Positions 1 to 64,000 of a DNA stretch of 64,000 nucleotides are shown piece after piece. The notes under the pieces were generated by a model. That model was not told where the DNA came from, made no database searches, and saw only the letters and a list, made by a program, of their open reading frames with translations. The position numbers and the translations under genes were made by a program. Position 1 is the stretch's first letter; the number at the start of each line of letters is the position of its first letter. The DNA is taken from contig NZ_AFXQ01000005.1 of assembly GCF_000224415.1 (NCBI RefSeq), positions 62,001 through 126,000 on the forward strand, given 5' to 3'. This stretch comes from Citricoccus sp. CH26A (GTDB lineage: Bacteria > Actinomycetota > Actinomycetes > Actinomycetales > Micrococcaceae).

Positions 1-1164
1 TCCTTCATCACGCAGATGGCGCTGATCCTGCTGCTCGGGCACATCCTGGCCAACACGGGACCGGTCCGCCGGCTGCTCGCCTTCCTGGGGAGCGTCCCGA
101 GCTCGCCGTTGATGGCGTACGTCTTCGTCTTCGTGGTGGCCGCCGTCGCCAGCCTCATCACGTGGGGCCTGGGGCTGGTGGTCGGCGGGCTGCTCGCCCG
201 GGAGGTCGCCTACCAGGGCCGCGAGCGCGGGATGAAGCTGCACTTCCCCATGCTGGTGGCCTCGGGCTTCGCCGGGTTCGTGGTCTGGCACATGGGCTAC
301 TCGGCCTCCGGTCCCCTGACGGCCGCGACGGAGGGCTCGTTCCTCATCGAACCGCTGGGCGGGGAGACGCTGCCGATCACCGAGACCGTCTTCTCCTCGT
401 GGAACATGATCGCCGCCGTCGCGACCATCCTGGTGGTGGGCCTGGCCCTGTTCCTGGTGGCCCCGCGCCCCGGGGACAGGATCAAGGAACTGGAGATCGA
501 CGCCCGGGAGCACGCCGACGACGGACAGGAGGAGATCGTCACCCCGGCCGACCGGCTGGACGCCAGCCGGGTGGTGACCCTGCTGCTGGGCCTGATGCTC
601 ACGGCCTACCTGGTCCTGCACTTCGCCCAGGGCGGCACGCTGACCCTGGACACCGTGAACTGGTCCTTCCTGGCCCTGATCCTGCTCCTGGTGCGCAACC
701 CCTTCGAGTTGATCGCCCTGACGAAGAACGCCGCCTCCAACGTGGGCGAGATCCTGCTGCAGTTCCCCCTCTACGCGGGCATCCTGGGCCTGATGACCGG
801 TTCCGGACTGATCCAGGTGTTCTCGGACGCCTTCGTGGCGATCTCCACCCCGGTCACCTTCGGGTTGCTGGCCTTCCTGTCCGCGGGCCTGGTGAACTTC
901 TTCGTCCCCTCGGGCGGCGGACAGTTCGCGGTGCAGGGCCCGATCATGCTCTCGGCCGGCGCCGAGCTCGGCGTGGACCCGGCGGTCACGATCATGGCGG
1001 TGTCCTACGGTGACCAGTGGACCAACATGGTCCAGCCGTTCTGGGCCATTCCGCTGCTGGCGATCGCCGGGCTGAAGATGCGGGACATCCTGGGGTACAC
1101 CACGGTGGTGCTGATCGCCTCCGGCCTGGTCTTCGGCGGGACGCTGTTGCTCGTCTCGCTGTAG
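1..1164 (+). CDS. AtoE-family short-chain fatty acid transporter (5' truncated by window)
   Basis: The reading frame is open from base 1, so the start lies upstream; 387 C-terminal residues remain. The protein is polytopic, with repeated hydrophobic segments of about 20 residues. The glycine-rich segment before the last helices (NFFVPSGGGQFAVQGP, then SYGDQWTNMVQPFW) is characteristic of the AtoE/TIGR00366 family, which imports short-chain fatty acids such as acetoacetate or butyrate. A charged cytoplasmic loop lies near residues 160-180 of the visible part. A phasin-like gene follows, so a link to short-chain acyl or polyhydroxyalkanoate metabolism is plausible but inferred. Confidence 0.85.
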   Translation, partial: SFITQMALILLLGHILANTGPVRRLLAFLGSVPSSPLMAYVFVFVVAAVASLITWGLGLVVGGLLAREVAYQGRERGMKLHFPMLVASGFAGFVVWHMGYSASGPLTAATEGSFLIEPLGGETLPITETVFSSWNMIAAVATILVVGLALFLVAPRPGDRIKELEIDAREHADDGQEEIVTPADRLDASRVVTLLLGLMLTAYLVLHFAQGGTLTLDTVNWSFLALILLLVRNPFELIALTKNAASNVGEILLQFPLYAGILGLMTGSGLIQVFSDAFVAISTPVTFGLLAFLSAGLVNFFVPSGGGQFAVQGPIMLSAGAELGVDPAVTIMAVSYGDQWTNMVQPFWAIPLLAIAGLKMRDILGYTTVVLIASGLVFGGTLLLVSL

Positions 1165-1167
1165 GGG

Positions 1168-1186
1168 CCCGGGGGTGATCCCCGGG
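1168..1186 (+). terminator. possible short terminator hairpin
   Basis: A 7-bp inverted repeat (CCCGGGG / CCCCGGG, 5-nt loop) starts 4 nt after the stop of the transporter gene. There is no T-tract, so the call is weak. Confidence 0.3.
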
Positions 1187-1212
1187 GTGGACACGGTCGG
1201 CGGCGCGCGGGC

Positions 1213-1243
1213 TTGAAAAAGTTAGCAGTACGTTGCTAACTTT
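1213..1243 (+). promoter_or_regulatory. promoter with palindromic operator upstream of the phasin gene
   Basis: A -35-like TTGAAA (1213-1218) runs into a perfect dyad: AAAGTTAGCA (1218-1227), 6-nt spacer GTACGT, TGCTAACTTT (1234-1243). A weak -10-like TAACTT (1237-1242) lies inside the right arm. Ten-base arms with a short spacer look like a TetR-type operator placed to block RNA polymerase. No regulator gene for it is visible in the window. Confidence 0.65.
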
Positions 1244-1294
1244 GTTAACCGGCAGGCACCACCGCTGCCAGGGACATCAACGCGAGGAGACACC

Positions 1295-1867
1295 ATGGCT
1301 GCAACCACCACCGCCGACCAGGCCCAGGCCACCGCCGACCAGGCCACCCAGACCACCACCACCATGCTGGAGGAGACCCTCGATCGCTTCGAGGAGAACT
1401 CCGAGCGCCTCACCCAGATGGTCGAGGACGCCGCCAAGCGCTTCGAGGAGAACTCCGAGCGCGTCAAGGCGTTCAACACCGAGATGATGGAGTCGGCCAA
1501 GGCCAACAGCCGCGTCGTCGTCGACAACTACGCCAAGGCCGCCAAGATGGCCGAGGAGACCACCAAGCGCCTCCAGGAGAACTCCGAGCACGTCGCCAAG
1601 ATGACCCAGGAGGCCGCCAAGAGCTTCCAGGAGAACTCCGCGCGGGTGCACGAGGTCAACTCGGCGATGATGGACTCCTCCAAGTCCGGCAGCCGCCTCG
1701 TCGTGGACAACTACGCCCAGGCCGCCCGCAGCGTGTTCGCCGTGCAGCGCCAGATGGTCGACGCCGCCCAGGTCCAGTGGGTCCAGGACGCCGCCGTCAC
1801 CCAGATCCGGTTCGCCGAGGACGTCACCGCCGCGTGGACCCGGGCCGCCCGCGCACTGCTGAAGTGA
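1295..1867 (+). CDS. phasin-like coiled-coil protein with internal tandem duplication
   Basis: 190 residues, almost entirely amphipathic helix, rich in Ala, Glu, Lys and Gln, with no signal peptide or membrane segment. Residues 25-85 and 86-146 are a tandem duplication: FEENSER at 32 and 50 recurs as LQENSEH and FQENSAR exactly 61 residues later, and SRVVVDNYAKAAK recurs as SRLVVDNYAQAAR. The unduplicated C-terminal part (147-190, ending in TRAARALLK) resembles the end of phasins, which coat polyhydroxyalkanoate granules. Size and composition fit that family. Shine-Dalgarno GAGGAGA at 1284-1290 supports the ATG. The gene sits alone behind a strong dyad operator and ends at a strong terminator. 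It could also be another structural coiled-coil protein. Confidence 0.7.
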   Translation: MAATTTADQAQATADQATQTTTTMLEETLDRFEENSERLTQMVEDAAKRFEENSERVKAFNTEMMESAKANSRVVVDNYAKAAKMAEETTKRLQENSEHVAKMTQEAAKSFQENSARVHEVNSAMMDSSKSGSRLVVDNYAQAARSVFAVQRQMVDAAQVQWVQDAAVTQIRFAEDVTAAWTRAARALLK

Positions 1868-1897
1868 ACTGAGCGGCACTGACCTGACGTCAGCGCC

Positions 1898-1934
1898 AGA
1901 GGGGCCCTACCGATCGAGGTAGGGCCCCTCTTTC
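1898..1934 (+). terminator. strong intrinsic terminator, probably bidirectional
   Basis: A 14-bp stem (AGAGGGGCCCTACC, 1898-1911; GGTAGGGCCCCTCT, 1918-1931) with a 6-nt loop is followed by TTT. It lies between the phasin gene and the convergent biotin operon and can serve both. Confidence 0.85.
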
Positions 1935-1995
1935 GTCGTGCTCTCGTCGTGCCGGCCACGGCCGGTCCCCCCCGAGGGACGGTGCGGCAGGGCGG

Positions 1996-2745
1996 TCAAC
2001 CGCGCGGACGCGGTGGCAGCCACCCCGGCAGCACCCCGGTGAGGGCACCGGCCAGCGCTGTGGCCGCCCGGGAGACGGCCTGCTCCGGGGCGGAGGACAG
2101 GCCCTCCGGCAGCGCTCCACCCCAGGCATAGCCGTGGTCCCGGGCCGTGGCGCGCAACCGGCCCAGGTTGGCGCGGTGCACCGCGGTCGGGTCCACCGGC
2201 CAGCTGCCCACGATCAGCGTCCCCGGCCGCACGCCTCGATGCGCGGCGGCCTCGAGCGTCAACCCCGTGTGGTTCAGCGTCCCCAGGTCGGGGCGGGTGA
2301 TCACGGCCAGTGACGCACCCGTGCCGAGGGCGATGTCGGCAATGGTCGCCCCGTCAGGGGTCAGCTGCACGAGCAGTCCCCCGGCGCCCTCGACCAGGAC
2401 GGTGTCCTGGTCCGCTGCCAGCGCCCCGATGCGCCCCAGGTGCCAGTCCAGTCCCGGCAGCTCCTCCACCGCGGCCTCTCCCCCGGCCTCGAGCGCGGCG
2501 TCCACCGGTGCCATCGCCGGGCCCAGCCTCACGCCCTCCGCCACGGTCAGCCGGTCCGGGTGCCCCAGCAGCCTCGCCACGGTCTCGACGTCTCCGGCCC
2601 CGACCGGGCCGACGCCCGTCTGCGCCGGCTTGTACACGGCCACCCGGTCGCCCCGGGCCAGCGCCGCGGCGGCGAGGCATGCCGTGGCCATGGTCTTGCC
2701 GACGTCCGTGTCCGTGCCGGTAACGCACAGGACCGCCGCGCTCAC
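1996..2745 (-). CDS. bioD: dethiobiotin synthetase
   Basis: BioD performs ATP- and CO2-dependent ureido ring closure of 7,8-diaminopelargonic acid to dethiobiotin. The 249-residue protein starts with the family's P-loop GTDTDVGKT at residues 10-18, followed by KPAQTG and a VEGAGGLLVQ segment near residue 110, both typical of BioD. The GTG start overlaps the stop of the upstream P450 gene as GTGA (2742-2745), which indicates translational coupling. It is the last gene of the biotin operon and ends near the shared terminator at 1898-1934. Confidence 0.93.
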   Translation of the reverse strand: MSAAVLCVTGTDTDVGKTMATACLAAAALARGDRVAVYKPAQTGVGPVGAGDVETVARLLGHPDRLTVAEGVRLGPAMAPVDAALEAGGEAAVEELPGLDWHLGRIGALAADQDTVLVEGAGGLLVQLTPDGATIADIALGTGASLAVITRPDLGTLNHTGLTLEAAAHRGVRPGTLIVGSWPVDPTAVHRANLGRLRATARDHGYAWGGALPEGLSSAPEQAVSRAATALAGALTGVLPGWLPPRPRG

Positions 2746-3971
2746 GGGTGGACCCCGACGACGGCGGACCGGACCGGGACCGTCCGCGGGGCCTGGAAGG
2801 AGAGCAGGTGTTCCCATTCCGGTTCGACGGCGAGCATCAGCCCCGGGAGGGCGCGGGCGGCCTCCTCGAGGATGAGCGCCGCCTCCAGCTCGGCCAGCCC
2901 GGCGCCCAGGCATCGGTGCACCCCAAACCCGAAGGCCAGGGAAGGATCTCCCGTCTCGCCCAGCGCCCCGCCGGACAACCGCAGCACGAGGTGCTCGCCA
3001 GCGGCGAAGCGCTCGGGACCCACCTGCGTGTCCTGCACGACCAGCCGCCTCCAGGTCGGCACGGACGAGGCTCTCGCCAAGGAGCGGCGGACCACCTCCC
3101 GGCTCGCTGCGGCGCCGCCGTCGGGATCCGCGCACTGTGCCCAGCGGCCCTCGGCCAGCGCCGTGACCAGCACGGTCTGAGCGAGCATCGCGGTGGTCTC
3201 CTGCCCGGCGATGACCAGGAAGTAACCAAGCGATCGGATCCTCTCGCGGTCGACACCTCCCGCGTGCAGTGCCCCGAACAGGTTCGGCCCGGGCGCACCC
3301 GGGCCGAGGCCCGCCCCGGCCTCTACGATCGCGGTGGAGCGATCGACCTCGTCCCGCAGCCAGGCGTGGAACTCGATCGCACTATCCGACAGGTCCAGTT
3401 GCCGCTCGGCATCGGGCCAGCCCCAGAACAATTCGAGCGAGTCCCGGCTCCAGCGCTTCAGGTCCGCCGGCGGCGGGGTGGCCACACCGGTGAGAGCGGC
3501 CATGATCCTCGGTGGGACCACGGCGGCCAGATTGGCGGCGAGGTCCACGGTACCTCCGGTGTCGAGCTCGGCCCGGAGCCCGTTGCAGGCCCGTTGCACC
3601 AGCGCCCGGATGGGCTCCGACTGGGCTGCGACCTTGGCGGGGCTGAAGAAGCGAGCGACGATGCGGCGCACCTCGCGGTGCGGTTCGCCGGAGGCGCTGG
3701 CCAGGACAGGCGGGAGGCTGAAGCGCCGAGCGGCAAGCCGGCGCAGCATGGCCGGCGCCAGGGGCATGGCCGTCGTCAGGGCGTTGTCCGCAGCGAAGTA
3801 CTCGGGGCGCCGGAGGATCTCCCGGACGGTCACCGGGTCCTCGACGCATCGGTGTTGAGCGAGGACCTGCTCCGGGTACACCGTGACCAGCGGAGCGGAC
3901 AGGGGCGCCCGCGTGGCGGGGGCGGTGCCGGCCGGGGCCGCCGTGACGGCGGTCGCGTAGGGGCAGCTCAC
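2742..3971 (-). CDS. cytochrome P450 in the biotin operon (BioI-like role)
   Basis: A 409-residue soluble P450. Visible landmarks are the helix-C motif HREVRR (98-103), the oxygen-activation motif AGQETT (255-260), ExxR (E292-R295) and the heme loop FGFGVHRCLG with Cys354 as thiolate ligand. The GTG start overlaps the bioF stop (GTGA, 3968-3971), and its own stop overlaps the bioD start. This position argues for a dedicated role in biotin synthesis. By analogy with Bacillus BioI, which cleaves fatty acyl chains to pimelate, it may supply pimeloyl precursor; no bioC, bioH or bioW is seen here. The role is inferred; the P450 assignment is secure. Confidence 0.85.
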   Translation of the reverse strand: MSCPYATAVTAAPAGTAPATRAPLSAPLVTVYPEQVLAQHRCVEDPVTVREILRRPEYFAADNALTTAMPLAPAMLRRLAARRFSLPPVLASASGEPHREVRRIVARFFSPAKVAAQSEPIRALVQRACNGLRAELDTGGTVDLAANLAAVVPPRIMAALTGVATPPPADLKRWSRDSLELFWGWPDAERQLDLSDSAIEFHAWLRDEVDRSTAIVEAGAGLGPGAPGPNLFGALHAGGVDRERIRSLGYFLVIAGQETTAMLAQTVLVTALAEGRWAQCADPDGGAAASREVVRRSLARASSVPTWRRLVVQDTQVGPERFAAGEHLVLRLSGGALGETGDPSLAFGFGVHRCLGAGLAELEAALILEEAARALPGLMLAVEPEWEHLLSFQAPRTVPVRSAVVGVHP

Positions 3972-5188
3972 GGGTCCTCCCGTCCGATCGCTGCGGCCAC
4001 CATCTCCAGGGCCCGCACCAGGCGGCGCGGTGCCAGGTCGGCGTGCACGGTGATGCGCAACCGGGCGATCCCGTCCGGGACGCTGGGCGGACGGAAGCAA
4101 CCGACCGCGATGCCGTCCCGGCGCAGCGCCTCGGCCGTGCGCACCGCGGCGGCGGGGCTGCCCATCCGCACCGAGTGGACGGCCCCCTCCCCGCGCTCGA
4201 CCCGGTTCGCGGTGACCGGGTGGGCGGCCAGCACCCGGTGCGCCAGGGCCGCACTGCGGGCCAGTCGGCCGATACGACGGTCATCGGCCAGGGCGAGCGC
4301 ACGCCGGGCGGCACCGGCGGTCGGCGGGGCGAGGGCGGTGTCGAAGATGAAGGTCCGCGCGGTGTTGAGCAGGTGCGAGCGCCACCGTGCCGCGTCGTCA
4401 CCACCGAGCAGGATCGCCCCGCCCTGGGCACCGAGGGCCTTGGACAGGGTGGCGGTCACGATCACGTGCCCGGCGTCCGCCAGGCCCGCGGCGCGCGCGG
4501 CGGAACCCCCCGGCACGGCGGCCAGGGTGTGCGCCTCGTCCACGATGAGCAGGGCACCGTACCTCGCGCACACTGCCGCGGCCTCGGCCAGGGGCGCGGT
4601 GTCACCCAGCACGGAGTACAGGGACTCCATCACGACGGCGGCCCGGGCACCGGCACCGGCCGTGGTGCGGTGGGCGAACAGCGCCTCCTCGACCGCTCCC
4701 AGGTCCCCGTGGCCGACGACGCGCACCTCGGCCTTGGCGAGCCGGGCGCCGTCGATCAGGCTCGCGTGGGCATGGGCGTCGGAGACCAGCAGCGTCCCCG
4801 GTCCGCCGAGGGCCCCGAGCAGCCCCTGGTTCGCGGCGTAGCCGCTGGAGAAGACGAGGGCCTCCCGGCGGCCGGCGTAGCGGGCGAGGTCACGCTCCAG
4901 GGCGGGCAGCAGCGCGTGGGTGCCGGTGACCACGCGGCTGGCCCCGGCACCGGTGCCGTACCGGTGCGCGGCCCGGGCGGCCGCGCGGGCCACCGAGGCG
5001 TCCCGCGACAGGCCGAGGTAGTCGTTGGAGGCCAGGTCGATGTCACCCCGCGGCCGAGGGTGGTCGTGGCGTTCGCCGTCCCGGGTCCGCCGGACGCGGG
5101 CGCGGGCCTCGACCCAGTCCGTCCAGGGACCGGCCGCGGCACCGGTCACACCCGTGCGTGCGGCGTGCCGTGACTCAACCGTGGACAC
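3968..5188 (-). CDS. bioF: 8-amino-7-oxononanoate synthase
   Basis: PLP enzyme condensing a pimeloyl thioester with L-alanine. The 406-residue protein has the family signature SNDYLGL (54-60), the PLP-ring His region SDAHAHASL, VDEAH (217-220) and the Schiff-base lysine in TATLSKALGAQGG (Lys250). The GTG at 5188 was chosen because it follows a GAGGGGG ribosome site and overlaps the bioA stop by 14 bp. Longer frames upstream only read through bioA. It overlaps the P450 start by 4 bp. Confidence 0.92.
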   Translation of the reverse strand: MSTVESRHAARTGVTGAAAGPWTDWVEARARVRRTRDGERHDHPRPRGDIDLASNDYLGLSRDASVARAAARAAHRYGTGAGASRVVTGTHALLPALERDLARYAGRREALVFSSGYAANQGLLGALGGPGTLLVSDAHAHASLIDGARLAKAEVRVVGHGDLGAVEEALFAHRTTAGAGARAAVVMESLYSVLGDTAPLAEAAAVCARYGALLIVDEAHTLAAVPGGSAARAAGLADAGHVIVTATLSKALGAQGGAILLGGDDAARWRSHLLNTARTFIFDTALAPPTAGAARRALALADDRRIGRLARSAALAHRVLAAHPVTANRVERGEGAVHSVRMGSPAAAVRTAEALRRDGIAVGCFRPPSVPDGIARLRITVHADLAPRRLVRALEMVAAAIGREDP

Positions 5189-6605
5189 GGTCCACCCCCT
5201 CGACGATCGCCGCACCCAGCGCCCGGACGTCCCCGGCGGTGCAGACGTAGGGCGGCATGACGTAGACCAGGTCCCGGAAGGGCCGCACCCAGGCGCCCCG
5301 GGCGACGACCTCACGGGTCACGGCGGCCACGTCCACGGGGCCGCGCAACTGGACGACGCCCACCCCGCCGAGGACCCGCACGTCCCGGACGCAGGCCAGC
5401 TCCCCGGCCGGGGCCAGCGCCTGCCGCAGCCCCGCGTCCAGCGCGTGCACCCGGGCCCGCCACGGCTGGGACCCGTCCGGGCCGGTCAGCACGTCCAGGG
5501 AGGCGTTGGCGACCGCACAGGCCAGCGGGTTCCCCATGAACGTCGGCCCGTGCAGCAGCGCGCCGCCGTTCGGGCCGGAACCGAGGTCGGCGGCCACCTC
5601 GGCGGTGCACAACATGGCCGCCAGCGTCAGGTACCCGCCGGTCAGGGCCTTGCCCACGCAGAGGATGTCCGGGACGACCTCGCCCCCGCCACGCGGCAGG
5701 GACTCCTCGCTCGCCCATTCCGCCGCGAAGAACCGGCCGGTCCGGCCGAAGCCCGTGGCGATCTCGTCGAGGATCAGCAGCAGTCCGTGCTCGTCCGCGA
5801 TCTGGCGGAGGATCCCGACGGCGGCCGGCGGGTAGGCGTGCATCCCGCCGGCCCCCTGCAGCACCGGCTCGCAGATGATCCCCGCCAGCTCCGGGGCGAG
5901 TCCGGCCGCGATCTCCCGGGCCGTCTCCTCCCACGCGGCGAGGGCCCCCTCGTCGTACGACCAGCTGCCGTCGGACCCCAGGCGGGCGGCCGGGGGGCGG
6001 GGCAGGAAGACCTGGTGCGGGACGAGTCCCGTGAACTCGGCGTGCATCCCGTCCTCGGGATCACACACGCCCATGGTGGCGAAGGTGTCCCCGTGGTACC
6101 CGCCGCGCAGGGCCAGGAAACGACGCCGACGACGCTCGCCGCGGGAGGCCTGGACCTGCAGGGCCAGCTTCATGGCGACCTCGACGCTGATCGAGCCGGA
6201 GTCGGCCAGGAAGACGTGCCGCAGCCCGTCCGGGGCCGCGGCCACGAGCCGCTCGGCCAGGGCCACGGCGGGCTCGTGGGTGAGCCCGCCGAACATGACG
6301 TGGCTGAACGAGTCGAGCTGCGCGCGGGCCGCGGCGTCCAGCGCGGGGTGGCGGTACCCGTGCACGGCGGCCCACCACGAGGACATACCGTCGATGACCT
6401 CGTGGGTGCCGCCGTCGGGTCCCTCCAGGCGCAGGCGCACGCCCTCGGCCCCGCGGACGGCGTAGAGCGCACCGGCATCCACCGGGGCGTAGGGATGCCA
6501 GACCAGGCCGGCATCGCGCTGCAGCAGGGAGGGCGCGGTGGTGGACGAGGCGATGGTGGACGAGGCGGTGCCGGGCCGGGCCCGGTCGAGGGTGGGACTC
6601 GTCAT
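5175..6605 (-). CDS. bioA: adenosylmethionine-8-amino-7-oxononanoate aminotransferase
   Basis: Converts 8-amino-7-oxononanoate to 7,8-diaminononanoate using S-adenosylmethionine as amino donor. The 476-residue fold-type I PLP enzyme shows WHPYAP (36-41), [13 protein letters not shown] (75-87), [26 protein letters not shown] (277-290) and the PLP lysine in [10 protein letters not shown] (Lys319). The ATG overlaps the bioB stop as ATGA (6602-6605), so translation is coupled. The first 30 residues are Ser/Thr/Ala-rich and probably disordered. Confidence 0.94.
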
Positions 6606-7948
6606 GCGTTCGGCGCCTCGGCGGTTCCGGCCCCGCGCCGACGGATGCGAGGCTCCACGCCGGCCGTCTGCTCGGCGGGATGGCAGCAGCCGCAACCCGG
6701 CCCGGCCTCGGCGTGTGAACCGCAGGGCGAGGACGCCGGGCCGTCGGCACCGGCGGGACCGCCGCAGGGCCCCGGAACCGACGCCCCGGCCTGTGAGAGG
6801 GAGGCCTGCGGGGAGGAATTCTGGGTTGGGACCGCCGCCCAGGGCGCGGCCTGCCCGGTCGCCGCCTCCGCACCGGGCCTCTCCCCGGCGCCGAGGACGC
6901 GGAAGCCGGAGTCGGCGATCATGGCCAGGTCCTGCTCGGCAGTCTGGCCCTCACTCGTGAGGTAGTCGCCCAGGAACAGGGAGTTGGCGACCTCCAGTGC
7001 GGTGGCCTGCAGACCGCGCAGGTGCATCTCGCGGCCTCCGGCCAGGCGCAGTTCCGTGGCCGGGGCCGCCAGGCGGACCAGTGCGAGGATGCGCAGGCAG
7101 CGCAACGGGGTGAGCTCCCACGTCCCGGCCAGCGGGGTGCCCTCGAAGGGCATCAGGAAGTTCACGGGGATGGAGTCGCTGTCCAGGTCCCGCAGGGCCA
7201 GCACGGCCTCGACGACCTGCTCGTCCGACTCCCCCATCCCCACGATCAGCCCGGAGCACGGCGACAGCCCGGCTCCCTTGGCGCGCTCGACCGTCTCCAC
7301 GCGGTCGGCGTAGGTGTGGGTGGTGGAGATGTCCGCGTACTTGGACTCGGCCGTGTTGAGGTTGTGGTTGTAGGCGTCCACCCCGGCCTCGCGGAGGCGG
7401 TCCGCCTGGCCGTCCTTGAGCAGGCCCAGGCAGGCGCAGACCTCGACCTCGGGATGCTCGGCCTTGAGCTGGTCCGTCATGGTGGCCACGCGCTCCACGT
7501 CCCGGTTGGACGGGCCGCGGCCGCTGGCGACGAGGCACACGCGGGAGGCGCCGCCGCCGATGCCCAGCTTGGCCTGCTCGACGGCCTCCTCCGGCTTCAG
7601 CCAGCTGTACTTGAGGATCTCCGCGGTGGAGCCGAGGCGCTGGGAGCAGTAGGTGCAGTCCTCCGGGCACAGTCCGGACTTCAGGTTGACGAGGTAGTTC
7701 ACCTTGACGGTGTTGCCGAAGTGCCGCCGGCGCAGGCGCCCGGCCTCGGTGACGAGCCGGAGGGTGTCCGTGTCCGGGGTGGACAGGATCGCCAGCCCGT
7801 CCTCCGCGGTGAGCCGGTGACCCGTGGCGACGGCCGCGGCGATCGCGAACGGGTCGGTGGACACGGGGCGGGTCGAGACGGGGGGCTGGGTCGCCTCAGG
7901 GGTGTCGGCGGGGGCGTCGGCGGTGGTCTCGGGAGCGGTCTGGACCAT
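6602..7948 (-). CDS. bioB: biotin synthase with cysteine-containing C-terminal extension
   Basis: Radical-SAM enzyme inserting sulfur into dethiobiotin. The SAM cluster motif is C94-x3-C98-x2-C101 ([12 protein letters not shown]). Cys138, Cys171, Cys231 and Arg301 fall where the E. coli [2Fe-2S] ligands Cys97, Cys128, Cys188 and Arg260 are expected. YNHNLNTAE is also present. At 448 residues it is about 100 longer than typical BioB. The excess is a low-complexity tail (354-448) with Cys395, 409, 419, 421 and 422, ending in [15 protein letters not shown]. It is first in the operon, about 60 nt downstream of a promoter flanked by BioQ-type boxes. Confidence 0.95.
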
Positions 7949-7984
7949 GGGGGGCCTTCCGGTTCGGCCGCAGGCCCCAGGGGC

Positions 7985-8045
7985 CTTGAACGGCGTTCAA
8001 GTCTGTGTGCTCGGAAGTACAGCACAGTCCTGAACGGTGTTCAAG
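7985..8045 (-). promoter_or_regulatory. bioB promoter with two BioQ-type operators
   Basis: Two dyads, CTTGAAC-GGC-GTTCAAG (7985-8001) and TGAAC-GGT-GTTCA (8031-8043), have centres 44 bp apart. Both match the TGAAC-N3-GTT(C/A)(A/C) box known for actinobacterial BioQ. On the minus strand, TTGAAC (8044-8039), a 17-nt spacer and TGTACT (8021-8016) form a good promoter. One box therefore covers the -35 and the other lies just past the start site, which is ideal for repression. Confidence 0.82.
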
Positions 8046-8156
8046 AACGTGACGGGGCGCGGTCCGGCGGCCCGGGGCGGACCAGGGACCGGGTCGCGGG
8101 CGCGAGCAGGGACAGGGGCAGGGGCGCAAGCCCGGACCCGGAGCGGGGCCGGACCC

Positions 8157-8162
8157 TACACT
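8157..8162 (+). promoter_or_regulatory. -10 hexamer of leaderless bioQ
   Basis: TACACT is followed by 7 nt and then the ATG at 8170, so the transcript is expected to begin at or next to the start codon. Confidence 0.5.
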
Positions 8163-8169
8163 GGAGCGC

Positions 8170-8820
8170 ATGACGCTGACCCGGGACCAGGTGGAGGACA
8201 CGGCCCTGGCCATCCTCACCCGCTTCGGCCTGGCGGACCTGTCCATGCGCAGGCTCGCCCGGGAACTCGACGTCCAGGTCGGTGCGCTCTACTGGCACGT
8301 GAAGAGCAAGCAGGAGTTGTTGGTGGGCGTGGCCGCCCGCCTGCTCAGCGGGCTCGACGGTCCCGATGGCCTCGCCGGCCCCGATGACGCGGACCCGCCG
8401 GGACCGTCGGCGCCAAAGGACGCACCTCCGGTGGAGGGCCGCAGGGCGGAGCCGCGGGATCGCGCCGCCGGACGCGCCGCCGTCGCCGGCCTGGCGACGG
8501 GCATCCGCTCAGCGCTCGTGAACGTGCCGGACAGCGCCGAGGTCGTGCAGGTGGCCCAGTCGTTGCAGCCGGACGCGCTGGAGCCCCTGAACCGCCTGCG
8601 CTCCGTGCTGGAGTCGGCGGGCATCGCGCACCCCGCGTGGGCGCAGCACCTGGTCATGAACCACGTCCTGGGCTCCATCGCGGCGGCCCAGGAGGCCGCC
8701 CGGCTGGCCGCCGTGGACCCCACCGCCTCCGCGACGCCCCTGGGTGAGGACGCCTTCCAGTGGGGGCTGCAGGTCATCCTGGACGGGCTCTTCGGGACGG
8801 CGCCCGCGGCGCGCCCCTGA
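8170..8820 (+). CDS. bioQ: TetR-family regulator, probable biotin repressor BioQ
   Basis: 216 residues. The N-terminal helix-turn-helix (residues about 5-50: TALAILTRFGLADLSMRRLA, then LYWHVKSKQELL) is typical of TetR regulators. The C-terminal part is Ala-rich and helical, with a Pro/Asp-rich insert at about 65-95. It is divergent from the biotin operon, and the intervening DNA carries two BioQ-type boxes, so BioQ is the natural assignment. This is inferred from context, since TetR paralogues look alike. The start fits a leaderless promoter at 8157. Confidence 0.8.
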   Translation: MTLTRDQVEDTALAILTRFGLADLSMRRLARELDVQVGALYWHVKSKQELLVGVAARLLSGLDGPDGLAGPDDADPPGPSAPKDAPPVEGRRAEPRDRAAGRAAVAGLATGIRSALVNVPDSAEVVQVAQSLQPDALEPLNRLRSVLESAGIAHPAWAQHLVMNHVLGSIAAAQEAARLAAVDPTASATPLGEDAFQWGLQVILDGLFGTAPAARP

Positions 8821-8836
8821 GGGCGGTCCGGGCCGG

Positions 8837-9136
8837 TCAGCCGAGGTCGACGACCTCGAACTCCAGCAGCTCCGCCCCCGTGGCCACGGGCTGCCGGGTC
8901 GGTCCGCCGTCGTCATGACCGTTGTTGCGGGCGCTCCGCCAGGCTTCGAAGTCCTCCTCGGTGGCCCAGTGGGTGATCACGAAGTACCGCGATTCCCCCT
9001 TGACCGGGCGCAGGAGCTGGAATCCCTGGAAGCCCGGGGACTGGTCCACGGCGTGCTTGCGCGCGGCGAAGCGGGCCTCGAGCTCGGGCCCCTGGCCCTC
9101 GGGAACGGTGATGGCGTTGATCTTCACGACGGTCAT
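8837..9136 (-). CDS. antibiotic biosynthesis monooxygenase (ABM)-domain protein, HmoA-like
   Basis: A 99-residue ferredoxin-like-fold protein: MTVVKINAITVPEG, then ELEARFAARKHAVDQSPGFQGFQLLRP and YFVITHWATEEDFEAW, the usual order of ABM/heme-degrading monooxygenase-like proteins. The ATG at 9136 was chosen because upstream codons are Arg/Ala-rich read-through. Members degrade heme or oxidise quinone-like substrates; the substrate is unknown here. The gene converges with bioQ, with 16 bp between the stops. Confidence 0.75.
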   Translation of the reverse strand: MTVVKINAITVPEGQGPELEARFAARKHAVDQSPGFQGFQLLRPVKGESRYFVITHWATEEDFEAWRSARNNGHDDGGPTRQPVATGAELLEFEVVDLG

Positions 9137-9218
9137 GCTCGGTCTCCTGGTCCTCCGACGGGCGTGGGCTGATGCGCCACGCCGTGCGGTCAGGGCACGG
9201 GTGGCGGCTAGGGGCAAC

Positions 9219-9872
9219 CTACCCCAGCCGGCCGCCGGATTCCTCCAGGTAGCAGACGCCGCACAGGGACTCGTAGGTGACCTCGACGCCGTCGATCGCC
9301 ACCTGGTCACCCTCGAAGATGAACCGCTCCACGGCCTCGTCCCCGCCCACCTCGACGACCTTGCGGGTGTTGAAGATGGCCTTGCGCCCGCATCGGCAGA
9401 TGGTCTTGAGCTCCTCGAGGGAGTGCGCCAGTTCCAGCAGCCGCGCCGAGCCGGGGAACGAGTCGGTGCGGAAGTCGGTCCGGATGCCGTAGGCCATGAC
9501 GGGGACGCCCTGCAGCACGGCGATGCGCAGCAGGTCGTCCACCTGCGCGGGCTCCAGGAACTGTGCCTCGTCCACGAGCAGGCAGGCCACCGGCTTGACC
9601 ACGGCGTCCACGTGCTCGATCAGCGCGGCCGGGTCATCCCCGGTGGCGTGGCGACGGAAGAGTTCCAGCAGGTCGGCCCCGTGGGGGATCAGGAAGTCGA
9701 CCGAACGGGTGACGCCGAGCCGGGACACGATCTCGTCGTCTCCCTTGGAATCCACCTGCGGCTTGGCCAACAGGACCCGCTGGCCCCGTTCCTCGTAGTT
9801 GAAGGCGGCCTGGAGCAGTCCGGTGGACTTGCCCGAGTTCATCGCCCCGTAGCGGAAGTAGAGTTTGGCCAC
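9219..9872 (-). CDS. tdk: thymidine kinase
   Basis: Salvage enzyme phosphorylating thymidine. 217 residues with P-loop GAMNSGKST (9-17), the DEAQF Walker-B-like segment, the lasso region containing MAYGIRTDFRTDSFPGS, and the structural zinc cysteines in CRCG and LCGVC. GTG start; TAGACT (9881-9886, read on the minus strand) lies 8 nt upstream, so the mRNA may be nearly leaderless. Confidence 0.95.
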   Translation of the reverse strand: MAKLYFRYGAMNSGKSTGLLQAAFNYEERGQRVLLAKPQVDSKGDDEIVSRLGVTRSVDFLIPHGADLLELFRRHATGDDPAALIEHVDAVVKPVACLLVDEAQFLEPAQVDDLLRIAVLQGVPVMAYGIRTDFRTDSFPGSARLLELAHSLEELKTICRCGRKAIFNTRKVVEVGGDEAVERFIFEGDQVAIDGVEVTYESLCGVCYLEESGGRLG

Positions 9873-9918
9873 GGTCGACGAGTCTAGTTCGCCGCCGGGC
9901 CGGTCCCCCGCCCCGTGC

Positions 9919-10197
9919 TCACCGGATGGAGTTGGGGTGCTTCGCCAGCGGGGTGACCTTGATCTTCATGTACGGGTACATCGGGAAACCGGACAGGATG
10001 GCGTGGAGCTCGTCGTTGTCCGCCACGTCGTAGACGGAGTAGTTGGCGTACTCGCCGACGACCCGCCAGATGGACTGCATCTTCCCCTGCTGTTGCAGGT
10101 TGCCCGAGTACTCCTTCTCCTGGGCCACGAAGTCGGCCTTGACCTCATCCGTCATCGACTCGGGAAAAGTGACGTCCATGCGCGCCAGGAACAGCAT
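9919..10197 (-). CDS. catC: muconolactone delta-isomerase
   Basis: 92 residues. MLFLARMDVTFP, QEKEYSGNLQQQGKMQSIWRV and the C-terminal FPMYPYMKIKVTPLAKHPN match the CatC family, which isomerises muconolactone in the beta-ketoadipate pathway. No catA or catB lies nearby, so the gene is isolated. The family includes members of uncertain function, and the physiological role is open. Confidence 0.85.
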   Translation of the reverse strand: MLFLARMDVTFPESMTDEVKADFVAQEKEYSGNLQQQGKMQSIWRVVGEYANYSVYDVADNDELHAILSGFPMYPYMKIKVTPLAKHPNSIR

Positions 10198-10281
10198 CGT
10201 GCAGCCTCCAAAGGGTCTGGGATCGGGTCGAGGCCACCCTACCGGCCCCCGGGGCCCCTCCCGGGGCAGATGAACCCCGGT

Positions 10282-11442
10282 CTAGTCCAGCGGCAGCACG
10301 AAGCCGGGGCGCCGGACCGTGGTCCGGCCGGTGACGCCCCGCGGGATGCTCTCGGCATCGAACGGCAGGTGCACGACGGCGTCACCCCGTTCCAGCGCGA
10401 CGAGCAGTCCCTGCCCCCCGGATGGCCCGGCCAGGGCGATGTGGCGGGGCCAGTCCCCGCCGCACGGCACCTCGGCGACCAGCTCGGGCGACTCGCCGCG
10501 GCGGATCACCCCGATGGTGTTCCGCCCGCGATTGGCCACGTAGACCAGGGCGCCGTCCGCCGAGACCACCAGGTGTGAGGGCAGGTTGTCCCGGGCGGAC
10601 TCCGGATCCGCGTCCTGGGCGTGGGTCGGGACGATGCCGATCTCCGGGAAGCCCTCCGGCCCGGCCTCGAGGCCCAGGATGTGCAGCCGCGAGTCCAGTT
10701 CGCCCACGACGGCGAGGTGCGGTCCGGGCCGGTCGGACCCCGGGCGCGGGGGCAGCACCGCGAGGTGACGCGGCCCGGTGCCACCGGGCAGGCGGTGCAC
10801 GGCGGTCGGTTCGGTCTCCACGCGCACGACGTCGGTCCCCTCGCCGTGCGCGGTGGCCCGGGCCGAGGCCTCGAGGGCGGCCACCGAGTACTCCAGGATC
10901 CGGTCACCGCCGAGGTCCGTGACGAGCAGGCGGTCGTCGTCGAGGAACAGCACGAAGTGCAGGTGCGGGGCCTCCTGGCGGGAGGGCACCGGCCCGGAGC
11001 CCTCCGGGGCCTGGACCGCGATCGGCCGGCCCAGCCGGCCCTCCTCGAGGACCCTGGCGACGGTCAGGGTGCCCGAGTCGTAGGAGGCCGCGGCCAGCCA
11101 CGTCCCGGCGGGGTTCAGGTCGGCGTGGCAGGTGTTCTCACCCCCGCTGGGGATCTGCTGGATGGTGATCCAGCCGACGTCCTCCGTCCCGGCGCCCGGT
11201 TCCGACGGTGACAGGACCGCCAGCGCCCCCTCGGGCACGTGCTGGGCGGCGTACAGCAGGCCCTCCGACGGGGTGCCCGGGCGCCCCGCGACCAGCCAGG
11301 ACGGGGCGTCCGGGCCGGAACCGGCCACGGCCTCCGGGCCCTCCGGCCAACCGGTCGTGCGCACGATGCCCCCCGAGGTGGGCAGGGCGGGGGCGTGCTC
11401 ACCGGGTTCGTTGAAGGTGCCGACCAGGACGGAGGCGGTCAC
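10282..11442 (-). CDS. lactonase of the 7-bladed beta-propeller family (6-phosphogluconolactonase-like)
   Basis: 386 residues with repeated beta-rich blades. NTCHADLNPAGTWLAAASYDSGTLTV, HLHFVLFLDDDRLLVTDLGGDRI, GPRHLAVLP and SHLVVSADGALVYVANRGRNTI are typical of YbhE/lactonase propellers, which hydrolyse 6-phosphogluconolactone in the pentose phosphate pathway. There is no signal peptide. It follows the DUF3151 gene by 3 nt. A lactonase of other specificity is possible. Confidence 0.82.
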   Translation of the reverse strand: MTASVLVGTFNEPGEHAPALPTSGGIVRTTGWPEGPEAVAGSGPDAPSWLVAGRPGTPSEGLLYAAQHVPEGALAVLSPSEPGAGTEDVGWITIQQIPSGGENTCHADLNPAGTWLAAASYDSGTLTVARVLEEGRLGRPIAVQAPEGSGPVPSRQEAPHLHFVLFLDDDRLLVTDLGGDRILEYSVAALEASARATAHGEGTDVVRVETEPTAVHRLPGGTGPRHLAVLPPRPGSDRPGPHLAVVGELDSRLHILGLEAGPEGFPEIGIVPTHAQDADPESARDNLPSHLVVSADGALVYVANRGRNTIGVIRRGESPELVAEVPCGGDWPRHIALAGPSGGQGLLVALERGDAVVHLPFDAESIPRGVTGRTTVRRPGFVLPLD

Positions 11443-11445
11443 GGC

Positions 11446-11874
11446 TCAGCCCCGGGCGATCTCGTCTTTGGCGCGGGGGTCGGCGTCGGCCAGGAAGGCG
11501 TCGATCCGGTGGACCTCCTCGCCCTCGCCGATGGCCGCGGCGGCCTGGCCCAGCAGGTAGAGCGAGCGCAGGAAACCGCGGTTGGGCTCGTGGCTGTACG
11601 GCACCGGGCCGGCCCCGCGCCAGCCGGCGCCGCGCAGGGCGTCCAGTCCGCGGTGGTAGCCGACGCGGGCATAGGCGTAGGCATCGATGGTGCGGCCCTC
11701 GCCCCACGCGTCCTGCGCCATGAGGGCCCAGGCCAGCGAGGACTTCGGGAACCGGGTGGCGAGGTCCTCCGGCAGGTCGCCGGCCTCGATCCGCGCGAGG
11801 ACCTCGTGCTCCTCGGGCAGGTAGGTGGGTTCGGGCTGCATCAGGTTCCTGCCGACCAGGGACGCGTCAGACAT
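11446..11874 (-). CDS. DUF3151 family protein
   Basis: 142 residues, helical and acidic. It matches the actinobacterial DUF3151 family by its core (PKSSLAWALMA, then AYAYARVGYHRGLDALR and GAGPVPYSHEPNRGFLRSL). The family is widely conserved next to fructose-bisphosphate aldolase in actinobacteria, as here, but has no known function. Confidence 0.85.
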   Translation of the reverse strand: MSDASLVGRNLMQPEPTYLPEEHEVLARIEAGDLPEDLATRFPKSSLAWALMAQDAWGEGRTIDAYAYARVGYHRGLDALRGAGWRGAGPVPYSHEPNRGFLRSLYLLGQAAAAIGEGEEVHRIDAFLADADPRAKDEIARG

Positions 11875-11922
11875 GGTGCTCCTTCCGGGGCGGTCGTGGG
11901 CGGGGCGGGTTCACCCCCGACT

Positions 11923-12228
11923 CTAGCCGTGCCCCGGCTCCCCGCCCTCGTCCCATCCGAGCTCGCGGGCCTGCTGGGCCCACCGGTCATGCTCCACGTC
12001 GCGCGCCTCCCGGCGGTCCTGCCGGGCCTCGAGGCGGTCGACCCGCTGCTCCAGCTCCGGCCGGGCCGCGCCCTTCTCGAGCGCCTCGACCCGCTTGCGC
12101 AACGCGTCCAGTTCCTGCGGGTCGGCGCCCTCGGCCCATGGCAGCGGCTTGCCCGTGGCCATGCTGAACACGGTGATCCCACCCCAGACGAGGATGGCGA
12201 TGATGGCGATCCACGCGAACCACGGCAT
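11923..12228 (-). CDS. small single-pass membrane protein with coiled coil
   Basis: 101 residues. One N-terminal hydrophobic helix (residues 2-24, rich in Ala, Ile and Val) is followed by a charged heptad-like region (about 38-75: LRKRVEALEKG, LEQRVDRLEARQD). No recognised domain. The layout recalls PspB-type small membrane proteins but the sequence does not prove kinship. GGAAGGA precedes the ATG. Confidence 0.6.
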   Translation of the reverse strand: MPWFAWIAIIAILVWGGITVFSMATGKPLPWAEGADPQELDALRKRVEALEKGAARPELEQRVDRLEARQDRREARDVEHDRWAQQARELGWDEGGEPGHG

Positions 12229-12249
12229 GGGCGTTCCTTCCGGTGGGCA

Positions 12250-12271
12250 GCCCGGGCCGGCCGGCCCGGGC
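12250..12271. repeat. 22-bp perfect palindrome between fbaA and the small membrane protein gene
   Basis: A perfect, loop-free palindrome made of CCGG/GGCC steps, 11 bp after the fbaA stop. It may act as a cruciform or terminator element. Confidence 0.5.
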
Positions 12272-12282
12272 CCTCGGTGGGG

Positions 12283-13305
12283 TTACTTGATGGACTTGCC
12301 GGCGGAGCCCAGTTCCTGACAGGCCTGGACGATGCGCTCGGCCATGGACGTCTCGGCCAGGGCACCCCAGACGCGCGGGTCGTACGCCTTCTTGTTGCCG
12401 ACGTCGCCGTCCACCTTCAGCACGCCGTCGTAGTTGGTGAACATGTGACCGGCCACCGGCCGGGTGAAGGCGTACTGGGTGTCCGTGTCCACGTTCATCT
12501 TGATGACGCCGTAGGAGACGGCATCGGAGATCTCCTGCTGGGAGGAGCCGGAGCCACCGTGGAAGACCAGGTCGAAGGGGCGCTCCTTGCCGATCTTCGC
12601 CCCGACCTCGCGCTGGATCCCGTCCAGGATCTCCGGGCGCAGCTTCACGCCGCCCGGCTTGTAGACGCCGTGGACGTTGCCGAAGGTCAGCGCGGTGATG
12701 TACCGGCCGTTCTCCCCGGCGCCGAGGGCCTCGATGGTGGCGAGCCCGTCCTCGACGGTGGTGTAGAGCTTGTCGTTGATCTCGTGGGCCACGCCGTCCT
12801 CCTCCCCGCCGACGACGCCGATCTCCACCTCGAGGATCTGCCGGTTGGCGTGGGTCCGGGCCAGCAGCTCGCGGCCGATGCGCAGGTTCTCCTCCAGGGT
12901 CTCGGCGGAGCCGTCCCACATGTGGGAGTTGAAGAGCGGGTCACGACCGGCCTTCACCTCGGCCTCGGAGGCGTCCAGCAGCGGCATGACGAAGCCGTCC
13001 AGCTTGTCCTTCGGGCAGTGGTCGGTGTGCAGGGCGATGTTGACGTCGTACTTCTTCGCCACCTCACGGGCGAAGGCCACCATGGCCAGGGAACCGGTGA
13101 CCATGTCCTTGACGGAGGAGCCGGAGAAGTATGCCGCGCCACCGGTGGACGCCTGGATGATGCCGTCCGAACCGGCCTCGGCGAAACCGCGGATGGCCGC
13201 GTTCAGCGTCTGGGAACTGGTGACGTTGATCGCCGGGTAGGCGTAGCCGCCCTCCTTGGCGGAGTCGATCATCTCGGCGTACTTGTCCGGGGAAGCGATG
13301 GGCAT
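12283..13305 (-). CDS. fbaA: fructose-bisphosphate aldolase, class II
   Basis: 340 residues. Zn-dependent aldolase of glycolysis and gluconeogenesis. Diagnostic segments are AINVTSSQTLNAA, the metal/catalytic segment ALHTDHCPKDKLDGF, EVEIGVVGGEEDGV, GNVHGVYKPG and the phosphate loop FHGGSGSSQQEI with NVDTDTQYAF. Length is normal for class IIA. It is the first gene of a run with the small membrane protein, DUF3151 and lactonase genes. Confidence 0.97.
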   Translation of the reverse strand: MPIASPDKYAEMIDSAKEGGYAYPAINVTSSQTLNAAIRGFAEAGSDGIIQASTGGAAYFSGSSVKDMVTGSLAMVAFAREVAKKYDVNIALHTDHCPKDKLDGFVMPLLDASEAEVKAGRDPLFNSHMWDGSAETLEENLRIGRELLARTHANRQILEVEIGVVGGEEDGVAHEINDKLYTTVEDGLATIEALGAGENGRYITALTFGNVHGVYKPGGVKLRPEILDGIQREVGAKIGKERPFDLVFHGGSGSSQQEISDAVSYGVIKMNVDTDTQYAFTRPVAGHMFTNYDGVLKVDGDVGNKKAYDPRVWGALAETSMAERIVQACQELGSAGKSIK

Positions 13306-13493
13306 TGCGGCTCCTTGGCATCTGGTGACCGTGAGCGCCGGCGAACATGCCGGCGTCCGGAAGTCCGGCCTGCGGGCGGGGCGGGCAGGCAGCCCCGGTG
13401 CAGACCCTGTCCGCAGGCCATCCTAGCGACCGGACGGGCACGGGGGCCGCGCCTGCACCAGGGTGACCTGGTCGCGGGCCCGGCACCCGCCGG

Positions 13494-14885
13494 TCAGCCC
13501 TGGGGGTCCCGGTCCGCGGTGGCGGCGTCGACGTCGTCGACCTCGGGTGGCGCCTGGGCGGGCCCGTGGGGTCCGGCCGCCGCCGGGGTCACGCTCCTGC
13601 GGCGTTGGCGGCGCATGCGCTGGTAGCGCAGGCGCTGGGCCGGGGTGGCCTTGGCGGAGGCCCGGTCCTTCGGGTCGAGGGGGTCCTGGCCGAGCACCGG
13701 GTCGGGGCCGGTCTGGTAGCGATCGGACCAGACCTGGATCAGGGTCCACGCCACGGCGGTGTAGGGCACGGCCAGGATGGCACCGAAGATCCCGCCCACG
13801 ATGGTGCCGACCGTCAATGCCAGCAGCACGATCAGGGCGTGCAGGCTCAGGGTGCGGCCCATGACGACGGGCTGGAGCAGGTTGCCCTCGAGCTGGTTGA
13901 CGGCCACCACGATGGCGACCACGATCAGGGCCTCAACCGGCCCGGTGGTGACCAGGGCGACCAGGGCGGCCAGGATCCCGGCGACCGTGGCCCCCACGAT
14001 GGGCACGAACGCGCCGATGAACACGATCACTGCCAGCGGCAGGGCCAGCGGGACGCCGATGATGAACAGGCCGAGCCCGATCAGCACGGCGTCGACCAGG
14101 GCCACGGTGGCGGTGCCGCGGACGTAGCCGCCGAGCACCTGCGAGGACCGGTCCACGGACTCGGCGAGCTTGGCGCGGGTCCCGTCCCGGAACCAGCGGA
14201 GGGTGAAGCTGGTGATCTTCCAGCCGTCCTTGAGCAGGAAGAACAGCACCACGACCATCAGCACCACGCCGGTGAGGAACTCGGTGGCCGCGGAGAGGCC
14301 GGTCAGGGTGTTGCTGGCCAGGCCGCGGGCGAACTCACCACCGGTGAGGAAGTCCGTGACCTGGCCGGTGGCGTCCTGCAGGGCCCCGGCGTCCACCGGC
14401 AGCGGGCCGGAGGTGATCCAGTCCTGCAGCTGCTGCCAGCCGGCGATCGCCGAGGCCGTGAGGGCGTCCCACTCGTTCCGGACGGCGACGACCACCCCGG
14501 TGACCACGCCACCGACGAGGACCAGGATGCCCAGGAAGGCCGCGAGGGTGGCCCAGAGGTGGGACCAGCCCCTGGCCACCAGCCACCGCACCAGCGGGGC
14601 CACGGCGGCCGCCAGGATGAACGCGACCAGCACGGCGACCAGCACGACGCTCACGCGCAGCAGGAGCCACAGGACCCCGACGACGACCGCGGCGATCAGC
14701 AGCGTCTGCCCGGCCCGGGCCCCGGCCCGGCCCATCCCGTCCGACCACGGTCCCGGGTGCCGTGCGGCCGGGGACCCGGCGGCGGGCTCGGCGTCACCGT
14801 CCGGGGTGGAGTCCGGTCCGGTCCGGTGCGGACCGGTGCCGACCGAGGGGTCCTGCGGGTGCTGCGGGGCATGCGGTGTGGTCAC
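13494..14885 (-). CDS. AI-2E transporter family (PerM-type) permease
   Basis: 463 residues. An N-terminal Pro/Gly-rich tail of about 60 residues precedes eight or so membrane helices: a first cluster (VVVGVLWLLLRVSVVLVAVL), then FFLLKDGWKITSF and the family-typical IIGVPLALPLAVIVFIGAFV with PIVGATVAGILAALVAL. The C-terminus is basic (RLRYQRMRRQRRR). The GTG at 14885 was chosen because AGGAG lies 7 nt upstream; the longer frame extends into the next gene. Substrates of the family include autoinducer-2, small organics or ions; unknown here. Confidence 0.85.
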   Translation of the reverse strand: MTTPHAPQHPQDPSVGTGPHRTGPDSTPDGDAEPAAGSPAARHPGPWSDGMGRAGARAGQTLLIAAVVVGVLWLLLRVSVVLVAVLVAFILAAAVAPLVRWLVARGWSHLWATLAAFLGILVLVGGVVTGVVVAVRNEWDALTASAIAGWQQLQDWITSGPLPVDAGALQDATGQVTDFLTGGEFARGLASNTLTGLSAATEFLTGVVLMVVVLFFLLKDGWKITSFTLRWFRDGTRAKLAESVDRSSQVLGGYVRGTATVALVDAVLIGLGLFIIGVPLALPLAVIVFIGAFVPIVGATVAGILAALVALVTTGPVEALIVVAIVVAVNQLEGNLLQPVVMGRTLSLHALIVLLALTVGTIVGGIFGAILAVPYTAVAWTLIQVWSDRYQTGPDPVLGQDPLDPKDRASAKATPAQRLRYQRMRRQRRRSVTPAAAGPHGPAQAPPEVDDVDAATADRDPQG

Positions 14886-14989
14886 GGGCTGGCTCCTGGG
14901 GCCTGGAGGACGCGGTGCTGTGGTCCAGCCTACGAGCAGGCGCGCCCGGTGGACTCCCGCGAGGGTGTCCTGCGGTGCCGCGGCGGCGG

Positions 14990-15700
14990 TCAGGTGCCGA
15001 ACACGTGGCGGCGGACCCAGGCGTGCATGGCGATGCCCGCCGCCACGCCGGCGTTGATGGACCGGGTGGAGCCGAACTGGGCGATGGACAGCGTCGCCTC
15101 CGCCGCCCGGTGCACCTCCTCGGACAGTCCCGGCCCCTCCTGGCCGAAGACCAGCACGCACCGCTCGGGCAGCCGGTAGGTCTCCAGCGGCACCGAGTCC
15201 GGGAAGATGTCGATGCCCAGCACCGTCAGCTCCTCGGACCGTGCCCAGCCGATGAAGTCCTCCACCGTCGGGTGGTGGTGCACGTGCAGGTATCGGTCCG
15301 TGACCATGGCCCCGCGCCGGTTCCAACGGCGCCGGCCGATGATGTGCACGCCGGCGGCGTTGAACGCGTTGGCGGTGCGCACCACGGTGCCGATGTTCAG
15401 GTCGTGCTGCCAGTTCTCGATCGCCACGTGGAAGGAGTGCCGACGGGTGTCCAGGTCCGCGACGATCGCCTCCAACGACCAGTAGCGGTAGTGGTCGGCC
15501 ACGTTGCGCCGGTCCCCGTGCCGCAACAGGTCCGGGTCCCAGTGCTCCCCGGCCGGCCACTCGCCCTCCCAGGGGCCCACGCCCACCTCGCGCGGGGGCC
15601 CGTCCCCTGGCACGACGTCGGCGCCCCCCTCGGCCGGCGCGTCCGGTCCCGACACGGCCGGCACCGGGGCGCCCGGGGTGCCGGGCCCGGCGTCGGGCAT
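14990..15700 (-). CDS. SpoU/TrmH-family RNA 2'-O-methyltransferase
   Basis: 236 residues. The C-terminal SPOUT knot has all three motifs: NIGTVVRTANAFNAAGV, LVFGQEGPGLS and SIAQFGSTRSINAGVAAGIAMH. The N-terminal 50 residues are Pro/Gly-rich. The ATG at 15700 shares its A with the upstream stop (TGATG), suggesting coupled translation; an ATG at 15727 is an alternative. It methylates ribose in tRNA or rRNA; the target is not predictable. Confidence 0.9.
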   Translation of the reverse strand: MPDAGPGTPGAPVPAVSGPDAPAEGGADVVPGDGPPREVGVGPWEGEWPAGEHWDPDLLRHGDRRNVADHYRYWSLEAIVADLDTRRHSFHVAIENWQHDLNIGTVVRTANAFNAAGVHIIGRRRWNRRGAMVTDRYLHVHHHPTVEDFIGWARSEELTVLGIDIFPDSVPLETYRLPERCVLVFGQEGPGLSEEVHRAAEATLSIAQFGSTRSINAGVAAGIAMHAWVRRHVFGT

Positions 15701-16029
15701 CACCCCTTGCGGTCCACCAGCGCCCACGAGGCCAGCGCCGAGGCGGCCGCCACGGTGAGCACCGAGGGCCAGGCGCCGATCTTCTTGGCCAGCGGGTGCG
15801 AGGCGCCGAACCCGCCCAGGTACACGGCGGACAGCGCGGCGGTGGTGCCCGCGCCGGCCTTCGCCGCCCAGGTCCGGCCCGCGTAGGCGCCGACGGCGGC
15901 CAGGACGACACCGCCCAGGGGACGGATCCCGGTCTCGCGGGCGGTCAGGTAACCGCCGATCAGCCCCAGTGCTGCCAGCGGGGCGGTGGTGACGGACTCG
16001 GCGGGCTTGAAGACTCCACGTTCACTCAT
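15700..16029 (-). CDS. small hydrophobic membrane protein
   Basis: 109 residues with several Ala/Gly-rich hydrophobic stretches (AALGLIGGYL, GGVVLAAVGAYAGRTWAA, TALSAVYLGGFG, VLTVAAASALASWAL), so probably 3-4 membrane helices. No family recognised with certainty. It is followed by the TrmH gene with TGATG overlap. The start at 16029 fits a leaderless promoter (TAGCGT at 16042-16037, minus strand). Confidence 0.65.
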   Translation of the reverse strand: MSERGVFKPAESVTTAPLAALGLIGGYLTARETGIRPLGGVVLAAVGAYAGRTWAAKAGAGTTAALSAVYLGGFGASHPLAKKIGAWPSVLTVAAASALASWALVDRKG

Positions 16030-16036
16030 GGCCACT

Positions 16037-16042
16037 ACGCTA
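16037..16042 (-). promoter_or_regulatory. -10 hexamer of a leaderless gene
   Basis: TAGCGT on the minus strand, 7 nt before the ATG at 16029. Confidence 0.45.
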
Positions 16043-16165
16043 GCCGCCCCAGCCGCGGGTATTGACGCGCTGACGCGCACCGGAGGACAGTGGTCATGCA
16101 CCCGCCGCGAGGGCCTCCGGGATGAGGCTCACTGCACCGCGCGGCCCTGTGAGATGAGGGATGAG

Positions 16166-18412
16166 ATGACCGAGAGTTCCGCGCCCACCACCGGATTGCC
16201 ACCGACCGCCGTCGATCCCGAGGTAGCGGAACAGGAGGACCGGAAGTGGACGCCGGGCAAGATCGTCCTCTGGGCGGTCATCGCCCTGGTCGGCGGCATC
16301 GCGTGGGCCATCCTGGCCATCTCCCGCGGCGAGACGATCAATGCCATCTGGTTCGTGTTCGCCGCCGTGTGCACCTACCTCATCGCCTACCGGTTCTACT
16401 CGAAGTTCATCGAGCGGAAGATCACCCGGCCGGATGACACCCGGGCCACGCCGGCCGAGTACAACAACAACGGGCGGGACTTCATGCCGACGGACCGGCG
16501 GGTCCTGTTCGGCCACCACTTCGCGGCGATCGCGGGCGCCGGCCCCCTCGTCGGCCCGGTACTGGCGGCCCAGATGGGTTACCTGCCGGGGACCGTGTGG
16601 ATCATCATCGGCGTGGTGCTGGCCGGCGCCGTCCAGGACTACCTCGTCATGTTCTTCTCGATGCGCCGCGGGGGCCGCTCCCTGGGCCAGATGGCCCGGG
16701 AGGAACTCGGGATCGTCGGTGGCACCGCCGCCCTGCTGGCGACCCTGATGATCATGATCATCATCGTGGCGATCCTGGCGCTGGTCGTCGTCAACGCCCT
16801 GGGCGAGTCCGCCTGGGGCGTCTACTCGGTCGCCCTGACCATTCCCATCGCCCTCTTCATGGGCGTCTACCTGCGCTTCCTCCGCCCGGGCAGGGTCCTG
16901 GAGGTCTCCGTGATCGGCTTCGCGCTGCTGATGTTCGCGATCATCTCGGGCCGCTGGGTCGCCGAGTCCGCGTGGGGCGCCGAGCTGTTCACCCTGGACC
17001 GGACCACCATCGCCTGGGCGATCATCATCTACGGCTTCGTGGCCGCCGTCCTGCCCGTGTGGCTGCTCCTGGCCCCGCGCGACTACCTCTCCACGTTCAT
17101 GAAGATCGGCGTCATCGCCCTGCTGGCCATCGCGATCGTCGTGGTGCGCCCCGAGATCTCCGTTCCTGCCTTCTCCGAGTTCGCCGGACGCGAGGACGGA
17201 CCGGTCGTGCCCGGGTCACTGTTCCCCTTCCTGTTCGTCACCATCGCCTGCGGTGCGTTGTCGGGATTCCACGCCCTGATCTCCTCCGGGACCACGCCGA
17301 AGCTCGTGGAGAAGGAGAGGCAGACCCGCTTCCTGGGCTACGGCGGCATGCTCATGGAGTCCTTCGTGGCGATCATGGCACTGGTCGCCGCGATCTCGAT
17401 CGACCGCGGCATCTACTTCGCCATGAACTCCTCGGCCGCCGTGACCGGGGGCACCGTCGAGGGCGCCGTCCAGTTCGTGAACTCGCTGGGACTGATGGGG
17501 GTCAGCCTCACTCCCGAGGCGCTGACCACCCTGGCGGAGAACGTCGGCGAGGAGTCCGTGGTGTCCCGCACCGGTGGCGCCCCGACGCTCGCCGTGGGCA
17601 TCGCGACGATCATGAACCAGTGGTTCGGCGGACCGGCGATGATGGGCTTCTGGTACCACTTCGCGATCATGTTCGAGGCCCTGTTCATCCTCACCGCCGT
17701 GGACGCCGGCACCCGCGTGGCCCGGTTCATGCTCCAGGACACGATCGGCAACTTCATCCCCCGGTTCAAGGACACGTCCTGGCGGCCGGGTGCCTGGCTG
17801 TGCACGGCCATCATGGTCGCCGGCTGGGGATACATCCTGATCCTCGGCGTGACCGACCCCTTGGGGGGCATCAACACGTTCTTCCCGTTGTTCGGCATCG
17901 CCAACCAATTGCTCGCCGCGATCGCGCTGGCCGTGGTCATGGCGATCGTGGCGAAGCGGGGCACCTTCAAGTACCTGTGGGTGGTGGTGCTCCCACTGGC
18001 GTTCGCCGCCGTGGTCACCATCACCGCCTCGCTGTACAAGATCTTCTCCCCCGTCCCGGCGGTCGGCTACTGGGCCCAGCACAACGCCTTCCGCCAGGCC
18101 CTGGCCGACGGGCAGACCAGCTTCGGCACGGCCACATCGGTCGAGGCCATGGAGGCGGTCGTGCGCAACACCTTCGTGCAGGGGACGCTGTCGATCGTGT
18201 TCATGGTGCTGACGATCATCGTCATCACCATGGCCGTCGTGGCGACCGTGAAGTCCTACCGGACGCGCGGTGTGCCGGAGAACGAGGATCCCCGGGTCGA
18301 GTCGCGGATCTACGCACCCTCCGGGCTCATCTCCACCCCGGCCGAGAAGGAGCTCGAGGCGCAGTGGAAGGCCCTGCCGCCTGAGCGCCAGCCGGTCCGC
18401 GGGAGGCACTGA
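16166..18412 (+). CDS. cstA: carbon starvation protein A (pyruvate/peptide transporter family)
   Basis: 748 residues with about 16-18 membrane helices. Diagnostic CstA segments: DRRVLFGHHFAAIAGAGPLVGPVLAA near residue 110, GAVQDYLVMFFSMRRGGRSLGQ, AIACGALSGFHALISSGTTPK-like text near 360, and PLFGIANQLLAAIAL near 575. CstA proteins import pyruvate or peptides under carbon limitation. The ATG at 16166 is preferred; the longer frame overlaps the divergent gene. It is followed after 2 nt by a ybdD-type gene, the usual partner. Confidence 0.95.
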   Translation: MTESSAPTTGLPPTAVDPEVAEQEDRKWTPGKIVLWAVIALVGGIAWAILAISRGETINAIWFVFAAVCTYLIAYRFYSKFIERKITRPDDTRATPAEYNNNGRDFMPTDRRVLFGHHFAAIAGAGPLVGPVLAAQMGYLPGTVWIIIGVVLAGAVQDYLVMFFSMRRGGRSLGQMAREELGIVGGTAALLATLMIMIIIVAILALVVVNALGESAWGVYSVALTIPIALFMGVYLRFLRPGRVLEVSVIGFALLMFAIISGRWVAESAWGAELFTLDRTTIAWAIIIYGFVAAVLPVWLLLAPRDYLSTFMKIGVIALLAIAIVVVRPEISVPAFSEFAGREDGPVVPGSLFPFLFVTIACGALSGFHALISSGTTPKLVEKERQTRFLGYGGMLMESFVAIMALVAAISIDRGIYFAMNSSAAVTGGTVEGAVQFVNSLGLMGVSLTPEALTTLAENVGEESVVSRTGGAPTLAVGIATIMNQWFGGPAMMGFWYHFAIMFEALFILTAVDAGTRVARFMLQDTIGNFIPRFKDTSWRPGAWLCTAIMVAGWGYILILGVTDPLGGINTFFPLFGIANQLLAAIALAVVMAIVAKRGTFKYLWVVVLPLAFAAVVTITASLYKIFSPVPAVGYWAQHNAFRQALADGQTSFGTATSVEAMEAVVRNTFVQGTLSIVFMVLTIIVITMAVVATVKSYRTRGVPENEDPRVESRIYAPSGLISTPAEKELEAQWKALPPERQPVRGRH

Positions 18413-18414
18413 CC

Positions 18415-18633
18415 ATGGCGGCGCAGGCACTGCACACGCTGGCCACCTCACTGGCCACGGCCTGGCGGAACACCGTGTGGTTCCTGCGCGGCGTGCTCGG
18501 GGCGGACGCCTACCAGCACTACCTGGCGCACCAGGCACGGGTGCACCCGGGCGCCGAGCCGATGTCAGAGCGGGCCTTCTGGAAGGACAGGATGGACTGG
18601 GAGGACCGGAACCCGCAGGGACGCTGCTGCTAG
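18415..18633 (+). CDS. YbdD/YjiX family protein, CstA partner
   Basis: 72 residues. WFLRGVLGADAYQHYLAH, the HPG motif (HPGAEPMSERAFWKDRMD) and the C-terminal cysteines (RCC) are the signature of the YbdD/YjiX family. It sits 2 nt after cstA and is needed for CstA function in other bacteria. Confidence 0.93.
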   Translation: MAAQALHTLATSLATAWRNTVWFLRGVLGADAYQHYLAHQARVHPGAEPMSERAFWKDRMDWEDRNPQGRCC

Positions 18634-18708
18634 CCCACTGACTGGGGCCCAGCACAGCACAGCTCGGAACGGACAGGTCCCGGGGCATCGGGTACGCCGA
18701 ACAGTCCC

Positions 18709-19323
18709 TCAGCGGTTCTCACCAGGAGCACCTGGCGGGTCGTCCGGGTCCTCCAGGCTGAGGACGATCTCGTTGCGTCGCAGGAACCAGGGCTTGTAGG
18801 GAGGATCGAAGCGGGCGAAGCGTGGTGGTCCGACCGGTGAAAGCCCTTCCGAGCGGAGAGCGGTTCGCAGCCTCTCCAGGTGCTTGCGGTAGTTCGCTGC
18901 GCTCCAGCGTCCGCGGAACCGGGTGGCCGCTGCCACCGCCGGGGGGACGAGGCGCAGCCTCACGCGGGAATCCGTGGGTCGAGGAGCGTTCTCGAGGGTG
19001 AATCCCTCCGGCAGCACGAAGGACACCCGGAAGCGCCCGCCGTCCGTGCAATCGGACCACGCGTCCGCGCATTCCTGCAGTACGGGAGCGGTCATCGCGA
19101 TGGACTCAGACGTGGAGTCCTGGAGGACCGGTGCCGTCATCGCGACCTTCTGGTCGGACTGGTTCTTGCCGTTGATATAGCCGAACAGGGTGCGGAAGGC
19201 GCGGTTGCCGGCATCTTCGAAGCTCGCCTCGACGGTGATCTCGGCCAGGACGTGCTCGGGGTACCGGCGCACTTCGAAGTCGTCATGGCTGCGCAGCGTC
19301 TCGTAGGGCTGGTGCGCCGTCAT
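18709..19323 (-). CDS. SOUL-family heme-binding protein
   Basis: 204 residues. YETLRSHDDFEVRRYPEHVLAE at the N-terminus, FGYINGKNQSDQKVAMTAPV, a repeated AMTAPVLQ, VSFVLPEGFTLENAP, and a C-terminal YKPWFLRRNEIVLSL are characteristic of SOUL/HEBP proteins. There is no signal peptide, so it is cytosolic. Leaderless start: TAGGTT (19335-19330, minus) lies 6 nt before the ATG. Its function in bacteria is poorly defined. Confidence 0.9.
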   Translation of the reverse strand: MTAHQPYETLRSHDDFEVRRYPEHVLAEITVEASFEDAGNRAFRTLFGYINGKNQSDQKVAMTAPVLQDSTSESIAMTAPVLQECADAWSDCTDGGRFRVSFVLPEGFTLENAPRPTDSRVRLRLVPPAVAAATRFRGRWSAANYRKHLERLRTALRSEGLSPVGPPRFARFDPPYKPWFLRRNEIVLSLEDPDDPPGAPGENR

Positions 19324-19329
19324 TCCAGT

Positions 19330-19335
19330 AACCTA
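19330..19335 (-). promoter_or_regulatory. -10 hexamer of the leaderless SOUL gene
   Basis: TAGGTT on the minus strand, 6 nt before the ATG. Confidence 0.5.
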
Positions 19336-19491
19336 CTCGGCCGCCGTCACCGGCGCCATGCCGACGACAGCCGTCACGTTGCCACCGGGCGGTCATCTGG
19401 TCCCACCCAGCGTGGAAGCGTGGAGAAGGACTGCGTCACCGGAACTCATCCTCGGTCGGGGACTGCAGGAAAACGTGCCCGGTACGGGACT

Positions 19492-19497
19492 TACCAT
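19492..19497 (+). promoter_or_regulatory. -10 hexamer of a leaderless gene
   Basis: TACCAT, then 6 nt, then the ATG at 19504. This decides the start of the membrane protein gene. Confidence 0.5.
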
Positions 19498-19503
19498 GTG
19501 GTC

Positions 19504-19992
19504 ATGGACGTGCTGGCGGGCTGGTCGGATTTCCACGTCGCCATGGTCGGGGCCACGGCTGCCCTGGCGGGTCTGGTGATCGTGGCCGCGAGCGTCAATA
19601 TCGACAAGGTCGTCACGGCCGGTTCTGTCACGGCTCGCCTGGCCGCCTCGATCGCCACGCTGGTGGTGGCCATCGTCGTCTCGGGCGTGGCGCTCGTGCC
19701 CGGCCTGCCGCTGCCGTGGTTCGGGGCATTGACCGTCGTCGCAGCGATCCCGGCCGCTGGGTTCCAGTTCCACGTGGCATCCACCCTTGCCCGCGACAGG
19801 CAAGGCCCGGCTCGGGGACGGTCACTGCGTTCGGCCATCGGGTTCGTGCCGATCCTGGCGTACCTCACGGCAGGGGTGCTGTGCCTGGCCGGACAGTCCT
19901 CAGGCGTGGGGGTGAGCGCGGCGGGCACGCTCACGACCATCATCGTCGCGCTCCTGATGTCATGGATCGCACTGGTCGAGGTGCTGCGCTGA
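19504..19992 (+). CDS. hypothetical polytopic membrane protein
   Basis: 162 residues with about five hydrophobic helices: AMVGATAALAGLVIVAASV (11-29), ARLAASIATLVVAIVVSGVA (41-60), WFGALTVVAAIPAAGF, IGFVPILAYLTAGVLCLA, LTTIIVALLMSWIALVEVL. The pattern, with NIDKVV after helix 1, resembles uncharacterised actinobacterial membrane proteins. No function assigned. The start rests on the leaderless promoter at 19492. Confidence 0.7.
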   Translation: MDVLAGWSDFHVAMVGATAALAGLVIVAASVNIDKVVTAGSVTARLAASIATLVVAIVVSGVALVPGLPLPWFGALTVVAAIPAAGFQFHVASTLARDRQGPARGRSLRSAIGFVPILAYLTAGVLCLAGQSSGVGVSAAGTLTTIIVALLMSWIALVEVLR

Positions 19993-20293
19993 CCCGGCGG
20001 TTGCGCGTATCCAGGCGTCATAAGAATGGGCGCCACGCCACGTGGTTCTCTGGCCGAGAACAATGAATCACGTCGAGTTGAAGACCATGTGCATTTCTCG
20101 TGCATGGCGGGAATCCGGATAACTCAATCGGCATTCTCTCGAGGGGCAGCTGTACCAGCACCTCGTTCTCGGCATGGCGTCGTAGGTGGCACTGAGGAGA
20201 CTCTGGGCCGACGCTGTCCCGATTGCCAACCAGGTACTGTCGGTCGACTGTGCGGCCGCCCGTCGGGTTGGCCGATAGTCATTGGTCGGCCGG
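19993..20293. other. intergenic region, left shoulder of the accessory island
   Basis: About 300 bases with lower G+C than the neighbours to the left. I see no convincing gene, RNA or terminator in it. The compositional change that marks the island appears to begin here. Confidence 0.4.
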
Positions 20294-20617
20294 CTACGGC
20301 TGCGGCTGCGGCGGTAGGGCAGCCACCAGCGGGTGGTCCTTGATCATGAGGCCCACCTGGGCGACTCCGCCCGGGAAGCCGAGGTCGTCGAAGAACGCTA
20401 CATCGGCCTTGTAGTAGTCGGCCCACTCTTCGGGAATGTCATCCTTGTCGTAGATCGCCTCGACCGGGCACACGGGCTCGCAGGCACCGCAGTCGACACA
20501 CTCGTCGGGGTGGATGTAGAGGGATCGTTCCCCCTCGTAATTGCGGTCGATGGGGCATTCCTCAATGCCGTCCTTGTCCTTGAGGTCCACACACGGCAAG
20601 GCAATGACACAGGTCAC
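20294..20617 (-). CDS. fdxA: 7Fe-type ferredoxin (FdxA family) lacking one [3Fe-4S] ligand
   Basis: 107 residues, clearly FdxA: YEGERSLYIHPDECVDCGACEPVCPVEA holds an intact C-x2-C-x2-C-x3-CP block, and the C-terminal DHPLVAALPPQ is typical. In the first motif Cys9 and Cys21 remain, but the usual central cysteine is Gly17 (DGIEECP) and the later free cysteine is Arg25 (DRNYEG). The first loss removes a ligand of the [3Fe-4S] cluster; the [4Fe-4S] set stays complete. GTG start. It lies at the island edge and could serve the radical-SAM aminomutase or the P450; this is speculative. Confidence 0.85.
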   Translation of the reverse strand: MTCVIALPCVDLKDKDGIEECPIDRNYEGERSLYIHPDECVDCGACEPVCPVEAIYDKDDIPEEWADYYKADVAFFDDLGFPGGVAQVGLMIKDHPLVAALPPQPQP

Positions 20618-21147
20618 GGGAGATCATCCACCTTCCAGCGGTTCGTTGGTTTGGGCCCTTGGGACTCCAGCACCTCGGACAGTCGGCTTGTACGGAAGCG
20701 TGCTCCCACGCCGCCCTGAGACTGGTACGGTGCGGCAGGCCATCGATCAAGCTGACACCGAGCTCATCAGCGAGGAGATGGGTAGGCAAGGGCGACAGAT
20801 AAGAAGTCTCTAGCGGTTCGGTGGTTGTTCACGACGACCAGTCGTCAAGGAGGTCTCCCACGTCAGCAGTTTCGTGGCCTCAGTGCACCGCGGTCCCACC
20901 GCCGCCAGGGGGCTTTGGGTTACGCCCTCGATCTCAAGGTGGCTTGGCTCCTTCGATGCCGAGATTTGTGCACCAAGGCCAGTTCTTTATGTGACGAAAG
21001 CCCTTAACAGTCTTGTCTGTTTCGTCGGAGGTGTTCCCCTCCTCTTAATCGAATCGGGCTTGCTCACTAGGGTGTGCGTGTAACGGCATTTACAGGGTCT
21101 GTTGGTGCAGCAGGGCCACCGACGGTATCCGGGGGGAGGACAACCCA
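20618..21147. other. long intergenic region between fdxA and the first SARP gene
   Basis: About 530 bases of relatively low G+C without a convincing gene. It holds the 5' regions of divergent fdxA and the SARP gene. GTAACGG at 21080-21086 is identical to a heptamer in the dapA/kamA operator, but only a poor match sits 11 bp further on. GGGGGGAGGA (21131-21140) is the SARP ribosome site. Confidence 0.4.
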
Positions 21148-21909
21148 TTGTTCGGAACATTCGCACCCGGTACTCGCAAGTTGCCGGGCTCCGAGACCTT
21201 GGCCTGTGATAGGGAATGGCGTTTACATCTTCTCGGGTCGTGGAAGCTGGTCCGAGGGGACGAGACGGTCATGGTGCACAGACGCCTGCAGCGGCTGATC
21301 GCGCTAGTGGCGTTGAGCGGCGCGATGTCGCGGATTAGGCTCGCGAAGACGCTTTGGCCCGGCAGCACGGAAGAGCGAGCTGCCAACAGCCTGCGCGTGG
21401 CTCTGTGGCAGCTCTCGCACTCGCTGCCGGAGTTGTTAGCCGATATTCGGGACCCCATCACCCTCCACCCTGACGTCGCGGTTGACGTCGATGAACTGAC
21501 GCTGGCCGTCGACCGGATCGAGGGCAGTCCGGTTCGGCTCCCCCACGTTGATCCCGTGCGCCTTCAAGCGGCGGAGCTACTGCCCGACTGGTATGACGAT
21601 TGGGTTTTTCCCGAACAGCAGCGATTTCGGGACCTGCGGATCCAGATCTTGGAACGTCTCTCCGAGGCATGCCTCGCGGACGGCGACCATTGCCGGGCAC
21701 TGGACTTTGTCCAGGCGGCCGCGGAGCTGGATCCGTTGAGGGAGACCACCCATCAGCTGCTCATGGAGTGCCACATATCGGCTGGTAATCACGTCATCGC
21801 ACATCGGGTGTTTGACAGCTTTCGAGACACGATGCGGCGTGAGCTGGATACGGAACCACCCGGTGAGATGCGCAGGCGTCTGGACTCATTACGCGTCATG
21901 GAGTCCTGA
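21148..21909 (+). CDS. SARP-type transcriptional activator 1 (winged helix plus BTAD)
   Basis: 253 residues from a TTG that follows GGGGGGAGGA by 7 nt. Residues about 22-100 form the OmpR-like DNA-binding domain (RLHLLGSWKLVRGDE, RRLQRLIALVALSG, LAKTLWPGSTEERAANSLRV, ALWQLSH). Residues about 110-250 form the bacterial transcriptional activation domain (LLPDWYDDWVFPEQQRFRDLR, ALDFVQAAAELDPLRETTHQLLM, HRVFDSFRDTMRRELDTEP). SARPs activate antibiotic clusters. Its gene ends inside the convergent GNAT gene (21-bp overlap). It is a paralogue of the regulator at 30859. Confidence 0.88.
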   Translation: MFGTFAPGTRKLPGSETLACDREWRLHLLGSWKLVRGDETVMVHRRLQRLIALVALSGAMSRIRLAKTLWPGSTEERAANSLRVALWQLSHSLPELLADIRDPITLHPDVAVDVDELTLAVDRIEGSPVRLPHVDPVRLQAAELLPDWYDDWVFPEQQRFRDLRIQILERLSEACLADGDHCRALDFVQAAAELDPLRETTHQLLMECHISAGNHVIAHRVFDSFRDTMRRELDTEPPGEMRRRLDSLRVMES

Positions 21910-22521
21910 ATGCCGCGCGCAAGGACCACCATCACGGCCCTCTGGGGTCTGATCGTTCTCAGGGCGGGAGTTCAGCCAGCGACCTCGCTTGAGCCGGAAG
22001 TAATGGTTCCTCCATCCCCAGGCCCTGCGCCAGCCATGACGCCGGAAGCCCAAGCGGCGTAGCGTCCGTTCTGAGTTCAGATTGTTCGGGTCGGTTACCG
22101 CAACGATCTTTGGCAGTCCCAGCCGGAAACCGTGCTCAATCACGGCCCGGGCCGCCTCCTGCGCCATGCCTCGTCCCCATTCGGCTCTGACCAACCGGAA
22201 ACCCAGTTCGATCTCCGGTCCCTTGCCACCGAGCGGGATGAGCAAGGCGAGGCCGATGAAGTGGTTATGATTTTGCCGCGAAACGATGGACCAGACGCCG
22301 AGTCCAGGCCCATACGGCGCGCAGATCCACTCTCGCTGTTCCTTGGAGTAGTCGAATCCGGGTGGTTCTCCCTCCAGGTATTCGTAGACGTCCGGGTGGG
22401 AATCCATGGCGGCCATCGCCGCCAGGTCGGTGCTCACCCAGGGTCGTAGCACCAGCCGTTCCGTCCTCAGCTCCGGGAGGGGGGTCGCGTCAGTCGGATG
22501 TCCGGACACCCATCTCACCAT
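21889..22521 (-). CDS. GNAT acetyltransferase (RimJ/RimL-like)
   Basis: 210 residues: LRTERLVLRPW at the N-terminus, GLALLIPL, ELGFRLVRAEWGRGMAQEAARAVI with the acetyl-CoA loop RxxxGxG-like segment, and NLNSERTLRRLGF. This is the RimJ/RimL branch that acetylates amino groups. It is last in the dapA-pls-DUF418-GNAT run, 24 bp after the DUF418 stop. In this setting it may N-acetylate the polymer or monomer as self-protection, or trim activity; that is inference. The basic C-terminus (about 175-210) is low complexity. Confidence 0.8.
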   Translation of the reverse strand: MVRWVSGHPTDATPLPELRTERLVLRPWVSTDLAAMAAMDSHPDVYEYLEGEPPGFDYSKEQREWICAPYGPGLGVWSIVSRQNHNHFIGLALLIPLGGKGPEIELGFRLVRAEWGRGMAQEAARAVIEHGFRLGLPKIVAVTDPNNLNSERTLRRLGFRRHGWRRAWGWRNHYFRLKRGRWLNSRPENDQTPEGRDGGPCARHSGLHDA

Positions 22522-22545
22522 GTCTGACCGTCTCCTCAGGCAGTC

Positions 22546-23745
22546 TCAGTCGCGCCCTGGGCGGGGCGGAGTGGTGACGCCCATCGACCTAGCCGCATTT
22601 CCCGCCCGATAGGCGAGCATTTCGAGTGGCCCTCGTTGCCGAGCGAGACGGAATGCGACACCGACAACGGCCGCTACCCCGGCTTGCCACCAGAAGAGGC
22701 CAACGATGTCGTAAGAGGGGTTCGTAGGCGTGATCAGGGCCATCACGGCAATGTGCGCTGAGTAAAGCGTCAGCGTCATCGCTCCGGCCCCTGCCAGGGG
22801 TAACAACACTCTGGGCCGCCCCCGCCCCACCAGCAGGCAGACTCCCAAGATGATCGCAGCTGTGCCCATGCTGTCGACCAGGGCAGGGGTGGTTCCCAAG
22901 TGCGGTTCATCTACGGCTAGCCACCACCAGGCGGCTCCGTCGAACCCGTCCAGGACCTCCGGGTAGTCGGGCGGATAGCTTCCGGCCGCGTCCCGAAGGG
23001 CCGCCCGGCCCCCAGCCGGGCCCAACAGGATCGAGCTGGCCAGACGGGAACCGAGAAACATCAGTGTTCCAACTCCTACCAGGAGCACCTCCACTCGCAG
23101 GGACCGCAGTCTCACGCGGCCCAACACCAATCCGAACAGGACGTAGCTGAACCATTGCAGCACCGGGTAGGCACCGGTGAGGAGCAGGTCAGAAAGTAGT
23201 GCCAATGGGGTCAACAGGCTGAGCCAGTTGGGTTCCGTAGTCAGGCCCATGCCACCACTCATGCTGACCAGCAGGGAATGGCACGACAACGCCATGACCG
23301 GCGCGAGGACCGTCCACGATGCGGCCCATGTGATCAGCCGGTTCAGTCTCATAGTGATGAACGGCAGCGCCAAGAGGAACATCACGGCGTACTGCACGAG
23401 GATGATCTCCAGCTCGGAACCGGTCATTCCCAGGGACAAACCCACGGCTCCAATGACACCAGCCCTGGCGGTGATGCCACGGCGGTGGGCTGCGACGTGT
23501 GCATGGGCGGCCGGCTGATCACCTCCGGTCAGCAGTGACAGGCCCACCCCGGCCAGCACGGCGAACATGGCAGCCGATCGGCCCAGGACGAGCTGGGACA
23601 TCCAATCGGGAGCCGTCGAATCCGGGTAGGCCACCCTGAACACGTGGACAGTCATCATGCCGAGCAGAGCCACCCCTCGGGCTGCGTCGACCCCGACCAG
23701 ACGTAGCCCCTTTTCGGCGTGCTGAGCGTCATCGTCTGGCGCCAT
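22546..23745 (-). CDS. DUF418-family polytopic membrane protein
   Basis: 399 residues and about ten membrane helices. RLVGVDAARGVALLGMMTVHVF at the N-terminus and a C-terminal MTLTLYSAHIAVMAL with FWWQAGVAAVVGVAFRLARQRGPLEML match the DUF1624/DUF418 architecture, related to membrane acyltransferases. The ATG at 23745, 29 nt after the pls stop, is preferred over 23805, which lies in the pls gene. Membrane location and operon position next to the synthetase suggest a part in export, acylation or immunity; not established. Confidence 0.78.
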   Translation of the reverse strand: MAPDDDAQHAEKGLRLVGVDAARGVALLGMMTVHVFRVAYPDSTAPDWMSQLVLGRSAAMFAVLAGVGLSLLTGGDQPAAHAHVAAHRRGITARAGVIGAVGLSLGMTGSELEIILVQYAVMFLLALPFITMRLNRLITWAASWTVLAPVMALSCHSLLVSMSGGMGLTTEPNWLSLLTPLALLSDLLLTGAYPVLQWFSYVLFGLVLGRVRLRSLRVEVLLVGVGTLMFLGSRLASSILLGPAGGRAALRDAAGSYPPDYPEVLDGFDGAAWWWLAVDEPHLGTTPALVDSMGTAAIILGVCLLVGRGRPRVLLPLAGAGAMTLTLYSAHIAVMALITPTNPSYDIVGLFWWQAGVAAVVGVAFRLARQRGPLEMLAYRAGNAARSMGVTTPPRPGRD

Positions 23746-23774
23746 GGACACCTGAGGATCTCCTCGGGGCTCCG

Positions 23775-26700
23775 TCAGCCCTGGACGGTGGGGATGCCGT
23801 GCCAACGGTTTCCTGCGGGCATGGTCTCGCCCTTCATCAGCAGCGATAGCGGCCCCACGACGGCGTCCTCCTCCATCACGGTGTCATAGAGCACCACCGC
23901 CATGTTGCCCACGGAGCATCCTTCCCCGATCACCAGGTGGGATGACTTCATGATCCGGTCCTCGAAGAGGTGGTTCTGGATGATCGAACCGGCATTGAGG
24001 GCAGCGAAGTCCCCGATCTGGATCAAGTCGAACTCCGAGAAGAGACTACTGCCGATATAGCAGTTCTTTCCGATCCGACAACCGAGCAACCTCAGCACCG
24101 GAGCAGCGAACGGCGTGCCGAAGAGCTGAGCGACGATCGGTGACATGAGCGACTCGTAGGCTCCGTTGAGCATCTCGTTGAACCATACATAAGGAGACCA
24201 CAGGGGCACGACGACGGGGTGGAAGCGCCCCATGACGGTCCACTTCAGAACGACGACGACGGCGATGGCGATGATGGCCAATGTCAGTGCCAGCCCAGGC
24301 AGGATCAAGAGCATGATCCACACCCCATAGGTTTGGTAGGTCAAGATGACCGCCACAAGACCAGTGAGACCGAGGACGGTCTGCGTGTAGGCGGGAATCA
24401 AGATACGCAAAGCATCGACCACGCCGCGGCGTACGTACATCTTGCGGCTCGGGAGATAGGTCGTGCCGTCGTCAAAACCGGCAACCTTCTGCCGGTTAGG
24501 AAGGTTGAAGGCCGGGGATCCGAGCCAGTCCGTGCCGTCAGGTGTGGGCTCTGTTCGTGACGGAGGGACGGACAGGACACCCAGCAGGCTGTTGTCGCCC
24601 AGACTCGACGCGACCGGCAGCATCGCGCTGTTCCCAACAAAACTGCGCCTTCCAACAGTGTTGGGGTGGAGTTCAAAATGACCGCCGAATGTCCTGCGCC
24701 CTCCCAGGATTGCACCGTCGGCGAAGAAACTGCCCTCACCGACGGTCAACAATTCTGGGATGAAGCTCCACACGGTGGACATCTCCGAGTGGCGGCCGAC
24801 CTTGGCACCGAGCAGGCGCATCCACGGGGGGAGGTAGATGGTCGTGAAGACGGGTAAGAACATTGTTCGACTGGAGCGCATGAGGCTGTAGGCCATCCAG
24901 TGGCGCAGATAGTAGAAAGTGTAAAGCTCGTATACCCCGGTCCGAGCACGACGGAGTAACACGGCCTTGAACAGCGCCACCCAGAAGCAAGAGAACACGA
25001 CCATGAGCGGCACGGCGAGCAATGAGAGGCCTGCCGCCGGAAGGAACCACCCCTGCTGGGCAGCGACCAACCAGAACAGTGCCATGGCCAAGGCCGGGAG
25101 GCCGAACAATAGTCCTGACAACATCCCGAGCACGAACACTCCGACGCAGAAGAGTACGAGGCGCGTCAGACTGTAGCGCCGAATATCCTCAACGGGAACA
25201 TGGACCTCGGTCGGCTCAGCCGGAGAGCCACGTCGTTGCTCGTCCGCTCCCAGGATGGTGCCGTCAGGCAGCAGGGACTGATCGTCTAGGCGGGAACCGT
25301 CGCCCATCTGCACATCGAGGCCGAGGGCGGAGTGCGCACCCACGAAGCACCGGTCACCGATCTCGAGGGTACCGATGAGCAAGTAACCGTTCTCGATCCG
25401 ATACCCGAGTAGTTGGGTGTCGGCACCGATCGTGGAGTCGTCGCCGATCCGCACCGTGTCCCAGATTGAACACAGTCCCGTCTCAAGGGCACAGTTGCGG
25501 CCGACTTTCGCACCCATCAACCGGTAATAGACGGTCATCAGCGGCGTACCCGCGAGCATGCCCAGGCCGCTCAAGCCCTGGAGTCTCTGGACGATCCACC
25601 AACGGATGTAGTAACTCCCCCACAATGGATACGCCCCGGGCTTGTACCGTCCGATGACTACCCACTTCGACCCCACCCCCACGAGAAGTAACACCGGCCA
25701 GAGGATCAGCCCGAACACCAGGAGGAAGATTACTCCCTCCAGCACGGGTGTCCGCCCTTGGAGCATGCCGTCGATGACGGGCACGATAACGACCGCCGGG
25801 AGAGAGAAGACCAAGAGCAAGCCGAGGATGACCCCGGCCTGCAAGGCCGCCACCCGCTTGCGAACGCTTCGACGAGTCGGCGGGGGCGTAGCGTAGGCCC
25901 CTGCGAGGGCCACATCGGTCGTTTCGTGTGCGCGGGCGGAGTGTTGACTGAGTTGGCGCACCGTCGGGTAGGCATAGAGATCGCGGACAGCCACGCGGCA
26001 GTCCGCTTTCTCCCGCAGTGCGGCGACCGTCCGGGCCGCAAGCAGGGAGTGCCCGCCAAGATCGAGGAAGAAGTCCTGGTCTACCCCTACCTCCGGTATC
26101 CCGAACACGGCGGCCCATGCGTCAGCGATCTTCTGCTCCCGTTCGGTCACGGGCCGCTCACCGATGGACGAGCCGTCGACCAGCGGAGTCCTCGCGTCGG
26201 GGAGCTTACCCCGATCGATCTTGCCACTGGTCAACCGGGGCAGCTCCTCTAGAACGTCCAGTGAGGTGGGCACCATGTAGGAAGGAAGCCGGGAGCGTAA
26301 TGTCGCCAGCAACCCGGAACGGTCGAGCTCAGCCGACGGCTCGAGGACGACGTAGGCTGCAAGGTGGTCGACGCCGTCGAGTCTGCGTACTTTCACGGCT
26401 GCCGATCTGATGGCGTTGTCCTCGCGGAGCACCGCCTCGATCTCTGCGAGTTCCACTCGATACCCGCGGATCTTGACCTGGCCGTCGATGCGTCCAAAGA
26501 ACTCGATTTCCCCATCTTCATTGGCCCGGACGAGGTCTCCGGTCCGGTAGAGCCGACCGCCACGGTCTGGATGCGCCAAGAACTGCTTCGATGTCAGTTC
26601 GGGCTGATTGAGATATCCGCGGGAGATGCCTGCTCCGCCGATGTACAGTTCTCCCATTTCCCCGGGTGCTACCGGGTGCATGGTGGAATCGAGAATGTAC

Positions 26701-27710
26701 GGCACATAGCCAGGCAGCGGCTTTCCGATCGTGACGGACCGGCCGGGTTCGCACACGAAAGCCGTGGTATTGACCGTGGCCTCGGTCGGACCGTAGACGT
26801 TGAGCATCAGCCGCCCTGGCCGGGCCCAATCGGCAACCAGTTGGGGAGGACAGGCCTCCCCGCTTACTACGACCTGGCGTAGGGAGGGAATATCCGCCGT
26901 CATGGTGGCGAGCATGGTAGGCACCGTGGAGAAGTAGGTCACGCGCAGGGCGGTCAAGTGTTGGGCCAGGTCATTGCCGAAGCGCGGGGCGGACCGCGTC
27001 CCGACGACCAGTGAGGCCCCATTGGAGAAGGCCATCCAGATTTCCTCGACGGATCCATCGAACCCGAGCGAGAACCCCTGATAGATCCGGTCCTCGCGGG
27101 TGGTGGAACAAACCCGGTTGAACGCCGGTATGAAGTGGGTGGCATTGCGATGCTCCGTCATGACACCCTTCGGGCGCCCCGTGGTGCCCGAAGTGAAAAT
27201 CACGTAGCAGAGGTCTTCCGGCGTCAGTCCCGTCTCGGTGCGGGTTAGACGCCGGTCCGCGCAGGCAGCGATGTCGGCCGCCTCCACGTCCGTGGCGACA
27301 ACCTCGGCCGTAGCCAATGCCATGCACCGCTCGGCGAGGACTCGCTCCGTGAGGACGGTTTCGATGGACGCTTCGGAGACGATGTACTGGATTCGGTCGT
27401 CCGGGTGGCCCGGATCAAGGGGCACGTATGCGGCTCCGGCCTTGAGGCAACCTAGGATCGCGACGATCGGCATCTCGGAGCGCTCGTAGAAGAGCCCGAC
27501 CAGTGACCCCGGGCCCACCTGACGAGCGCGCAGATAGTGCGCCAGACGGTTGGCTTGGGCGTCCAGTTCCCCATAGGTCAGCGATACCTCTCCGCAGATC
27601 AACGCCGTCGATTCGGGGTGGGCATCTGATTGCTGCTCGAAGAGTTCGTGCAGGCAGGCCTGGTCGGTCGAAGTGAGTGCGGAGCGGCTCTGCAGGTCGA
27701 TGTTCGTCAT
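23775..27710 (-). CDS. epsilon-polylysine-synthetase-like membrane NRPS (A-T-TM/C-like domains)
   Basis: 1311 residues, close to the roughly 1319 of streptomycete Pls. Order: adenylation domain (20-510; SGTTGRPKG at 174-182, GEL and YRTGD cores, A10 Lys497), thiolation domain (LGGHSLL, Ser555), then three repeats of paired membrane helices (about 625-680, 850-920, 1105-1158), each followed by a C-like soluble domain resembling left-handed-helix acyltransferases (GAKVGRNCALETGL, GAKVGRHSEMSTVW, GCRIGKNCYIGSSL). There is no thioesterase, as in Pls enzymes that polymerise and release iteratively. My hand-aligned pocket code is D-G-E-S-V-S-V-V-N-K; the acidic residue suits a cationic amino acid. 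Shine-Dalgarno GGAGG 5 nt before the ATG. dapA lies 46 bp upstream. The substrate is inferred as beta-lysine or lysine. Confidence 0.9.
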   Translation of the reverse strand: MTNIDLQSRSALTSTDQACLHELFEQQSDAHPESTALICGEVSLTYGELDAQANRLAHYLRARQVGPGSLVGLFYERSEMPIVAILGCLKAGAAYVPLDPGHPDDRIQYIVSEASIETVLTERVLAERCMALATAEVVATDVEAADIAACADRRLTRTETGLTPEDLCYVIFTSGTTGRPKGVMTEHRNATHFIPAFNRVCSTTREDRIYQGFSLGFDGSVEEIWMAFSNGASLVVGTRSAPRFGNDLAQHLTALRVTYFSTVPTMLATMTADIPSLRQVVVSGEACPPQLVADWARPGRLMLNVYGPTEATVNTTAFVCEPGRSVTIGKPLPGYVPYILDSTMHPVAPGEMGELYIGGAGISRGYLNQPELTSKQFLAHPDRGGRLYRTGDLVRANEDGEIEFFGRIDGQVKIRGYRVELAEIEAVLREDNAIRSAAVKVRRLDGVDHLAAYVVLEPSAELDRSGLLATLRSRLPSYMVPTSLDVLEELPRLTSGKIDRGKLPDARTPLVDGSSIGERPVTEREQKIADAWAAVFGIPEVGVDQDFFLDLGGHSLLAARTVAALREKADCRVAVRDLYAYPTVRQLSQHSARAHETTDVALAGAYATPPPTRRSVRKRVAALQAGVILGLLLVFSLPAVVIVPVIDGMLQGRTPVLEGVIFLLVFGLILWPVLLLVGVGSKWVVIGRYKPGAYPLWGSYYIRWWIVQRLQGLSGLGMLAGTPLMTVYYRLMGAKVGRNCALETGLCSIWDTVRIGDDSTIGADTQLLGYRIENGYLLIGTLEIGDRCFVGAHSALGLDVQMGDGSRLDDQSLLPDGTILGADEQRRGSPAEPTEVHVPVEDIRRYSLTRLVLFCVGVFVLGMLSGLLFGLPALAMALFWLVAAQQGWFLPAAGLSLLAVPLMVVFSCFWVALFKAVLLRRARTGVYELYTFYYLRHWMAYSLMRSSRTMFLPVFTTIYLPPWMRLLGAKVGRHSEMSTVWSFIPELLTVGEGSFFADGAILGGRRTFGGHFELHPNTVGRRSFVGNSAMLPVASSLGDNSLLGVLSVPPSRTEPTPDGTDWLGSPAFNLPNRQKVAGFDDGTTYLPSRKMYVRRGVVDALRILIPAYTQTVLGLTGLVAVILTYQTYGVWIMLLILPGLALTLAIIAIAVVVVLKWTVMGRFHPVVVPLWSPYVWFNEMLNGAYESLMSPIVAQLFGTPFAAPVLRLLGCRIGKNCYIGSSLFSEFDLIQIGDFAALNAGSIIQNHLFEDRIMKSSHLVIGEGCSVGNMAVVLYDTVMEEDAVVGPLSLLMKGETMPAGNRWHGIPTVQG

Positions 27711-27756
27711 GATTCCTCCGGGTGCAGGCGGTGAGTGCGGGCGATCGGGCGCTTGA

Positions 27757-28683
27757 TCAGGAGACCGGCCGTAGGAGGGACGCGACAGCGGTGGTGCAAG
27801 CCGTCGAGGCCTCAAAGTCCTTCATGAGTACCTGGACTTCCTGCGGTGACAACGGCACCAGGGGTGAACGGACCGGTCCTGCCGGCAAGTGAAGGAATGA
27901 CAACAACTCCTTGACGGACGCTGAGGCCGGGCAGCGGAATAGACCGGTGAAGATGGGCAACAGTTCTCGATGGATTCCCAGGGCGTCCTCCATGGAGCCC
28001 GAGTGAAAACACGCCAGCATGCTCCGCAGCGCAGGGGCAGCGAGATGCCCTGCGACGGAGATGAATCCGCTTGCCCCAACGGACAACAGGGGAAGGTTCA
28101 GAGCGTCATCGCCGGAGTAGTAGACGAGCCCGGTGTGCTTGAGCACCCAGGACGTCGATTGCAGGTCCCCCTTGGCATCCTTGACCGCGACGATGCGAAC
28201 ATGTTCTGCCAGTGCCCGCAAGGTCTCCGGCTCCACTGCCACACCGGTCCGTTTGGGAATGTCGTAGACGATGACGGGCAGTGACGTGCTGTCGGCGATC
28301 GCGGTGAAATAGTCGATCAGGCCGCTCTGGGACGGACGGCAATAATACGGAGCCACCACGAGCAATCCGTCCGCCCCTGCATCCTCGGCATCCTGCGCGA
28401 GGGCCACACTGTGTCGGGTGTCGGATGAACCCACTCCGGCGATGACGCTCCGGCCCGCTGGGGCCAGGACCTCGCGCACGGTTTCTATCACACGTCGCTT
28501 CTCCGCCGCGGACGTGCTGAAAGCCTCACCGGTGGTGCCATTCAGCACCAGCCCATCATTCCATCCTGGCCGGGTCAACCACTGTGCCAACCGGCGGCAA
28601 CCCTCGATGTCGACGTCCCCCTGTGGGTCGAAGGGCGTCACCATGGCAGTCAGGACGTTTCCGAATCGGCTGTTCTCACTCAT
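27757..28683 (-). CDS. dapA: 4-hydroxy-tetrahydrodipicolinate synthase (cluster-associated paralogue)
   Basis: 308 residues. The DHDPS/NAL family barrel shows GTTGE, the catalytic Tyr region APYYCRPSQSG, IPKRTG and the Schiff-base lysine in VAVKDAKGD. It commits aspartate semialdehyde to lysine. The ATG at 28683 follows GAGGAG by 7 nt and is preferred over 28698. It is first in the run dapA-pls-DUF418-GNAT, behind the SARP-like repeats at 28755-28772. A second, pathway-dedicated copy would raise lysine for polymer synthesis. N-acetylneuraminate lyase-like specificity is less likely given the context. Confidence 0.87.
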   Translation of the reverse strand: MSENSRFGNVLTAMVTPFDPQGDVDIEGCRRLAQWLTRPGWNDGLVLNGTTGEAFSTSAAEKRRVIETVREVLAPAGRSVIAGVGSSDTRHSVALAQDAEDAGADGLLVVAPYYCRPSQSGLIDYFTAIADSTSLPVIVYDIPKRTGVAVEPETLRALAEHVRIVAVKDAKGDLQSTSWVLKHTGLVYYSGDDALNLPLLSVGASGFISVAGHLAAPALRSMLACFHSGSMEDALGIHRELLPIFTGLFRCPASASVKELLSFLHLPAGPVRSPLVPLSPQEVQVLMKDFEASTACTTAVASLLRPVS

Positions 28684-28754
28684 TCGTGTGCTCCTCACGC
28701 GAAATCGTGCCGGCCATCCCCTGGGTCGGCGCTCCTCGCAGTGAACGGCTCCGT

Positions 28755-28772
28755 GCGTTAATCGCCCGTTAT
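28755..28772 (-). promoter_or_regulatory. SARP-type direct repeat for the dapA-pls operon
   Basis: On the minus strand ATAACGG (28772-28766) and TTAACGC (28761-28755) are spaced exactly 11 bp, one helical turn. This is the heptamer layout recognised by SARP activators at -35 regions. A mirror pair on the plus strand lies at 28806. Confidence 0.65.
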
Positions 28773-28805
28773 CGAGACAACCGATGGGACCTCACGGTCA
28801 AAGCG

Positions 28806-28823
28806 GTAACGGAGCTTTAACGG
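28806..28823 (+). promoter_or_regulatory. SARP-type direct repeat for kamA
   Basis: GTAACGG (28806-28812) and TTAACGG (28817-28823), spaced 11 bp, read toward kamA. They share their sequence with the pair facing dapA, so both divergent units probably answer to the same activator. Confidence 0.65.
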
Positions 28824-28916
28824 CGTGACGTCAACGCTGGCGCTCGGATGGCAATCATCCGGTGGTATCCGGCTCGGGCCCAGGCCTGTTCCGGTGTCGA
28901 CATAAGGAGTGCACCA

Positions 28917-30197
28917 ATGTACCCAGACTGGACGCGATTCTCGGTGTGGAAAGACGTATCCGAGGAGGAGTTCGGCCATCACAGCTGGCAGGACCGCAAC
29001 TCGATCACGCGCATCAAGCAACTAAGGGCAGCGCTGGATGTGGTGGCCGCACCGGAGGTGATCCAAGACATCGAGGACGGCCTGACGCACGTGGGCATGT
29101 CGATTCGGTTGACCCCGTACGTGATGAACCTGATCGACTGGTCCAATGCCATCTCGGACCCGATCCGCAGCCAGTTCCTTCCGATGCGCTCGGAGCAGGA
29201 AGAGGATCATCCTTGCCTGCGGGTCGACTCTCTCGAAGAACAGGATAGATCCCCGGTACCCAGCCTCGTACACCGGTACCCGGACAAGGTGCTGTTCCTC
29301 GTCACAGCAGTGTGTCCCGTGTACTGCCAGTTCTGCACTCGCAGTTACGCCGTGGGCCAGAGCACCGATCTGGTTCAGAAGGAGCAAGTGACCAGTACTA
29401 GGAACTGGCCGGCGGCACTGGACTACATTCGCAGGACGCCAGAGGTTGAGGACGTGGTCATCTCCGGCGGTGACCTCGCCCGGTTGAAACCCGCCAACGT
29501 GTTCGAGTTGGGCAACGCGTTGCTGGACATTGAACACGTGCGCCGTTTCCGATTTGCGACGAAGGCACTGGCTGTCGAACCGATGAAGTTCCTCACGGAC
29601 CAGGAGTGGGTCGACGCGCTCACCGCGGTCGTCGACCGCGGCCGGACGATGTTCAAGGATGTCGTCCTCCACACCCACTTCAACCATCCCGACGAGGTCA
29701 CACCCGTCGTCGAGCAGGCGATGCGGCTGCTTCATTCACGGGGGGTTTTCGTCCGCAACCAGACCGTGTTGCTCCGGGGGGTGAACAATGATGCCCTGAC
29801 GCTGAAGACCTTGATCAAACGGCTCAGCCGGGTGAACATCCATCCGTATTACGTCTATGTATGCGACATGGTCAAGGGCACCGAGCACTTCAGGTTGCCG
29901 ATCGCCGAGGCCCAGTCCTTAGAGAAGGAAGTCCGGGGGGTAACGGCCGGGTTCAATACTCCGCTATTCATCGTTGACACTCCGACCGGCAAGAGGGACG
30001 TGCATTCCGCGGAATTCCACAACGATGAGTTCGGGGTTTCGGCGTTCCGATCTCCAAACGTCGACGCCAGCCGCCTGTGCTATTACTTCGATCCGGTGCG
30101 TTCCCTCAGCTCCGAGGCGCGACTGGCCTGGGGCTCCGAACATGCCCGCGAGCGCATTCTCGACGAAAGGATCGAACCTGATCTCGCCCGAGCCTGA
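28917..30197 (+). CDS. kamA: lysine 2,3-aminomutase
   Basis: 426 residues, radical-SAM and PLP enzyme making L-beta-lysine. Cluster motif C133-x3-C137-x2-C140 (CPVYCQFC). The two aspartates that bind the lysine side-chain amine in Clostridium LAM (Asp293, Asp330) are matched by Asp317 (YVCD) and Asp354 (FIVD) with identical 37-residue spacing. The PLP lysine is Lys359 in a shortened loop (TPTGK). Glutamate aminomutases lack these aspartates, so lysine is the likely substrate. AAGGAGT lies 7 nt before the ATG. It is divergent from dapA-pls and reads from its own SARP-like repeat. Confidence 0.9.
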   Translation: MYPDWTRFSVWKDVSEEEFGHHSWQDRNSITRIKQLRAALDVVAAPEVIQDIEDGLTHVGMSIRLTPYVMNLIDWSNAISDPIRSQFLPMRSEQEEDHPCLRVDSLEEQDRSPVPSLVHRYPDKVLFLVTAVCPVYCQFCTRSYAVGQSTDLVQKEQVTSTRNWPAALDYIRRTPEVEDVVISGGDLARLKPANVFELGNALLDIEHVRRFRFATKALAVEPMKFLTDQEWVDALTAVVDRGRTMFKDVVLHTHFNHPDEVTPVVEQAMRLLHSRGVFVRNQTVLLRGVNNDALTLKTLIKRLSRVNIHPYYVYVCDMVKGTEHFRLPIAEAQSLEKEVRGVTAGFNTPLFIVDTPTGKRDVHSAEFHNDEFGVSAFRSPNVDASRLCYYFDPVRSLSSEARLAWGSEHARERILDERIEPDLARA

Positions 30198-30212
30198 GAG
30201 CACCGAAGAGCA

Positions 30213-30254
30213 CCGGGCTCCTGGGCCGCATCCACATCGGCAACAGGAGCCCGG
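30213..30254 (+). terminator. inverted repeat after kamA
   Basis: An 11-bp stem (CCGGGCTCCTG, 30213-30223; CAGGAGCCCGG, 30244-30254) with a 20-nt loop, 16 nt after the kamA stop. There is no T-tract, so terminator function is likely but unproven. Confidence 0.55.
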
Positions 30255-30591
30255 GGCCTTAGGGCCGGTAGCAGGCCGGCCATCAGGTCCCAGGGCGGGA
30301 TGAGCCCGCAGTCATACACCGGTTCTTCCTGTCTTCTCAGTGGGCCCACCTCACCGGAATCCTGCTCCCGCTGAGAGGCAGCTGGATCGGAACCGGAAGC
30401 ACCGCCATGGGCGCCGTCCACTGGTCGGCGTCGACCATCGAGTCCCTGCCCGATTTTCTCATGGAGGCATGCAGGGCTATATTGGATGTGACATGGACGT
30501 TCAGCGGTTGTTCCTGTCTTTCTGGTTGTATCCTGCCGCTCAACCTCAGGGATGAGCCGCCAACTCCGGGAATCTCACAGGAAGGACACCG
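30255..30591. other. intergenic region upstream of the small orphan gene
   Basis: About 340 bases. A -10-like TATATT lies at 30478-30483, and AGGAAGGA at 30579-30586 is the ribosome site of the next gene. No convincing gene or RNA is seen otherwise. Confidence 0.35.
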
Positions 30592-30813
30592 GTGGATAGC
30601 GACACTGTCGACGGCAATGAGGAGACCGCCGGGGTGGGGAGCTCCATCGTGATCAGGATGTGGCGGGAGCCGGAGCACGACAGACAATTCCGTGCACGGC
30701 TCATCCGCACCGGTTGGCGGGAGGATGTCGACGTGGCGCTGGTAGCCGACCCGGATGCGGTCCTGAAACAGGTGGAGAAATGGCTGGCAGAGTTCACTGC
30801 GTCAGGGACTTGA
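30592..30813 (+). CDS. small hypothetical protein of the polymer cluster
   Basis: 73 residues from a GTG preceded by AGGAAGGA. A short acidic N-terminus leads to SSIVIRMWREPEHDRQFRARLIRTG and a C-terminal helix LKQVEKWLAEF. No membrane segment or cysteine. I do not recognise the family. It lies between kamA and the second SARP gene, on the kamA strand. Confidence 0.5.
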   Translation: MDSDTVDGNEETAGVGSSIVIRMWREPEHDRQFRARLIRTGWREDVDVALVADPDAVLKQVEKWLAEFTASGT

Positions 30814-30858
30814 TCTGATCTTCGGCACGCGGGCGTGCGTTGCACGAAACCCCACCGA

Positions 30859-31599
30859 TCATCGCTGTTTTCGGTCGAGGACGTCAGGACGCATTCCGGC
30901 GTCCTCGATGAGCAGGGCAAAGCGCTCCGATGGCTCTAATCCAAACTGCCGCAGGGAAAAAGAGCGGAAACGCTGATAGGTCTGAGCTGCTGACTCCAGA
31001 TTCCCGTCAGCGATGTGCCCCTCGGCCAGCAGCCGATGCGCTGTCTCGCGCAGGGGGTCAGCGTCTACTGCGGTTTGCGCGGCGACGAGGGCCGCCCGTA
31101 GCGCATTCCGGGTGATGAACTGCCGTGCTAATGATTCCAGCGTGCTGACGCGCATCTGATGCAGCCTCTCCCGCTGAGCTACAACCCAGTCATCCTGCCA
31201 ACTCGGCAACAGATTCGGATGCACGAGAGAATCGAGAAGCGCCCGCAGTTCTCGCTCGTCTGTTTGTTCGGAAAGGCGACCCGCCCTCCGGTACAGTTCC
31301 GTGACGTCCACATGTACGTTCTCGGTTAGTCCCAGCCGAGTACCGTCATCTTGCAGCACCCCGGGAAGTCGCTGACGAATCTGCCAGACACTCGCCCGGA
31401 GACTCCCCAGCGCCTGCGACTCACTGCTGTTGCCCCACAGGAGGTCAGACAGAAACATCCGCGAACGGTCCCCGTACATGGCCAGGGCGGCAATGAGGCG
31501 CTGCTGACGGGGCGCCACCTTGACCGCTTGTCCTCCTCGGTGCACATGCCACTCCCCGAGCAGGGCCAATTTCCACAGTGGAGCAGGCGCCGCAGGCAT
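30859..31599 (-). CDS. SARP-type transcriptional activator 2 (winged helix plus BTAD)
   Basis: 246 residues from the ATG at 31599, preceded by GGGGGAGGA; a TTG at 31623 is the alternative. It has the same two-domain layout as the regulator at 21148: KLALLGEWHVHRGGQ, RQQRLIAALAMYG, FLSDLLWG then SLRASVWQIRQRLPG in the DNA-binding domain, and LLPSWQDDWVVAQRERLHQMR, ALVAAQTAVDADPLRETAHRLLAEGH, TYQRFRSFSLRQFGLEPS in the activation domain. The two regulators bracket the cluster and may bind the 11-bp-spaced heptamers at 28755 and 28806. Confidence 0.88.
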   Translation of the reverse strand: MPAAPAPLWKLALLGEWHVHRGGQAVKVAPRQQRLIAALAMYGDRSRMFLSDLLWGNSSESQALGSLRASVWQIRQRLPGVLQDDGTRLGLTENVHVDVTELYRRAGRLSEQTDERELRALLDSLVHPNLLPSWQDDWVVAQRERLHQMRVSTLESLARQFITRNALRAALVAAQTAVDADPLRETAHRLLAEGHIADGNLESAAQTYQRFRSFSLRQFGLEPSERFALLIEDAGMRPDVLDRKQR

Positions 31600-31642
31600 G
31601 CGTCCTCCCCCGTTGACGTCCAAACTGGCCTAATGGAGAGAA

Positions 31643-31665
31643 CAATAACCGGCCTGACGTTATTG
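31643..31665. promoter_or_regulatory. dyad symmetry upstream of SARP 2
   Basis: CAATAAC (31643-31649), 9-nt spacer, GTTATTG (31659-31665), about 44 bp before the SARP 2 ATG. On the minus strand it includes ATAACGT, near the heptamer of the dapA/kamA repeats. It may be an operator. Confidence 0.45.
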
Positions 31666-31859
31666 ACGTAGACGTGTTCATCGTGCGACGCCGGGAAGAA
31701 TCCGTCACGACCCATCTGCCATCTCAGTTCCCTGGCTTGCTGAATCCCTGCCCATTCCTCCCCGGACGTGGCAGGCGCGAGCCCATCGCAACTTCGCGAT
31801 AGACAGTGTTCGGATTCAGCCTGATCCGCGGGGATCCAGCTGAAGCCAGGTGGATGTCC

Positions 31860-32290
31860 CTATGGATGTAAAGCCGCCTTGCGAGGTATCTCCTTGGCGG
31901 GTTCGCCAGTTGGTGTTCGGATGAACTCGTAGATCTCGCGGGTCACGTATCTGTGGAGGTCACGGATGGCTTCGCGTCGAGTACCGCCCTCGGCGGGTCG
32001 CTTGCGGAGGTGCTCCTGTGTGCGGCTTCGTCAACGGCCGCAGCGATGCGATGATACAGCTCCTCGACTTCCGCGCTGAGGTGCGGGATGCGTCGGCCAG
32101 GATCCGCAGCGTGATGCGGATGGCTCCGGCCGGTCCTGTGTGCCTCGCGCTACTCAACCGGGTGCACCGTTTAGCCAGATGTTGGTCGCTCAGCCCGGCA
32201 AGGAACTGTCGAAGGGCACCGTCGCTGGTGACGATGACGGCCTTTACGGTCGATGTGACACGAGCCGAGAGCGCGGGCGTGCGGCGGATT
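31860..32290 (-). mobile_element. decayed IS110-family transposase remnant
   Basis: Three frames on the minus strand give colinear IS110 transposase fragments. STVKAVIVTSDGALRQFLAGLS and GAIRITLRILA come first. After a one-base loss near GGCCGACGC, RRIPHLSAEVEELYHRIAAAVDEAA follows. After a large internal deletion of the catalytic core, the C-terminal EHLRKRPAEGGTRREAIRDL with HRYVTREIYEFI ends at a TAG (31862-31860). It is not functional. It marks the right edge of the island. Confidence 0.65.
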
Positions 32291-32533
32291 CAGCGTTGAT
32301 CATGTCGCTCTTCCCGCACGCCGTTCGTATGAGGAGCTGGTGGCGCGGAAACCGCGCGAATCGAACAGGCCACCGATCATCGGTACGACGGGTACGACGT
32401 GGACGAGCTTGTGCTTGTCGACACCCCACAGGACGTCCTCGCCCGTGGATGCAGCGACCGCGGCCTCTGGGCGCACCAGTCTGCCCCGCCAGCGGTCAGA
32501 CTTTCCGACCCTGCCGGCCCGGGCCGCAGGGCG

Positions 32534-32539
32534 CACAAT
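32534..32539 (+). promoter_or_regulatory. -10 hexamer of leaderless corA
   Basis: CACAAT, 6 nt, then the GTG at 32546. Confidence 0.45.
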
Positions 32540-32545
32540 GGTGCC

Positions 32546-33544
32546 GTGACGATCGTCGACAACGCCATCTACAAGGACGGCAAGCGCATCCTGGCCCCCA
32601 CCAGCCTCCAGGAGACCTTCGAGGAGTGCGAACGACTGGGCGGCATGGCCTGGGTCGGGTTGTACAGACCGGACGAGGCGGAGCTGCAGGAGGTCGCCGA
32701 GGAGCTGAACCTCCACGAACTCGCGGTCGAGGACGCGCTGGCCGGTGGGCAGCGGGCCAAGCTCGAGCACTACGACGACGACCGGTTCTTCGTGTTGATC
32801 CCGGCCCGCTACATCGACGAGACCGAGACGGTCGAGTTCGGCGAGCTCAACGTGTTCGTCGGGGCGAACTTCGTGGTCACGGTGCGCCACTCCGAGGTGC
32901 CCGACCTCTCCCGGGTGCGGTTGCACCTGGAGCGGGACCGGCCCGAACGGCTGGCGGCGGGGACCCCCGCCGTGGTGCACGGGATCCTGGACTCGGTGGT
33001 GGACGACTACTTCCCGGTCGCCGACGGCCTGGACAACGACATCGCGGAGATCGAGGACCAGATCTTTGCCGGGGACGGCAACGTCTCCCGGCGCATCTAC
33101 CAGCTCTCCCGGGAGGTGGTGAACTTCCAGCGGGCGATCCGGTCCCTGCCGTACATGCTCGACAACATGATCGAGAACCTGGAGACGGACCCGTCCAAGG
33201 TCGAGGTGGTCCGCAAGCTGCGGGACGTCCAGGACCACACCGAGCAGCTCAACGACCGCGTCATGGCCATGCGGACCATGCTCGAGCACGCCCTGGAGCT
33301 GGACTCGACCCTGACCTCCAAGAAGCTCGCCGAGGAGTCCGTGCGGCAGAACGACCAGGTGAAGAAGATCTCGTCCTGGGCGGCCATCATCTTCGCCCCG
33401 CAGTTGATCGGGTCCATCTACGGCATGAACTTCGACCGCATGCCGGAACTCCATTGGGCCTGGGGCTACCCCTTCGCCCTCGGGCTCATGCTGGCGATCG
33501 CCGTGGTGCTCTACGTCCTGTTCAGGCGCAACGACTGGCTCTAA
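32546..33544 (+). CDS. corA: CorA-family magnesium/cobalt channel
   Basis: 332 residues. An acidic cytoplasmic N-domain (LQETFEECERLGGMAWVGLYRPDE, FFVLIPARYIDE) and a long helix are followed by two C-terminal membrane helices. The selectivity motif YGMNFDRMPELHW lies between the helices and FRRNDWL is at the end. This is a 2-TM-GxN channel. The GTG at 32546 is set by the homology start (VTIVDNAIYKDGKR) and the leaderless -10 at 32534; upstream codons are unrelated. Confidence 0.94.
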   Translation: MTIVDNAIYKDGKRILAPTSLQETFEECERLGGMAWVGLYRPDEAELQEVAEELNLHELAVEDALAGGQRAKLEHYDDDRFFVLIPARYIDETETVEFGELNVFVGANFVVTVRHSEVPDLSRVRLHLERDRPERLAAGTPAVVHGILDSVVDDYFPVADGLDNDIAEIEDQIFAGDGNVSRRIYQLSREVVNFQRAIRSLPYMLDNMIENLETDPSKVEVVRKLRDVQDHTEQLNDRVMAMRTMLEHALELDSTLTSKKLAEESVRQNDQVKKISSWAAIIFAPQLIGSIYGMNFDRMPELHWAWGYPFALGLMLAIAVVLYVLFRRNDWL

Positions 33545-33565
33545 GCGCCCGCCGGCGCCCCGCCG

Positions 33566-34168
33566 TCAGTCGAGGCCCAGCTCGTCCTTGCCGAAGGCGA
33601 AGAGGTAGGGCACGCCGGCCTCGGACTCGATCCGTTCGGCGGCACCGGTGGAACGGTCCACGATCACGGCCACGGCCCTCACGGTGCCACCGGCGGCACG
33701 GACGCCCTCCACGGCGGTCAGGGCGGAACCACCGGTGGTCGAGGTGTCCTCGAGCACCACGACGTCCCTGCCCTCCACGGCGGGACCCTCGACCTGGCGG
33801 CCCATCCCGTAGGACTTCTGGGCCTTGCGCACCACGAACGCGTCGACTCCCCGGCCCTGCCGGCCGGCCTCGTGCAGGATCGCGGTGCCGACCGGATCGG
33901 CCCCCATGGTCAGCCCGCCCGCGGCGCTGAACCCGACGCCGGCCCCGTCCAGCAGGTCGAGCATGACGCGGCCGACCAAGGGCGCGGCCTCGTGGTGCAG
34001 GGTGACCCGGCGCAGGTCGATGTAGTAGTCGGCCTCCTGCCCGGAGGACAGCGTGACCCGGCCCCGGACGACGGCCAGTTCCTGGATGAGCTCGAGCAAC
34101 CGGGCGCGGTCCCGCGCCTTCTGGTCCGCCGAGCGGGCGGCGGGGGAATCCGGGGTCTGAGTAGTCAT
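33566..34168 (-). CDS. pyrE: orotate phosphoribosyltransferase
   Basis: 200 residues. Transfers phosphoribose to orotate in UMP synthesis. LSSGQEADYYIDLRR, GLTMGADPVGTAIL, VRKAQKSYGMGR and the PRPP loop VVVLEDTSTTGGSAL are all present. The ATG at 34168 is preferred to 34177 because the latter overlaps TAGGAT (34181-34176, minus), the likely -10 of a leaderless transcript. Only 46 bp separate it from the divergent MarR gene. Confidence 0.95.
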   Translation of the reverse strand: MTTQTPDSPAARSADQKARDRARLLELIQELAVVRGRVTLSSGQEADYYIDLRRVTLHHEAAPLVGRVMLDLLDGAGVGFSAAGGLTMGADPVGTAILHEAGRQGRGVDAFVVRKAQKSYGMGRQVEGPAVEGRDVVVLEDTSTTGGSALTAVEGVRAAGGTVRAVAVIVDRSTGAAERIESEAGVPYLFAFGKDELGLD

Positions 34169-34175
34169 GCCGTCC

Positions 34176-34181
34176 ATCCTA
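34176..34181 (-). promoter_or_regulatory. -10 hexamer of leaderless pyrE
   Basis: TAGGAT on the minus strand, 7 nt before the ATG at 34168. Confidence 0.5.
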
Positions 34182-34202
34182 GATTCTCGGCCGGACCCCT
34201 CC

Positions 34203-34208
34203 TAGGGT
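34203..34208 (+). promoter_or_regulatory. -10 hexamer of the leaderless MarR gene
   Basis: TAGGGT, 6 nt, then the ATG at 34215. It is divergent from the pyrE promoter within 46 bp. Confidence 0.5.
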
Positions 34209-34214
34209 GGTGAC

Positions 34215-34682
34215 ATGAGCGATCCCCAGCCTCCCCAGGAACACCTGTCGGACCGTCCCACCGAACAGTTGCTCAGCTACTGGCTCAACATGGTGGACAC
34301 GCTGCTCACCCAGCGCGTCAACGAGTCCCTGGCCGAACACGGCCTGACCCGGGCCCAATGGCAGCTGATGAACGCCCTGACCTCCCGCCCGCAGTCCGCC
34401 GAGGAGCTCGGGCACGTGCTGCCCCCGTCCGTGGCAGGGTCGGACGAGGGCCCGCGGACGGTGAAGGAGAACCTGGACGAGCTGGTGGAGTCCGGTTGGC
34501 TCGTGGTCGAGGGCGATCTCTACACCCTCACGAGCACCGGACGCACCAGCGGCGAGCGCGTGGCCGCCGTGGTCGAGGAGATGCGGGCCGACATCACGGA
34601 GGGCCTGGACGAGGAACAGTACGAGACCGTGATGACCGCGTTGCAGACCATGGCGCGGAACCTCGGCTGGTCGCGCAGCTGA
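34215..34682 (+). CDS. MarR-family transcriptional regulator
   Basis: 155 residues. LLSYWLNMVDTLLTQRVNESL (dimer helix), LTRAQWQLMNALTSRPQSAEEL and VKENLDELVESGWLVVEGDLYTLTSTGR (winged helix) are MarR-like. The recognition helix carries an insert (HVLPPSVAGSDEGP) not usual in the family. Its effector and targets are unknown. Confidence 0.85.
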   Translation: MSDPQPPQEHLSDRPTEQLLSYWLNMVDTLLTQRVNESLAEHGLTRAQWQLMNALTSRPQSAEELGHVLPPSVAGSDEGPRTVKENLDELVESGWLVVEGDLYTLTSTGRTSGERVAAVVEEMRADITEGLDEEQYETVMTALQTMARNLGWSRS

Positions 34683-34691
34683 AACCGCCCC

Positions 34692-34697
34692 TAGGCT
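34692..34697 (+). promoter_or_regulatory. -10 hexamer of leaderless nadE
   Basis: TAGGCT, 6 nt, then the ATG at 34704. Confidence 0.5.
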
Positions 34698-34703
34698 GGG
34701 CCC

Positions 34704-35531
34704 ATGCGCGAAATGCAGAAGGCCATCATTGCCGAGTTCGGCGTCAAGCCGGAGATCGATCCAGCCGCCGAGGCGGCCGCACGTGTCCAGTTCCTGCAGG
34801 ACTACCTGCGGGCCAGCGGCGCGAGGGGATTCGTCCTGGGCATCTCTGGCGGCCTCGACTCCACGCTGGCCGGCCGGCTCGCCCAGCTGGCCGTCGAGGG
34901 ACTGCGCGCCGAGGGGATCCAGGCCGAGTTCGTCCCCGTCCGGTTGCCCTACAACGTCCAGCATGACGAGGACGACGCCCAGGCCGCCCTCGACTTCATC
35001 GACGGCGACGCGGAGACCACGTTCGACATCGCGGCTGCCGTGGATGGCTTCGAGAGTGAGTTCACCGCCGCCACCGGGGAGCCGATCACCGATTTCAACA
35101 AGGGCAACGTCAAGGCCCGGGTGCGCATGGTGGCCCAGTACGCCATCGCCGGTGCGCACGGACTGCTGGTGATCGGCACCGACCACGGCGCGGAGTCCGT
35201 GACCGGTTTCTTCACCAAGTTCGGGGACGGCGCGGCCGACGTGCTCCCCCTGTTCGGCCTGAACAAGCGGCAGAACCGGCAACTGTTGAAGTACCTGGGC
35301 GCCGAGGAGCGACTCTGGGCGAAGGTCCCCACCGCGGACCTGCTGGATGACAAGCCCGGACAGACCGATGAGGCCGAGCTCGGGTTGAGCTACGACGTGA
35401 TCGATGACTACCTCGAGGGCAGGGTGGTTCCCACCGACGCGGCGGAGAAGCTGGAGCAGGTCTACCTGCGGTCCCGCCACAAGCGGACCACCCCGGTCAG
35501 CATCCTCGACTCGTGGTGGCGCCAGGACTGA
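34704..35531 (+). CDS. nadE: NH3-dependent NAD+ synthetase
   Basis: 275 residues, the short ammonia-using form without a glutaminase domain. The PP-loop [16 protein letters not shown] (near 50-65), [43 protein letters not shown] and KTPTADL-like text ([17 protein letters not shown]) are diagnostic. It amidates deamido-NAD in the last step of NAD synthesis. Confidence 0.96.
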
Positions 35532-35567
35532 GCCCGGCCCGAAGCGCGCCTGTCGAGAGGTCTTGGC

Positions 35568-35573
35568 TAGGCT
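35568..35573 (+). promoter_or_regulatory. -10 hexamer of leaderless xth
   Basis: TAGGCT, 6 nt, then the GTG at 35580. Confidence 0.5.
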
Positions 35574-35579
35574 GGCCGG

Positions 35580-36410
35580 GTGAAGATCGCGACCTGGAAT
35601 GTGAACTCCCTCCGTGCCCGTGCCGACCGCGTGGAGTCCTGGCTCGAGCGCACGGACGTGGACGTCCTGGCCATCCAGGAGACCAAGTGCAAGGACGAGA
35701 ACTTCCCCTGGGAGCTCTTCGAGCGCATGGACTACGAGGTGGCGCACTTCGGCTTCTCGCAGTGGAACGGGGTGGCCATCGCCTCGCGCGTGGGCCTGGC
35801 CGACGTGGAGCGGACCTTCGTGGGCCAGCCGGAGTTCGGCAAGGGCGGAGTGGATGCCGTCCAGGAGGCCCGGGCGATCGCCGCGACCGTCGGCCAGGGC
35901 GAGGACGCCCTGCGGATCTGGTCCCTCTACGTCCCCAACGGCCGTGCCCTCGAGGACGAGCACATGGCCTACAAGCTGCACTGGCTGGACGTGCTCCGCC
36001 AGCACGCGGTGGGTGCGGTCGCCGGGGACCCCTCGCTCCGCCTGGCCCTCACCGGGGACTGGAACATCGCCCCGCGGGACGAGGACGTCTGGGACATGCA
36101 GTTCTTCCTCGACGAGGGGCTGACCCACGTCTCCCCCGCCGAGCGCGCCGCCTTCCACGCCTTCGAGGAGGCGGGCTTCCAGGACGTGGTCCGCCCCCGC
36201 CACCCCGGGCCGGGGGTCTACACGTACTGGGACTACAAGCAGCTGAGGTTCCCCAAGAAGGAGGGCATGCGCATCGACTTCGTGCTCGCCTCTCCCGCCC
36301 TGGCCACCTCCGTCACGGACGCCTGGATCGACCGTGACGAGCGCAAGGGCAAGGGCGCCTCGGACCACGCCCCCGTGGTCATGGAGCTCGGCCCGGCAGC
36401 GGGGGCCTGA
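35580..36410 (+). CDS. xth: exodeoxyribonuclease III (AP endonuclease)
   Basis: 276 residues. KIATWNVNSLRAR, the metal ligand in IQETKCKDENFP, YVPNGR, LTGDWNIAPRDEDVWD and the final SDHAPVVMEL are the ordered Xth/APE motifs. It acts in base-excision repair. GTG start on a leaderless transcript. Confidence 0.95.
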   Translation: MKIATWNVNSLRARADRVESWLERTDVDVLAIQETKCKDENFPWELFERMDYEVAHFGFSQWNGVAIASRVGLADVERTFVGQPEFGKGGVDAVQEARAIAATVGQGEDALRIWSLYVPNGRALEDEHMAYKLHWLDVLRQHAVGAVAGDPSLRLALTGDWNIAPRDEDVWDMQFFLDEGLTHVSPAERAAFHAFEEAGFQDVVRPRHPGPGVYTYWDYKQLRFPKKEGMRIDFVLASPALATSVTDAWIDRDERKGKGASDHAPVVMELGPAAGA

Positions 36411-36419
36411 ACCGGGCCC

Positions 36420-37286
36420 ATGGAATACCAGTCCGAGCTGCGCGTCTACCAGCCCCTCGCCGCGTTTCCCGACGCCGTCCAGGCCGGGTTCCTGCGCGTC
36501 CGCCACCGCACGCGTGCGGCGGCGGAGGAGGAGGCGTCCCGACGGGCGTGGCGCCGGCTGCTGCGCGACGTCACCGACCCGTTCCCCCACGGATCGGACC
36601 TGGTCCGCGTGCTGCAGGTGCCCGGGCCGGCGGACGGCCCCGTCTCGGAGTACTTCTGCCCGGACGAGATGGCGCTGCGCTGCGAACTGTCCGCGGAGCA
36701 GCTCGCCGAGTCGATGCGTCCGCAGACCTTCAACCTGGTGGTCCCGGAGGCGGCCCGGCGGGCCAACCTGGAACGCCTCGCCGAGCACCTGGAGGCGGAC
36801 GGCCCCGAGGAGCTGCGGCATGTCCACACCCGGACCGCGGTCTGGGGCGTGCCGGCGTCCTGGTTCGCCCTCGTCCACGAGGACGACACCATCGAGGTCG
36901 AGACGGACCCCGGATCCGCGCCCGCCGGGGCAGGGGGCGCCTTCGACGCGGGCGCCGTCCGGACGGTGCGGATCACCGTCCCGCTCGCCCTCGCCCTCGA
37001 GCGGGCCCGGCGGGCGGCCGTGGTCCTCTCCCTGCACGCGCCGGACATGGACCTGCTGAACGACCTCACCGTCCTCGTGGCGTGGCTGGAGTCCTTCCAC
37101 CCGGACTCCATGGTGGAACTGGACTACGGCGGCCTGGCCCGGCTGGTCTGGCCGGACGACTCCCCCTTCGACGTCCGCACCGCGTTCGAGGCGCTGGAGG
37201 ACGGCGACCAGGAGGCGGCGGTGGTGGCGAACCACCGCATGGTGCGGCGGTGGCTGCCCGTGCGGCAGCTCGGCCGCGCCAGCTGA
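36420..37286 (+). CDS. conserved hypothetical protein
   Basis: 288 residues, starting 9 bp after xth. No membrane segment or signal peptide. Notable segments are [56 protein letters not shown] and [21 protein letters not shown]. It reads like a conserved soluble actinobacterial protein, and I cannot name its function. Confidence 0.7.
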
Positions 37287-37413
37287 GCCCCCGCGCGCCC
37301 CCTCCAGGGGAGGAGGGCACACGGAGGGCCGCCCGCCGGGCCCGGCGCGACGGACGAGGAGTGGCGGACGAGGAGTGGCGGATCCGCCCACTGCCCCGGA
37401 AACCGTGGACCAC

Positions 37414-37419
37414 TAGGCT
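37414..37419 (+). promoter_or_regulatory. -10 hexamer of the leaderless GH13 gene
   Basis: TAGGCT, 6 nt, then the ATG at 37426. Confidence 0.5.
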
Positions 37420-37425
37420 GGGCCC

Positions 37426-39299
37426 ATGACCACGGGACCCCTGAGCACTCCTCCGTCCGAAGCCCGCAACCGTCCGCAGAACCCCTGGTGGGTGGACGCC
37501 GTGATCTACCAGGTCTATCCCCGCTCCTTCGCGGACGCGGATGGCAACGGCATGGGTGACCTGGCCGGGGTGACGGCGAGACTGCCCTACCTGCAGCAGC
37601 TCGGGGTGGACGCCGTCTGGCTGTCCCCGTTCTATGTCTCCCCGCAGAAGGACGGCGGTTACGACGTCGCCGACTACCGGGACGTGGACCCGCTCTTCGG
37701 CACCCTGGCGGACGCCGACGCCCTGATCGACGCCGCCCACGAGGCCGGATTGCGCATCATCGTGGACCTGGTCCCCAACCACACCTCCTCGGCCCACCCC
37801 TGGTTCACCGAGGCACTGGCCACCGACCCGGACACGGAGGAGGGCCGGGCGGCCCGGGACCGGTACATGTTCCGCCCCGGGGCCGGAGCCGACGGTTCGG
37901 AGCCGCCGAACAACTGGCAGTCCACCTTCGGCGGGCAGGCCTGGACGCGCACCACGAACCCGGACGGCACGCCCGGGGACTGGTACCTGCACCTGTTCGA
38001 CTCCTCCCAGCCGGACCTGAACTGGGAGAACCCGGAGGTCAGGGACGAGTTCGAGGACATCCTGCGGTTCTGGCTGGACCGGGGGTGGACGGGTTCCGGG
38101 TGGACGTGGCCCACGGGCTGGTCAAGGCCGAGGGCCTGCCGGACCACGCCGAGCGCCCCGGCATGGTCACGGACGCCGGCCTGGCGCCGGCGGCGTTGAG
38201 CACCGATGACGGGATGGACGTCTCCGGCCACGCCGAGGAGAACCCGCAGGACCACTCCCACCCGGTCCCGTACCACGACCAGGAGGGCGTCCACGAGATC
38301 TACCGCTCGTGGAACCAGGTGCTCTCGGAGTACGACCACGACCCGGTGCTGGTGGCGGAGGCCTGGGTGGCCCCGCTGGAGCGGCTCTTCCGCTATGTCC
38401 GCCCCGGCGAGATGCACCAGGCGTTCAACTTCACCTTCCTGATGGCCGGCTGGGACGCCGTCCGGCTCTCGGACGCCATCACGGTCTCCGTGGAGGAGGC
38501 GGACAAGGTGGGCGCGCCGAACACCTGGGTGCTGTCCAACCATGACACGGTCCGCCACGCCTCCCGCTTCGGACTGACCGACCCCACCCGCTACCCCTCC
38601 GGGATCGGTGCCGAGGACGAGCAGCCGGACGAGGCACTCGGGTGGAAGCGCGCCCGCGCGGCCGCCCTGATCGAGCTGGGGCTGCCCGGCTCCGCCTACG
38701 TCTACCAGGGAGACGAGCTGGGCCTGCCCGAGCACACCGAGCTGGACGACTCCCTGCGGCAGGACCCCACCTTCTTCCGCACCGAGGGCGCCGAGAAGGG
38801 CCGGGACGGCTGCCGGATCCCCATGCCCTGGCGCGCCGGGGCACCCGGGCTCGGCTTCGCCGTCGGCAACCCCTCCGACGACGACGGCGCCGCCCCGGGC
38901 GCGGACGCACAGCCGGCCGCCCCCTGGCTCCCCCAGCCGGAGTCCTACGCCCGGTACGCCGCCGACCAGCAGGTCGGCGTGAAGGGCTCGACCTTCGAGC
39001 TGTACCGCCAGTTGATCGCCGTGCGCGGCGAACTGGACCTGGGCACCGGGGCGTTCGCCTGGTCACGGTTCCACGCCCCGGACCACGGGGTGCTCGCCTT
39101 CACCGTGACCACCGGGGGCGGCCGGCACCTGGGCTCCGGGGAGCCGATCCCCGAGAAGGTGGTGCTCGTGCTGGCCAACCTGGGCGAGACCGCCGTGGAC
39201 GTCCCCGAGCACTACGCCGCGGCCATCTTCAGCCAGGACGAGGCCCTGCAGGACGGGCAGCTGATGCCGGACTCGGCGGCCTGGTTCCTCAGGCACTGA
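37426..39299 (+). pseudogene. GH13 alpha-glucosidase interrupted by a one-base frameshift
   Basis: The first part (37426 to about 38085) encodes the start of a GH13 barrel: WWVDAVIYQVYPRSFADADGNGMGD, AVWLSPFYVSPQKDGGYDVADY, DLVPNHTS. The second, from about 38086 in the +2 frame, continues colinearly: GFRVDVAHGLVK (nucleophile Asp), VLVAEAWV (acid/base Glu), NHDTVRH and a C-terminal beta domain. The join falls in the G-run at 38081-38085 (GGGGGTGGACGG); one extra G restores a single protein of about 624 residues. Either a real frameshift or a sequencing error in the homopolymer. An intact enzyme would hydrolyse oligo-1,4 or 1,6-glucosides or trehalose. Confidence 0.85.
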
Positions 39300-39389
39300 G
39301 GCCCGGCCGGATCAGCGTCGGTCCGGATCAGCGTGGGTCCGGCCGGCTTCCCCGCCGTGTGGCGCACGTCATGTGCGCGCCCGGCGGGA

Positions 39390-39395
39390 TACCCT
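39390..39395 (+). promoter_or_regulatory. -10 hexamer of the leaderless SDR gene
   Basis: TACCCT, 7 nt, then the ATG at 39403. Confidence 0.45.
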
Positions 39396-39402
39396 GCCGA
39401 GC

Positions 39403-40161
39403 ATGGACCTGAAGAACACCTCTGCCCTCGTCACCGGTGCCGCCTCCGGGCTCGGTGCCGCCACCGCCGCACTGCTCGCCGGCCGCGGCGCCCACGTCAT
39501 CGGCGTGGATCTGCCCTCCTCGATCGAGAACGCGTCCGCGGTGGACGGCGTCTCCTACGTCGCCGCCGACGTGACGGACCCGGACCAGGTGCGCGCCGCC
39601 GTCGCGGCCGCGACCGAGGCCGGCCCCCTGCGCACGGTGGTGAACTGTGCCGGCATCGCCCCCTCGGCCCGCATCCTCGGCAAGTCCGGCCCACACGACC
39701 TCCGCCTGTTCGAGACGGTGGTGCGGGTGAACCTGATCGGGACCTTCACGGTGCTGGCCCTGGCCGCGGAGGCCATGGCGGCCACGGAACCCGTGGACGA
39801 GGACGGTCAGCGGGGCGTGGTGGTCAATACCGCCTCCGTGGCGGCGTTCGAGGGGCAGATCGGCCAGGCCGCCTATTCCGCCTCCAAGGGCGGGGTGCAC
39901 AGCCTGACCATCACCGCGGCCCGGGACCTGGCCAGCAAGGGCATCCGGGTGAACACGATCGCCCCGGGCGTGGTGGAGACGCCCATGCTGGCGACGATCA
40001 GCGAGGAGTACCGGGCGGGCCTGGCCGAGGGCGTGCCGTTCCCGCACCGGCTGGGACGGCCGGCGGAGTTCGCCCAGCTGGTGGAGGCGTTCGTGGACCA
40101 CCACTACCTCAACGGGACCACCATCCGGATGGACGGCGCCCTGCGCATGGCCCCGCGCTGA
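39403..40161 (+). CDS. short-chain dehydrogenase/reductase, 3-hydroxyacyl-CoA dehydrogenase-like
   Basis: 252 residues. Cofactor motif TGAASGLGAATA (10-21), NCAGIAP, catalytic Ser in NTASV and YxxxK in AAYSASKGG, then RVNTIAPGVVETPML. The overall text resembles type-2 3-hydroxyacyl-CoA dehydrogenase (HSD10-like) enzymes of fatty acid oxidation. An acidic Asp after beta-2 (GVDLP) indicates NAD(H). The substrate is inferred. Confidence 0.88.
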   Translation: MDLKNTSALVTGAASGLGAATAALLAGRGAHVIGVDLPSSIENASAVDGVSYVAADVTDPDQVRAAVAAATEAGPLRTVVNCAGIAPSARILGKSGPHDLRLFETVVRVNLIGTFTVLALAAEAMAATEPVDEDGQRGVVVNTASVAAFEGQIGQAAYSASKGGVHSLTITAARDLASKGIRVNTIAPGVVETPMLATISEEYRAGLAEGVPFPHRLGRPAEFAQLVEAFVDHHYLNGTTIRMDGALRMAPR

Positions 40162-40197
40162 CCGCACACCCCCAGGACGGGCACGGCCCGGGAACGG

Positions 40198-40228
40198 CGA
40201 AGGCCCCCGCTGGAAGCGGGGGCCTTCG
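40198..40228. terminator. bidirectional intrinsic terminator
   Basis: A 14-bp perfect stem (CGAAGGCCCCCGCT / AGCGGGGGCCTTCG) with a 3-nt loop between the SDR gene and the convergent tRNA cluster. It can stop both. Confidence 0.85.
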
Positions 40229-40235
40229 GTCGTGC

Positions 40236-40311
40236 TGGTGGCTCCGACCGGCGTCGATCCGGTGACCTTTCGATTTTCAGTCGAACGCTCTACCAACTGA
40301 GCTACAGAGCC
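40236..40311 (-). tRNA. tRNA-Phe (GAA)
   Basis: Cloverleaf reads on the minus strand: acceptor GGCTCTG/CGGAGCC, anticodon stem TTCGA/TCGAA with loop CTGAAAA giving anticodon GAA, T-arm ACCGG/CCGGT. CCA is encoded. Last of three tRNAs in transcription order Glu-Asp-Phe. Confidence 0.95.
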
Positions 40312-40388
40312 TGGCACCATCCGGTGGCTAGACCGGTGATCACCAAGATCCTCCGTGCCGGTGTTATCCGGCAATCGGAACATCCGAG

Positions 40389-40462
40389 CGACCCTGACGG
40401 GACTCGAACCCGCGACCTCCGCCGTGACAGGGCGGCGCGCTAACCAACTGCGCTACAGGGCC
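40389..40462 (-). tRNA. tRNA-Asp (GTC)
   Basis: Acceptor GGCCCTG/CAGGGTC, anticodon stem CCGCC/GGCGG with loop CTGTCAC giving anticodon GTC, T-loop GTTCGAG. Discriminator G; CCA is not encoded. Confidence 0.95.
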
Positions 40463-40555
40463 AGTGTGCGAGAAACCACTCTACCAGACGTTTTCCACTG
40501 GTTTGACCACTTCGTCCGGCGGCCCGGCCTGACGGCTGGACCAGCGTTTCCTGCG

Positions 40556-40628
<73 letters not shown>

Positions 40629-40728
40629 CTGAACACTTCGGGTTCCCGAAGTGGACCTGCAAGAGTCTAGAGGCTTCCCATGCCGAACCGCAAACCGGGG
40701 CGATGCCCGAGGACCCCTCGGAAACGGG

Positions 40729-40734
40729 CACGAT
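40729..40734 (+). promoter_or_regulatory. -10 hexamer of the leaderless metallopeptidase gene
   Basis: CACGAT, 6 nt, then the GTG at 40741. It decides the start. Confidence 0.45.
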
Positions 40735-40740
40735 GGACGG

Positions 40741-41139
40741 GTGGACCCATCCGATCATCACCCCGACCCTCCCGAGCCCGCCGAGATGTCCGAGGAGGAC
40801 TTCGACCGCGCCGTGTCCGACGCCCTCGAGGCGATCCCGCCGGCCCTGGCCGAGCGCCTGTCCAACGTGGCGGTCTTCGTCGAGGAGGAGTATGAGCCGG
40901 AGCCCTGGGAGGATCCCGGCACGGAGCTGCTCGGGCTCTACGACGGCATCCCGCTGACCGAACGCGCGGAGATGCCCTGGCAGCTCCCTGACCGCATCGT
41001 GATCTTCCGGGGTCCGCTGCTGCGGATGTGCCGGGACCGGGAGGAACTGGTGGAGGAGATCACGGTGACGGTCGTCCACGAGGTGGCGCACTTCTTCGGC
41101 ATCGACGACGCCACGCTGCACGACCTCGGCTGGGGGTGA
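40741..41139 (+). CDS. minigluzincin-like zinc metallopeptidase family protein
   Basis: 132 residues. MSEEDFDRAVSDALEAIPPALAERL, VFVEEEYEP, LLGLYDGIPLTER, RIVIFRGPL and TVVHEVAHFFGIDD (HExxH zinc motif near 114-118) match the small actinobacterial metallopeptidase family (PF06262-like). The GTG at 40741 fits the leaderless -10; an internal ATG at 40786 is the alternative. Substrates are unknown. Confidence 0.87.
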   Translation: MDPSDHHPDPPEPAEMSEEDFDRAVSDALEAIPPALAERLSNVAVFVEEEYEPEPWEDPGTELLGLYDGIPLTERAEMPWQLPDRIVIFRGPLLRMCRDREELVEEITVTVVHEVAHFFGIDDATLHDLGWG

Positions 41140-41164
41140 TAGGCCTCCCCTCAGGCTGCGCGGG

Positions 41165-42136
41165 TCAGGAGTACATCGGGCCGAAGCTCGCCCGCGTGGC
41201 CAGGCGGCTGTCCTTGAGGTAGGGCACCACCATGACGGGACCGTGGGCGTGCGAGATGATGCCCTGGCTCGTGGACCCCAGCAGGGCGCCGGTGAATCCG
41301 CCGTGGCCCCGGGTGCCGACGACGGTCAGCCGGGCGGTCTTCGACTCCCCGACCAGGACGTCCACCGGCACGCCGTCGATGATCTCGGAGCTGACCTCCA
41401 GCCCCGGGAACTCGGAACGCAGCCACTCGACCCCGGCCGCGAGCTTCTCCTGCATCTCCTCGATCATGGCCTGCTCGTCCACGGTGGCCGGCAGCCAGGC
41501 GACCGCACCGGAGATCGGCGGCATCGCGATGACCACCCGCAGCGGGGACCGGCGGACGTCGGCCTCCAGGGCCGCGGCCAGCGCCGCCACGCGGCCCTGT
41601 TCGGATCCGTCCACGCCGACCACCACGGGGATCCCCTCGGCGGCCCGGCTGGCGTGCTCACCCTTGGGCACGATCACCACGGGGCACTTCGCGTGGGCCG
41701 GGAGCGCTCCCGCCACCGAGCCGAGCAGTCGTCCGAGGAACCCGCCGCGGCCGCGCGTGCCGGCCACCAGCAGGTTGGCATTGGCCGAGTAGTCCACCAG
41801 CACCCCGGCGGCGTCGCCCATCTCCACCCGGTGCACCAGCGGCACGTTGAGGTTGCCCAGCTGGTTCACCACGCCCTGCAGCACCTGCATGGCGCCGTCG
41901 CGGATCATGGTGTCGTCCGGGATGCCGTACCCGGCCTCCAGCGCGGAGGCCGCGAACACGGGCATCGTGTAGGCGGTGACCAGGGTCAGGGGCAGGCCGC
42001 GCAGTTCCGCCTCCCGGGCCCCCCACTTCGCCGCCGAGACGGACTGTTCGGAGCCGTCCACGCCCACCACGATGCCGTGGGTGGTGGCCTGTTCGGGAGT
42101 GATCGGGCTGTTGTCGTGGTCCTGTGAACCGGTCAT
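41165..42136 (-). CDS. universal stress protein with two UspA domains
   Basis: 323 residues with tandem Usp domains, each starting VVGVDGSEQ (near residues 27 and 175). Each ends in an ATP-loop: GTRGRGGFLGRLLGS before CPVVIV, and GTRGHGGFTGALLGS before GPVMVV. The G-2x-G-9x-G(S/T) motif in both implies nucleotide binding. Its ATG overlaps the stop of the upstream methyltransferase-like gene (ATGA, 42133-42136). Confidence 0.93.
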   Translation of the reverse strand: MTGSQDHDNSPITPEQATTHGIVVGVDGSEQSVSAAKWGAREAELRGLPLTLVTAYTMPVFAASALEAGYGIPDDTMIRDGAMQVLQGVVNQLGNLNVPLVHRVEMGDAAGVLVDYSANANLLVAGTRGRGGFLGRLLGSVAGALPAHAKCPVVIVPKGEHASRAAEGIPVVVGVDGSEQGRVAALAAALEADVRRSPLRVVIAMPPISGAVAWLPATVDEQAMIEEMQEKLAAGVEWLRSEFPGLEVSSEIIDGVPVDVLVGESKTARLTVVGTRGHGGFTGALLGSTSQGIISHAHGPVMVVPYLKDSRLATRASFGPMYS

Positions 42137-43122
42137 GACGGACTCCTGTCGTTCTCGCCGTTGTCGTCGTTGACACGGGCGGATGATGGTCCCAGTTTAG
42201 TTCCCGGGAGCGGTTCGGCTAAGGGCCGGGCCCCTGCCGCGAAGTCCGTGACGGGGTCCACGAGGCGGGCCGGGAGCGGGTCGGCGAGCAGGTGCCGCAC
42301 CAGGCCGTCCCGGCTGAGGGCCCCTCCCCCGTCCCGGGCCGTGAGCCGGCCGTCCGTGGCGGCGAAGACGATGTTGCCGCGGCGCCGGCCCTTGAGCATC
42401 TGCGGGTCGGCGATCGCCACCACGGTGCCGAAGACGGCGCTGAGCGTGGCCGCCTCCCGCCGTGCGGCGGTCAGGTCCGGACCCCCGCCGTGGTTGACCA
42501 GGTAGATCCCGTCCGCGCCCAGCACGCGCCGGGCGTGGCGGGCCGCGTCCAGGCCGATCAGGTGATCCGGGGTGACCTGGTCCTCGGGCGTGGTCCCGGC
42601 GAAGACGTCCCGGACGATCACGTCCCGGCTGTGCTCATGGGCACCGGCCAGTACCTCTCCCGCCTCACCCACGCGGATCCGCAGCCGCGGGGCGCGGGGC
42701 AGGGCGAAGCGGTCGCGGGCCAGCGCGGCCAGGCCGGCGTCGAGCTCCACGGCCGTCTGCCGGGAGTCCGGGTACCAGGCCGCCGCCCAGCGGGCCAGCG
42801 TGCACCCGGCGGCGCCCAGGTGCAGGATCCGCAGCGGCTCCTCCGGCGCCCAGCGGTGCCTGATGACCGCCGCGATCCAGCGCATGTACTCGAAGCCCAG
42901 GTCCAGCGGGTCGTCCAGGTTGAGCTGGGAGGACTCCGCGCCGTTGAGCTTGAGCAGCCAGGCCCCGTCGGTGAAGGGATCGCGCAGGATCTCCGCGGTG
43001 CCCGAGTCGATGGTGAAGACGCCGGGTTCGATCCCCGGGGCCTCCCCGCCGCGCGCGGCCGGACGGCCTCCGGCGCCGCCCTTCCTGCCCGCGGACTTCC
43101 GGCCGGAACGCTCACGCGCCAC
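42133..43122 (-). CDS. spermidine synthase-like SAM-binding protein
   Basis: 329 residues. A basic Lys/Arg/Gly-rich N-terminus (1-30) precedes a Rossmann methyltransferase-type fold: RILHLGAAGCTLARWAA (motif I), TAVELDAGLAALAR, DVIVRDVFAGTTPEDQVT and DGIYLVNHGGG. This resembles spermidine-synthase-like proteins of actinobacteria without the full catalytic set, so polyamine synthesis is not claimed. It overlaps both neighbours, so it is part of a four-gene unit (44046 to 41165). Confidence 0.78.
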   Translation of the reverse strand: MARERSGRKSAGRKGGAGGRPAARGGEAPGIEPGVFTIDSGTAEILRDPFTDGAWLLKLNGAESSQLNLDDPLDLGFEYMRWIAAVIRHRWAPEEPLRILHLGAAGCTLARWAAAWYPDSRQTAVELDAGLAALARDRFALPRAPRLRIRVGEAGEVLAGAHEHSRDVIVRDVFAGTTPEDQVTPDHLIGLDAARHARRVLGADGIYLVNHGGGPDLTAARREAATLSAVFGTVVAIADPQMLKGRRRGNIVFAATDGRLTARDGGGALSRDGLVRHLLADPLPARLVDPVTDFAAGARPLAEPLPGTKLGPSSARVNDDNGENDRSPS

Positions 43123-43714
43123 GGCGCACCATGAGCTGCTCGTCCAGCCCGGCCCAGGGGCCGGTCATCGGGACGGGGGCGCCGACGTCGGCGAAACCGT
43201 GCCGGCGGTAGAAGGCGCGGGCACGCTCGTCGGCCGAGACGACCCGGACCCGGCAGGGCGAACTGCCGACGGCCCGGGCCAGGAGGGCGTCGGCCACGCC
43301 CGAGCCCTGGGCCTCGGACAGTACGTAGAGCGCGCGGAGCTCGAGCGGGGGCAGCCCGGCATCGACCGGCCCGGCCCCCGCCTCCCCGGACCCGGTGGCC
43401 CCGGGCCCGGATACCCCGGGCCCGGCTGCCGGGTCCGGGGCCACCGGAGTGACGACGGGACCGGCCGAGGCCAGGCCCACGCAGCGGCCGCGGGCGTCCT
43501 CGGCCAGCCACAGCTCGGTGCCCCGCGCCAGTTCCCGGCGCCAGTGCTCGACCTGGTGCGGCAGGGTCGACTCGGCGGCGGTGAAGAACGGCTCGTCCCT
43601 CAGGTGGCCGTAGGCCTCGCGCCAGGCGACGGCCTTCATGGCCAGTACGGCCTCGAGGTCGGCCTGGGCGGCGTCGCGGACGTAGAAGCGGGCCTGGTTC
43701 CCGGACCCGCTCAC
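43112..43714 (-). CDS. GNAT acetyltransferase
   Basis: 200 residues: VRDAAQADLEAVLAMKAVAWREAYG, LELRALYVLSEAQGSGVADALL (acetyl-CoA loop QGSGVA) and RAFYRRHGFADVG. A Gly/Pro/Ala-rich insert (about 90-118) interrupts the central sheet and corresponds to CCGGGCCCGG-type low-complexity DNA at 43380-43440. It overlaps the next gene by 11 bp and the previous by 4 bp. Confidence 0.85.
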   Translation of the reverse strand: MSGSGNQARFYVRDAAQADLEAVLAMKAVAWREAYGHLRDEPFFTAAESTLPHQVEHWRRELARGTELWLAEDARGRCVGLASAGPVVTPVAPDPAAGPGVSGPGATGSGEAGAGPVDAGLPPLELRALYVLSEAQGSGVADALLARAVGSSPCRVRVVSADERARAFYRRHGFADVGAPVPMTGPWAGLDEQLMVRRGA

Positions 43715-44046
43715 CGGTTCTTCAGGGCCGCTTCCAGGCGCTCGACCTTGCCGTCGAGCTCACCGGTGTGCCCGGGCCGGATGTCCGCCTTGAGCACCAG
43801 CGAGATCCGTGAGCCGAACGGGGCGACGGCGTCCACGGCGTCCTTGACGACCGCCATGACCTCGTCCCACTCCCCCTCGATCTCGGTGAACATCGAGGAG
43901 GTGCGGTTGGGCAGCCCGGAGTCCCGAACCACCTGCACGGCGGCGGCCACGGCATCGTGCACCGAACCGTCCTCGGCCTGGTGCTGCGTACCGGGATCCC
44001 CGGGACGGGGCGTTCCGGAGGGGGCGACGGAGAAGGCGACGATCAT
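43711..44046 (-). CDS. MTH1187/YkoF-type thiamine-binding protein
   Basis: 111 residues: MIVAFSVAPSG, VHDAVAAAVQVVRDSGLPNRTSSMFTEIEGEWDEVMAVVKDAVDAV (family core) and SLVLKADIRPG. The PF01910 family binds thiamine or its pyrimidine moiety. The ATG at 44046 is preferred because CAGACT lies 6 nt upstream (leaderless). It is first gene of the unit and overlaps the GNAT start as ATGA. Confidence 0.88.
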   Translation of the reverse strand: MIVAFSVAPSGTPRPGDPGTQHQAEDGSVHDAVAAAVQVVRDSGLPNRTSSMFTEIEGEWDEVMAVVKDAVDAVAPFGSRISLVLKADIRPGHTGELDGKVERLEAALKNR

Positions 44047-44052
44047 GCATCC

Positions 44053-44058
44053 AGTCTG
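44053..44058 (-). promoter_or_regulatory. -10 hexamer of leaderless thiamine-binding protein gene
   Basis: CAGACT on the minus strand, 6 nt before the ATG at 44046. Confidence 0.4.
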
Positions 44059-44089
44059 CCCCACCGCCGCCGGGGGCCCAAGGGGTCGG

Positions 44090-45442
44090 CTATGCGCCGC
44101 CGCCGAAGAGCGGCGCCACCGCCTTGATGAGCTCGTAGCCGCCGAGGACCACGAAGACGAGGGCGGTGAGACCCAGCAGGGCGTTGTGGAACCACCGGTT
44201 GCGGAACTTCGCCGGGACGAGCTTGCGCTGGTTGTTCAGGAACAGCAGCGTGATGGCCAGGAACGGCATGAAGAGCGCCCCGAGCGTGCCGTAGAGCAGG
44301 ATCAGGAAGATCGGCCGCTCCAGGAACAGCAGGGACATCGGCAGGATGGTCAGCCAGATCAGGTAGAACCGGGCCGGCTTCGACTCCAGCGAGGGGGCGT
44401 CGTCCTGGTCCAGGCTGTCCGCCGGCTTGCGGAAGTTCGTCCAGAAGTCGGCGAACATCAGCGAGACGCCGTGCCACACGCCCAGCAGGGAGGAGAAGGA
44501 GGCGGCGAAGAAGCCCACCAGGAAGATGACCGAGAACGCCTGGCCGTAGCGCTCGGCCAGCACGTTGCCCACGTCCAGCAGGCCACGGTCACCGGCGGAG
44601 ATGGCCAGCCCGGCCGAGTGCAGCAGCTCCACGCCCATGATCATGGTGGCGATCACGAAGATGCCGGTGAGGACGTAGGCCGTGGCGTTGTCATAGCGCA
44701 TGACGGCCATCCACTTGGGCGTGTTCCAGCCCTTCTCGCGCAGCCAGTAACCGTAGGCGGCCAGGGTGATGGTGCCGCCGACGCCGCCGGCCAGTCCGAG
44801 GACGTAGAACATGGCGCCCTCCTCCGCGGGGATCATCGGGATCAGCCCGGTGAGGATTTCCCCGAGGTTCGGGGCGGTCAGGGCCGCGGAGACCAGCACG
44901 GCGACGAACATGATGCCGATGAGCACGGTCATGAGCTTCTCGATGAGCCCGTACTTGTTGATCCATACCAGGCCCAGGCCGATCAGTCCGGAGACGATCG
45001 CGAAGATCTTGGAGTCGACCTCCGGGAACAGTGCCGAGAGGGGCAGTGCCACCGAGCTCATGGCGGTGGCCCCGTAGACGAAGCCCCAGACCATGATGTA
45101 GATGCCGAAGTACCAGCTGGTCCAGACGCCCAGGGTGCGCCAGCCCTGGAAGATGGTCTTGCCGGTGGACAGGTAGTACCGGCCGGTGCCCTCCACGAGC
45201 ACGATCTTGAAGATGACGCCCAGCACCACGGCCCACATGAGCCCGTAGCCGTAGCGCGAGCCCGCCGTCAGGGTGGCGACGAGGTCCGCGGCGCCCACGC
45301 CGGTGGCGGCGGCGACGATGCCGGGACCCAGCGAGTTCCACTTGACCTTGACCGGCGTCTCGTCGATCTCGGCCTGCGTGAACCCGACGATCTCGGGGTT
45401 GTGGACCGGATGATGGCGGTCCACGGGGTCGTGACGTGACAT
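44090..45442 (-). CDS. Nramp-related transporter lacking the canonical metal motifs
   Basis: 450 residues and about 11 membrane helices of the Nramp/APC fold. In helix 1, where Nramp proteins have DPGN, this protein reads GPGIVAAATGVGAADL (39-54). In helix 6, where MPH is expected, it reads GGVGGTITLAAYGYWLRE (218-235). The canonical Mn/Fe-binding residues are therefore absent, so the transported ion is uncertain. The ATG at 45442 is set by the conserved N-terminus (NPEIVGFTQAEIDETPVKVKWNSLGPG). Divergent from pta. Confidence 0.82.
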   Translation of the reverse strand: MSRHDPVDRHHPVHNPEIVGFTQAEIDETPVKVKWNSLGPGIVAAATGVGAADLVATLTAGSRYGYGLMWAVVLGVIFKIVLVEGTGRYYLSTGKTIFQGWRTLGVWTSWYFGIYIMVWGFVYGATAMSSVALPLSALFPEVDSKIFAIVSGLIGLGLVWINKYGLIEKLMTVLIGIMFVAVLVSAALTAPNLGEILTGLIPMIPAEEGAMFYVLGLAGGVGGTITLAAYGYWLREKGWNTPKWMAVMRYDNATAYVLTGIFVIATMIMGVELLHSAGLAISAGDRGLLDVGNVLAERYGQAFSVIFLVGFFAASFSSLLGVWHGVSLMFADFWTNFRKPADSLDQDDAPSLESKPARFYLIWLTILPMSLLFLERPIFLILLYGTLGALFMPFLAITLLFLNNQRKLVPAKFRNRWFHNALLGLTALVFVVLGGYELIKAVAPLFGGGA

Positions 45443-45607
45443 GGTGTCCCCTAGGTGAGGTGCGATGGGATGACAGGAGAATGGCGTAGGACACGGTAGC
45501 CGGTGATCGGGGTCGCCCCCAAAGCGCGCACGTGGCCGGTGCCCGCGGGGCGCGCGCCTAGAGTGGGATCCGAGGCACACCGTCCACGGGAAGGCTTGGA
45601 ACGCGAC

Positions 45608-47680
45608 ATGACCCAGGGCATCTTCGTCACCACCACCACCAACGGGGCCGGCAAGTCCCTCGTGACGCTCGGGCTGGCGGACTCGCTGTACAAGCGCACC
45701 GGTTCGATCGGCTTCTTCCGCCCGGTGGTCCCGGGTGACTCGGTGGAGGCCGATCCCATGGTCCAGCTGATGCGGGAGAGCTACGGGCTCGACGCCGGCC
45801 GGTCCCGGGGCGGGGTGACGGCCGCCGAGGCGCGGGGCCTGCTGGCCGAGGGCCGTTCCGACGAACTGCACGAGCGCTGCGTGGCCCAGTTCGACGAGAT
45901 GGCCGCAGCCTGCGCGATCATCGTGGTCGAGGGCACCGACCTGACCGGGGCGGACCCGGCGATCGAGCTCGACCTCAACGCCTCGCTGGCCCGCCACCTG
46001 GGCACGCCCGTGGTGGGCGTGGTCTCCGCTGCCGGGCTGGACGGGACCGGCGTCGCCGATGCCGTGGACCTGGCCCGGCGCACCCTGGACGAGTCCGGCG
46101 TCGAGTTGCTGGCGATGATGGTCAACCGGGCCGACCCGGCACGCCTGGACACCGTCACCGAGGCCATCCGCCCCGGCCGCCACGCCTGGCCGGTGTACGT
46201 CCTGCCCGAGCTGCCCGAGCTGGCGCTGCCCTCCGTGGCCGAGATCGCCGCCGCCCTCGGCCTGACCCAGGTGGCCGGCAACACGAACCTGGACCGTGAC
46301 GTCTCCGAGGTCAGGGCCGTGTCCATGGAGGGCGGGAACTTCCTGCAGATCCTGCGCGAGGGCGCCCTCGTGCTGGTCTCCGGCGACCGTTCGGACGCCG
46401 TGCTCGCCACCGTCGCCTCGTCCCTGGCCCCGGAGTTCCCCGTGGCCTCCGGGATGATCCTGACCAACGGGATCGAGCCCAACGAGCAGATCCGCCGGCT
46501 CTACGCCGGGGCGACCTTCCCGATCTTCAGCACCTTCGCCGACACCTTCAGCACGGCCCGTTCCGTCGCCACGGTGCGCAGCGAGCTCTCCAGCGCCCAG
46601 CCCCGCAAGACCGCCGCAGCCCTGGGCGCCTGGCACCAGCGCGTGGACGGCAACGAGTTGTTCGAGCGCATCCAGCTGCCGCGCGCCGAGCGGACCACCC
46701 CGCTGCGCTTCCTGCACGGGCTGATCGAGCGGGCCCGGGCCGACCGGAAGCGGATCGTGCTCCCGGAGGGCGAGGACCCCCGCATCCTGCGCGCCGCCGA
46801 GATCCTGCGCCGCCGGGACGTGTGCGACCTCGTGGTGCTCGGCGACGAGGCCCTGGTGCGTGACGTGGCGGCCCGCGAGGGCGTGGACCTGACCGGCCTG
46901 GAACTGCTGGACCCCGCCACCGCGCCGGCCCGCGAGCGCTACGCCGAGGAGTACGCCCGGCTGCGGTCCCACAAGGGGGTGGACATCGACCGGGCGCGCG
47001 AGGTGATGACCGAGGGCGCGTACTTCGGCACGATGATGGTCCACCTGGGGGACGTGGACGGCATGGTCTCCGGGGCGGCACACACCACCGCCAACACCAT
47101 CCGCCCGGCGCTGGAGTTCGTGAAGACCCGTCCCGGCGTCTCGATCGTCTCCTCCGTGTTCTTCATGCTGCTGCCGGACCGCGCCCTGGTCTACGGCGAC
47201 TGCGCCGTGAACCCGGACCCGGACGCCGACCAGTTGGCCGACATCGCCTACGCCTCGGCCGTGACCGCCCACCAGTTCGGCGTGGACCCGCGGGTGGCCA
47301 TGCTGTCCTACTCCACCGGCGGCTCCGGCTCCGGGGAGGCGGTGGACAAGGTCCGCACCGCCACCGAACTGGTCCGGGCGGCCCACCCGGAGCTGAAGGT
47401 GGACGGCCCGCTGCAGTACGACGCGGCGGTGAACGCCTCCGTGGCCGCCTCGAAGATGCCGGACTCCGAGGTGGCCGGCCAGGCGACCGTGTTCATCTTC
47501 CCGGACCTGAACACGGGCAACAACACGTACAAGGCGGTCCAGCAGTCCTCCGGGGCCGTGGCCGTCGGGCCGGTGCTGCAGGGACTGAACAAGCCGGTCA
47601 ACGACCTCTCCCGCGGGTGCACGGTGGACGACATCGTCAACACCGTGGCCATCACCGCCATCCAGGCCCAGGGCGACTGA
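45608..47680 (+). CDS. pta: phosphate acetyltransferase (long form with DRTGG domain)
   Basis: 690 residues. An N-terminal BioD-like P-loop domain (TTTNGAGKSLVTLGLADSL, 9-28) and a middle DRTGG-type domain precede the C-terminal PTA catalytic domain: IVLPEGEDPRILRAAEILRRR, MMVHLGDVDGMVSGAAHTTANTIRPAL, MLSYSTGGSGSGE, FPDLNTGNNTYKAVQ. Interconverts acetyl-CoA and acetyl phosphate. It is followed by ackA after 44 bp. Confidence 0.96.
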   Translation: MTQGIFVTTTTNGAGKSLVTLGLADSLYKRTGSIGFFRPVVPGDSVEADPMVQLMRESYGLDAGRSRGGVTAAEARGLLAEGRSDELHERCVAQFDEMAAACAIIVVEGTDLTGADPAIELDLNASLARHLGTPVVGVVSAAGLDGTGVADAVDLARRTLDESGVELLAMMVNRADPARLDTVTEAIRPGRHAWPVYVLPELPELALPSVAEIAAALGLTQVAGNTNLDRDVSEVRAVSMEGGNFLQILREGALVLVSGDRSDAVLATVASSLAPEFPVASGMILTNGIEPNEQIRRLYAGATFPIFSTFADTFSTARSVATVRSELSSAQPRKTAAALGAWHQRVDGNELFERIQLPRAERTTPLRFLHGLIERARADRKRIVLPEGEDPRILRAAEILRRRDVCDLVVLGDEALVRDVAAREGVDLTGLELLDPATAPARERYAEEYARLRSHKGVDIDRAREVMTEGAYFGTMMVHLGDVDGMVSGAAHTTANTIRPALEFVKTRPGVSIVSSVFFMLLPDRALVYGDCAVNPDPDADQLADIAYASAVTAHQFGVDPRVAMLSYSTGGSGSGEAVDKVRTATELVRAAHPELKVDGPLQYDAAVNASVAASKMPDSEVAGQATVFIFPDLNTGNNTYKAVQQSSGAVAVGPVLQGLNKPVNDLSRGCTVDDIVNTVAITAIQAQGD

Positions 47681-47724
47681 CCACCGGCTCCGGCCCCCGC
47701 CTCCCCAGAAAGGCTCTCCCAGAC

Positions 47725-48888
47725 ATGCTCATCCTCGTCATAAACTCCGGCTCCTCCTCGCTGAAGTACCAGGTGCGTGAGGTCAATCCCGACGGCACGG
47801 AGCCGGAGGACCCGGTGGTGGCGAAGGGCCTGGTGGAGCGCATCGGGGTGCCCGGTTCCGGGATCGACAACCACGTCGAGGCGCTGGAACGGGTCAACGG
47901 GGAACTGGAGGAGATCCTCGGGGACCGTCAGATCGCCGCCGCCGGCCACCGCGTGGTGCACGGCGGCGAGCGGTTCAAGGCCCCGGCCCTGGTGACCATG
48001 GAGGTCATCCGGGCGATCGAGCGGCTGGCCCCGCTGGCCCCGCTGCACAACCCGGCGGCCGCCCAGGGCCTGCGGGCCATCGCGGACCGGTGGCCGGACA
48101 TGCCCCAGGTGGTCGTCTTCGACACCTCCTTCCACCAGACCATGCCGGAGGAGGCCTGGCGCTACGCCCTGCCGGACGCGCTCTACACCGAGAACGGCAT
48201 CCGCCGCTACGGCTTCCACGGCACCAGCCACGACCTGGTCACCGGGATCGCGGCCGAGACCCTCGGCATCGACCGGGACGACTTCAACGCGGTGATCCTG
48301 CACCTGGGCAACGGCGCCTCGGCCACCGCCATCCGCGGCGGGAGGTCCGTGGACACCTCCATGGGCTACACCCCGCTGGCCGGTCTGGTCATGGGCACGC
48401 GCTCCGGGGACGTGGACCCGTCGATCATCACGCACCTGATCCGGAACCACCACTACGACGCCGAGCAGATGGACCGGCTGCTGAACAACGAGTCGGGGTT
48501 GCTGGGGATGTCCGGCAACGCGGACATGCGCCAAGTGCTGGACTCCGCCCACGCCGGCCACCGCCGCGCCCGGACCGCCATCAAGGTCGCCTCCTACCGG
48601 CTGGCCAAGTACGTGGGCGGCTACCACGTGGCCGTCGGCGGGGCGCAGGCGATCGTGTTCACCGCGGGGATCGGGGAGAACTCCGCCCCGTTCCGCGCCA
48701 CCGTGCTGGACCGGTTGGAGCCGCTGGGCGTGGAGTACGACGCCGAGAAGAACCTCGAGCGCTCGCACGCGCCCCGGGTGATCTCCACCGAGGACTCCGC
48801 CATCCCGGTGCTGGTGGTGCCGACCAACGAGGAGATGGCGATCGCCCAGCTCACGCTGAAGGTCGCCCGGCAGCAGGGCGCGCTCTGA
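47725..48888 (+). CDS. ackA: acetate kinase
   Basis: 387 residues. LVINSGSSSLKYQ (N-terminal ASKHA phosphate loop), GHRVVHGGERF, VFDTSFHQTMPEEAWRYALP, RRYGFHGTSH, LHLGNGASATAIRGGRSVDTSMGYTPLAGLVMGTRSGDVDP and GGAQAIVFTAGIGEN are complete. AGAAAGG precedes the ATG. Works with Pta to make ATP and acetate or to assimilate acetate. Confidence 0.97.
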   Translation: MLILVINSGSSSLKYQVREVNPDGTEPEDPVVAKGLVERIGVPGSGIDNHVEALERVNGELEEILGDRQIAAAGHRVVHGGERFKAPALVTMEVIRAIERLAPLAPLHNPAAAQGLRAIADRWPDMPQVVVFDTSFHQTMPEEAWRYALPDALYTENGIRRYGFHGTSHDLVTGIAAETLGIDRDDFNAVILHLGNGASATAIRGGRSVDTSMGYTPLAGLVMGTRSGDVDPSIITHLIRNHHYDAEQMDRLLNNESGLLGMSGNADMRQVLDSAHAGHRRARTAIKVASYRLAKYVGGYHVAVGGAQAIVFTAGIGENSAPFRATVLDRLEPLGVEYDAEKNLERSHAPRVISTEDSAIPVLVVPTNEEMAIAQLTLKVARQQGAL

Positions 48889-48922
48889 CAGCCCGTTCCG
48901 CCCCACCGGGCGAGGCCGTCCC

Positions 48923-50743
48923 TCAGGCCACGCCGGTCTCGATCCCCAGTTCGTTGCCCGGGATCGAGGCCAGCAGCCTGCGCGTGTAGGCGTGCCGGGG
49001 GTTGGTGAAGATCTCCTCGCTCGTGGCGGCCTCGACCAGCTCCCCGTCCTTCATCACGCAGACGTAGTCCGAGATCAGCCGGACCACGGCCAGGTCATGG
49101 GAGATGAACAGGTAGCTCAGCCCCAGTTCCTGCTGCAGGTCGCCCAGCAGCGTCAGGATCTGGTCCTGGACCAGCACGTCCAGGGCGGAGACCGGTTCGT
49201 CGCACACGATCAGTTCCGGGCGCAGGGCCAGGGCCCGGGCGATCGCCACGCGCTGCCGCTGGCCCCCGGAGAGCTCGGCCGGATACCGGCGGTGCATGCT
49301 CGACGGCAGCGCCACCTGGTCCATCAGCTCCACCACCCGGTCCCGCCGCTCCCGGGCCCCGCCCCGCTTGTAGGCGATGAGCGGCTCCTCGATGATGCGC
49401 CCCACCGTGAACATCGGGTTCAGGGAGGAGTAGGGATCCTGGAAGACCGCCTGCACGCGCTGGCGGAAGTCCCGCAGTTCGCGGCGGTCCAGGGTCAGCA
49501 CGTCGCGGCCGTCGAAGGTGATGGATCCCGACGTCGGCTCGATCAGCCTCAGCAGCATCCTCGCCGTGGTCGTCTTGCCCGAGCCGGACTCCCCCACGAT
49601 GGACACGGTGGTGCCGCGGGGGATCTCCAGGCTGACGTTCCGCGCGGCGTAGAAGTCGTCCCCGCCGCGGACGGGATAGACCTTGGTCAGGTCGGTGATG
49701 GTCACCAGCGGCTCCGTGTCCGCCCCGGCGCCCCGCCCCCAGCCCCGCCCGTCCTCGGCGCGGACGGGGGCCGACGCCGGCAGCGCACCGGCCGTGCCGC
49801 CGTCGGGAAGCGGGCGGGCACCCGGGTGGCCCTCCCGCTGCGCCGGGGCCGGGTGATCCTCGCCGCGCGCGCCCGTGAAGGCCTCCGGTGCCAGCCGGAC
49901 CGCGGCCACGGACGGCGCCGCCCTCACGAGGGACCGGGTGTACGGGTGCTGGGGGTCCTCCAGCAACTGGGCCGCCGGTCCGGACTCGACCACCTTCCCG
50001 CGGTGCATCACCACCAGGTCCTGGGCGCGCTCGGCGGCCAGTCCGAGGTCGTGGGTGATGAGCAGGATGGCGGTGCCCAGTTCCTGGGTCATCTGCTCGA
50101 TCTGGTCCAGGATCACCTGCTGGACGGTCACGTCCAGCGCGGAGGTCGGCTCGTCCGCGATGAGCAGCCGGGGCCGGCAGGCCAGCGCCACGGCGATCAG
50201 GGCACGCTGGCGCAACCCCCCGGAGAGCTCGTGCGGGTACTGCCTCGACCGCCGTCCGGCCTCGGGGATCCCGGCGGCCTCCAGGACCTCCACCACCCGG
50301 GCGTCCACGTCCCTGCGGGTGGCCAGCCGGTGGGTCAGCAGGGTCTCGGCGACCTGCGTGCCGATCCGGGACACGGGATTCAGGTTGGACATGGGATCCT
50401 GCGGGACCAGGCCGATCTGGCGGCCCCGGATGTCCCGCATCCTCGACTCGGGCAGACCCACCAGGTCCTGGCCGTTGAACCGGATGGACCCGCCGGTCAC
50501 CTTCCCGTTGCCCGCCAGCAGCCCGATCGCGGCCATCGCGGTGGTGGACTTGCCGGAACCGGACTCTCCCACGACGGCCAGGGTGCGTCCGGCCTCCAGG
50601 GACAGCGAGGCGTCCTCCACGGCCCGCACGGAACCGTGCATGGTGGTGAAGTCGACCTGCAGGTCCCGGATCTGCAGCAGGGGTTCAGGCTCCACGCGGG
50701 GTGTCCTCTCGTCCTCGGCGCGCACGTCGCCCATCCCGCTCAC
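48923..50743 (-). CDS. dipeptide/oligopeptide ABC transporter, fused double ATPase (DppD-DppF type)
   Basis: 606 residues with two ABC domains. Domain 1: GESGSGKSTTAM (Walker A, about 57), SGGLRQRALIAVAL, LLIADEPTSALDVTVQ. Domain 2: GESGSGKTTTARM (about 385), SGGQRQRVAIARALAL, LIVCDEPVSALDVLVQ. A Pro/Gly/Ala-rich linker (about 290-345) joins them. In most bacteria these are two proteins. The GTG overlaps the permease stop (GTGA, 50740-50743). It energises uptake of peptides delivered by the lipoprotein at 52847. Confidence 0.93.
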   Translation of the reverse strand: MSGMGDVRAEDERTPRVEPEPLLQIRDLQVDFTTMHGSVRAVEDASLSLEAGRTLAVVGESGSGKSTTAMAAIGLLAGNGKVTGGSIRFNGQDLVGLPESRMRDIRGRQIGLVPQDPMSNLNPVSRIGTQVAETLLTHRLATRRDVDARVVEVLEAAGIPEAGRRSRQYPHELSGGLRQRALIAVALACRPRLLIADEPTSALDVTVQQVILDQIEQMTQELGTAILLITHDLGLAAERAQDLVVMHRGKVVESGPAAQLLEDPQHPYTRSLVRAAPSVAAVRLAPEAFTGARGEDHPAPAQREGHPGARPLPDGGTAGALPASAPVRAEDGRGWGRGAGADTEPLVTITDLTKVYPVRGGDDFYAARNVSLEIPRGTTVSIVGESGSGKTTTARMLLRLIEPTSGSITFDGRDVLTLDRRELRDFRQRVQAVFQDPYSSLNPMFTVGRIIEEPLIAYKRGGARERRDRVVELMDQVALPSSMHRRYPAELSGGQRQRVAIARALALRPELIVCDEPVSALDVLVQDQILTLLGDLQQELGLSYLFISHDLAVVRLISDYVCVMKDGELVEAATSEEIFTNPRHAYTRRLLASIPGNELGIETGVA

Positions 50744-51768
50744 CGTGCCCTCGACTTCGGGTCCAGCGCCTCGCGCAGCGACTCGCCCAGCAGGGTGAAT
50801 CCCAGGGCCGTGACGGCGATGCAGAGGCCGGGCAGGAAGGCCAGCCACGGGGCGATGCCCAGCTCGGACTGCGCGTAGGTGAGCATGCGTCCCCACTCGG
50901 CGGTCTCCGGGCGGCCACCGCCCAGGCCCAGGAAGGACAGGGCGGCGGCATCGATGACGGCGGTCGCCAGGGTCAGCGTGGCCTGGACGATCACCGGTCC
51001 CACCGAGTTCGGCAGCACGTGGCTCATGGTGATGGTCCGCCGGCTCAGCCCGAGGGTCTGGGCGGCCAGCACGTAGTCCGCGCTCTTCTGGCTGAGCATG
51101 GACGAGCGCAGCAACCGCGCGAAGATCGGCACCTGGGAGACGCCGATCGCGATCATCACCGCGTACGGTCCCTGGCCCAGCACGGCGGCGATCGACACGG
51201 CCAGCAGCAGGTTCGGCACGGACAGCAGGATGTCCACGATCCGCATCACCACCCCGTCGACCCAGCCACCGAACGCACCCGCGAGCAGGCCCAGCACCAT
51301 GCCCCCGGCCAGGCCGAGCGCCGTGGAGACCACGCCGATCATCAGGGAGGACTGCGCTCCCCAGATGAGCTTGGACAGCACGTCCCCGCCGAACCGGTCC
51401 AGGCCCAGGGGGAACTGCGGCAGCTCGCCCGGGCCGGGGATGTGGCCCGGGGTAATCTCCCGGGCTCCCGGCACCGCCTCTCCCGGGTACGGGGCGATCA
51501 GCGGGGCCAGGACGGCCACCAGCAGGAACAGCGCCACGATCACCGCACCGGCGATCGCGGCGGGGTTGCGCCGCAACCGCAGGAAGGCGTCCTTCCAGAC
51601 GGAGGTGCCCTTCACGGGACCGCCATCGTCCCGCCCGGGCCCCGCGGCCACGACCGTCCCGGTCGTCCCGGGCAGCAGGCCCCCGGACGCCGGGTCGGGA
51701 GCGGGCGAACCGCCGGGCGTCAGGTCCCCCGTGGGACCGCCGGCGGCGGGAGGCAGGTTCACGCTCAT
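50740..51768 (-). CDS. dppC: peptide ABC transporter permease (DppC type)
   Basis: 342 residues. A Pro/Gly-rich N-tail of about 55 residues, one helix, a periplasmic loop (LGLDRFGGDVLSKLIWGAQSSL), then five helices with the EAA-type loop (DYVLAAQTLGLSRRTITMSHVLPNS). Ends with LGFTLLGESLREALDPKSRAR. The ATG overlaps the dppB stop (ATGA). Confidence 0.93.
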   Translation of the reverse strand: MSVNLPPAAGGPTGDLTPGGSPAPDPASGGLLPGTTGTVVAAGPGRDDGGPVKGTSVWKDAFLRLRRNPAAIAGAVIVALFLLVAVLAPLIAPYPGEAVPGAREITPGHIPGPGELPQFPLGLDRFGGDVLSKLIWGAQSSLMIGVVSTALGLAGGMVLGLLAGAFGGWVDGVVMRIVDILLSVPNLLLAVSIAAVLGQGPYAVMIAIGVSQVPIFARLLRSSMLSQKSADYVLAAQTLGLSRRTITMSHVLPNSVGPVIVQATLTLATAVIDAAALSFLGLGGGRPETAEWGRMLTYAQSELGIAPWLAFLPGLCIAVTALGFTLLGESLREALDPKSRAR

Positions 51769-52769
51769 GAGACACGCACCCTGGGGTCGATGAGGCCGTA
51801 CGAGACGTCCACCAGCAGGTTGATCAGGGAGTAGATGACGGCGATGAAGATGATGAACCCCTGCAGCACCGGGAAGTCGAGGTTGAAGATGGCATCCCAC
51901 AGGAAGCTGCCGATCCCGTTGAACGCGAACACCGTCTCGGTCAGCACCGCCCCGGAGATCAGCAGGCCCAGCTGGAGGCCCAGCGTGGTGGTCACCGGCA
52001 GCAGCGCGTTGCGCATCACGAACCGGTTGCGGATCAGCCGGGGGGCCAGGCCCTTGGCCCGGGCGGTGCGCACGTAGTCCGCGTTCTGCACCTCCAGCAC
52101 CGAGGCCCGGGTGATCCGGGCGATGATGGCCAGCGGGATGGTCCCGAGTGCCACCCCGGGCAGCACGAGGTGCGTCAGGGCGTCCCAGGCGGCGTCGTAC
52201 TCCCCGGTGATCATCCCGTCCCAGACGAAGAAGTTCGTGTAGTGGGTGGCGTCGATCCGGGGATCCTGGCGACCGTCGGTGGGCAGCCAGCCCAACTGGA
52301 CGGCGAACACCCACTTGAGAATGAAGGCCAGGAAGAACACGGGCACCACCACGCCCATCAGGGACAGCAGCACGGCGGCCTGGTCCTGCCAACGGCCCAC
52401 GTTCCGCGCGGCCCAGTAGCCCAGCGGGATCCCGAAGCCGACGGCGAAGAGGAGCGCGAACGCGGTCAGTTCCAGCGTGGCCGGGAACCGGGCCGCGAAC
52501 TCCTCCAGCACCGGCCGGCTGGTCAGCAGGGAGTTGCCGAAGTCACCGGAGAGGATCCGGCCCATGTAGATGAAGTACTGCTCCAGGATCGGGCGGTCGA
52601 AGCCGTAGGCCTCGTTGACCCGGGCCACCGCCTCCGGGGTGGCCTTGTCCCCCAGCAGGGCGGTGGCCGGCCCACCGGGCAGCGCCCGGACCCACAAGAA
52701 GAGCAGGACGGACAGTCCGATGATGGTGGGGGCCAGCAGCAGCAGTCGGTTGCCGATGAGGCGGAACAC
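51765..52769 (-). CDS. dppB: peptide ABC transporter permease (DppB type)
   Basis: 334 residues, six helices. N-terminal RLLLLAPTIIGLSVLLFLWVRALPGGP, then YFIYMGRILSGDFGNSLLT and the cytoplasmic EAA loop DYVRTARAKGLAPRLIRNRFVMRNALLP, then NLLVDVSYGLIDPRVRVS at the end are standard DppB features. It lies 77 bp downstream of the binding-protein gene. Confidence 0.94.
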   Translation of the reverse strand: MFRLIGNRLLLLAPTIIGLSVLLFLWVRALPGGPATALLGDKATPEAVARVNEAYGFDRPILEQYFIYMGRILSGDFGNSLLTSRPVLEEFAARFPATLELTAFALLFAVGFGIPLGYWAARNVGRWQDQAAVLLSLMGVVVPVFFLAFILKWVFAVQLGWLPTDGRQDPRIDATHYTNFFVWDGMITGEYDAAWDALTHLVLPGVALGTIPLAIIARITRASVLEVQNADYVRTARAKGLAPRLIRNRFVMRNALLPVTTTLGLQLGLLISGAVLTETVFAFNGIGSFLWDAIFNLDFPVLQGFIIFIAVIYSLINLLVDVSYGLIDPRVRVS

Positions 52770-52846
52770 TCAGCGTCCCTTCACGGTGGGCGGACGGACC
52801 GGGGCGGGACCGGGGTGGACCCGGTCCCGCCCCAGGGACGGTCGGA

Positions 52847-54532
52847 TCACTTGTTCAGTTCGATCTGGTTGTAGACCTCGTCGTTGACCGGGCTGGCCGG
52901 GTAGTCGTCCAGCCGCTCGGCGAAGGCCAGCGAGGGGGCCGGGTGGGCCAGCGGGACGGCGGGGACGTACTCGGAGACCATCCTGTTGACCTCCTCGTAC
53001 ATGGGCGTCTGCTCCTCCAGCACCGGTTCCTGCCGGGCCTCGCTGAGGGCCGTGAACAGCTCCGGGTTGTCGAAGCCGAACTCCGGCTTCTGCTGGCCGA
53101 AGAACACGCCCACGAAGTTGTCGGTGTCGTTGTAGTCACCGGTCCAGCCCAGCAGGTGGATGCCGTGGTCGGCGGTGCCGTTGACGCGGTCCAGGTAGTC
53201 CGGGCTCCACTTCTCCGGGACCGCGTTGACCTTGATCCCGACCTCGGCCAGCTGGCCGGAGAGGTTCGAGAAGACCTGTTCGGGGGTGGGCATGTACGGA
53301 CGCGAGACGCCGGTGGGGTAGTTGAAGTCCACCGTGAAGCCGTTCTCGTAGCCTGCCTCGGCCAGCAGCTCCTTGGCCTTCACCGGGTCGTAGTCGTAGG
53401 TCTCCACGTCCTCGGTGTAGCCGTTGACCGAGTCCGGGATGAACTGGGTCGCGGGCTTGGTGCCCTCCGGCAGCGTCTGCCGGATCAGGGCGTCCTTGTC
53501 GATCGCGTAGGAGATCGCCTGGCGGACCTTGGGGTCCTTGAGCTCCTCGACCTCCTGGTTCAGGCCCAGGTAGAGGATGGTGAACGGGTCCCGGGTGAAG
53601 ATCTTGAACCCGGCCTGCTCCAGGTCGGCGACGTCGGCCGGGGCCACCAGGTCATAGCCGTCGATCTGGCCGGCCTCGAGGGACTGGCGGCGGGCCACCG
53701 GGTCGTCGATCACCCGGAAGGTGATCTCCTGGACGTCACCCTGCTCGCCCCAGTAGTCCGGGTAGGCGCTCAGGGAGATGTCCTGGCCCACGTTCCAGGA
53801 CTCGAAGGCGAACGGGCCGGTCCCGGTGGGGTGCGCGCGGGCGTACTCGCTCAGTTCCGGGGACTCGGCGGTGCCACCGGCCTCGTCCGCCCCGAACTCC
53901 TCCATCGCGGACGGGGACTGCATGGCGAAGGCCGGCAGGGACAGGGAGGCGATGAAACCGGCGAACGGCTGGGCCAGGGTGATCCTGGCCTGGTGCTCGT
54001 CCACCGCCTCGCAGGACTCGTAGACCGCGTCCTCGGGGGAGTCCGCGAACCCGCGGAACAGCTTGCCGTAGTAGTAGGACATCGTCTCGGCCTGCTGGAT
54101 GCCCGTGAAGTTGTACCAGCGGTCGAAGTTGGCGCAGACGGCCTCGGCGTTGAAGTCCGTGCCGTCGTGGAAGGTCACGCCCTGCTTGAGCTGGAAGTCG
54201 TAGGTGAGCCCGTCCTCACTGGTCTCCCAGGACTCCGCCAGCAGCGGTGCCGGGTCCGGGGTGCCCGGTTCGGTGCCCACCAGGCCCTCGAAGATCTGGC
54301 GGGAGACCCGGAACGTCTCGCCGTCGTTGGCGAAGGCCGGGTCCAGGGACTTGGGGTCGGAGGAGGCGGCGAAGATGAACTGGCTGTCCACCGAGGACGC
54401 GTCGCCCTCGCCCCCGCTCGCCTCCGCGCCGGAGTCGTCGCGCTGGCTCTGCGCACAGCCGGACAGGACCAGGGCGACCGCGGCCCCCGCTGCGGTCACC
54501 GCGGCGATGCGTCGCCGGAGGAATGAGGACAT
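52847..54532 (-). CDS. dppA: peptide ABC transporter substrate-binding lipoprotein (family 5)
   Basis: 561 residues. Lipoprotein signal peptide with lipobox LSGC (Cys26). SBP family 5 text: FIFAASSDPKSLDPAFANDGETFRVSRQIFEGLVG, YDFQLKQGVTFHDGTDFNAEAVCANFDRW, VRQAISYAIDKDALI. It captures peptides at the outer membrane face of the cell and hands them to DppBC. First gene of the dpp operon. Confidence 0.95.
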   Translation of the reverse strand: MSSFLRRRIAAVTAAGAAVALVLSGCAQSQRDDSGAEASGGEGDASSVDSQFIFAASSDPKSLDPAFANDGETFRVSRQIFEGLVGTEPGTPDPAPLLAESWETSEDGLTYDFQLKQGVTFHDGTDFNAEAVCANFDRWYNFTGIQQAETMSYYYGKLFRGFADSPEDAVYESCEAVDEHQARITLAQPFAGFIASLSLPAFAMQSPSAMEEFGADEAGGTAESPELSEYARAHPTGTGPFAFESWNVGQDISLSAYPDYWGEQGDVQEITFRVIDDPVARRQSLEAGQIDGYDLVAPADVADLEQAGFKIFTRDPFTILYLGLNQEVEELKDPKVRQAISYAIDKDALIRQTLPEGTKPATQFIPDSVNGYTEDVETYDYDPVKAKELLAEAGYENGFTVDFNYPTGVSRPYMPTPEQVFSNLSGQLAEVGIKVNAVPEKWSPDYLDRVNGTADHGIHLLGWTGDYNDTDNFVGVFFGQQKPEFGFDNPELFTALSEARQEPVLEEQTPMYEEVNRMVSEYVPAVPLAHPAPSLAFAERLDDYPASPVNDEVYNQIELNK

Positions 54533-54630
54533 GGCTGCTCCCGAGGGTGTCGAGTGATCATCGTGACAGGGATCACGTCACGAGGGATAGGGGAGAGCAT
54601 AACCGCATCGCCCCAGATCATGCACACGTC

Positions 54631-54651
54631 CCGCGGGGCCGCGCCCCGCGG
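54631..54651 (-). terminator. hairpin downstream of the GDPD gene
   Basis: A 9-bp stem (CCGCGGGGC / GCCCCGCGG) with a 3-nt loop, about 98 bp after the GDPD stop (54749) on the minus strand and before dppA. No T-tract. Confidence 0.45.
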
Positions 54652-54748
54652 AGCCCCACCCGCGGACGCCCGCGAAGGCCCGCAGGCGCCCCTCATTGAC
54701 GTCTCCACCACCCGCCCGCAGCGCGGTGGCGACCGGCCCGGACCCGCC

Positions 54749-55693
54749 TCAGCGCGCGGCGTACGCCGGGACGGGCGCGCCGCGCCGGGTCACCTGGGCC
54801 AGCACCGGTCCCGGCCGGTTCGTGGTGATCTCCTGGACGCCCACGGCCCGCAGCAGCTCCACGTCCTCGGGCCGGTCCACGGTCCACACCCGCAGGGTGC
54901 GGCCGGCGGCGAGCCAGGCCTTCACGTCCGCCAGGTGGTGACGGACGTAGTCCACGCCCGGGCCCGCCATCCCGGCCCGGCCCTCCCAGATCAGCCGCTC
55001 GGCGTCGGCCACGGCCTGGCGCAGGGTGGCCCGCAGTGCGGCCCGGCTCAGCGGCCCGAGGCCGAACCGGCCGGCCACCGGCGCGTGGGGCACGGTGGAC
55101 ACCAGCGGGCAGAGGTGGTCGGTGTCCACCACCGGGGCCAGGTACTGCAGGGACCCGGCGTAGAAGCTCATGAAGGAGACCTCCACCGTCCCGATCCGGG
55201 AGGTCTCCGGATCCCAGCCCGCCTGCAGCAGCCAGGACAGGGCGCGCTCCTCCAGCTCGTGGCCGAACGGGCTGGGATGCTTGAGCTCCAGGGCCAGCCG
55301 CACCGGGCGGCCGGCCGCCGCGAGCAGCTCGACCAGCTCCGGCAGCGTGAGCAATTGCGCCGAGGCCGGACCGTACTCACCGGGAAGGCGCGCCCCCTTC
55401 CAGCCATGGAAGTCCAGCCGGCGCAACTGGGCCAGCGTGTGGTCGGCGACCGGTCCGGAACCGTCGGAGGTCCGTTCCAGGGTCGGGTCGTGGAGGCAGA
55501 CCAGGTGCCGGTCGCGGCTGAGGTGGACGTCCACCTCCACGCCGTCGGCCCCCTCGGCGAGCGCGTGCAGGAACGCGGCACGGGTGTTCTCGGCGAAGGC
55601 GGCGGAGGATCCGCGGTGGGCGATGACCAGGGGTCGGTGATCCGTAGGATGAGGGTGTTCCGGGCCGGTGACGTGCATCGAGGTGTCGGACAC
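54749..55693 (-). CDS. glycerophosphodiester phosphodiesterase
   Basis: 314 residues. GDPD barrel motifs: IAHRGSSAAFAENTRAAFLHALAEGADGVEVDVHLSRDRHLVCLHDPTLERTSDG holds the catalytic His pair and the metal-binding Glu/Asp. LALELKHPSP and the final LRVWTVDRPEDVELL are typical. No signal peptide, so cytosolic. GTG start 6 nt after TAGGCT (leaderless). It hydrolyses glycerophosphodiesters to glycerol-3-phosphate and alcohol. Confidence 0.93.
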   Translation of the reverse strand: MSDTSMHVTGPEHPHPTDHRPLVIAHRGSSAAFAENTRAAFLHALAEGADGVEVDVHLSRDRHLVCLHDPTLERTSDGSGPVADHTLAQLRRLDFHGWKGARLPGEYGPASAQLLTLPELVELLAAAGRPVRLALELKHPSPFGHELEERALSWLLQAGWDPETSRIGTVEVSFMSFYAGSLQYLAPVVDTDHLCPLVSTVPHAPVAGRFGLGPLSRAALRATLRQAVADAERLIWEGRAGMAGPGVDYVRHHLADVKAWLAAGRTLRVWTVDRPEDVELLRAVGVQEITTNRPGPVLAQVTRRGAPVPAYAAR

Positions 55694-55699
55694 GGGCCC

Positions 55700-55705
55700 A
55701 GCCTA
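55700..55705 (-). promoter_or_regulatory. -10 hexamer of the leaderless GDPD gene
   Basis: TAGGCT on the minus strand, 6 nt before the GTG at 55693. Confidence 0.5.
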
Positions 55706-55788
55706 GGAACGGCGGGCACGCGCCGGCCCGCCAGCAGGCGACCTGCTGGTTAACTTGTGCTGACACCTTGACCCCGGCCGGAGGATCC

Positions 55789-57144
55789 ATGGACCAGAAC
55801 CTTCCCGACGCCGGCCTGCCCGCCTCCGCGCCCGGCCCCGCCCGGACACGGCACCGGGCCGACGTCGCCCCCGGGCCCGCCGTCACGCCGGGCCCCGCCG
55901 GGGCCGGTGAGGCCGAACGCGAGGCCGCCCTGAAGCGGATGAAGCTGGTGGCGACCGGGCTGCTGGTGGTCATGGCCGTGATCTTCGTCCTGGCCTTCGC
56001 GCTGCAGGAGAGCTATCCGTGGCTCGCCTACGTCCGGGCGGCGGCGGAAGGCGGGATGGTCGGCGCGCTGGCGGACTGGTTCGCGGTGACCGCCCTGTTC
56101 CGGCACCCGATGGGCCTGAAGATCCCGCACACGGCGATCATCCCGCGCAAGAAGGACACCATCGGCGAGTCCCTGGGGACCTTCGTGCAGGAGAACTTCC
56201 TGGCCGGGGACGTGGCCCGGGAGAAACTGGAGGGCCTGCGGGTGGCGGACCGGGCGGGCGCCTGGCTGCGCCAGCGCCCGAACGCCGAGCGGGTGGCGCG
56301 CGAGGTCTCCGCGACCGCGGAGGGCATCCTGGACGCCCTGGACGACGTCCTGGTCCGGGACGTGCTGGCCGGCCTGGTGCAGCGCCACATGGTCGAGCCC
56401 GACTGGTCCCCGACCCTGTCCACCGTGCTGGGCAAGGTGGTCTCCGAGCGGCACCATGACCGGGTGGTGGACCTGGTGGTGGCACGCACCGGGGACTGGG
56501 TGGCCCGCAATCCCGAGTTCTTCGTGCGCAGCGTCCGGCGCCGCTCCCCGCAGTGGGTGCCCGAGGTGGTGGACCAGCTGCTGGCCGAACGGATCCATGC
56601 CGAGGCCCTGAAGTACCTGGCCTCGGTGCGGGCCGAGCCGCAGCACGAACTGCGCCGTTCCGTGGACCAGTGGCTGGACGAGCTGATCCGGGACATGCGC
56701 GAGGACCCGCTTACGCGTGACCGGGTGGAGCAGGCCAAGCGGGACCTGTTCAACGACCCCAGGATGCGCGAGTGGGCCGGACAGGCCTGGGCGACCACGA
56801 AGGAGGCCCTGCTGGCCCAGCTGCGCGACCCCGCCTCGGACCTGCACCAGGCCATGGTGGCCGCCCTGCAGGACCTCGGGGGGCGGCTCCAGGAGGATCC
56901 CGCCCTCGCGGACCGGGTGGACGGCTGGGCCTCGGACGCGGCCCAGCACCTGGCCCAGGCCTACGGCCCCGAGGTGGTGGGCGTCATCGGGGAGACCATC
57001 CAGCGGTGGGACGGCCGGCAGGCCTCCCGGACCATCGAGCTCTACATGGGCAAGGACCTGCAGTACATCCGCATCAACGGCTCGATCGTGGGCGCGCTGG
57101 CGGGCCTGGCGATCTACACCGTGGCCCACGCCGTCTTCGGCTGA
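55789..57144 (+). CDS. DUF445 family membrane protein
   Basis: 451 residues. After a Pro/Gly-rich N-tail there is a helix (ATGLLVVMAVIFVLAFALQ), then the family signature AAAEGGMVGALADWFAVTALFRHPMGLKIPHTAIIPRKKDTIGESLGTFV near residue 85. A long helical soluble region follows, with a C-terminal membrane helix (INGSIVGALAGLAIYTVAHAVF). The ATG at 55789 follows GGAGG. The function of the family is unknown; an envelope role is likely. Confidence 0.9.
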   Translation: MDQNLPDAGLPASAPGPARTRHRADVAPGPAVTPGPAGAGEAEREAALKRMKLVATGLLVVMAVIFVLAFALQESYPWLAYVRAAAEGGMVGALADWFAVTALFRHPMGLKIPHTAIIPRKKDTIGESLGTFVQENFLAGDVAREKLEGLRVADRAGAWLRQRPNAERVAREVSATAEGILDALDDVLVRDVLAGLVQRHMVEPDWSPTLSTVLGKVVSERHHDRVVDLVVARTGDWVARNPEFFVRSVRRRSPQWVPEVVDQLLAERIHAEALKYLASVRAEPQHELRRSVDQWLDELIRDMREDPLTRDRVEQAKRDLFNDPRMREWAGQAWATTKEALLAQLRDPASDLHQAMVAALQDLGGRLQEDPALADRVDGWASDAAQHLAQAYGPEVVGVIGETIQRWDGRQASRTIELYMGKDLQYIRINGSIVGALAGLAIYTVAHAVFG

Positions 57145-57155
57145 GGCGGGCCGCC

Positions 57156-58142
57156 CTACCGGTCCCCGCGGGCCCGCCGGTGGGCCTCACGGGCGGCCTC
57201 GACCTCAGCGGCGAAGGCCTCCGGGTCCTCGCGCCGCAGGTCCTCGAGCGTGCCGTCCGCCGTCAGCTGCTCGAAGTCGGTCTCGATGTCCTCCGCCAGC
57301 AGCTCGCCGAATTCCTCCGCGTCACCCTCGGGGCCGGCGTCGTCCCTGCGGCCCTTCCGGCCGGCCGGCAGGGCCTTGAGCTCGCTGGCCAGGGTCCCGG
57401 GGATCGTGGCCGGGAGCGGGCCGAAGAGGTTCTGCGCGGCCCTGACCACGCCCTTGCCCATGACCCGGTTGGCGAGGCCGCCGACGACGGCCCCCACCCC
57501 GAAGGGCACCACCCGTCCGAGCATCCCGGCCCCCTGCCGGACGATGAAGCGCTTGATGAACATCCTCTTCATCTGGTTGAACAGCACCTCGGAGACGCCG
57601 GCGGAGCCGCTGACCAGCGAGAGCGGCCCGGCCAGCGGGCCCATCCCGCGGCCGTTGGCCTGGCTGGAGAAGTCCCGCAGCATCCGGCGGCCGTCCTCAC
57701 CGAGCATGACGGCCATGACGAGGGTCTGCGCCCGCTGGGGGTCGTCGGTGGGGATCCCCATCAGCTCGGCCACGGACTGGGCGTAGAGCGCGGTGGCCTC
57801 GAGGAAGCCCACGGTCGCGGCCGCGGAGAGTCCCAGCGCCGCGGCCGTTCCCACACCGGGCACGACGGCGGTTCCCCCGACGGCGGCCCCGCTACCGGTC
57901 ACCGCCGCCAGGTACTGCCTCCCCAGCCGTTCCGCCAGCTGGGCGGGGGTGTCCTCCGGGTGCTGGCGGCGCAACCGGTTCAGGTTGCGCAGCACCAGCG
58001 GCCGCTGCACGTCGAGGGCCTTGAGCACCACCTTCTGGAAGGCGGGCGTGGGGTTGCCCTGCTCGTCGACGACGCGCTGGATCGCGAAGTCGGCGGCCTT
58101 CTGGCCCGCCACGCCGGCGATGATGGACTTCTTCTTAACCAT
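57156..58142 (-). CDS. EcsC-like uncharacterised protein
   Basis: 328 residues. The central glycine/alanine-rich hydrophobic stretch (GSGAAVGGTAVVPGVGTAAALGLSAAATVGFLEATALYAQSVAELMGI) and MLGEDGRRML resemble EcsC-type proteins. A second Gly-rich stretch (VPFGVGAVVGGLANRVMGKGV) and an acidic C-terminus follow. The ATG at 58142 (MVKKKSIIAGVAG) is preferred over 58211. Converges with the DUF445 gene, 11 bp between stops. Confidence 0.65.
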   Translation of the reverse strand: MVKKKSIIAGVAGQKAADFAIQRVVDEQGNPTPAFQKVVLKALDVQRPLVLRNLNRLRRQHPEDTPAQLAERLGRQYLAAVTGSGAAVGGTAVVPGVGTAAALGLSAAATVGFLEATALYAQSVAELMGIPTDDPQRAQTLVMAVMLGEDGRRMLRDFSSQANGRGMGPLAGPLSLVSGSAGVSEVLFNQMKRMFIKRFIVRQGAGMLGRVVPFGVGAVVGGLANRVMGKGVVRAAQNLFGPLPATIPGTLASELKALPAGRKGRRDDAGPEGDAEEFGELLAEDIETDFEQLTADGTLEDLRREDPEAFAAEVEAAREAHRRARGDR

Positions 58143-58275
58143 GGCTGCCTCCTGCACGTCGGTGACACGATGGGCTGCGCGATCTGGTCCCGCGCGGCCG
58201 TGGTCCTCCATGAAACACTACGCTGACAACGTCCGACCGCGCCCGCGTCCGGACGACCGACTGGAGGAGACCCCC

Positions 58276-58530
58276 ATGCGCTTCGGCACGTCCATCGCCC
58301 TGATCGCCATCGGCGCGATCATCGCCTTCGCCGTCCAGGACGTGATCCCGGGGATCGACCTGACGATCGCCGGCTACATCCTGATGGCCGCCGGGGCCCT
58401 GCTGCTGGTCCTCTCCCTGGTCCAGATGGGCGCCTCCGGTTCCGCCAACCGTCGGGTCACCGAGTCCCGCAACATCCAGGACCCGCACACGGGTGAGTCC
58501 ATCTCGCGCAAGGAGACCCGCGACTACTGA
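58276..58530 (+). CDS. DUF6458 family small membrane protein
   Basis: 84 residues with two membrane helices (TSIALIAIGAIIAFAVQ and TIAGYILMAAGALLLVLSLVQM) and a polar C-tail. MRFGTSIALIAIGAIIAFAV is the DUF6458 signature seen across actinobacteria. GGAGGAGA precedes the ATG. The last 7 bp overlap the convergent hydrolase gene. Confidence 0.85.
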   Translation: MRFGTSIALIAIGAIIAFAVQDVIPGIDLTIAGYILMAAGALLLVLSLVQMGASGSANRRVTESRNIQDPHTGESISRKETRDY

Positions 58531-59264
58531 CCTCGGCTCATCGCCAGGGCGTGCTTCAGGAAGATCCGCACGTCCCGGGCCTCCTCCGCGCTGGTGCCAT
58601 GGCCCATGCCCTCGTAGGTCCGGGCCGTCAGGTGCGTGTGCTCCTGGAGCCAGGCCGCCGTGTGGGCGATCGCGTCCGGGTTGATGACCAGGTCCTCGAC
58701 GTCACGTCCCCAGAAGAACGGACGCGGCCCGGGGCCCTCCGGCGGGCTGTCCAGGGTCGCCAGCAGGGGATTGGACAGCACGAAGCCGCTGAGCCCCACC
58801 ACGCAGTCGAAGGCCTCCGGACGCAGCCGGTACACCGTGGAGGCCATCGCCATCCCCTGGGAGTGGCCGAGCAGCGCCACCGAGCGGAATCCCGCCCCGG
58901 TGACCTCCTCGGCGTCGAGCACGTCGAACACCCGGTGTGCCGAGGCCACCACCTCGGCGAAGTCGTTGGTGAGGAAGTAGTCCAGCAGGAACCAGCCCCA
59001 CGCCCCCGGGTCCGGGCCGCCGGGGCCTGAGCCCAGTCCGTCGACGCCGTCGGCCACCGGGTAGGCGCCGGCGTCGATCTCGAAGCCGCCGCGCACGGCC
59101 AGGCCCGTGGTCCCCTCCGGAAGCATCCCGAAGTAGGCCTGGGCGGCCCTCACCTCGTTCGCGCCGTAGCCGTGGATGACCACCACCAGGTCGGTCCCCC
59201 GGCGTTCGCGAGCCGGACGGGACCAGACGACGTGATGGCCGCTGGAGAGGGTCTGTCGTTGCAC
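58524..59264 (-). CDS. alpha/beta hydrolase (phospholipase/carboxylesterase type)
   Basis: 246 residues. LVVVIHGYGANE (oxyanion region), GHSQGMAMAS (nucleophile elbow Ser) and the C-terminal YEGMGHGTSAEEARDVRIFL (catalytic His) give a full triad with an Asp near VINPDA. It resembles cytosolic esterases of the YpfH/carboxylesterase-2 group. GTG start, 7 bp after the stop of the upstream gene. Confidence 0.85.
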   Translation of the reverse strand: MQRQTLSSGHHVVWSRPARERRGTDLVVVIHGYGANEVRAAQAYFGMLPEGTTGLAVRGGFEIDAGAYPVADGVDGLGSGPGGPDPGAWGWFLLDYFLTNDFAEVVASAHRVFDVLDAEEVTGAGFRSVALLGHSQGMAMASTVYRLRPEAFDCVVGLSGFVLSNPLLATLDSPPEGPGPRPFFWGRDVEDLVINPDAIAHTAAWLQEHTHLTARTYEGMGHGTSAEEARDVRIFLKHALAMSRGQ

Positions 59265-59271
59265 GGCGGGG

Positions 59272-60612
59272 TCAGTCCATTCCCAGGTCGGTCCACACCA
59301 GGCGGCGCTCGGTGACCCGGTGGTCCTCCCCGTCCCCGGCGGAGTCGGTGATCCGGGTCAAGTGGGAGCCCAGCTGCCCGTTGGCGGGCCAGAACACCCC
59401 GGCGGCCGTGGCCTCCAGCGTCGCGGACGGCAGCACGTAGTCGGAGCGCAGCAGTTCCACCCCGTCGCCGTTGCGGGCGGCCCGGGTGGCCGTCGCGGCA
59501 TCCGGGTCCGCGGCCAGGGCGCCGGCGGACCGGGGCGCGGGGTCCTGGATGACCTCCGACTCCAGCAGGGAGGCGATGGCCGCGGGATGGTCGCCGTCGA
59601 GCGCCCGCTCGGCGCGCGGGCCGAAGTCCCCGACGAGCACGAAGTCACTGCCGGCGGGCAGTCCACCGGCACGTCCCTCGTCGTCCTCGAGGTACCCGGC
59701 GTCCCCGGCGATGTAGTCGGCCCAGAAGCGCATCTCGTCGTGGTGCCGTTCGACCGGGGCGGTCCCGGACCCGGGATCCTCGGACTGCGCGGCGAGGACG
59801 TGCACGGTCCGGTCACCGACCCTCACGGGGATGTCCCAGTGGGCGGTGGAGGACAGGCGCAGGACGGACCGCTCCAGCTCCGTGTACCTCCCCTCCGGGA
59901 TCGCGTTGCCGGGCACCGTGTCCCAGCGCAGGTCGCGGAACGTCCGGATCCCGTCCTCCTCCAGCGGGTGCCGGGAGAACAGGACCATGCCGTGCTGCCC
60001 GGCGAACTCACCGGGACCGAACGAGTCGCCCGGACCGCCGATCACGCCGTCGTTGTCCAGGTCGGCCCCGGTGTCCACGCCGTTGTTGACCTCCGCGGTG
60101 TAGACGTACGGGTAGTCGATCCCCTCCTGCCCGCCGGTACCGACGGCCAGGTAGTTCGTGCGGAAGGAGCGCGCGGCGGCCTCGCCGCTGTCCACGTCGA
60201 AGTCCGTCAGCAGCACGACGTCCGGGGCGGCACGCTGCACGGTCTCCGCGACCCGCCGGGCCTGGACCGAGCCGGGTGCGGAGAGCTCATCGGCCAGCAG
60301 GCCCGGGGCGGACCGGGTCAGCCCGGCGGAGAAGGTGGCCACGCGCAGGTCACCGGCGGTGGCCGCCGGCACCTTCCCGGAACGGGACCACAGCATGTGC
60401 CGCAGCAGGTCGGGGTTGGTCGGCAGGGACTCGTCGACGCCGAACAGGGCCATCGGCCCCACCCTCGAGTGCATCGCGGCGTGGGTGGCCAGCCCGCCGG
60501 CCGGTGCCGCCGACGCCGCGGGTACGCCGATGACCGCTGCCACGACGGCAGCAGGCACGAGGGCGCCGCCACGCAGAAGTCGCTGACGGAGCGCCCGAGG
60601 GGAAGCACTCAT
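59272..60612 (-). CDS. secreted endonuclease/exonuclease/phosphatase-fold protein
   Basis: 446 residues. Sec signal peptide (basic RALRQRLLRGG, then a hydrophobic core, cleavage near ASA-AP at about 40). EEP-fold segments: RVATFSAGLTRSAPGLLADELS, VLLTDFDVD in place of the usual QE, GQHGMVLFSRHPL, DFVLVGDFGPRAERALDGDHPAAI and a C-terminal RSDYVLPSATL ending with SHLTRITD. Related proteins include secreted phytase-like or nuclease-like enzymes. A 7-bp-arm hairpin covers the start region (60612-60629). Confidence 0.82.
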   Translation of the reverse strand: MSASPRALRQRLLRGGALVPAAVVAAVIGVPAASAAPAGGLATHAAMHSRVGPMALFGVDESLPTNPDLLRHMLWSRSGKVPAATAGDLRVATFSAGLTRSAPGLLADELSAPGSVQARRVAETVQRAAPDVVLLTDFDVDSGEAAARSFRTNYLAVGTGGQEGIDYPYVYTAEVNNGVDTGADLDNDGVIGGPGDSFGPGEFAGQHGMVLFSRHPLEEDGIRTFRDLRWDTVPGNAIPEGRYTELERSVLRLSSTAHWDIPVRVGDRTVHVLAAQSEDPGSGTAPVERHHDEMRFWADYIAGDAGYLEDDEGRAGGLPAGSDFVLVGDFGPRAERALDGDHPAAIASLLESEVIQDPAPRSAGALAADPDAATATRAARNGDGVELLRSDYVLPSATLEATAAGVFWPANGQLGSHLTRITDSAGDGEDHRVTERRLVWTDLGMD

Positions 60613-60629
60613 GCCTACCAGCGTAGGCA
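60612..60629 (-). promoter_or_regulatory. hairpin over the ribosome-site region of the secreted EEP gene
   Basis: TGCCTAC / GTAGGCA with a 4-nt loop ends on the first base of the ATG. It could occlude initiation or be part of the promoter. Confidence 0.4.
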
Positions 60630-60918
60630 GGGGCCCGCGGTCTACGCAGCCCTGTCCGGATGACGGCTGGAGGACCGATGCTCCGCCGCCCGTCCCGGCG
60701 CCAGGTCGGTGGGGACGCCGATCGCGGCGGGGAATCCGCGCGGTCACGCGGGATCGGGGCACCATCACGGCCTGCCCCGAGGGGTGCTTGGGGCCGAGGA
60801 CGCCGCCCCCTCGGGTTATCGAATCTTGATCATCCGTGGGGGCTCGAGACGTTCCTGAGACCAATTCGGCTCGGCGAGGTTCCGTTCCCCGGGCCACCGG
60901 GTCCACGGTGGAGACGGC

Positions 60919-60956
60919 GAAGGCCCCCGGCACGCGTCCCGGCGCCGGGGGCCTTC
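60919..60956 (-). terminator. terminator of tRNA-Lys
   Basis: A 13-bp perfect stem (GAAGGCCCCCGGC / GCCGGGGGCCTTC) with a 12-nt loop, 6 bp after the tRNA 3' end on the minus strand. Confidence 0.8.
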
Positions 60957-60961
60957 CCAGG

Positions 60962-61034
60962 TGGGCCCTGTGGGGATCGAACCCACGACCCGCGGATTAA
61001 AAGTCCGATGCTCTGCCAACTGAGCTAAGGGCCC
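60962..61034 (-). tRNA. tRNA-Lys (TTT)
   Basis: Acceptor GGGCCCT/AGGGCCC, anticodon loop CTTTTAA giving TTT, T-arm GTGGG/CCCAC with TTCGATC loop. Discriminator A; CCA is not encoded. Confidence 0.95.
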
Positions 61035-61242
61035 ACGGCCTGCAGGAGGCCGCAGTCCATGCTAGCGGACGGCGGCCGTGGGTTCAGGGGGATCCACCAT
61101 CGCGGAGCGAGGTTCCACCGGCCCGGGCAGCGGGCCCGCGCCGCACCCGGGTTCCCCGGACGCCCCGCACGCGCGCCCGCTCAAGGCGTACCGTAGAAGG
61201 GCAGCATCTTCCCTTCCCCTTTCTCCAGAGAGGCACCCCGCC

Positions 61243-61917
61243 GTGACGTCCCCCCGGAGGCATTCCGGCCGGTCCCCGAGCTCGACGGCGGCCGGCACCG
61301 TCCGCCACCATCGGCCTCGCCAGTTCGCCCCCGAGCAGTTCGCGGCCTTCGAGGGGGGCCCGGACCCGGCGCAGACCGCGGAGGGCGCGGCCCTGCTCGC
61401 CCACGCCCTGCTCGACGGCGGCCGGTCCGGTGCCAGCGAGGCGACGGTCGGGCGGTTGGTCGCACTGGTCGAGGACGCCGGCATCGACACGGTGGCCCGG
61501 CTGTGGGCCGACGCTCCCGCCGTGTCCCTCGGCGGTGCCCTGTGGCGCCTGTATGCCCTGCGGACGGCGACCACCCGCAATGGCCAGCTCTGGGCCTCCT
61601 GGTACCGCTCCGGTCATGACGCCCACGTGGCCCGCGCCATCGCCGGGGCGATCGAGCCCCCCGGGGCGCGCGAACTGCAGCTGCTCACGGACCACATCCT
61701 CACCGGTGCCTTCACGGGGGACTTCGGCGTGGCGCTGGAGCGCGCGGCCGCCTACTGCCGCGTGGTCTGCCTGGGCCAGGCGCACCACGCGGAGGCGCTG
61801 GACGCGGCCCAGCCGGCACAGGCCACGGCCCTGCTGCGCCAGGCCAAGCGGTTGCTGGGCACGGCCGAGGACCTCGAGGCCGCCGCCGCTGCCTGGCGGG
61901 CCGGAACCCTCGACTGA
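61243..61917 (+). CDS. conserved hypothetical protein upstream of the phosphate transport genes
   Basis: 224 residues from a GTG preceded by GAGAGG. A basic Ser/Arg-rich N-terminus (1-35) leads to FAPEQFAAFEGGPDPAQTAEGAALLAHALLDGG and an all-helical remainder with GGALWRLYALRTATTRNGQLWASWYRSG. The family is conserved in actinobacteria, but I cannot assign a function. Confidence 0.65.
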   Translation: MTSPRRHSGRSPSSTAAGTVRHHRPRQFAPEQFAAFEGGPDPAQTAEGAALLAHALLDGGRSGASEATVGRLVALVEDAGIDTVARLWADAPAVSLGGALWRLYALRTATTRNGQLWASWYRSGHDAHVARAIAGAIEPPGARELQLLTDHILTGAFTGDFGVALERAAAYCRVVCLGQAHHAEALDAAQPAQATALLRQAKRLLGTAEDLEAAAAAWRAGTLD

Positions 61918-62038
61918 GTATTCCGCGTTCAGCGGCGGGCTGATCCCCGCGCCCGAGGTGGACAGCCCGGGGCCGGGGCGCGCACACTGGATACCGGTGC
62001 CGGACCGCGGTAACCCCGGGCTCCAATATTCTGCCGCC

Positions 62039-62110
62039 ATGAGCGGCCACTCGCCGAGAGGCGTTCCCGGTCCGGCACCGCCCCACCCTTCGGGATATCC
62101 TGCACGGTGA
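62039..62110 (+). CDS. putative 23-residue leaderless upstream peptide
   Basis: TATTCT (62027-62032), 6 nt, then ATG: the leaderless pattern seen elsewhere in this window. The 23-codon frame ends in TGA whose last base is the A of the ATG at 62110 (TGATG), so ribosomes finishing it could reinitiate on the DUF47 gene. The peptide is Pro/Gly/Ser-rich with no known kin. It may be only a coincidence of pattern. Confidence 0.4.
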   Translation: MSGHSPRGVPGPAPPHPSGYPAR

Positions 62111-62736
62111 TGAACCTTTCTCTCTCGCGCCTGCTGGCACCGGACCCGGCCAGCCTCGAGCATCTCGCCGCCCTCGCCCAGGGGATGCGGGCCGCCGTCG
62201 ACCGCGTGGCCCAGCTGATGGCCGCCCCCACGGCGCCCGCGGCCGGGGCCGACCAGGAGCTGACCGTGATCGACACGGAGGCCACGGCCCGGCACATGGC
62301 CCTGCTGACCAGCCTGCGCAGTGCCTTCATCACCCCCCTGCCCCGGCAGGACCTGTACCTGCTGGCGGACGGCATGAACGACGCCGTGGAGAAGTTCTGC
62401 AACGCCGGGACCCTCATCCTCTTCACCGAGCAGTACCGGCTTCCCGAGGCTCCGCTGGACATCCTGGAGATCCTGGGCCGGCAGGCCGACCTGTTCCGGG
62501 ACGCCACCGGGCAGTTCCGTGACCTCGACGAGCTCGAGGAGACGTGGATCCAGCTCCAGCGGCTGTCCAAGCGGTCCGAGCGGCTCATGACCCAGTGGGT
62601 CGCCGGCATGAGCGACGACCTGTTGCAGCGCAACTACAACCGCCAGCGGGAGACCGCCCACGCGCTCAACGCCGCCCTGGCCAGCGTGCGCGGGATCATC
62701 GCCCATCTCGGCAGCATCCTCGTCCGGGAGTCCTGA
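62110..62736 (+). CDS. DUF47/PhoU-like regulator of phosphate transport
   Basis: 208 residues, all helical. HMALLTSLRSAFITPLPRQDLYLLADGMNDAVEKF matches the DUF47 core, which is fused by operon to Pit-type transporters in many bacteria. The Pit gene starts 4 bp after its stop. A GTG at 62107 is an alternative start. Confidence 0.87.
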   Translation: MNLSLSRLLAPDPASLEHLAALAQGMRAAVDRVAQLMAAPTAPAAGADQELTVIDTEATARHMALLTSLRSAFITPLPRQDLYLLADGMNDAVEKFCNAGTLILFTEQYRLPEAPLDILEILGRQADLFRDATGQFRDLDELEETWIQLQRLSKRSERLMTQWVAGMSDDLLQRNYNRQRETAHALNAALASVRGIIAHLGSILVRES

Positions 62737-62740
62737 GCCC

Positions 62741-63760
62741 GTGCCCACGGTCATGACGATCATGCTGGTCGTCGTCCTCGCACTGTCCGTCGTCTACGGG
62801 CTCGTCAACGGCATGCGTGACGCCCCCAACGCCGTCGCCCTCCCCGTGCGCCAACGGGCCCTGACCCCCGGGGCGGCCCTCCTGCTCGCCGCCGTCATGA
62901 ACCTGGTCGGCGGGGTGCTCTCCGGGGGATTCATGACGGCCGCCTGGCAGGGCCTCCCGGAGGAGCTGCACGGGGGCGGGCAGGGACTGCTGCTGGCCGG
63001 CGTCGGGTTCCTCGTGGCGGTGGGCTGGGGCCTGTTCGCCTGGTCCCGTGGCATGCCGGTCTCCATGACCCACTCGATCATCTCCGCGGTCCTCGGCGGC
63101 AGCCTCGCCCTGGCGATCACCGGAGACCTCGGGCTGTACGCCGGCTGGTCGGCCGGGCTGCTGGTCGCCATGATGCTGGGACTGGTCCTGAGCGTCCTGT
63201 TGGCCTGGTTCCTGTCCTGGCTGCTCGTCACCCCGGCCACCTGGCTAGCGCGGGACGCCGCGCCCGGCACGGTGAACCACGGATCGCGGATGGCCCTGGC
63301 CGTCAGCGCGGCCGCCAACGCCCTCGGCCACGGCGTGCAGTCCGGGACGCGGATGACCTTCGTGCTGCTCCTGGCGTTCGCCGGCACCGGGGCACCGTCC
63401 GCCGTGGGCTGGTGGGTCCCCCTGTCCGTCGGGACGGTCCTGGCGGCCGGCACCCTGTTCGGGGGATGGCGCATCGCCCACACCCTGACGGAGCGGATCG
63501 TCGACCTCGATCCCCTGCGGGCCGGCATCGCGTCACTGGTCAGCGCCGCGCTCCTGTTCATGGGCGCCTATGCCCTCCACCTCCCGCTGTCCTCCACGCA
63601 CGCCACGGTGGCCTCCATCGTGGGGGCCGGGCAGAACCAGCCCTACACCTCGGTGCGCTGGCCCGCGGTGTCCCGGATCGCGGCCTACTGGGTGGCCACG
63701 CTGCTGGTGTGCGCCGGTGCCGCCCTGCTGATCACCGCGGCCGGCTCCCCACTGCTCTGA
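62741..63760 (+). CDS. pit: Pit-family inorganic phosphate transporter
   Basis: 339 residues, about ten helices, with the internal repeat of the family: GMRDAPNAVA and PVSMTHSIISAVLGG in the first half, SAAANALGHGVQSG and PLSSTHATVASIVGAG in the second. Low-affinity phosphate (metal-phosphate) uptake. GTG start. Convergent with pstB, so low- and high-affinity systems adjoin. Confidence 0.92.
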   Translation: MPTVMTIMLVVVLALSVVYGLVNGMRDAPNAVALPVRQRALTPGAALLLAAVMNLVGGVLSGGFMTAAWQGLPEELHGGGQGLLLAGVGFLVAVGWGLFAWSRGMPVSMTHSIISAVLGGSLALAITGDLGLYAGWSAGLLVAMMLGLVLSVLLAWFLSWLLVTPATWLARDAAPGTVNHGSRMALAVSAAANALGHGVQSGTRMTFVLLLAFAGTGAPSAVGWWVPLSVGTVLAAGTLFGGWRIAHTLTERIVDLDPLRAGIASLVSAALLFMGAYALHLPLSSTHATVASIVGAGQNQPYTSVRWPAVSRIAAYWVATLLVCAGAALLITAAGSPLL

Positions 63761-63777
63761 GCGGCCGGCGGACGACG

Positions 63778-63810
63778 ACGGGGCGGGATCCCTCCTGGGT
63801 CCCGCCCCGT
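63778..63810. terminator. bidirectional terminator between pit and pstB
   Basis: An 11-bp stem (ACGGGGCGGGA / TCCCGCCCCGT) with an 11-nt loop between the convergent genes. Confidence 0.8.
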
Positions 63811-63827
63811 GGCGCGTCGCGCCCGGA

Positions 63828-64000
63828 TCAGCCGAAGCGGCCGGAGACGTAGTCCTCGGTCTGCTTGTTCGAGGGGTTGTTGAAGATCACCGAGGTGTCG
63901 TCGTACTCGATGAGCTTGCCCGGCTTGCCGGTTCCGGCGATGTTGAAGAACGCCGTCTTGTCCGCCACGCGCGCCGCCTGCTGCATGTTGTGGGTCACGA
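63828..64000 (-). CDS. pstB: phosphate ABC transporter ATPase, C-terminal part (window edge)
   Basis: The visible 57 residues start [18 protein letters not shown], the PstB H-loop region, and end [16 protein letters not shown], the characteristic PstB C-terminus. The gene continues beyond the window. Confidence 0.95.

Follow-up and report, generated by a model that had tools for sequence, protein, structure and literature searches.

Between cstA and corA in the genome of Citricoccus sp. CH26A lies a 13.9-kb insertion that occupies positions 18635-32525 (no strand assigned) of the window, the 64,000-nucleotide stretch of DNA analyzed here. It carries a Pls/PosA-family synthetase, a KamA-family radical SAM aminomutase, an extra dapA, two SARP-type activators, a ferredoxin, a GNAT acetyltransferase, an HGSNAT-type membrane acyltransferase and, on the minus strand at 18709-19323, a protein with a SOUL heme-binding domain (PF04832, E 7.5e-46). 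The initial annotation had placed the unit at 20294-31599; the location held, and the extent proved larger, with the SOUL gene now included. All of the genes that it named are intact ORFs at their positions, with other labels corrected as described below.

The boundaries were drawn by blastn against same-genus loci. Both flanks are joined directly in the same-genus genome G119, and window positions 18634 and 32526 are contiguous at 6122/6123 of locus L126. A spacer of about 500 bp sits at the island position in L127, and L128-L131 are also without the island. With L125 left out of the comparison because its contig ends there, six genus mates are informative. The G+C content of the island is 0.630 versus 0.723 and 0.715 in its flanks and about 72% for the chromosome, in agreement with the lower G+C first noticed for the cluster. 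Third codon positions follow suit, with GC3 of 0.67-0.83 in ten island genes versus 0.91-0.97 in cstA, corA, pyrE and nadE. The insertion thus looks like a horizontally acquired island with a foreign base make-up. The genome as a whole measures about 3.5 Mb. Domain searches of the island ORFs scanned found no aspartokinase and no peptidase domain, Rfam gave no match at the gathering threshold across 18400-32700, and PADLOC gave none for five proteins. An IS110-type remnant seen by eye at 31860-32460 was dropped, since no such Pfam match appeared in the pieces searched and none on plasmids.

Synthetase code and aminomutase linkage

The synthetase (23775-27710, minus strand; likely ATG at 27710, longest ORF to 27815) matches TIGR02353 with 569.7 bits against a cut-off of 423.1, and its A, T and hydrophobic terminal domains bear out the Pls-like NRPS that had been proposed. 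Hydrophobic stretches at residues 653-722, 881-955 and 1138-1199 mark the terminal domain, a marginal one lies at 115-133 in the A domain, and both K532 of the A domain and S590 of the T domain are intact. The A-domain code reads DGESVSVVNK. The epsilon-poly-beta-lysine synthetase of Streptoalloteichus hindustanus has the reported code DGESISVVNK (PMC10522769), and a comparison by that reported code alone gives identity at 9 of 10 positions, with a conservative Val for Ile at position 5. The synthetase of locus L044 matches the reported S. hindustanus code exactly, and that of L042 shares the Val with the island. All three Pls-family synthetases that adjoin this aminomutase subfamily (window, L042 and L044) carry DGES[VI]SVVNK, as do none of the 19 other Pls-family A domains read (two of them partial, with the split L114 excluded), an association that rests on one synthetase clade. 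In an 18-row tree, these three form one branch (SH-aLRT 100), within which the window groups with L042 (98). No further synthetase with a DGES code turned up in the named-genome contig scan, in class and family samples drawn from larger groups, or on plasmids; in two of the class and family samples, the best two or three candidates per genome were scored, and the matches listed were very strong ones only. The codes read on 7 of the 15 plasmid matches listed (of 703 records) were DFEC, DFEY, DMEH or DLED.

The aminomutase is encoded divergently from the synthetase and one gene away, with dapA between them, at 28917-30197 on the plus strand (likely ATG at 28917, preceded by AAGGAG; longest ORF from 28848). 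Its annotation as a lysine 2,3-aminomutase (LAM) stands at the level of the KamA subfamily (TIGR00238, 246.4 bits, cut-off 199.2) and fails at that of the LAM equivalog (TIGR03820, 249.5 bits, cut-off 525.4). Because the latter cut-off was missed, we file the enzyme as a KamA-family member that probably works like LAM. The radical SAM motif CxxxCxxC is kept (C156, C160 and C163), and alignment with the best solved relative, the clostridial lysine 2,3-aminomutase 2a5h, also matches R165, D340 and D377. The two aspartates align with the pair in 2a5h that we take to bind the epsilon-amine of lysine. The difference from 2a5h lies in the PGGGGK loop, presumably the site of the PLP lysine in LAM, from which two residues are missing; the island loop reads D377-TPTG-K382, and we take K382 as the PLP lysine. 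This places the Lys at D+5, whereas in all 68 readable relatives of 69 the loop is longer (D+6 in 59, D+7 in 9), and the nearest relatives belong to the D+7 group, two residues longer than the island. An AlphaFold model was uninformative here (mean pLDDT 67.8, with residues 378-382 below 50).

The shortened loop, together with the foreign base composition and the lack of the island in all six informative genus mates, could be read as a sign that the locus is silent or decayed and makes no product. Against this, the genes are intact ORFs, the synthetase has kept its motifs and the aminomutase its CxxxCxxC cluster, the promoter repeats survive as two exact copies, and a loop one residue longer than that of the island occurs in a viomycin-type locus (L090). 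We consider a dead island improbable.

Linkage of the two enzymes recurs well outside the genus. In MAGs of Hyphomicrobiales and Pirellulales, members of this aminomutase subfamily are likewise encoded next to a synthetase with a DGES[VI]SVVNK code, and the divergent layout is common to the island and L042. In a 26-row aminomutase tree, the window again groups with L042 (100/99). The L043 aminomutase pairs with that of L044, and the three Pls-linked aminomutases fall in one clade in 0% of 200 bootstrap trees. L043, one of three relatives from the named-genome scan, has no Pls-type partner, and its genome (G896) gave only A-domain-type matches, the best at 95.5 bits. On plasmids from rhizobia and Klebsiella, relatives that share 43-49% identity likewise lack a Pls-type match in the stretches read (the L086 record is unannotated). 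Since these relatives exist without a Pls partner, the KamA subfamily cannot serve as sole proof of a homopolymer. Among phages, 19 records had weak aminomutase matches, none covering 80%.

The code, the linkage in two other phyla and the retention of D340 and D377 lead us to favor beta-lysine over alpha-lysine, ornithine or diaminobutyrate. Judged from sequence, the island likely makes epsilon-linked poly- (or oligo-) L-beta-lysine, as the initial annotation had proposed for the polymer. A synthetase making epsilon-poly-alpha-lysine, with the aminomutase a bystander or a source of beta-lysine for an osmolyte or EF-P, would fit membership in the Pls family, the extra dapA, the Pls-less L043 and the occurrence of Pls homologues in several related actinobacterial genera (PMC8117764). 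However, the recurrent linkage speaks against a bystander, and the Streptomyces albulus Pls (7wew, A domain; epsilon-poly-L-alpha-lysine) has the code DAESIGTVVK, with Ala at position 2 where the island has Gly. The same genome also holds a separate Pls-type synthetase, L113, which is likely orthologous to the alpha-lysine synthetase of S. albulus and has the very code that the 7wew alignment yields. The code and this second gene disfavor a pure Pls reading, which we regard as quite unlikely.

The monomer could also be another cationic amino acid or another beta-amino acid, derived for example from ornithine or arginine. The missed LAM equivalog cut-off, the unusual PLP-lysine loop and a code one residue off the reference leave room for this idea; the presumed lysine-binding aspartates are nevertheless both kept, the lysine aminomutase model outscores those for arginine and glutamate aminomutases (249.5 against 207.0 and 214.0 bits), dapA would feed lysine, and the Val/Ile exchange at code position 5 is a conservative one that L042 shares. 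A different monomer appears very unlikely.

Accessory genes and promoter repeats

The extra dapA (27757-28683, minus strand; likely ATG at 28683, longest ORF to 28698) encodes a 4-hydroxy-tetrahydrodipicolinate synthase as annotated (TIGR00674, 254.6 bits, cut-off 206.15) and has two further homologues in the genome (54% and 44%). Also as annotated are the ferredoxin, an FdxA (20294-20617, minus strand; NF045480, 152 bits, cut-off 125) that may supply electrons to the radical SAM enzyme, and the GNAT acetyltransferase (21889-22521, minus strand; PF13302, E 7.8e-27). The membrane protein at 22546-23805 on the minus strand had been labeled DUF418. That label was rejected: no DUF418 match appears up to E = 1, and the protein instead matches HGSNAT_cat (PF07786, 34.5 bits, cut-off 22). 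Homologues of this acyltransferase occur in 3 of the 17 other Pls-type stretches searched (L112, L114 and L094), with relatives adjoining other Pls-family loci in the same genome and on a Rhodococcus plasmid.

Both of the SARP regulators first proposed contain the BTAD domain PF03704. They are small (253 and 254 aa), lie at 21148-21909 on the plus strand (E 2e-15) and 30859-31623 on the minus strand (E 6e-12), and are paralogous, with 38% identity over 221 positions. The spacer between dapA and the aminomutase gene contains two opposed 11-bp direct repeats. One, CGTTAATCGCC CGTTATCGAGA (28756-28777, plus strand), points towards the aminomutase gene and ends 140 bp before ATG 28917; the other, CCGTTAAAGCT CCGTTACCGCT (28802-28823, minus strand), points towards dapA and ends 119 bp before ATG 28683. 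SARP target promoters are described with 11-bp-spaced direct repeats, the 3′ repeat 8 bp from the -10 element (PMC10936776). No clear -10 hexamer was seen by eye at that distance from the island repeats, and sigma-70 promoters and terminators were found at chance level. The full 22-bp AfsR-type consensus has four mismatches at the repeat site, no better than at two other places in the window. Allowing two mismatches, the repeat occurs at chance level within the window (9 found, 9.2 expected), and no weaker sites are claimed before the SARP genes.

AfsR and PhoP are reported to share such sites (PMC10936776, PMC10972967), and the repeats suggest SARP control, phosphate control or both. That they are PHO boxes of the PhoP/RegX3 type rather than SARP boxes, with the pathway under phosphate control, is a serious possibility that falls somewhat short of even and is compatible with a beta-lysine product. 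Beyond this shared recognition, the proposal draws on the genome-wide distribution of exact copies, of which there are three: two in the divergent spacer and the third about 145 bp upstream of pstS (TIGR00975, 205.2 bits, cut-off 205). However, base composition predicts 1.2 exact copies genome-wide, such that the pstS copy, taken by itself, may be a chance occurrence; this copy also precedes a divergent ORF of unknown family, and two SARP genes lie within the island itself.

A candidate pathway to poly-beta-lysine

In the pathway that we propose, the extra DapA would raise lysine supply, and the KamA-family enzyme would shift an amino group of lysine from C2 to C3, drawing on SAM, PLP and a reductant of the ferredoxin type. 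The A domain of the synthetase would adenylate beta-lysine and load it onto the T domain, after which the membrane terminal domain would link units via the epsilon-amine and free the chain. The membrane acyltransferase and GNAT would probably cap or protect, and the divergent promoters with their opposed repeats would be switched by the island SARPs, a PhoP-type regulator or both. A more elaborate version, which we consider unlikely, has a membrane-acylated, tailored poly-beta-lysine under phosphate and SARP control, in which the HGSNAT-type enzyme carries acyl groups through the membrane and attaches them to amines of the polymer as it emerges, a form of self-protection in place of the usual degrading peptidase. 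If true, the product would represent a new class of modified cationic isopeptides, and the HGSNAT-type enzyme would be a recurrent Pls partner.

The poly-beta-lysine assignment, if right, would mean that the aminomutase and synthetase pair spans phyla, with core relatives in the Hyphomicrobiales and Pirellulales MAGs. Compact, and equipped with a switch and a lysine-supply gene of its own, the island in its genome of about 3.5 Mb would be a handy system for asking how chain length is set by the membrane domain, what protects producers from their own polymer, and whether polycation is released in response to phosphate starvation. Should both synthetases work, one strain would make alpha- and beta-lysine polymers and offer a direct natural comparison.

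Comparison with known systems

The island synthetase and the S. albulus Pls differ in code, with L113 on the Pls side; as a whole, S. albulus Pls presumably belongs to the same A-T-membrane family, TIGR02353. Pls genes are described in an operon with a peptidase gene (PMC8117764), which is without counterpart among the island ORFs scanned. The delta-poly-L-ornithine synthetase PosA, of the same A-T-membrane family, differs in both code (DMEHNGTVSK) and operon, a single-gene one (PMC10522769). For epsilon-poly-beta-lysine, the precedent is not Streptomyces, as the initial annotation had it; the literature cited here points to one characterized system, Streptoalloteichus hindustanus NBRC 15115, which makes epsilon-poly-L-beta-lysine and in which a Pls-type synthetase adjoins a lysine 2,3-aminomutase (PMC10522769, PMC9606270). 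The island likewise pairs a Pls-type synthetase with an aminomutase, which here is a KamA-family enzyme below the LAM equivalog cut-off and lies one gene away, beyond dapA.

Gene content and boundaries of the island

The genes named in the initial annotation are all present as intact ORFs in the places assigned to them, and Pfam and NCBIfam models identify the island proteins as an FdxA ferredoxin, two BTAD/SARP regulators, a GNAT, a membrane protein, a Pls/PosA-family synthetase, DapA, and a KamA-family radical SAM enzyme. The membrane protein had been labeled DUF418, which is wrong; its match is HGSNAT_cat. The lysine 2,3-aminomutase label stands at the level of the KamA subfamily model, which the protein passes, and fails against the stricter lysine 2,3-aminomutase equivalog. 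DapA passes its own equivalog model, and its nearest paralogue in the genome is 54% identical. The lower G+C ascribed to the cluster DNA was borne out (63.0% in the island vs 72.3% and 71.5% in the flanks).

pyrE occurs in 8/8 genus genomes examined, the window's own included; its neighborhood was fetched from the seven others and each was aligned with the window. Window positions 18634 and 32526 are neighboring bases in one genus mate (L126, genome G119), a second (L127) has about 500 bp at the island's place, and four (L128, L129, L130, and L131) lack both the island and the window's cstA stretch. The seventh stretch, L125, stops at window 33330 and is uninformative on the island, which is thus absent from 6/6 informative genus mates (6/7 being informative). 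Across 149 family genomes, the sole aminomutase match is the window's own (E ≤ 1e-20). Matches at E ≤ 1e-40 occur in 59 of 396 phylum genomes, and at that threshold identity above about 41% is confined to the own copy, which scores 815 bits over 394 class genomes against 335.8 for the runner-up. Among 398 sampled genomes from the phylum of a Hyphomicrobiales MAG (L042), only that MAG reached E ≤ 1e-110. These genome surveys, though samples, fit a recent acquisition. At the island's right end (31860-32460, minus strand), degenerate pieces resemble an IS110-type transposase by eye, with no match in Pfam or plasmids.

The aminomutase and its synthetase partner

The cysteines, R165, D340, and D377 of the aminomutase align with those of the clostridial enzyme 2a5h, in which the two aspartates bind the epsilon-amine of lysine. 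K382 is the sole Lys at the place of the PLP lysine, in a D377-K382 loop two residues shorter than in L042-L044. Among 69 collected relatives, searched with a pattern blind to D+5, the loop Lys lies at D+6 in 59 and at D+7 in nine, with one (L029) not read. Because the enzyme of a viomycin-type locus (L090, vioC and vioD annotated) has its Lys at D+6, loops shorter than PGGGGK are tolerated; the window's is the shortest among those read. Relatives at 43-49% identity lie on rhizobial and Klebsiella plasmids among other biosynthetic or unannotated genes. On two Klebsiella plasmids (L087 and L088), a KamA-family gene has the same neighbors (10500-15876), for which the L088 annotation gives a class I tRNA-ligase-family protein and an MFS transporter. 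An NRPS/PKS lies further away, and the locus looks like a beta-amino-acid pathway.

A single aminomutase query against named genomes gave three relatives, in the Hyphomicrobiales MAG (57% identity), a Deltaproteobacteria MAG (L043, 48%), and a Pirellulales MAG (L044, 47%). A Pls-family synthetase 48% identical to that of the window adjoins the aminomutase in L042 and L044, and the pair is divergent in L042 as in the window. No synthetase lies on the 5-kb contig of L043, and across its whole genome the matches are all of the A-domain type (95.5 bits at best), which speaks against strict pairing. At E ≤ 1e-6, neither L042 nor L044 has a counterpart of dapA, the GNAT, the SARPs, FdxA, or the acyltransferase, so the core common to the window, L042, and L044 is aminomutase plus synthetase. 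The aminomutase has no match in 17 other Pls-type stretches (L092-L098 and L105-L114, E ≤ 1e-6); for L078, L115, and L116, only about 1.5 kb of flank was fetched. In the aminomutase tree, the window groups with Hyphomicrobiales (support 100/99) and Pirellulales with L043 (96/99), so the three aminomutases linked to Pls-family synthetases do not form a single clade.

Adenylation codes and other Pls-type loci

The synthetase has A and T domains (Pfam), a TIGR02353 match, and hydrophobic stretches at 653-722, 881-955, and 1138-1199, with a marginal one at 115-133; three helix pairs are described for Pls (PMC10522769). Its specificity positions read DGESVSVVNK, those of L042 DGESVSVVNK, and those of L044 DGESISVVNK, the code reported for the epsilon-poly-beta-lysine synthetase of Streptoalloteichus hindustanus (PMC10522769). 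Neither code occurs in the other Pls-family A domains read, 19 in all (17 full and 2 partial). Because the three DGES synthetases form a single branch, the association of code with linkage counts as one synthetase clade rather than three independent observations.

The window's own genome holds further Pls-family enzymes. L111 and L112 have the code DFECLSVVTK, the partial gene L110 DFECLSAVT, and L113 DAESIGTVVK; a split synthetase, L114, differs from all of these. L113 (contig C55, 8576-12832, minus strand), adjoined by an M1 peptidase, matches the crystallized S. albulus A domain 7wew at 647.8 bits and shares its code as taken from the printed alignment. This enzyme is probably orthologous to the epsilon-poly-alpha-lysine synthetase of S. 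albulus. Alpha-lysine-type and beta-lysine-type enzymes thus both appear to be present, and the strain may produce two polymers of lysine. On a plasmid of Streptomyces sp. NBC_01527 (L096, 5926-12645), a Pls-family synthetase with DFECLSAVTK is followed by genes annotated as diaminobutyrate transaminase and aspartate kinase, so the locus offers a natural way to calibrate this code, as one for diaminobutyrate.

HGSNAT-type genes occur in 3/17 other Pls-type stretches searched. That of L112 follows the synthetase and two M28 peptidases in an apparent further operon for a cationic polymer (contig C53, 7980-15862, plus strand), that of L114 lies 3 kb from the split synthetase, and the third is on a Rhodococcus plasmid (L094). 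Given these occurrences, we propose that the island's HGSNAT-type protein may acylate the polymer across the membrane.

Candidate control and known systems

The spacer that separates the probable starts of dapA (28683) and the aminomutase (28917) carries an exact TAACG-N6-TAACG element twice, in opposite orientations (28756-28771 and 28807-28822); each copy reads CGTTA-N6-CGTTA toward one of the two genes. The element appears in none of 100 shuffles of the window and three times exactly in the genome, where base composition predicts 1.2 copies and the reversed control pattern has none; a given copy would have another one within 150 bp with a probability of about 1e-4. With two mismatches allowed, occurrence is at chance level. 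The third exact copy in the genome (L134 1495-1516, C63:130189) precedes a pstS gene (TIGR00975, 205.2 bits vs a cutoff of 205) by about 145 bp, which hints at a phosphate link. Its CGTTA reads toward pstS, and a divergent ORF of no assigned family flanks it on the other side. According to PMC10936776 and PMC10972967, SARP binding sites are direct repeats spaced 11 bp, AfsR and PhoP have a CGTT(T/C)ATCGNN-type site in common at afsS, and their sites at pstS overlap. The full AfsR consensus has no significant match at the spacer repeats. Together, the repeats, the pstS copy, and the common AfsR/PhoP sites leave SARP control, phosphate control, or both as candidates for this pathway.

Polylysine-type clusters are reported from Micrococcaceae and relatives (PMC11078813, PMC8117764, and PMC12149201). 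Our literature search found one characterized epsilon-poly-beta-lysine system, that of S. hindustanus (PMC10522769 and PMC9606270). The island would probably be another system of this type, one that carries an accessory gene set besides its aminomutase and synthetase.
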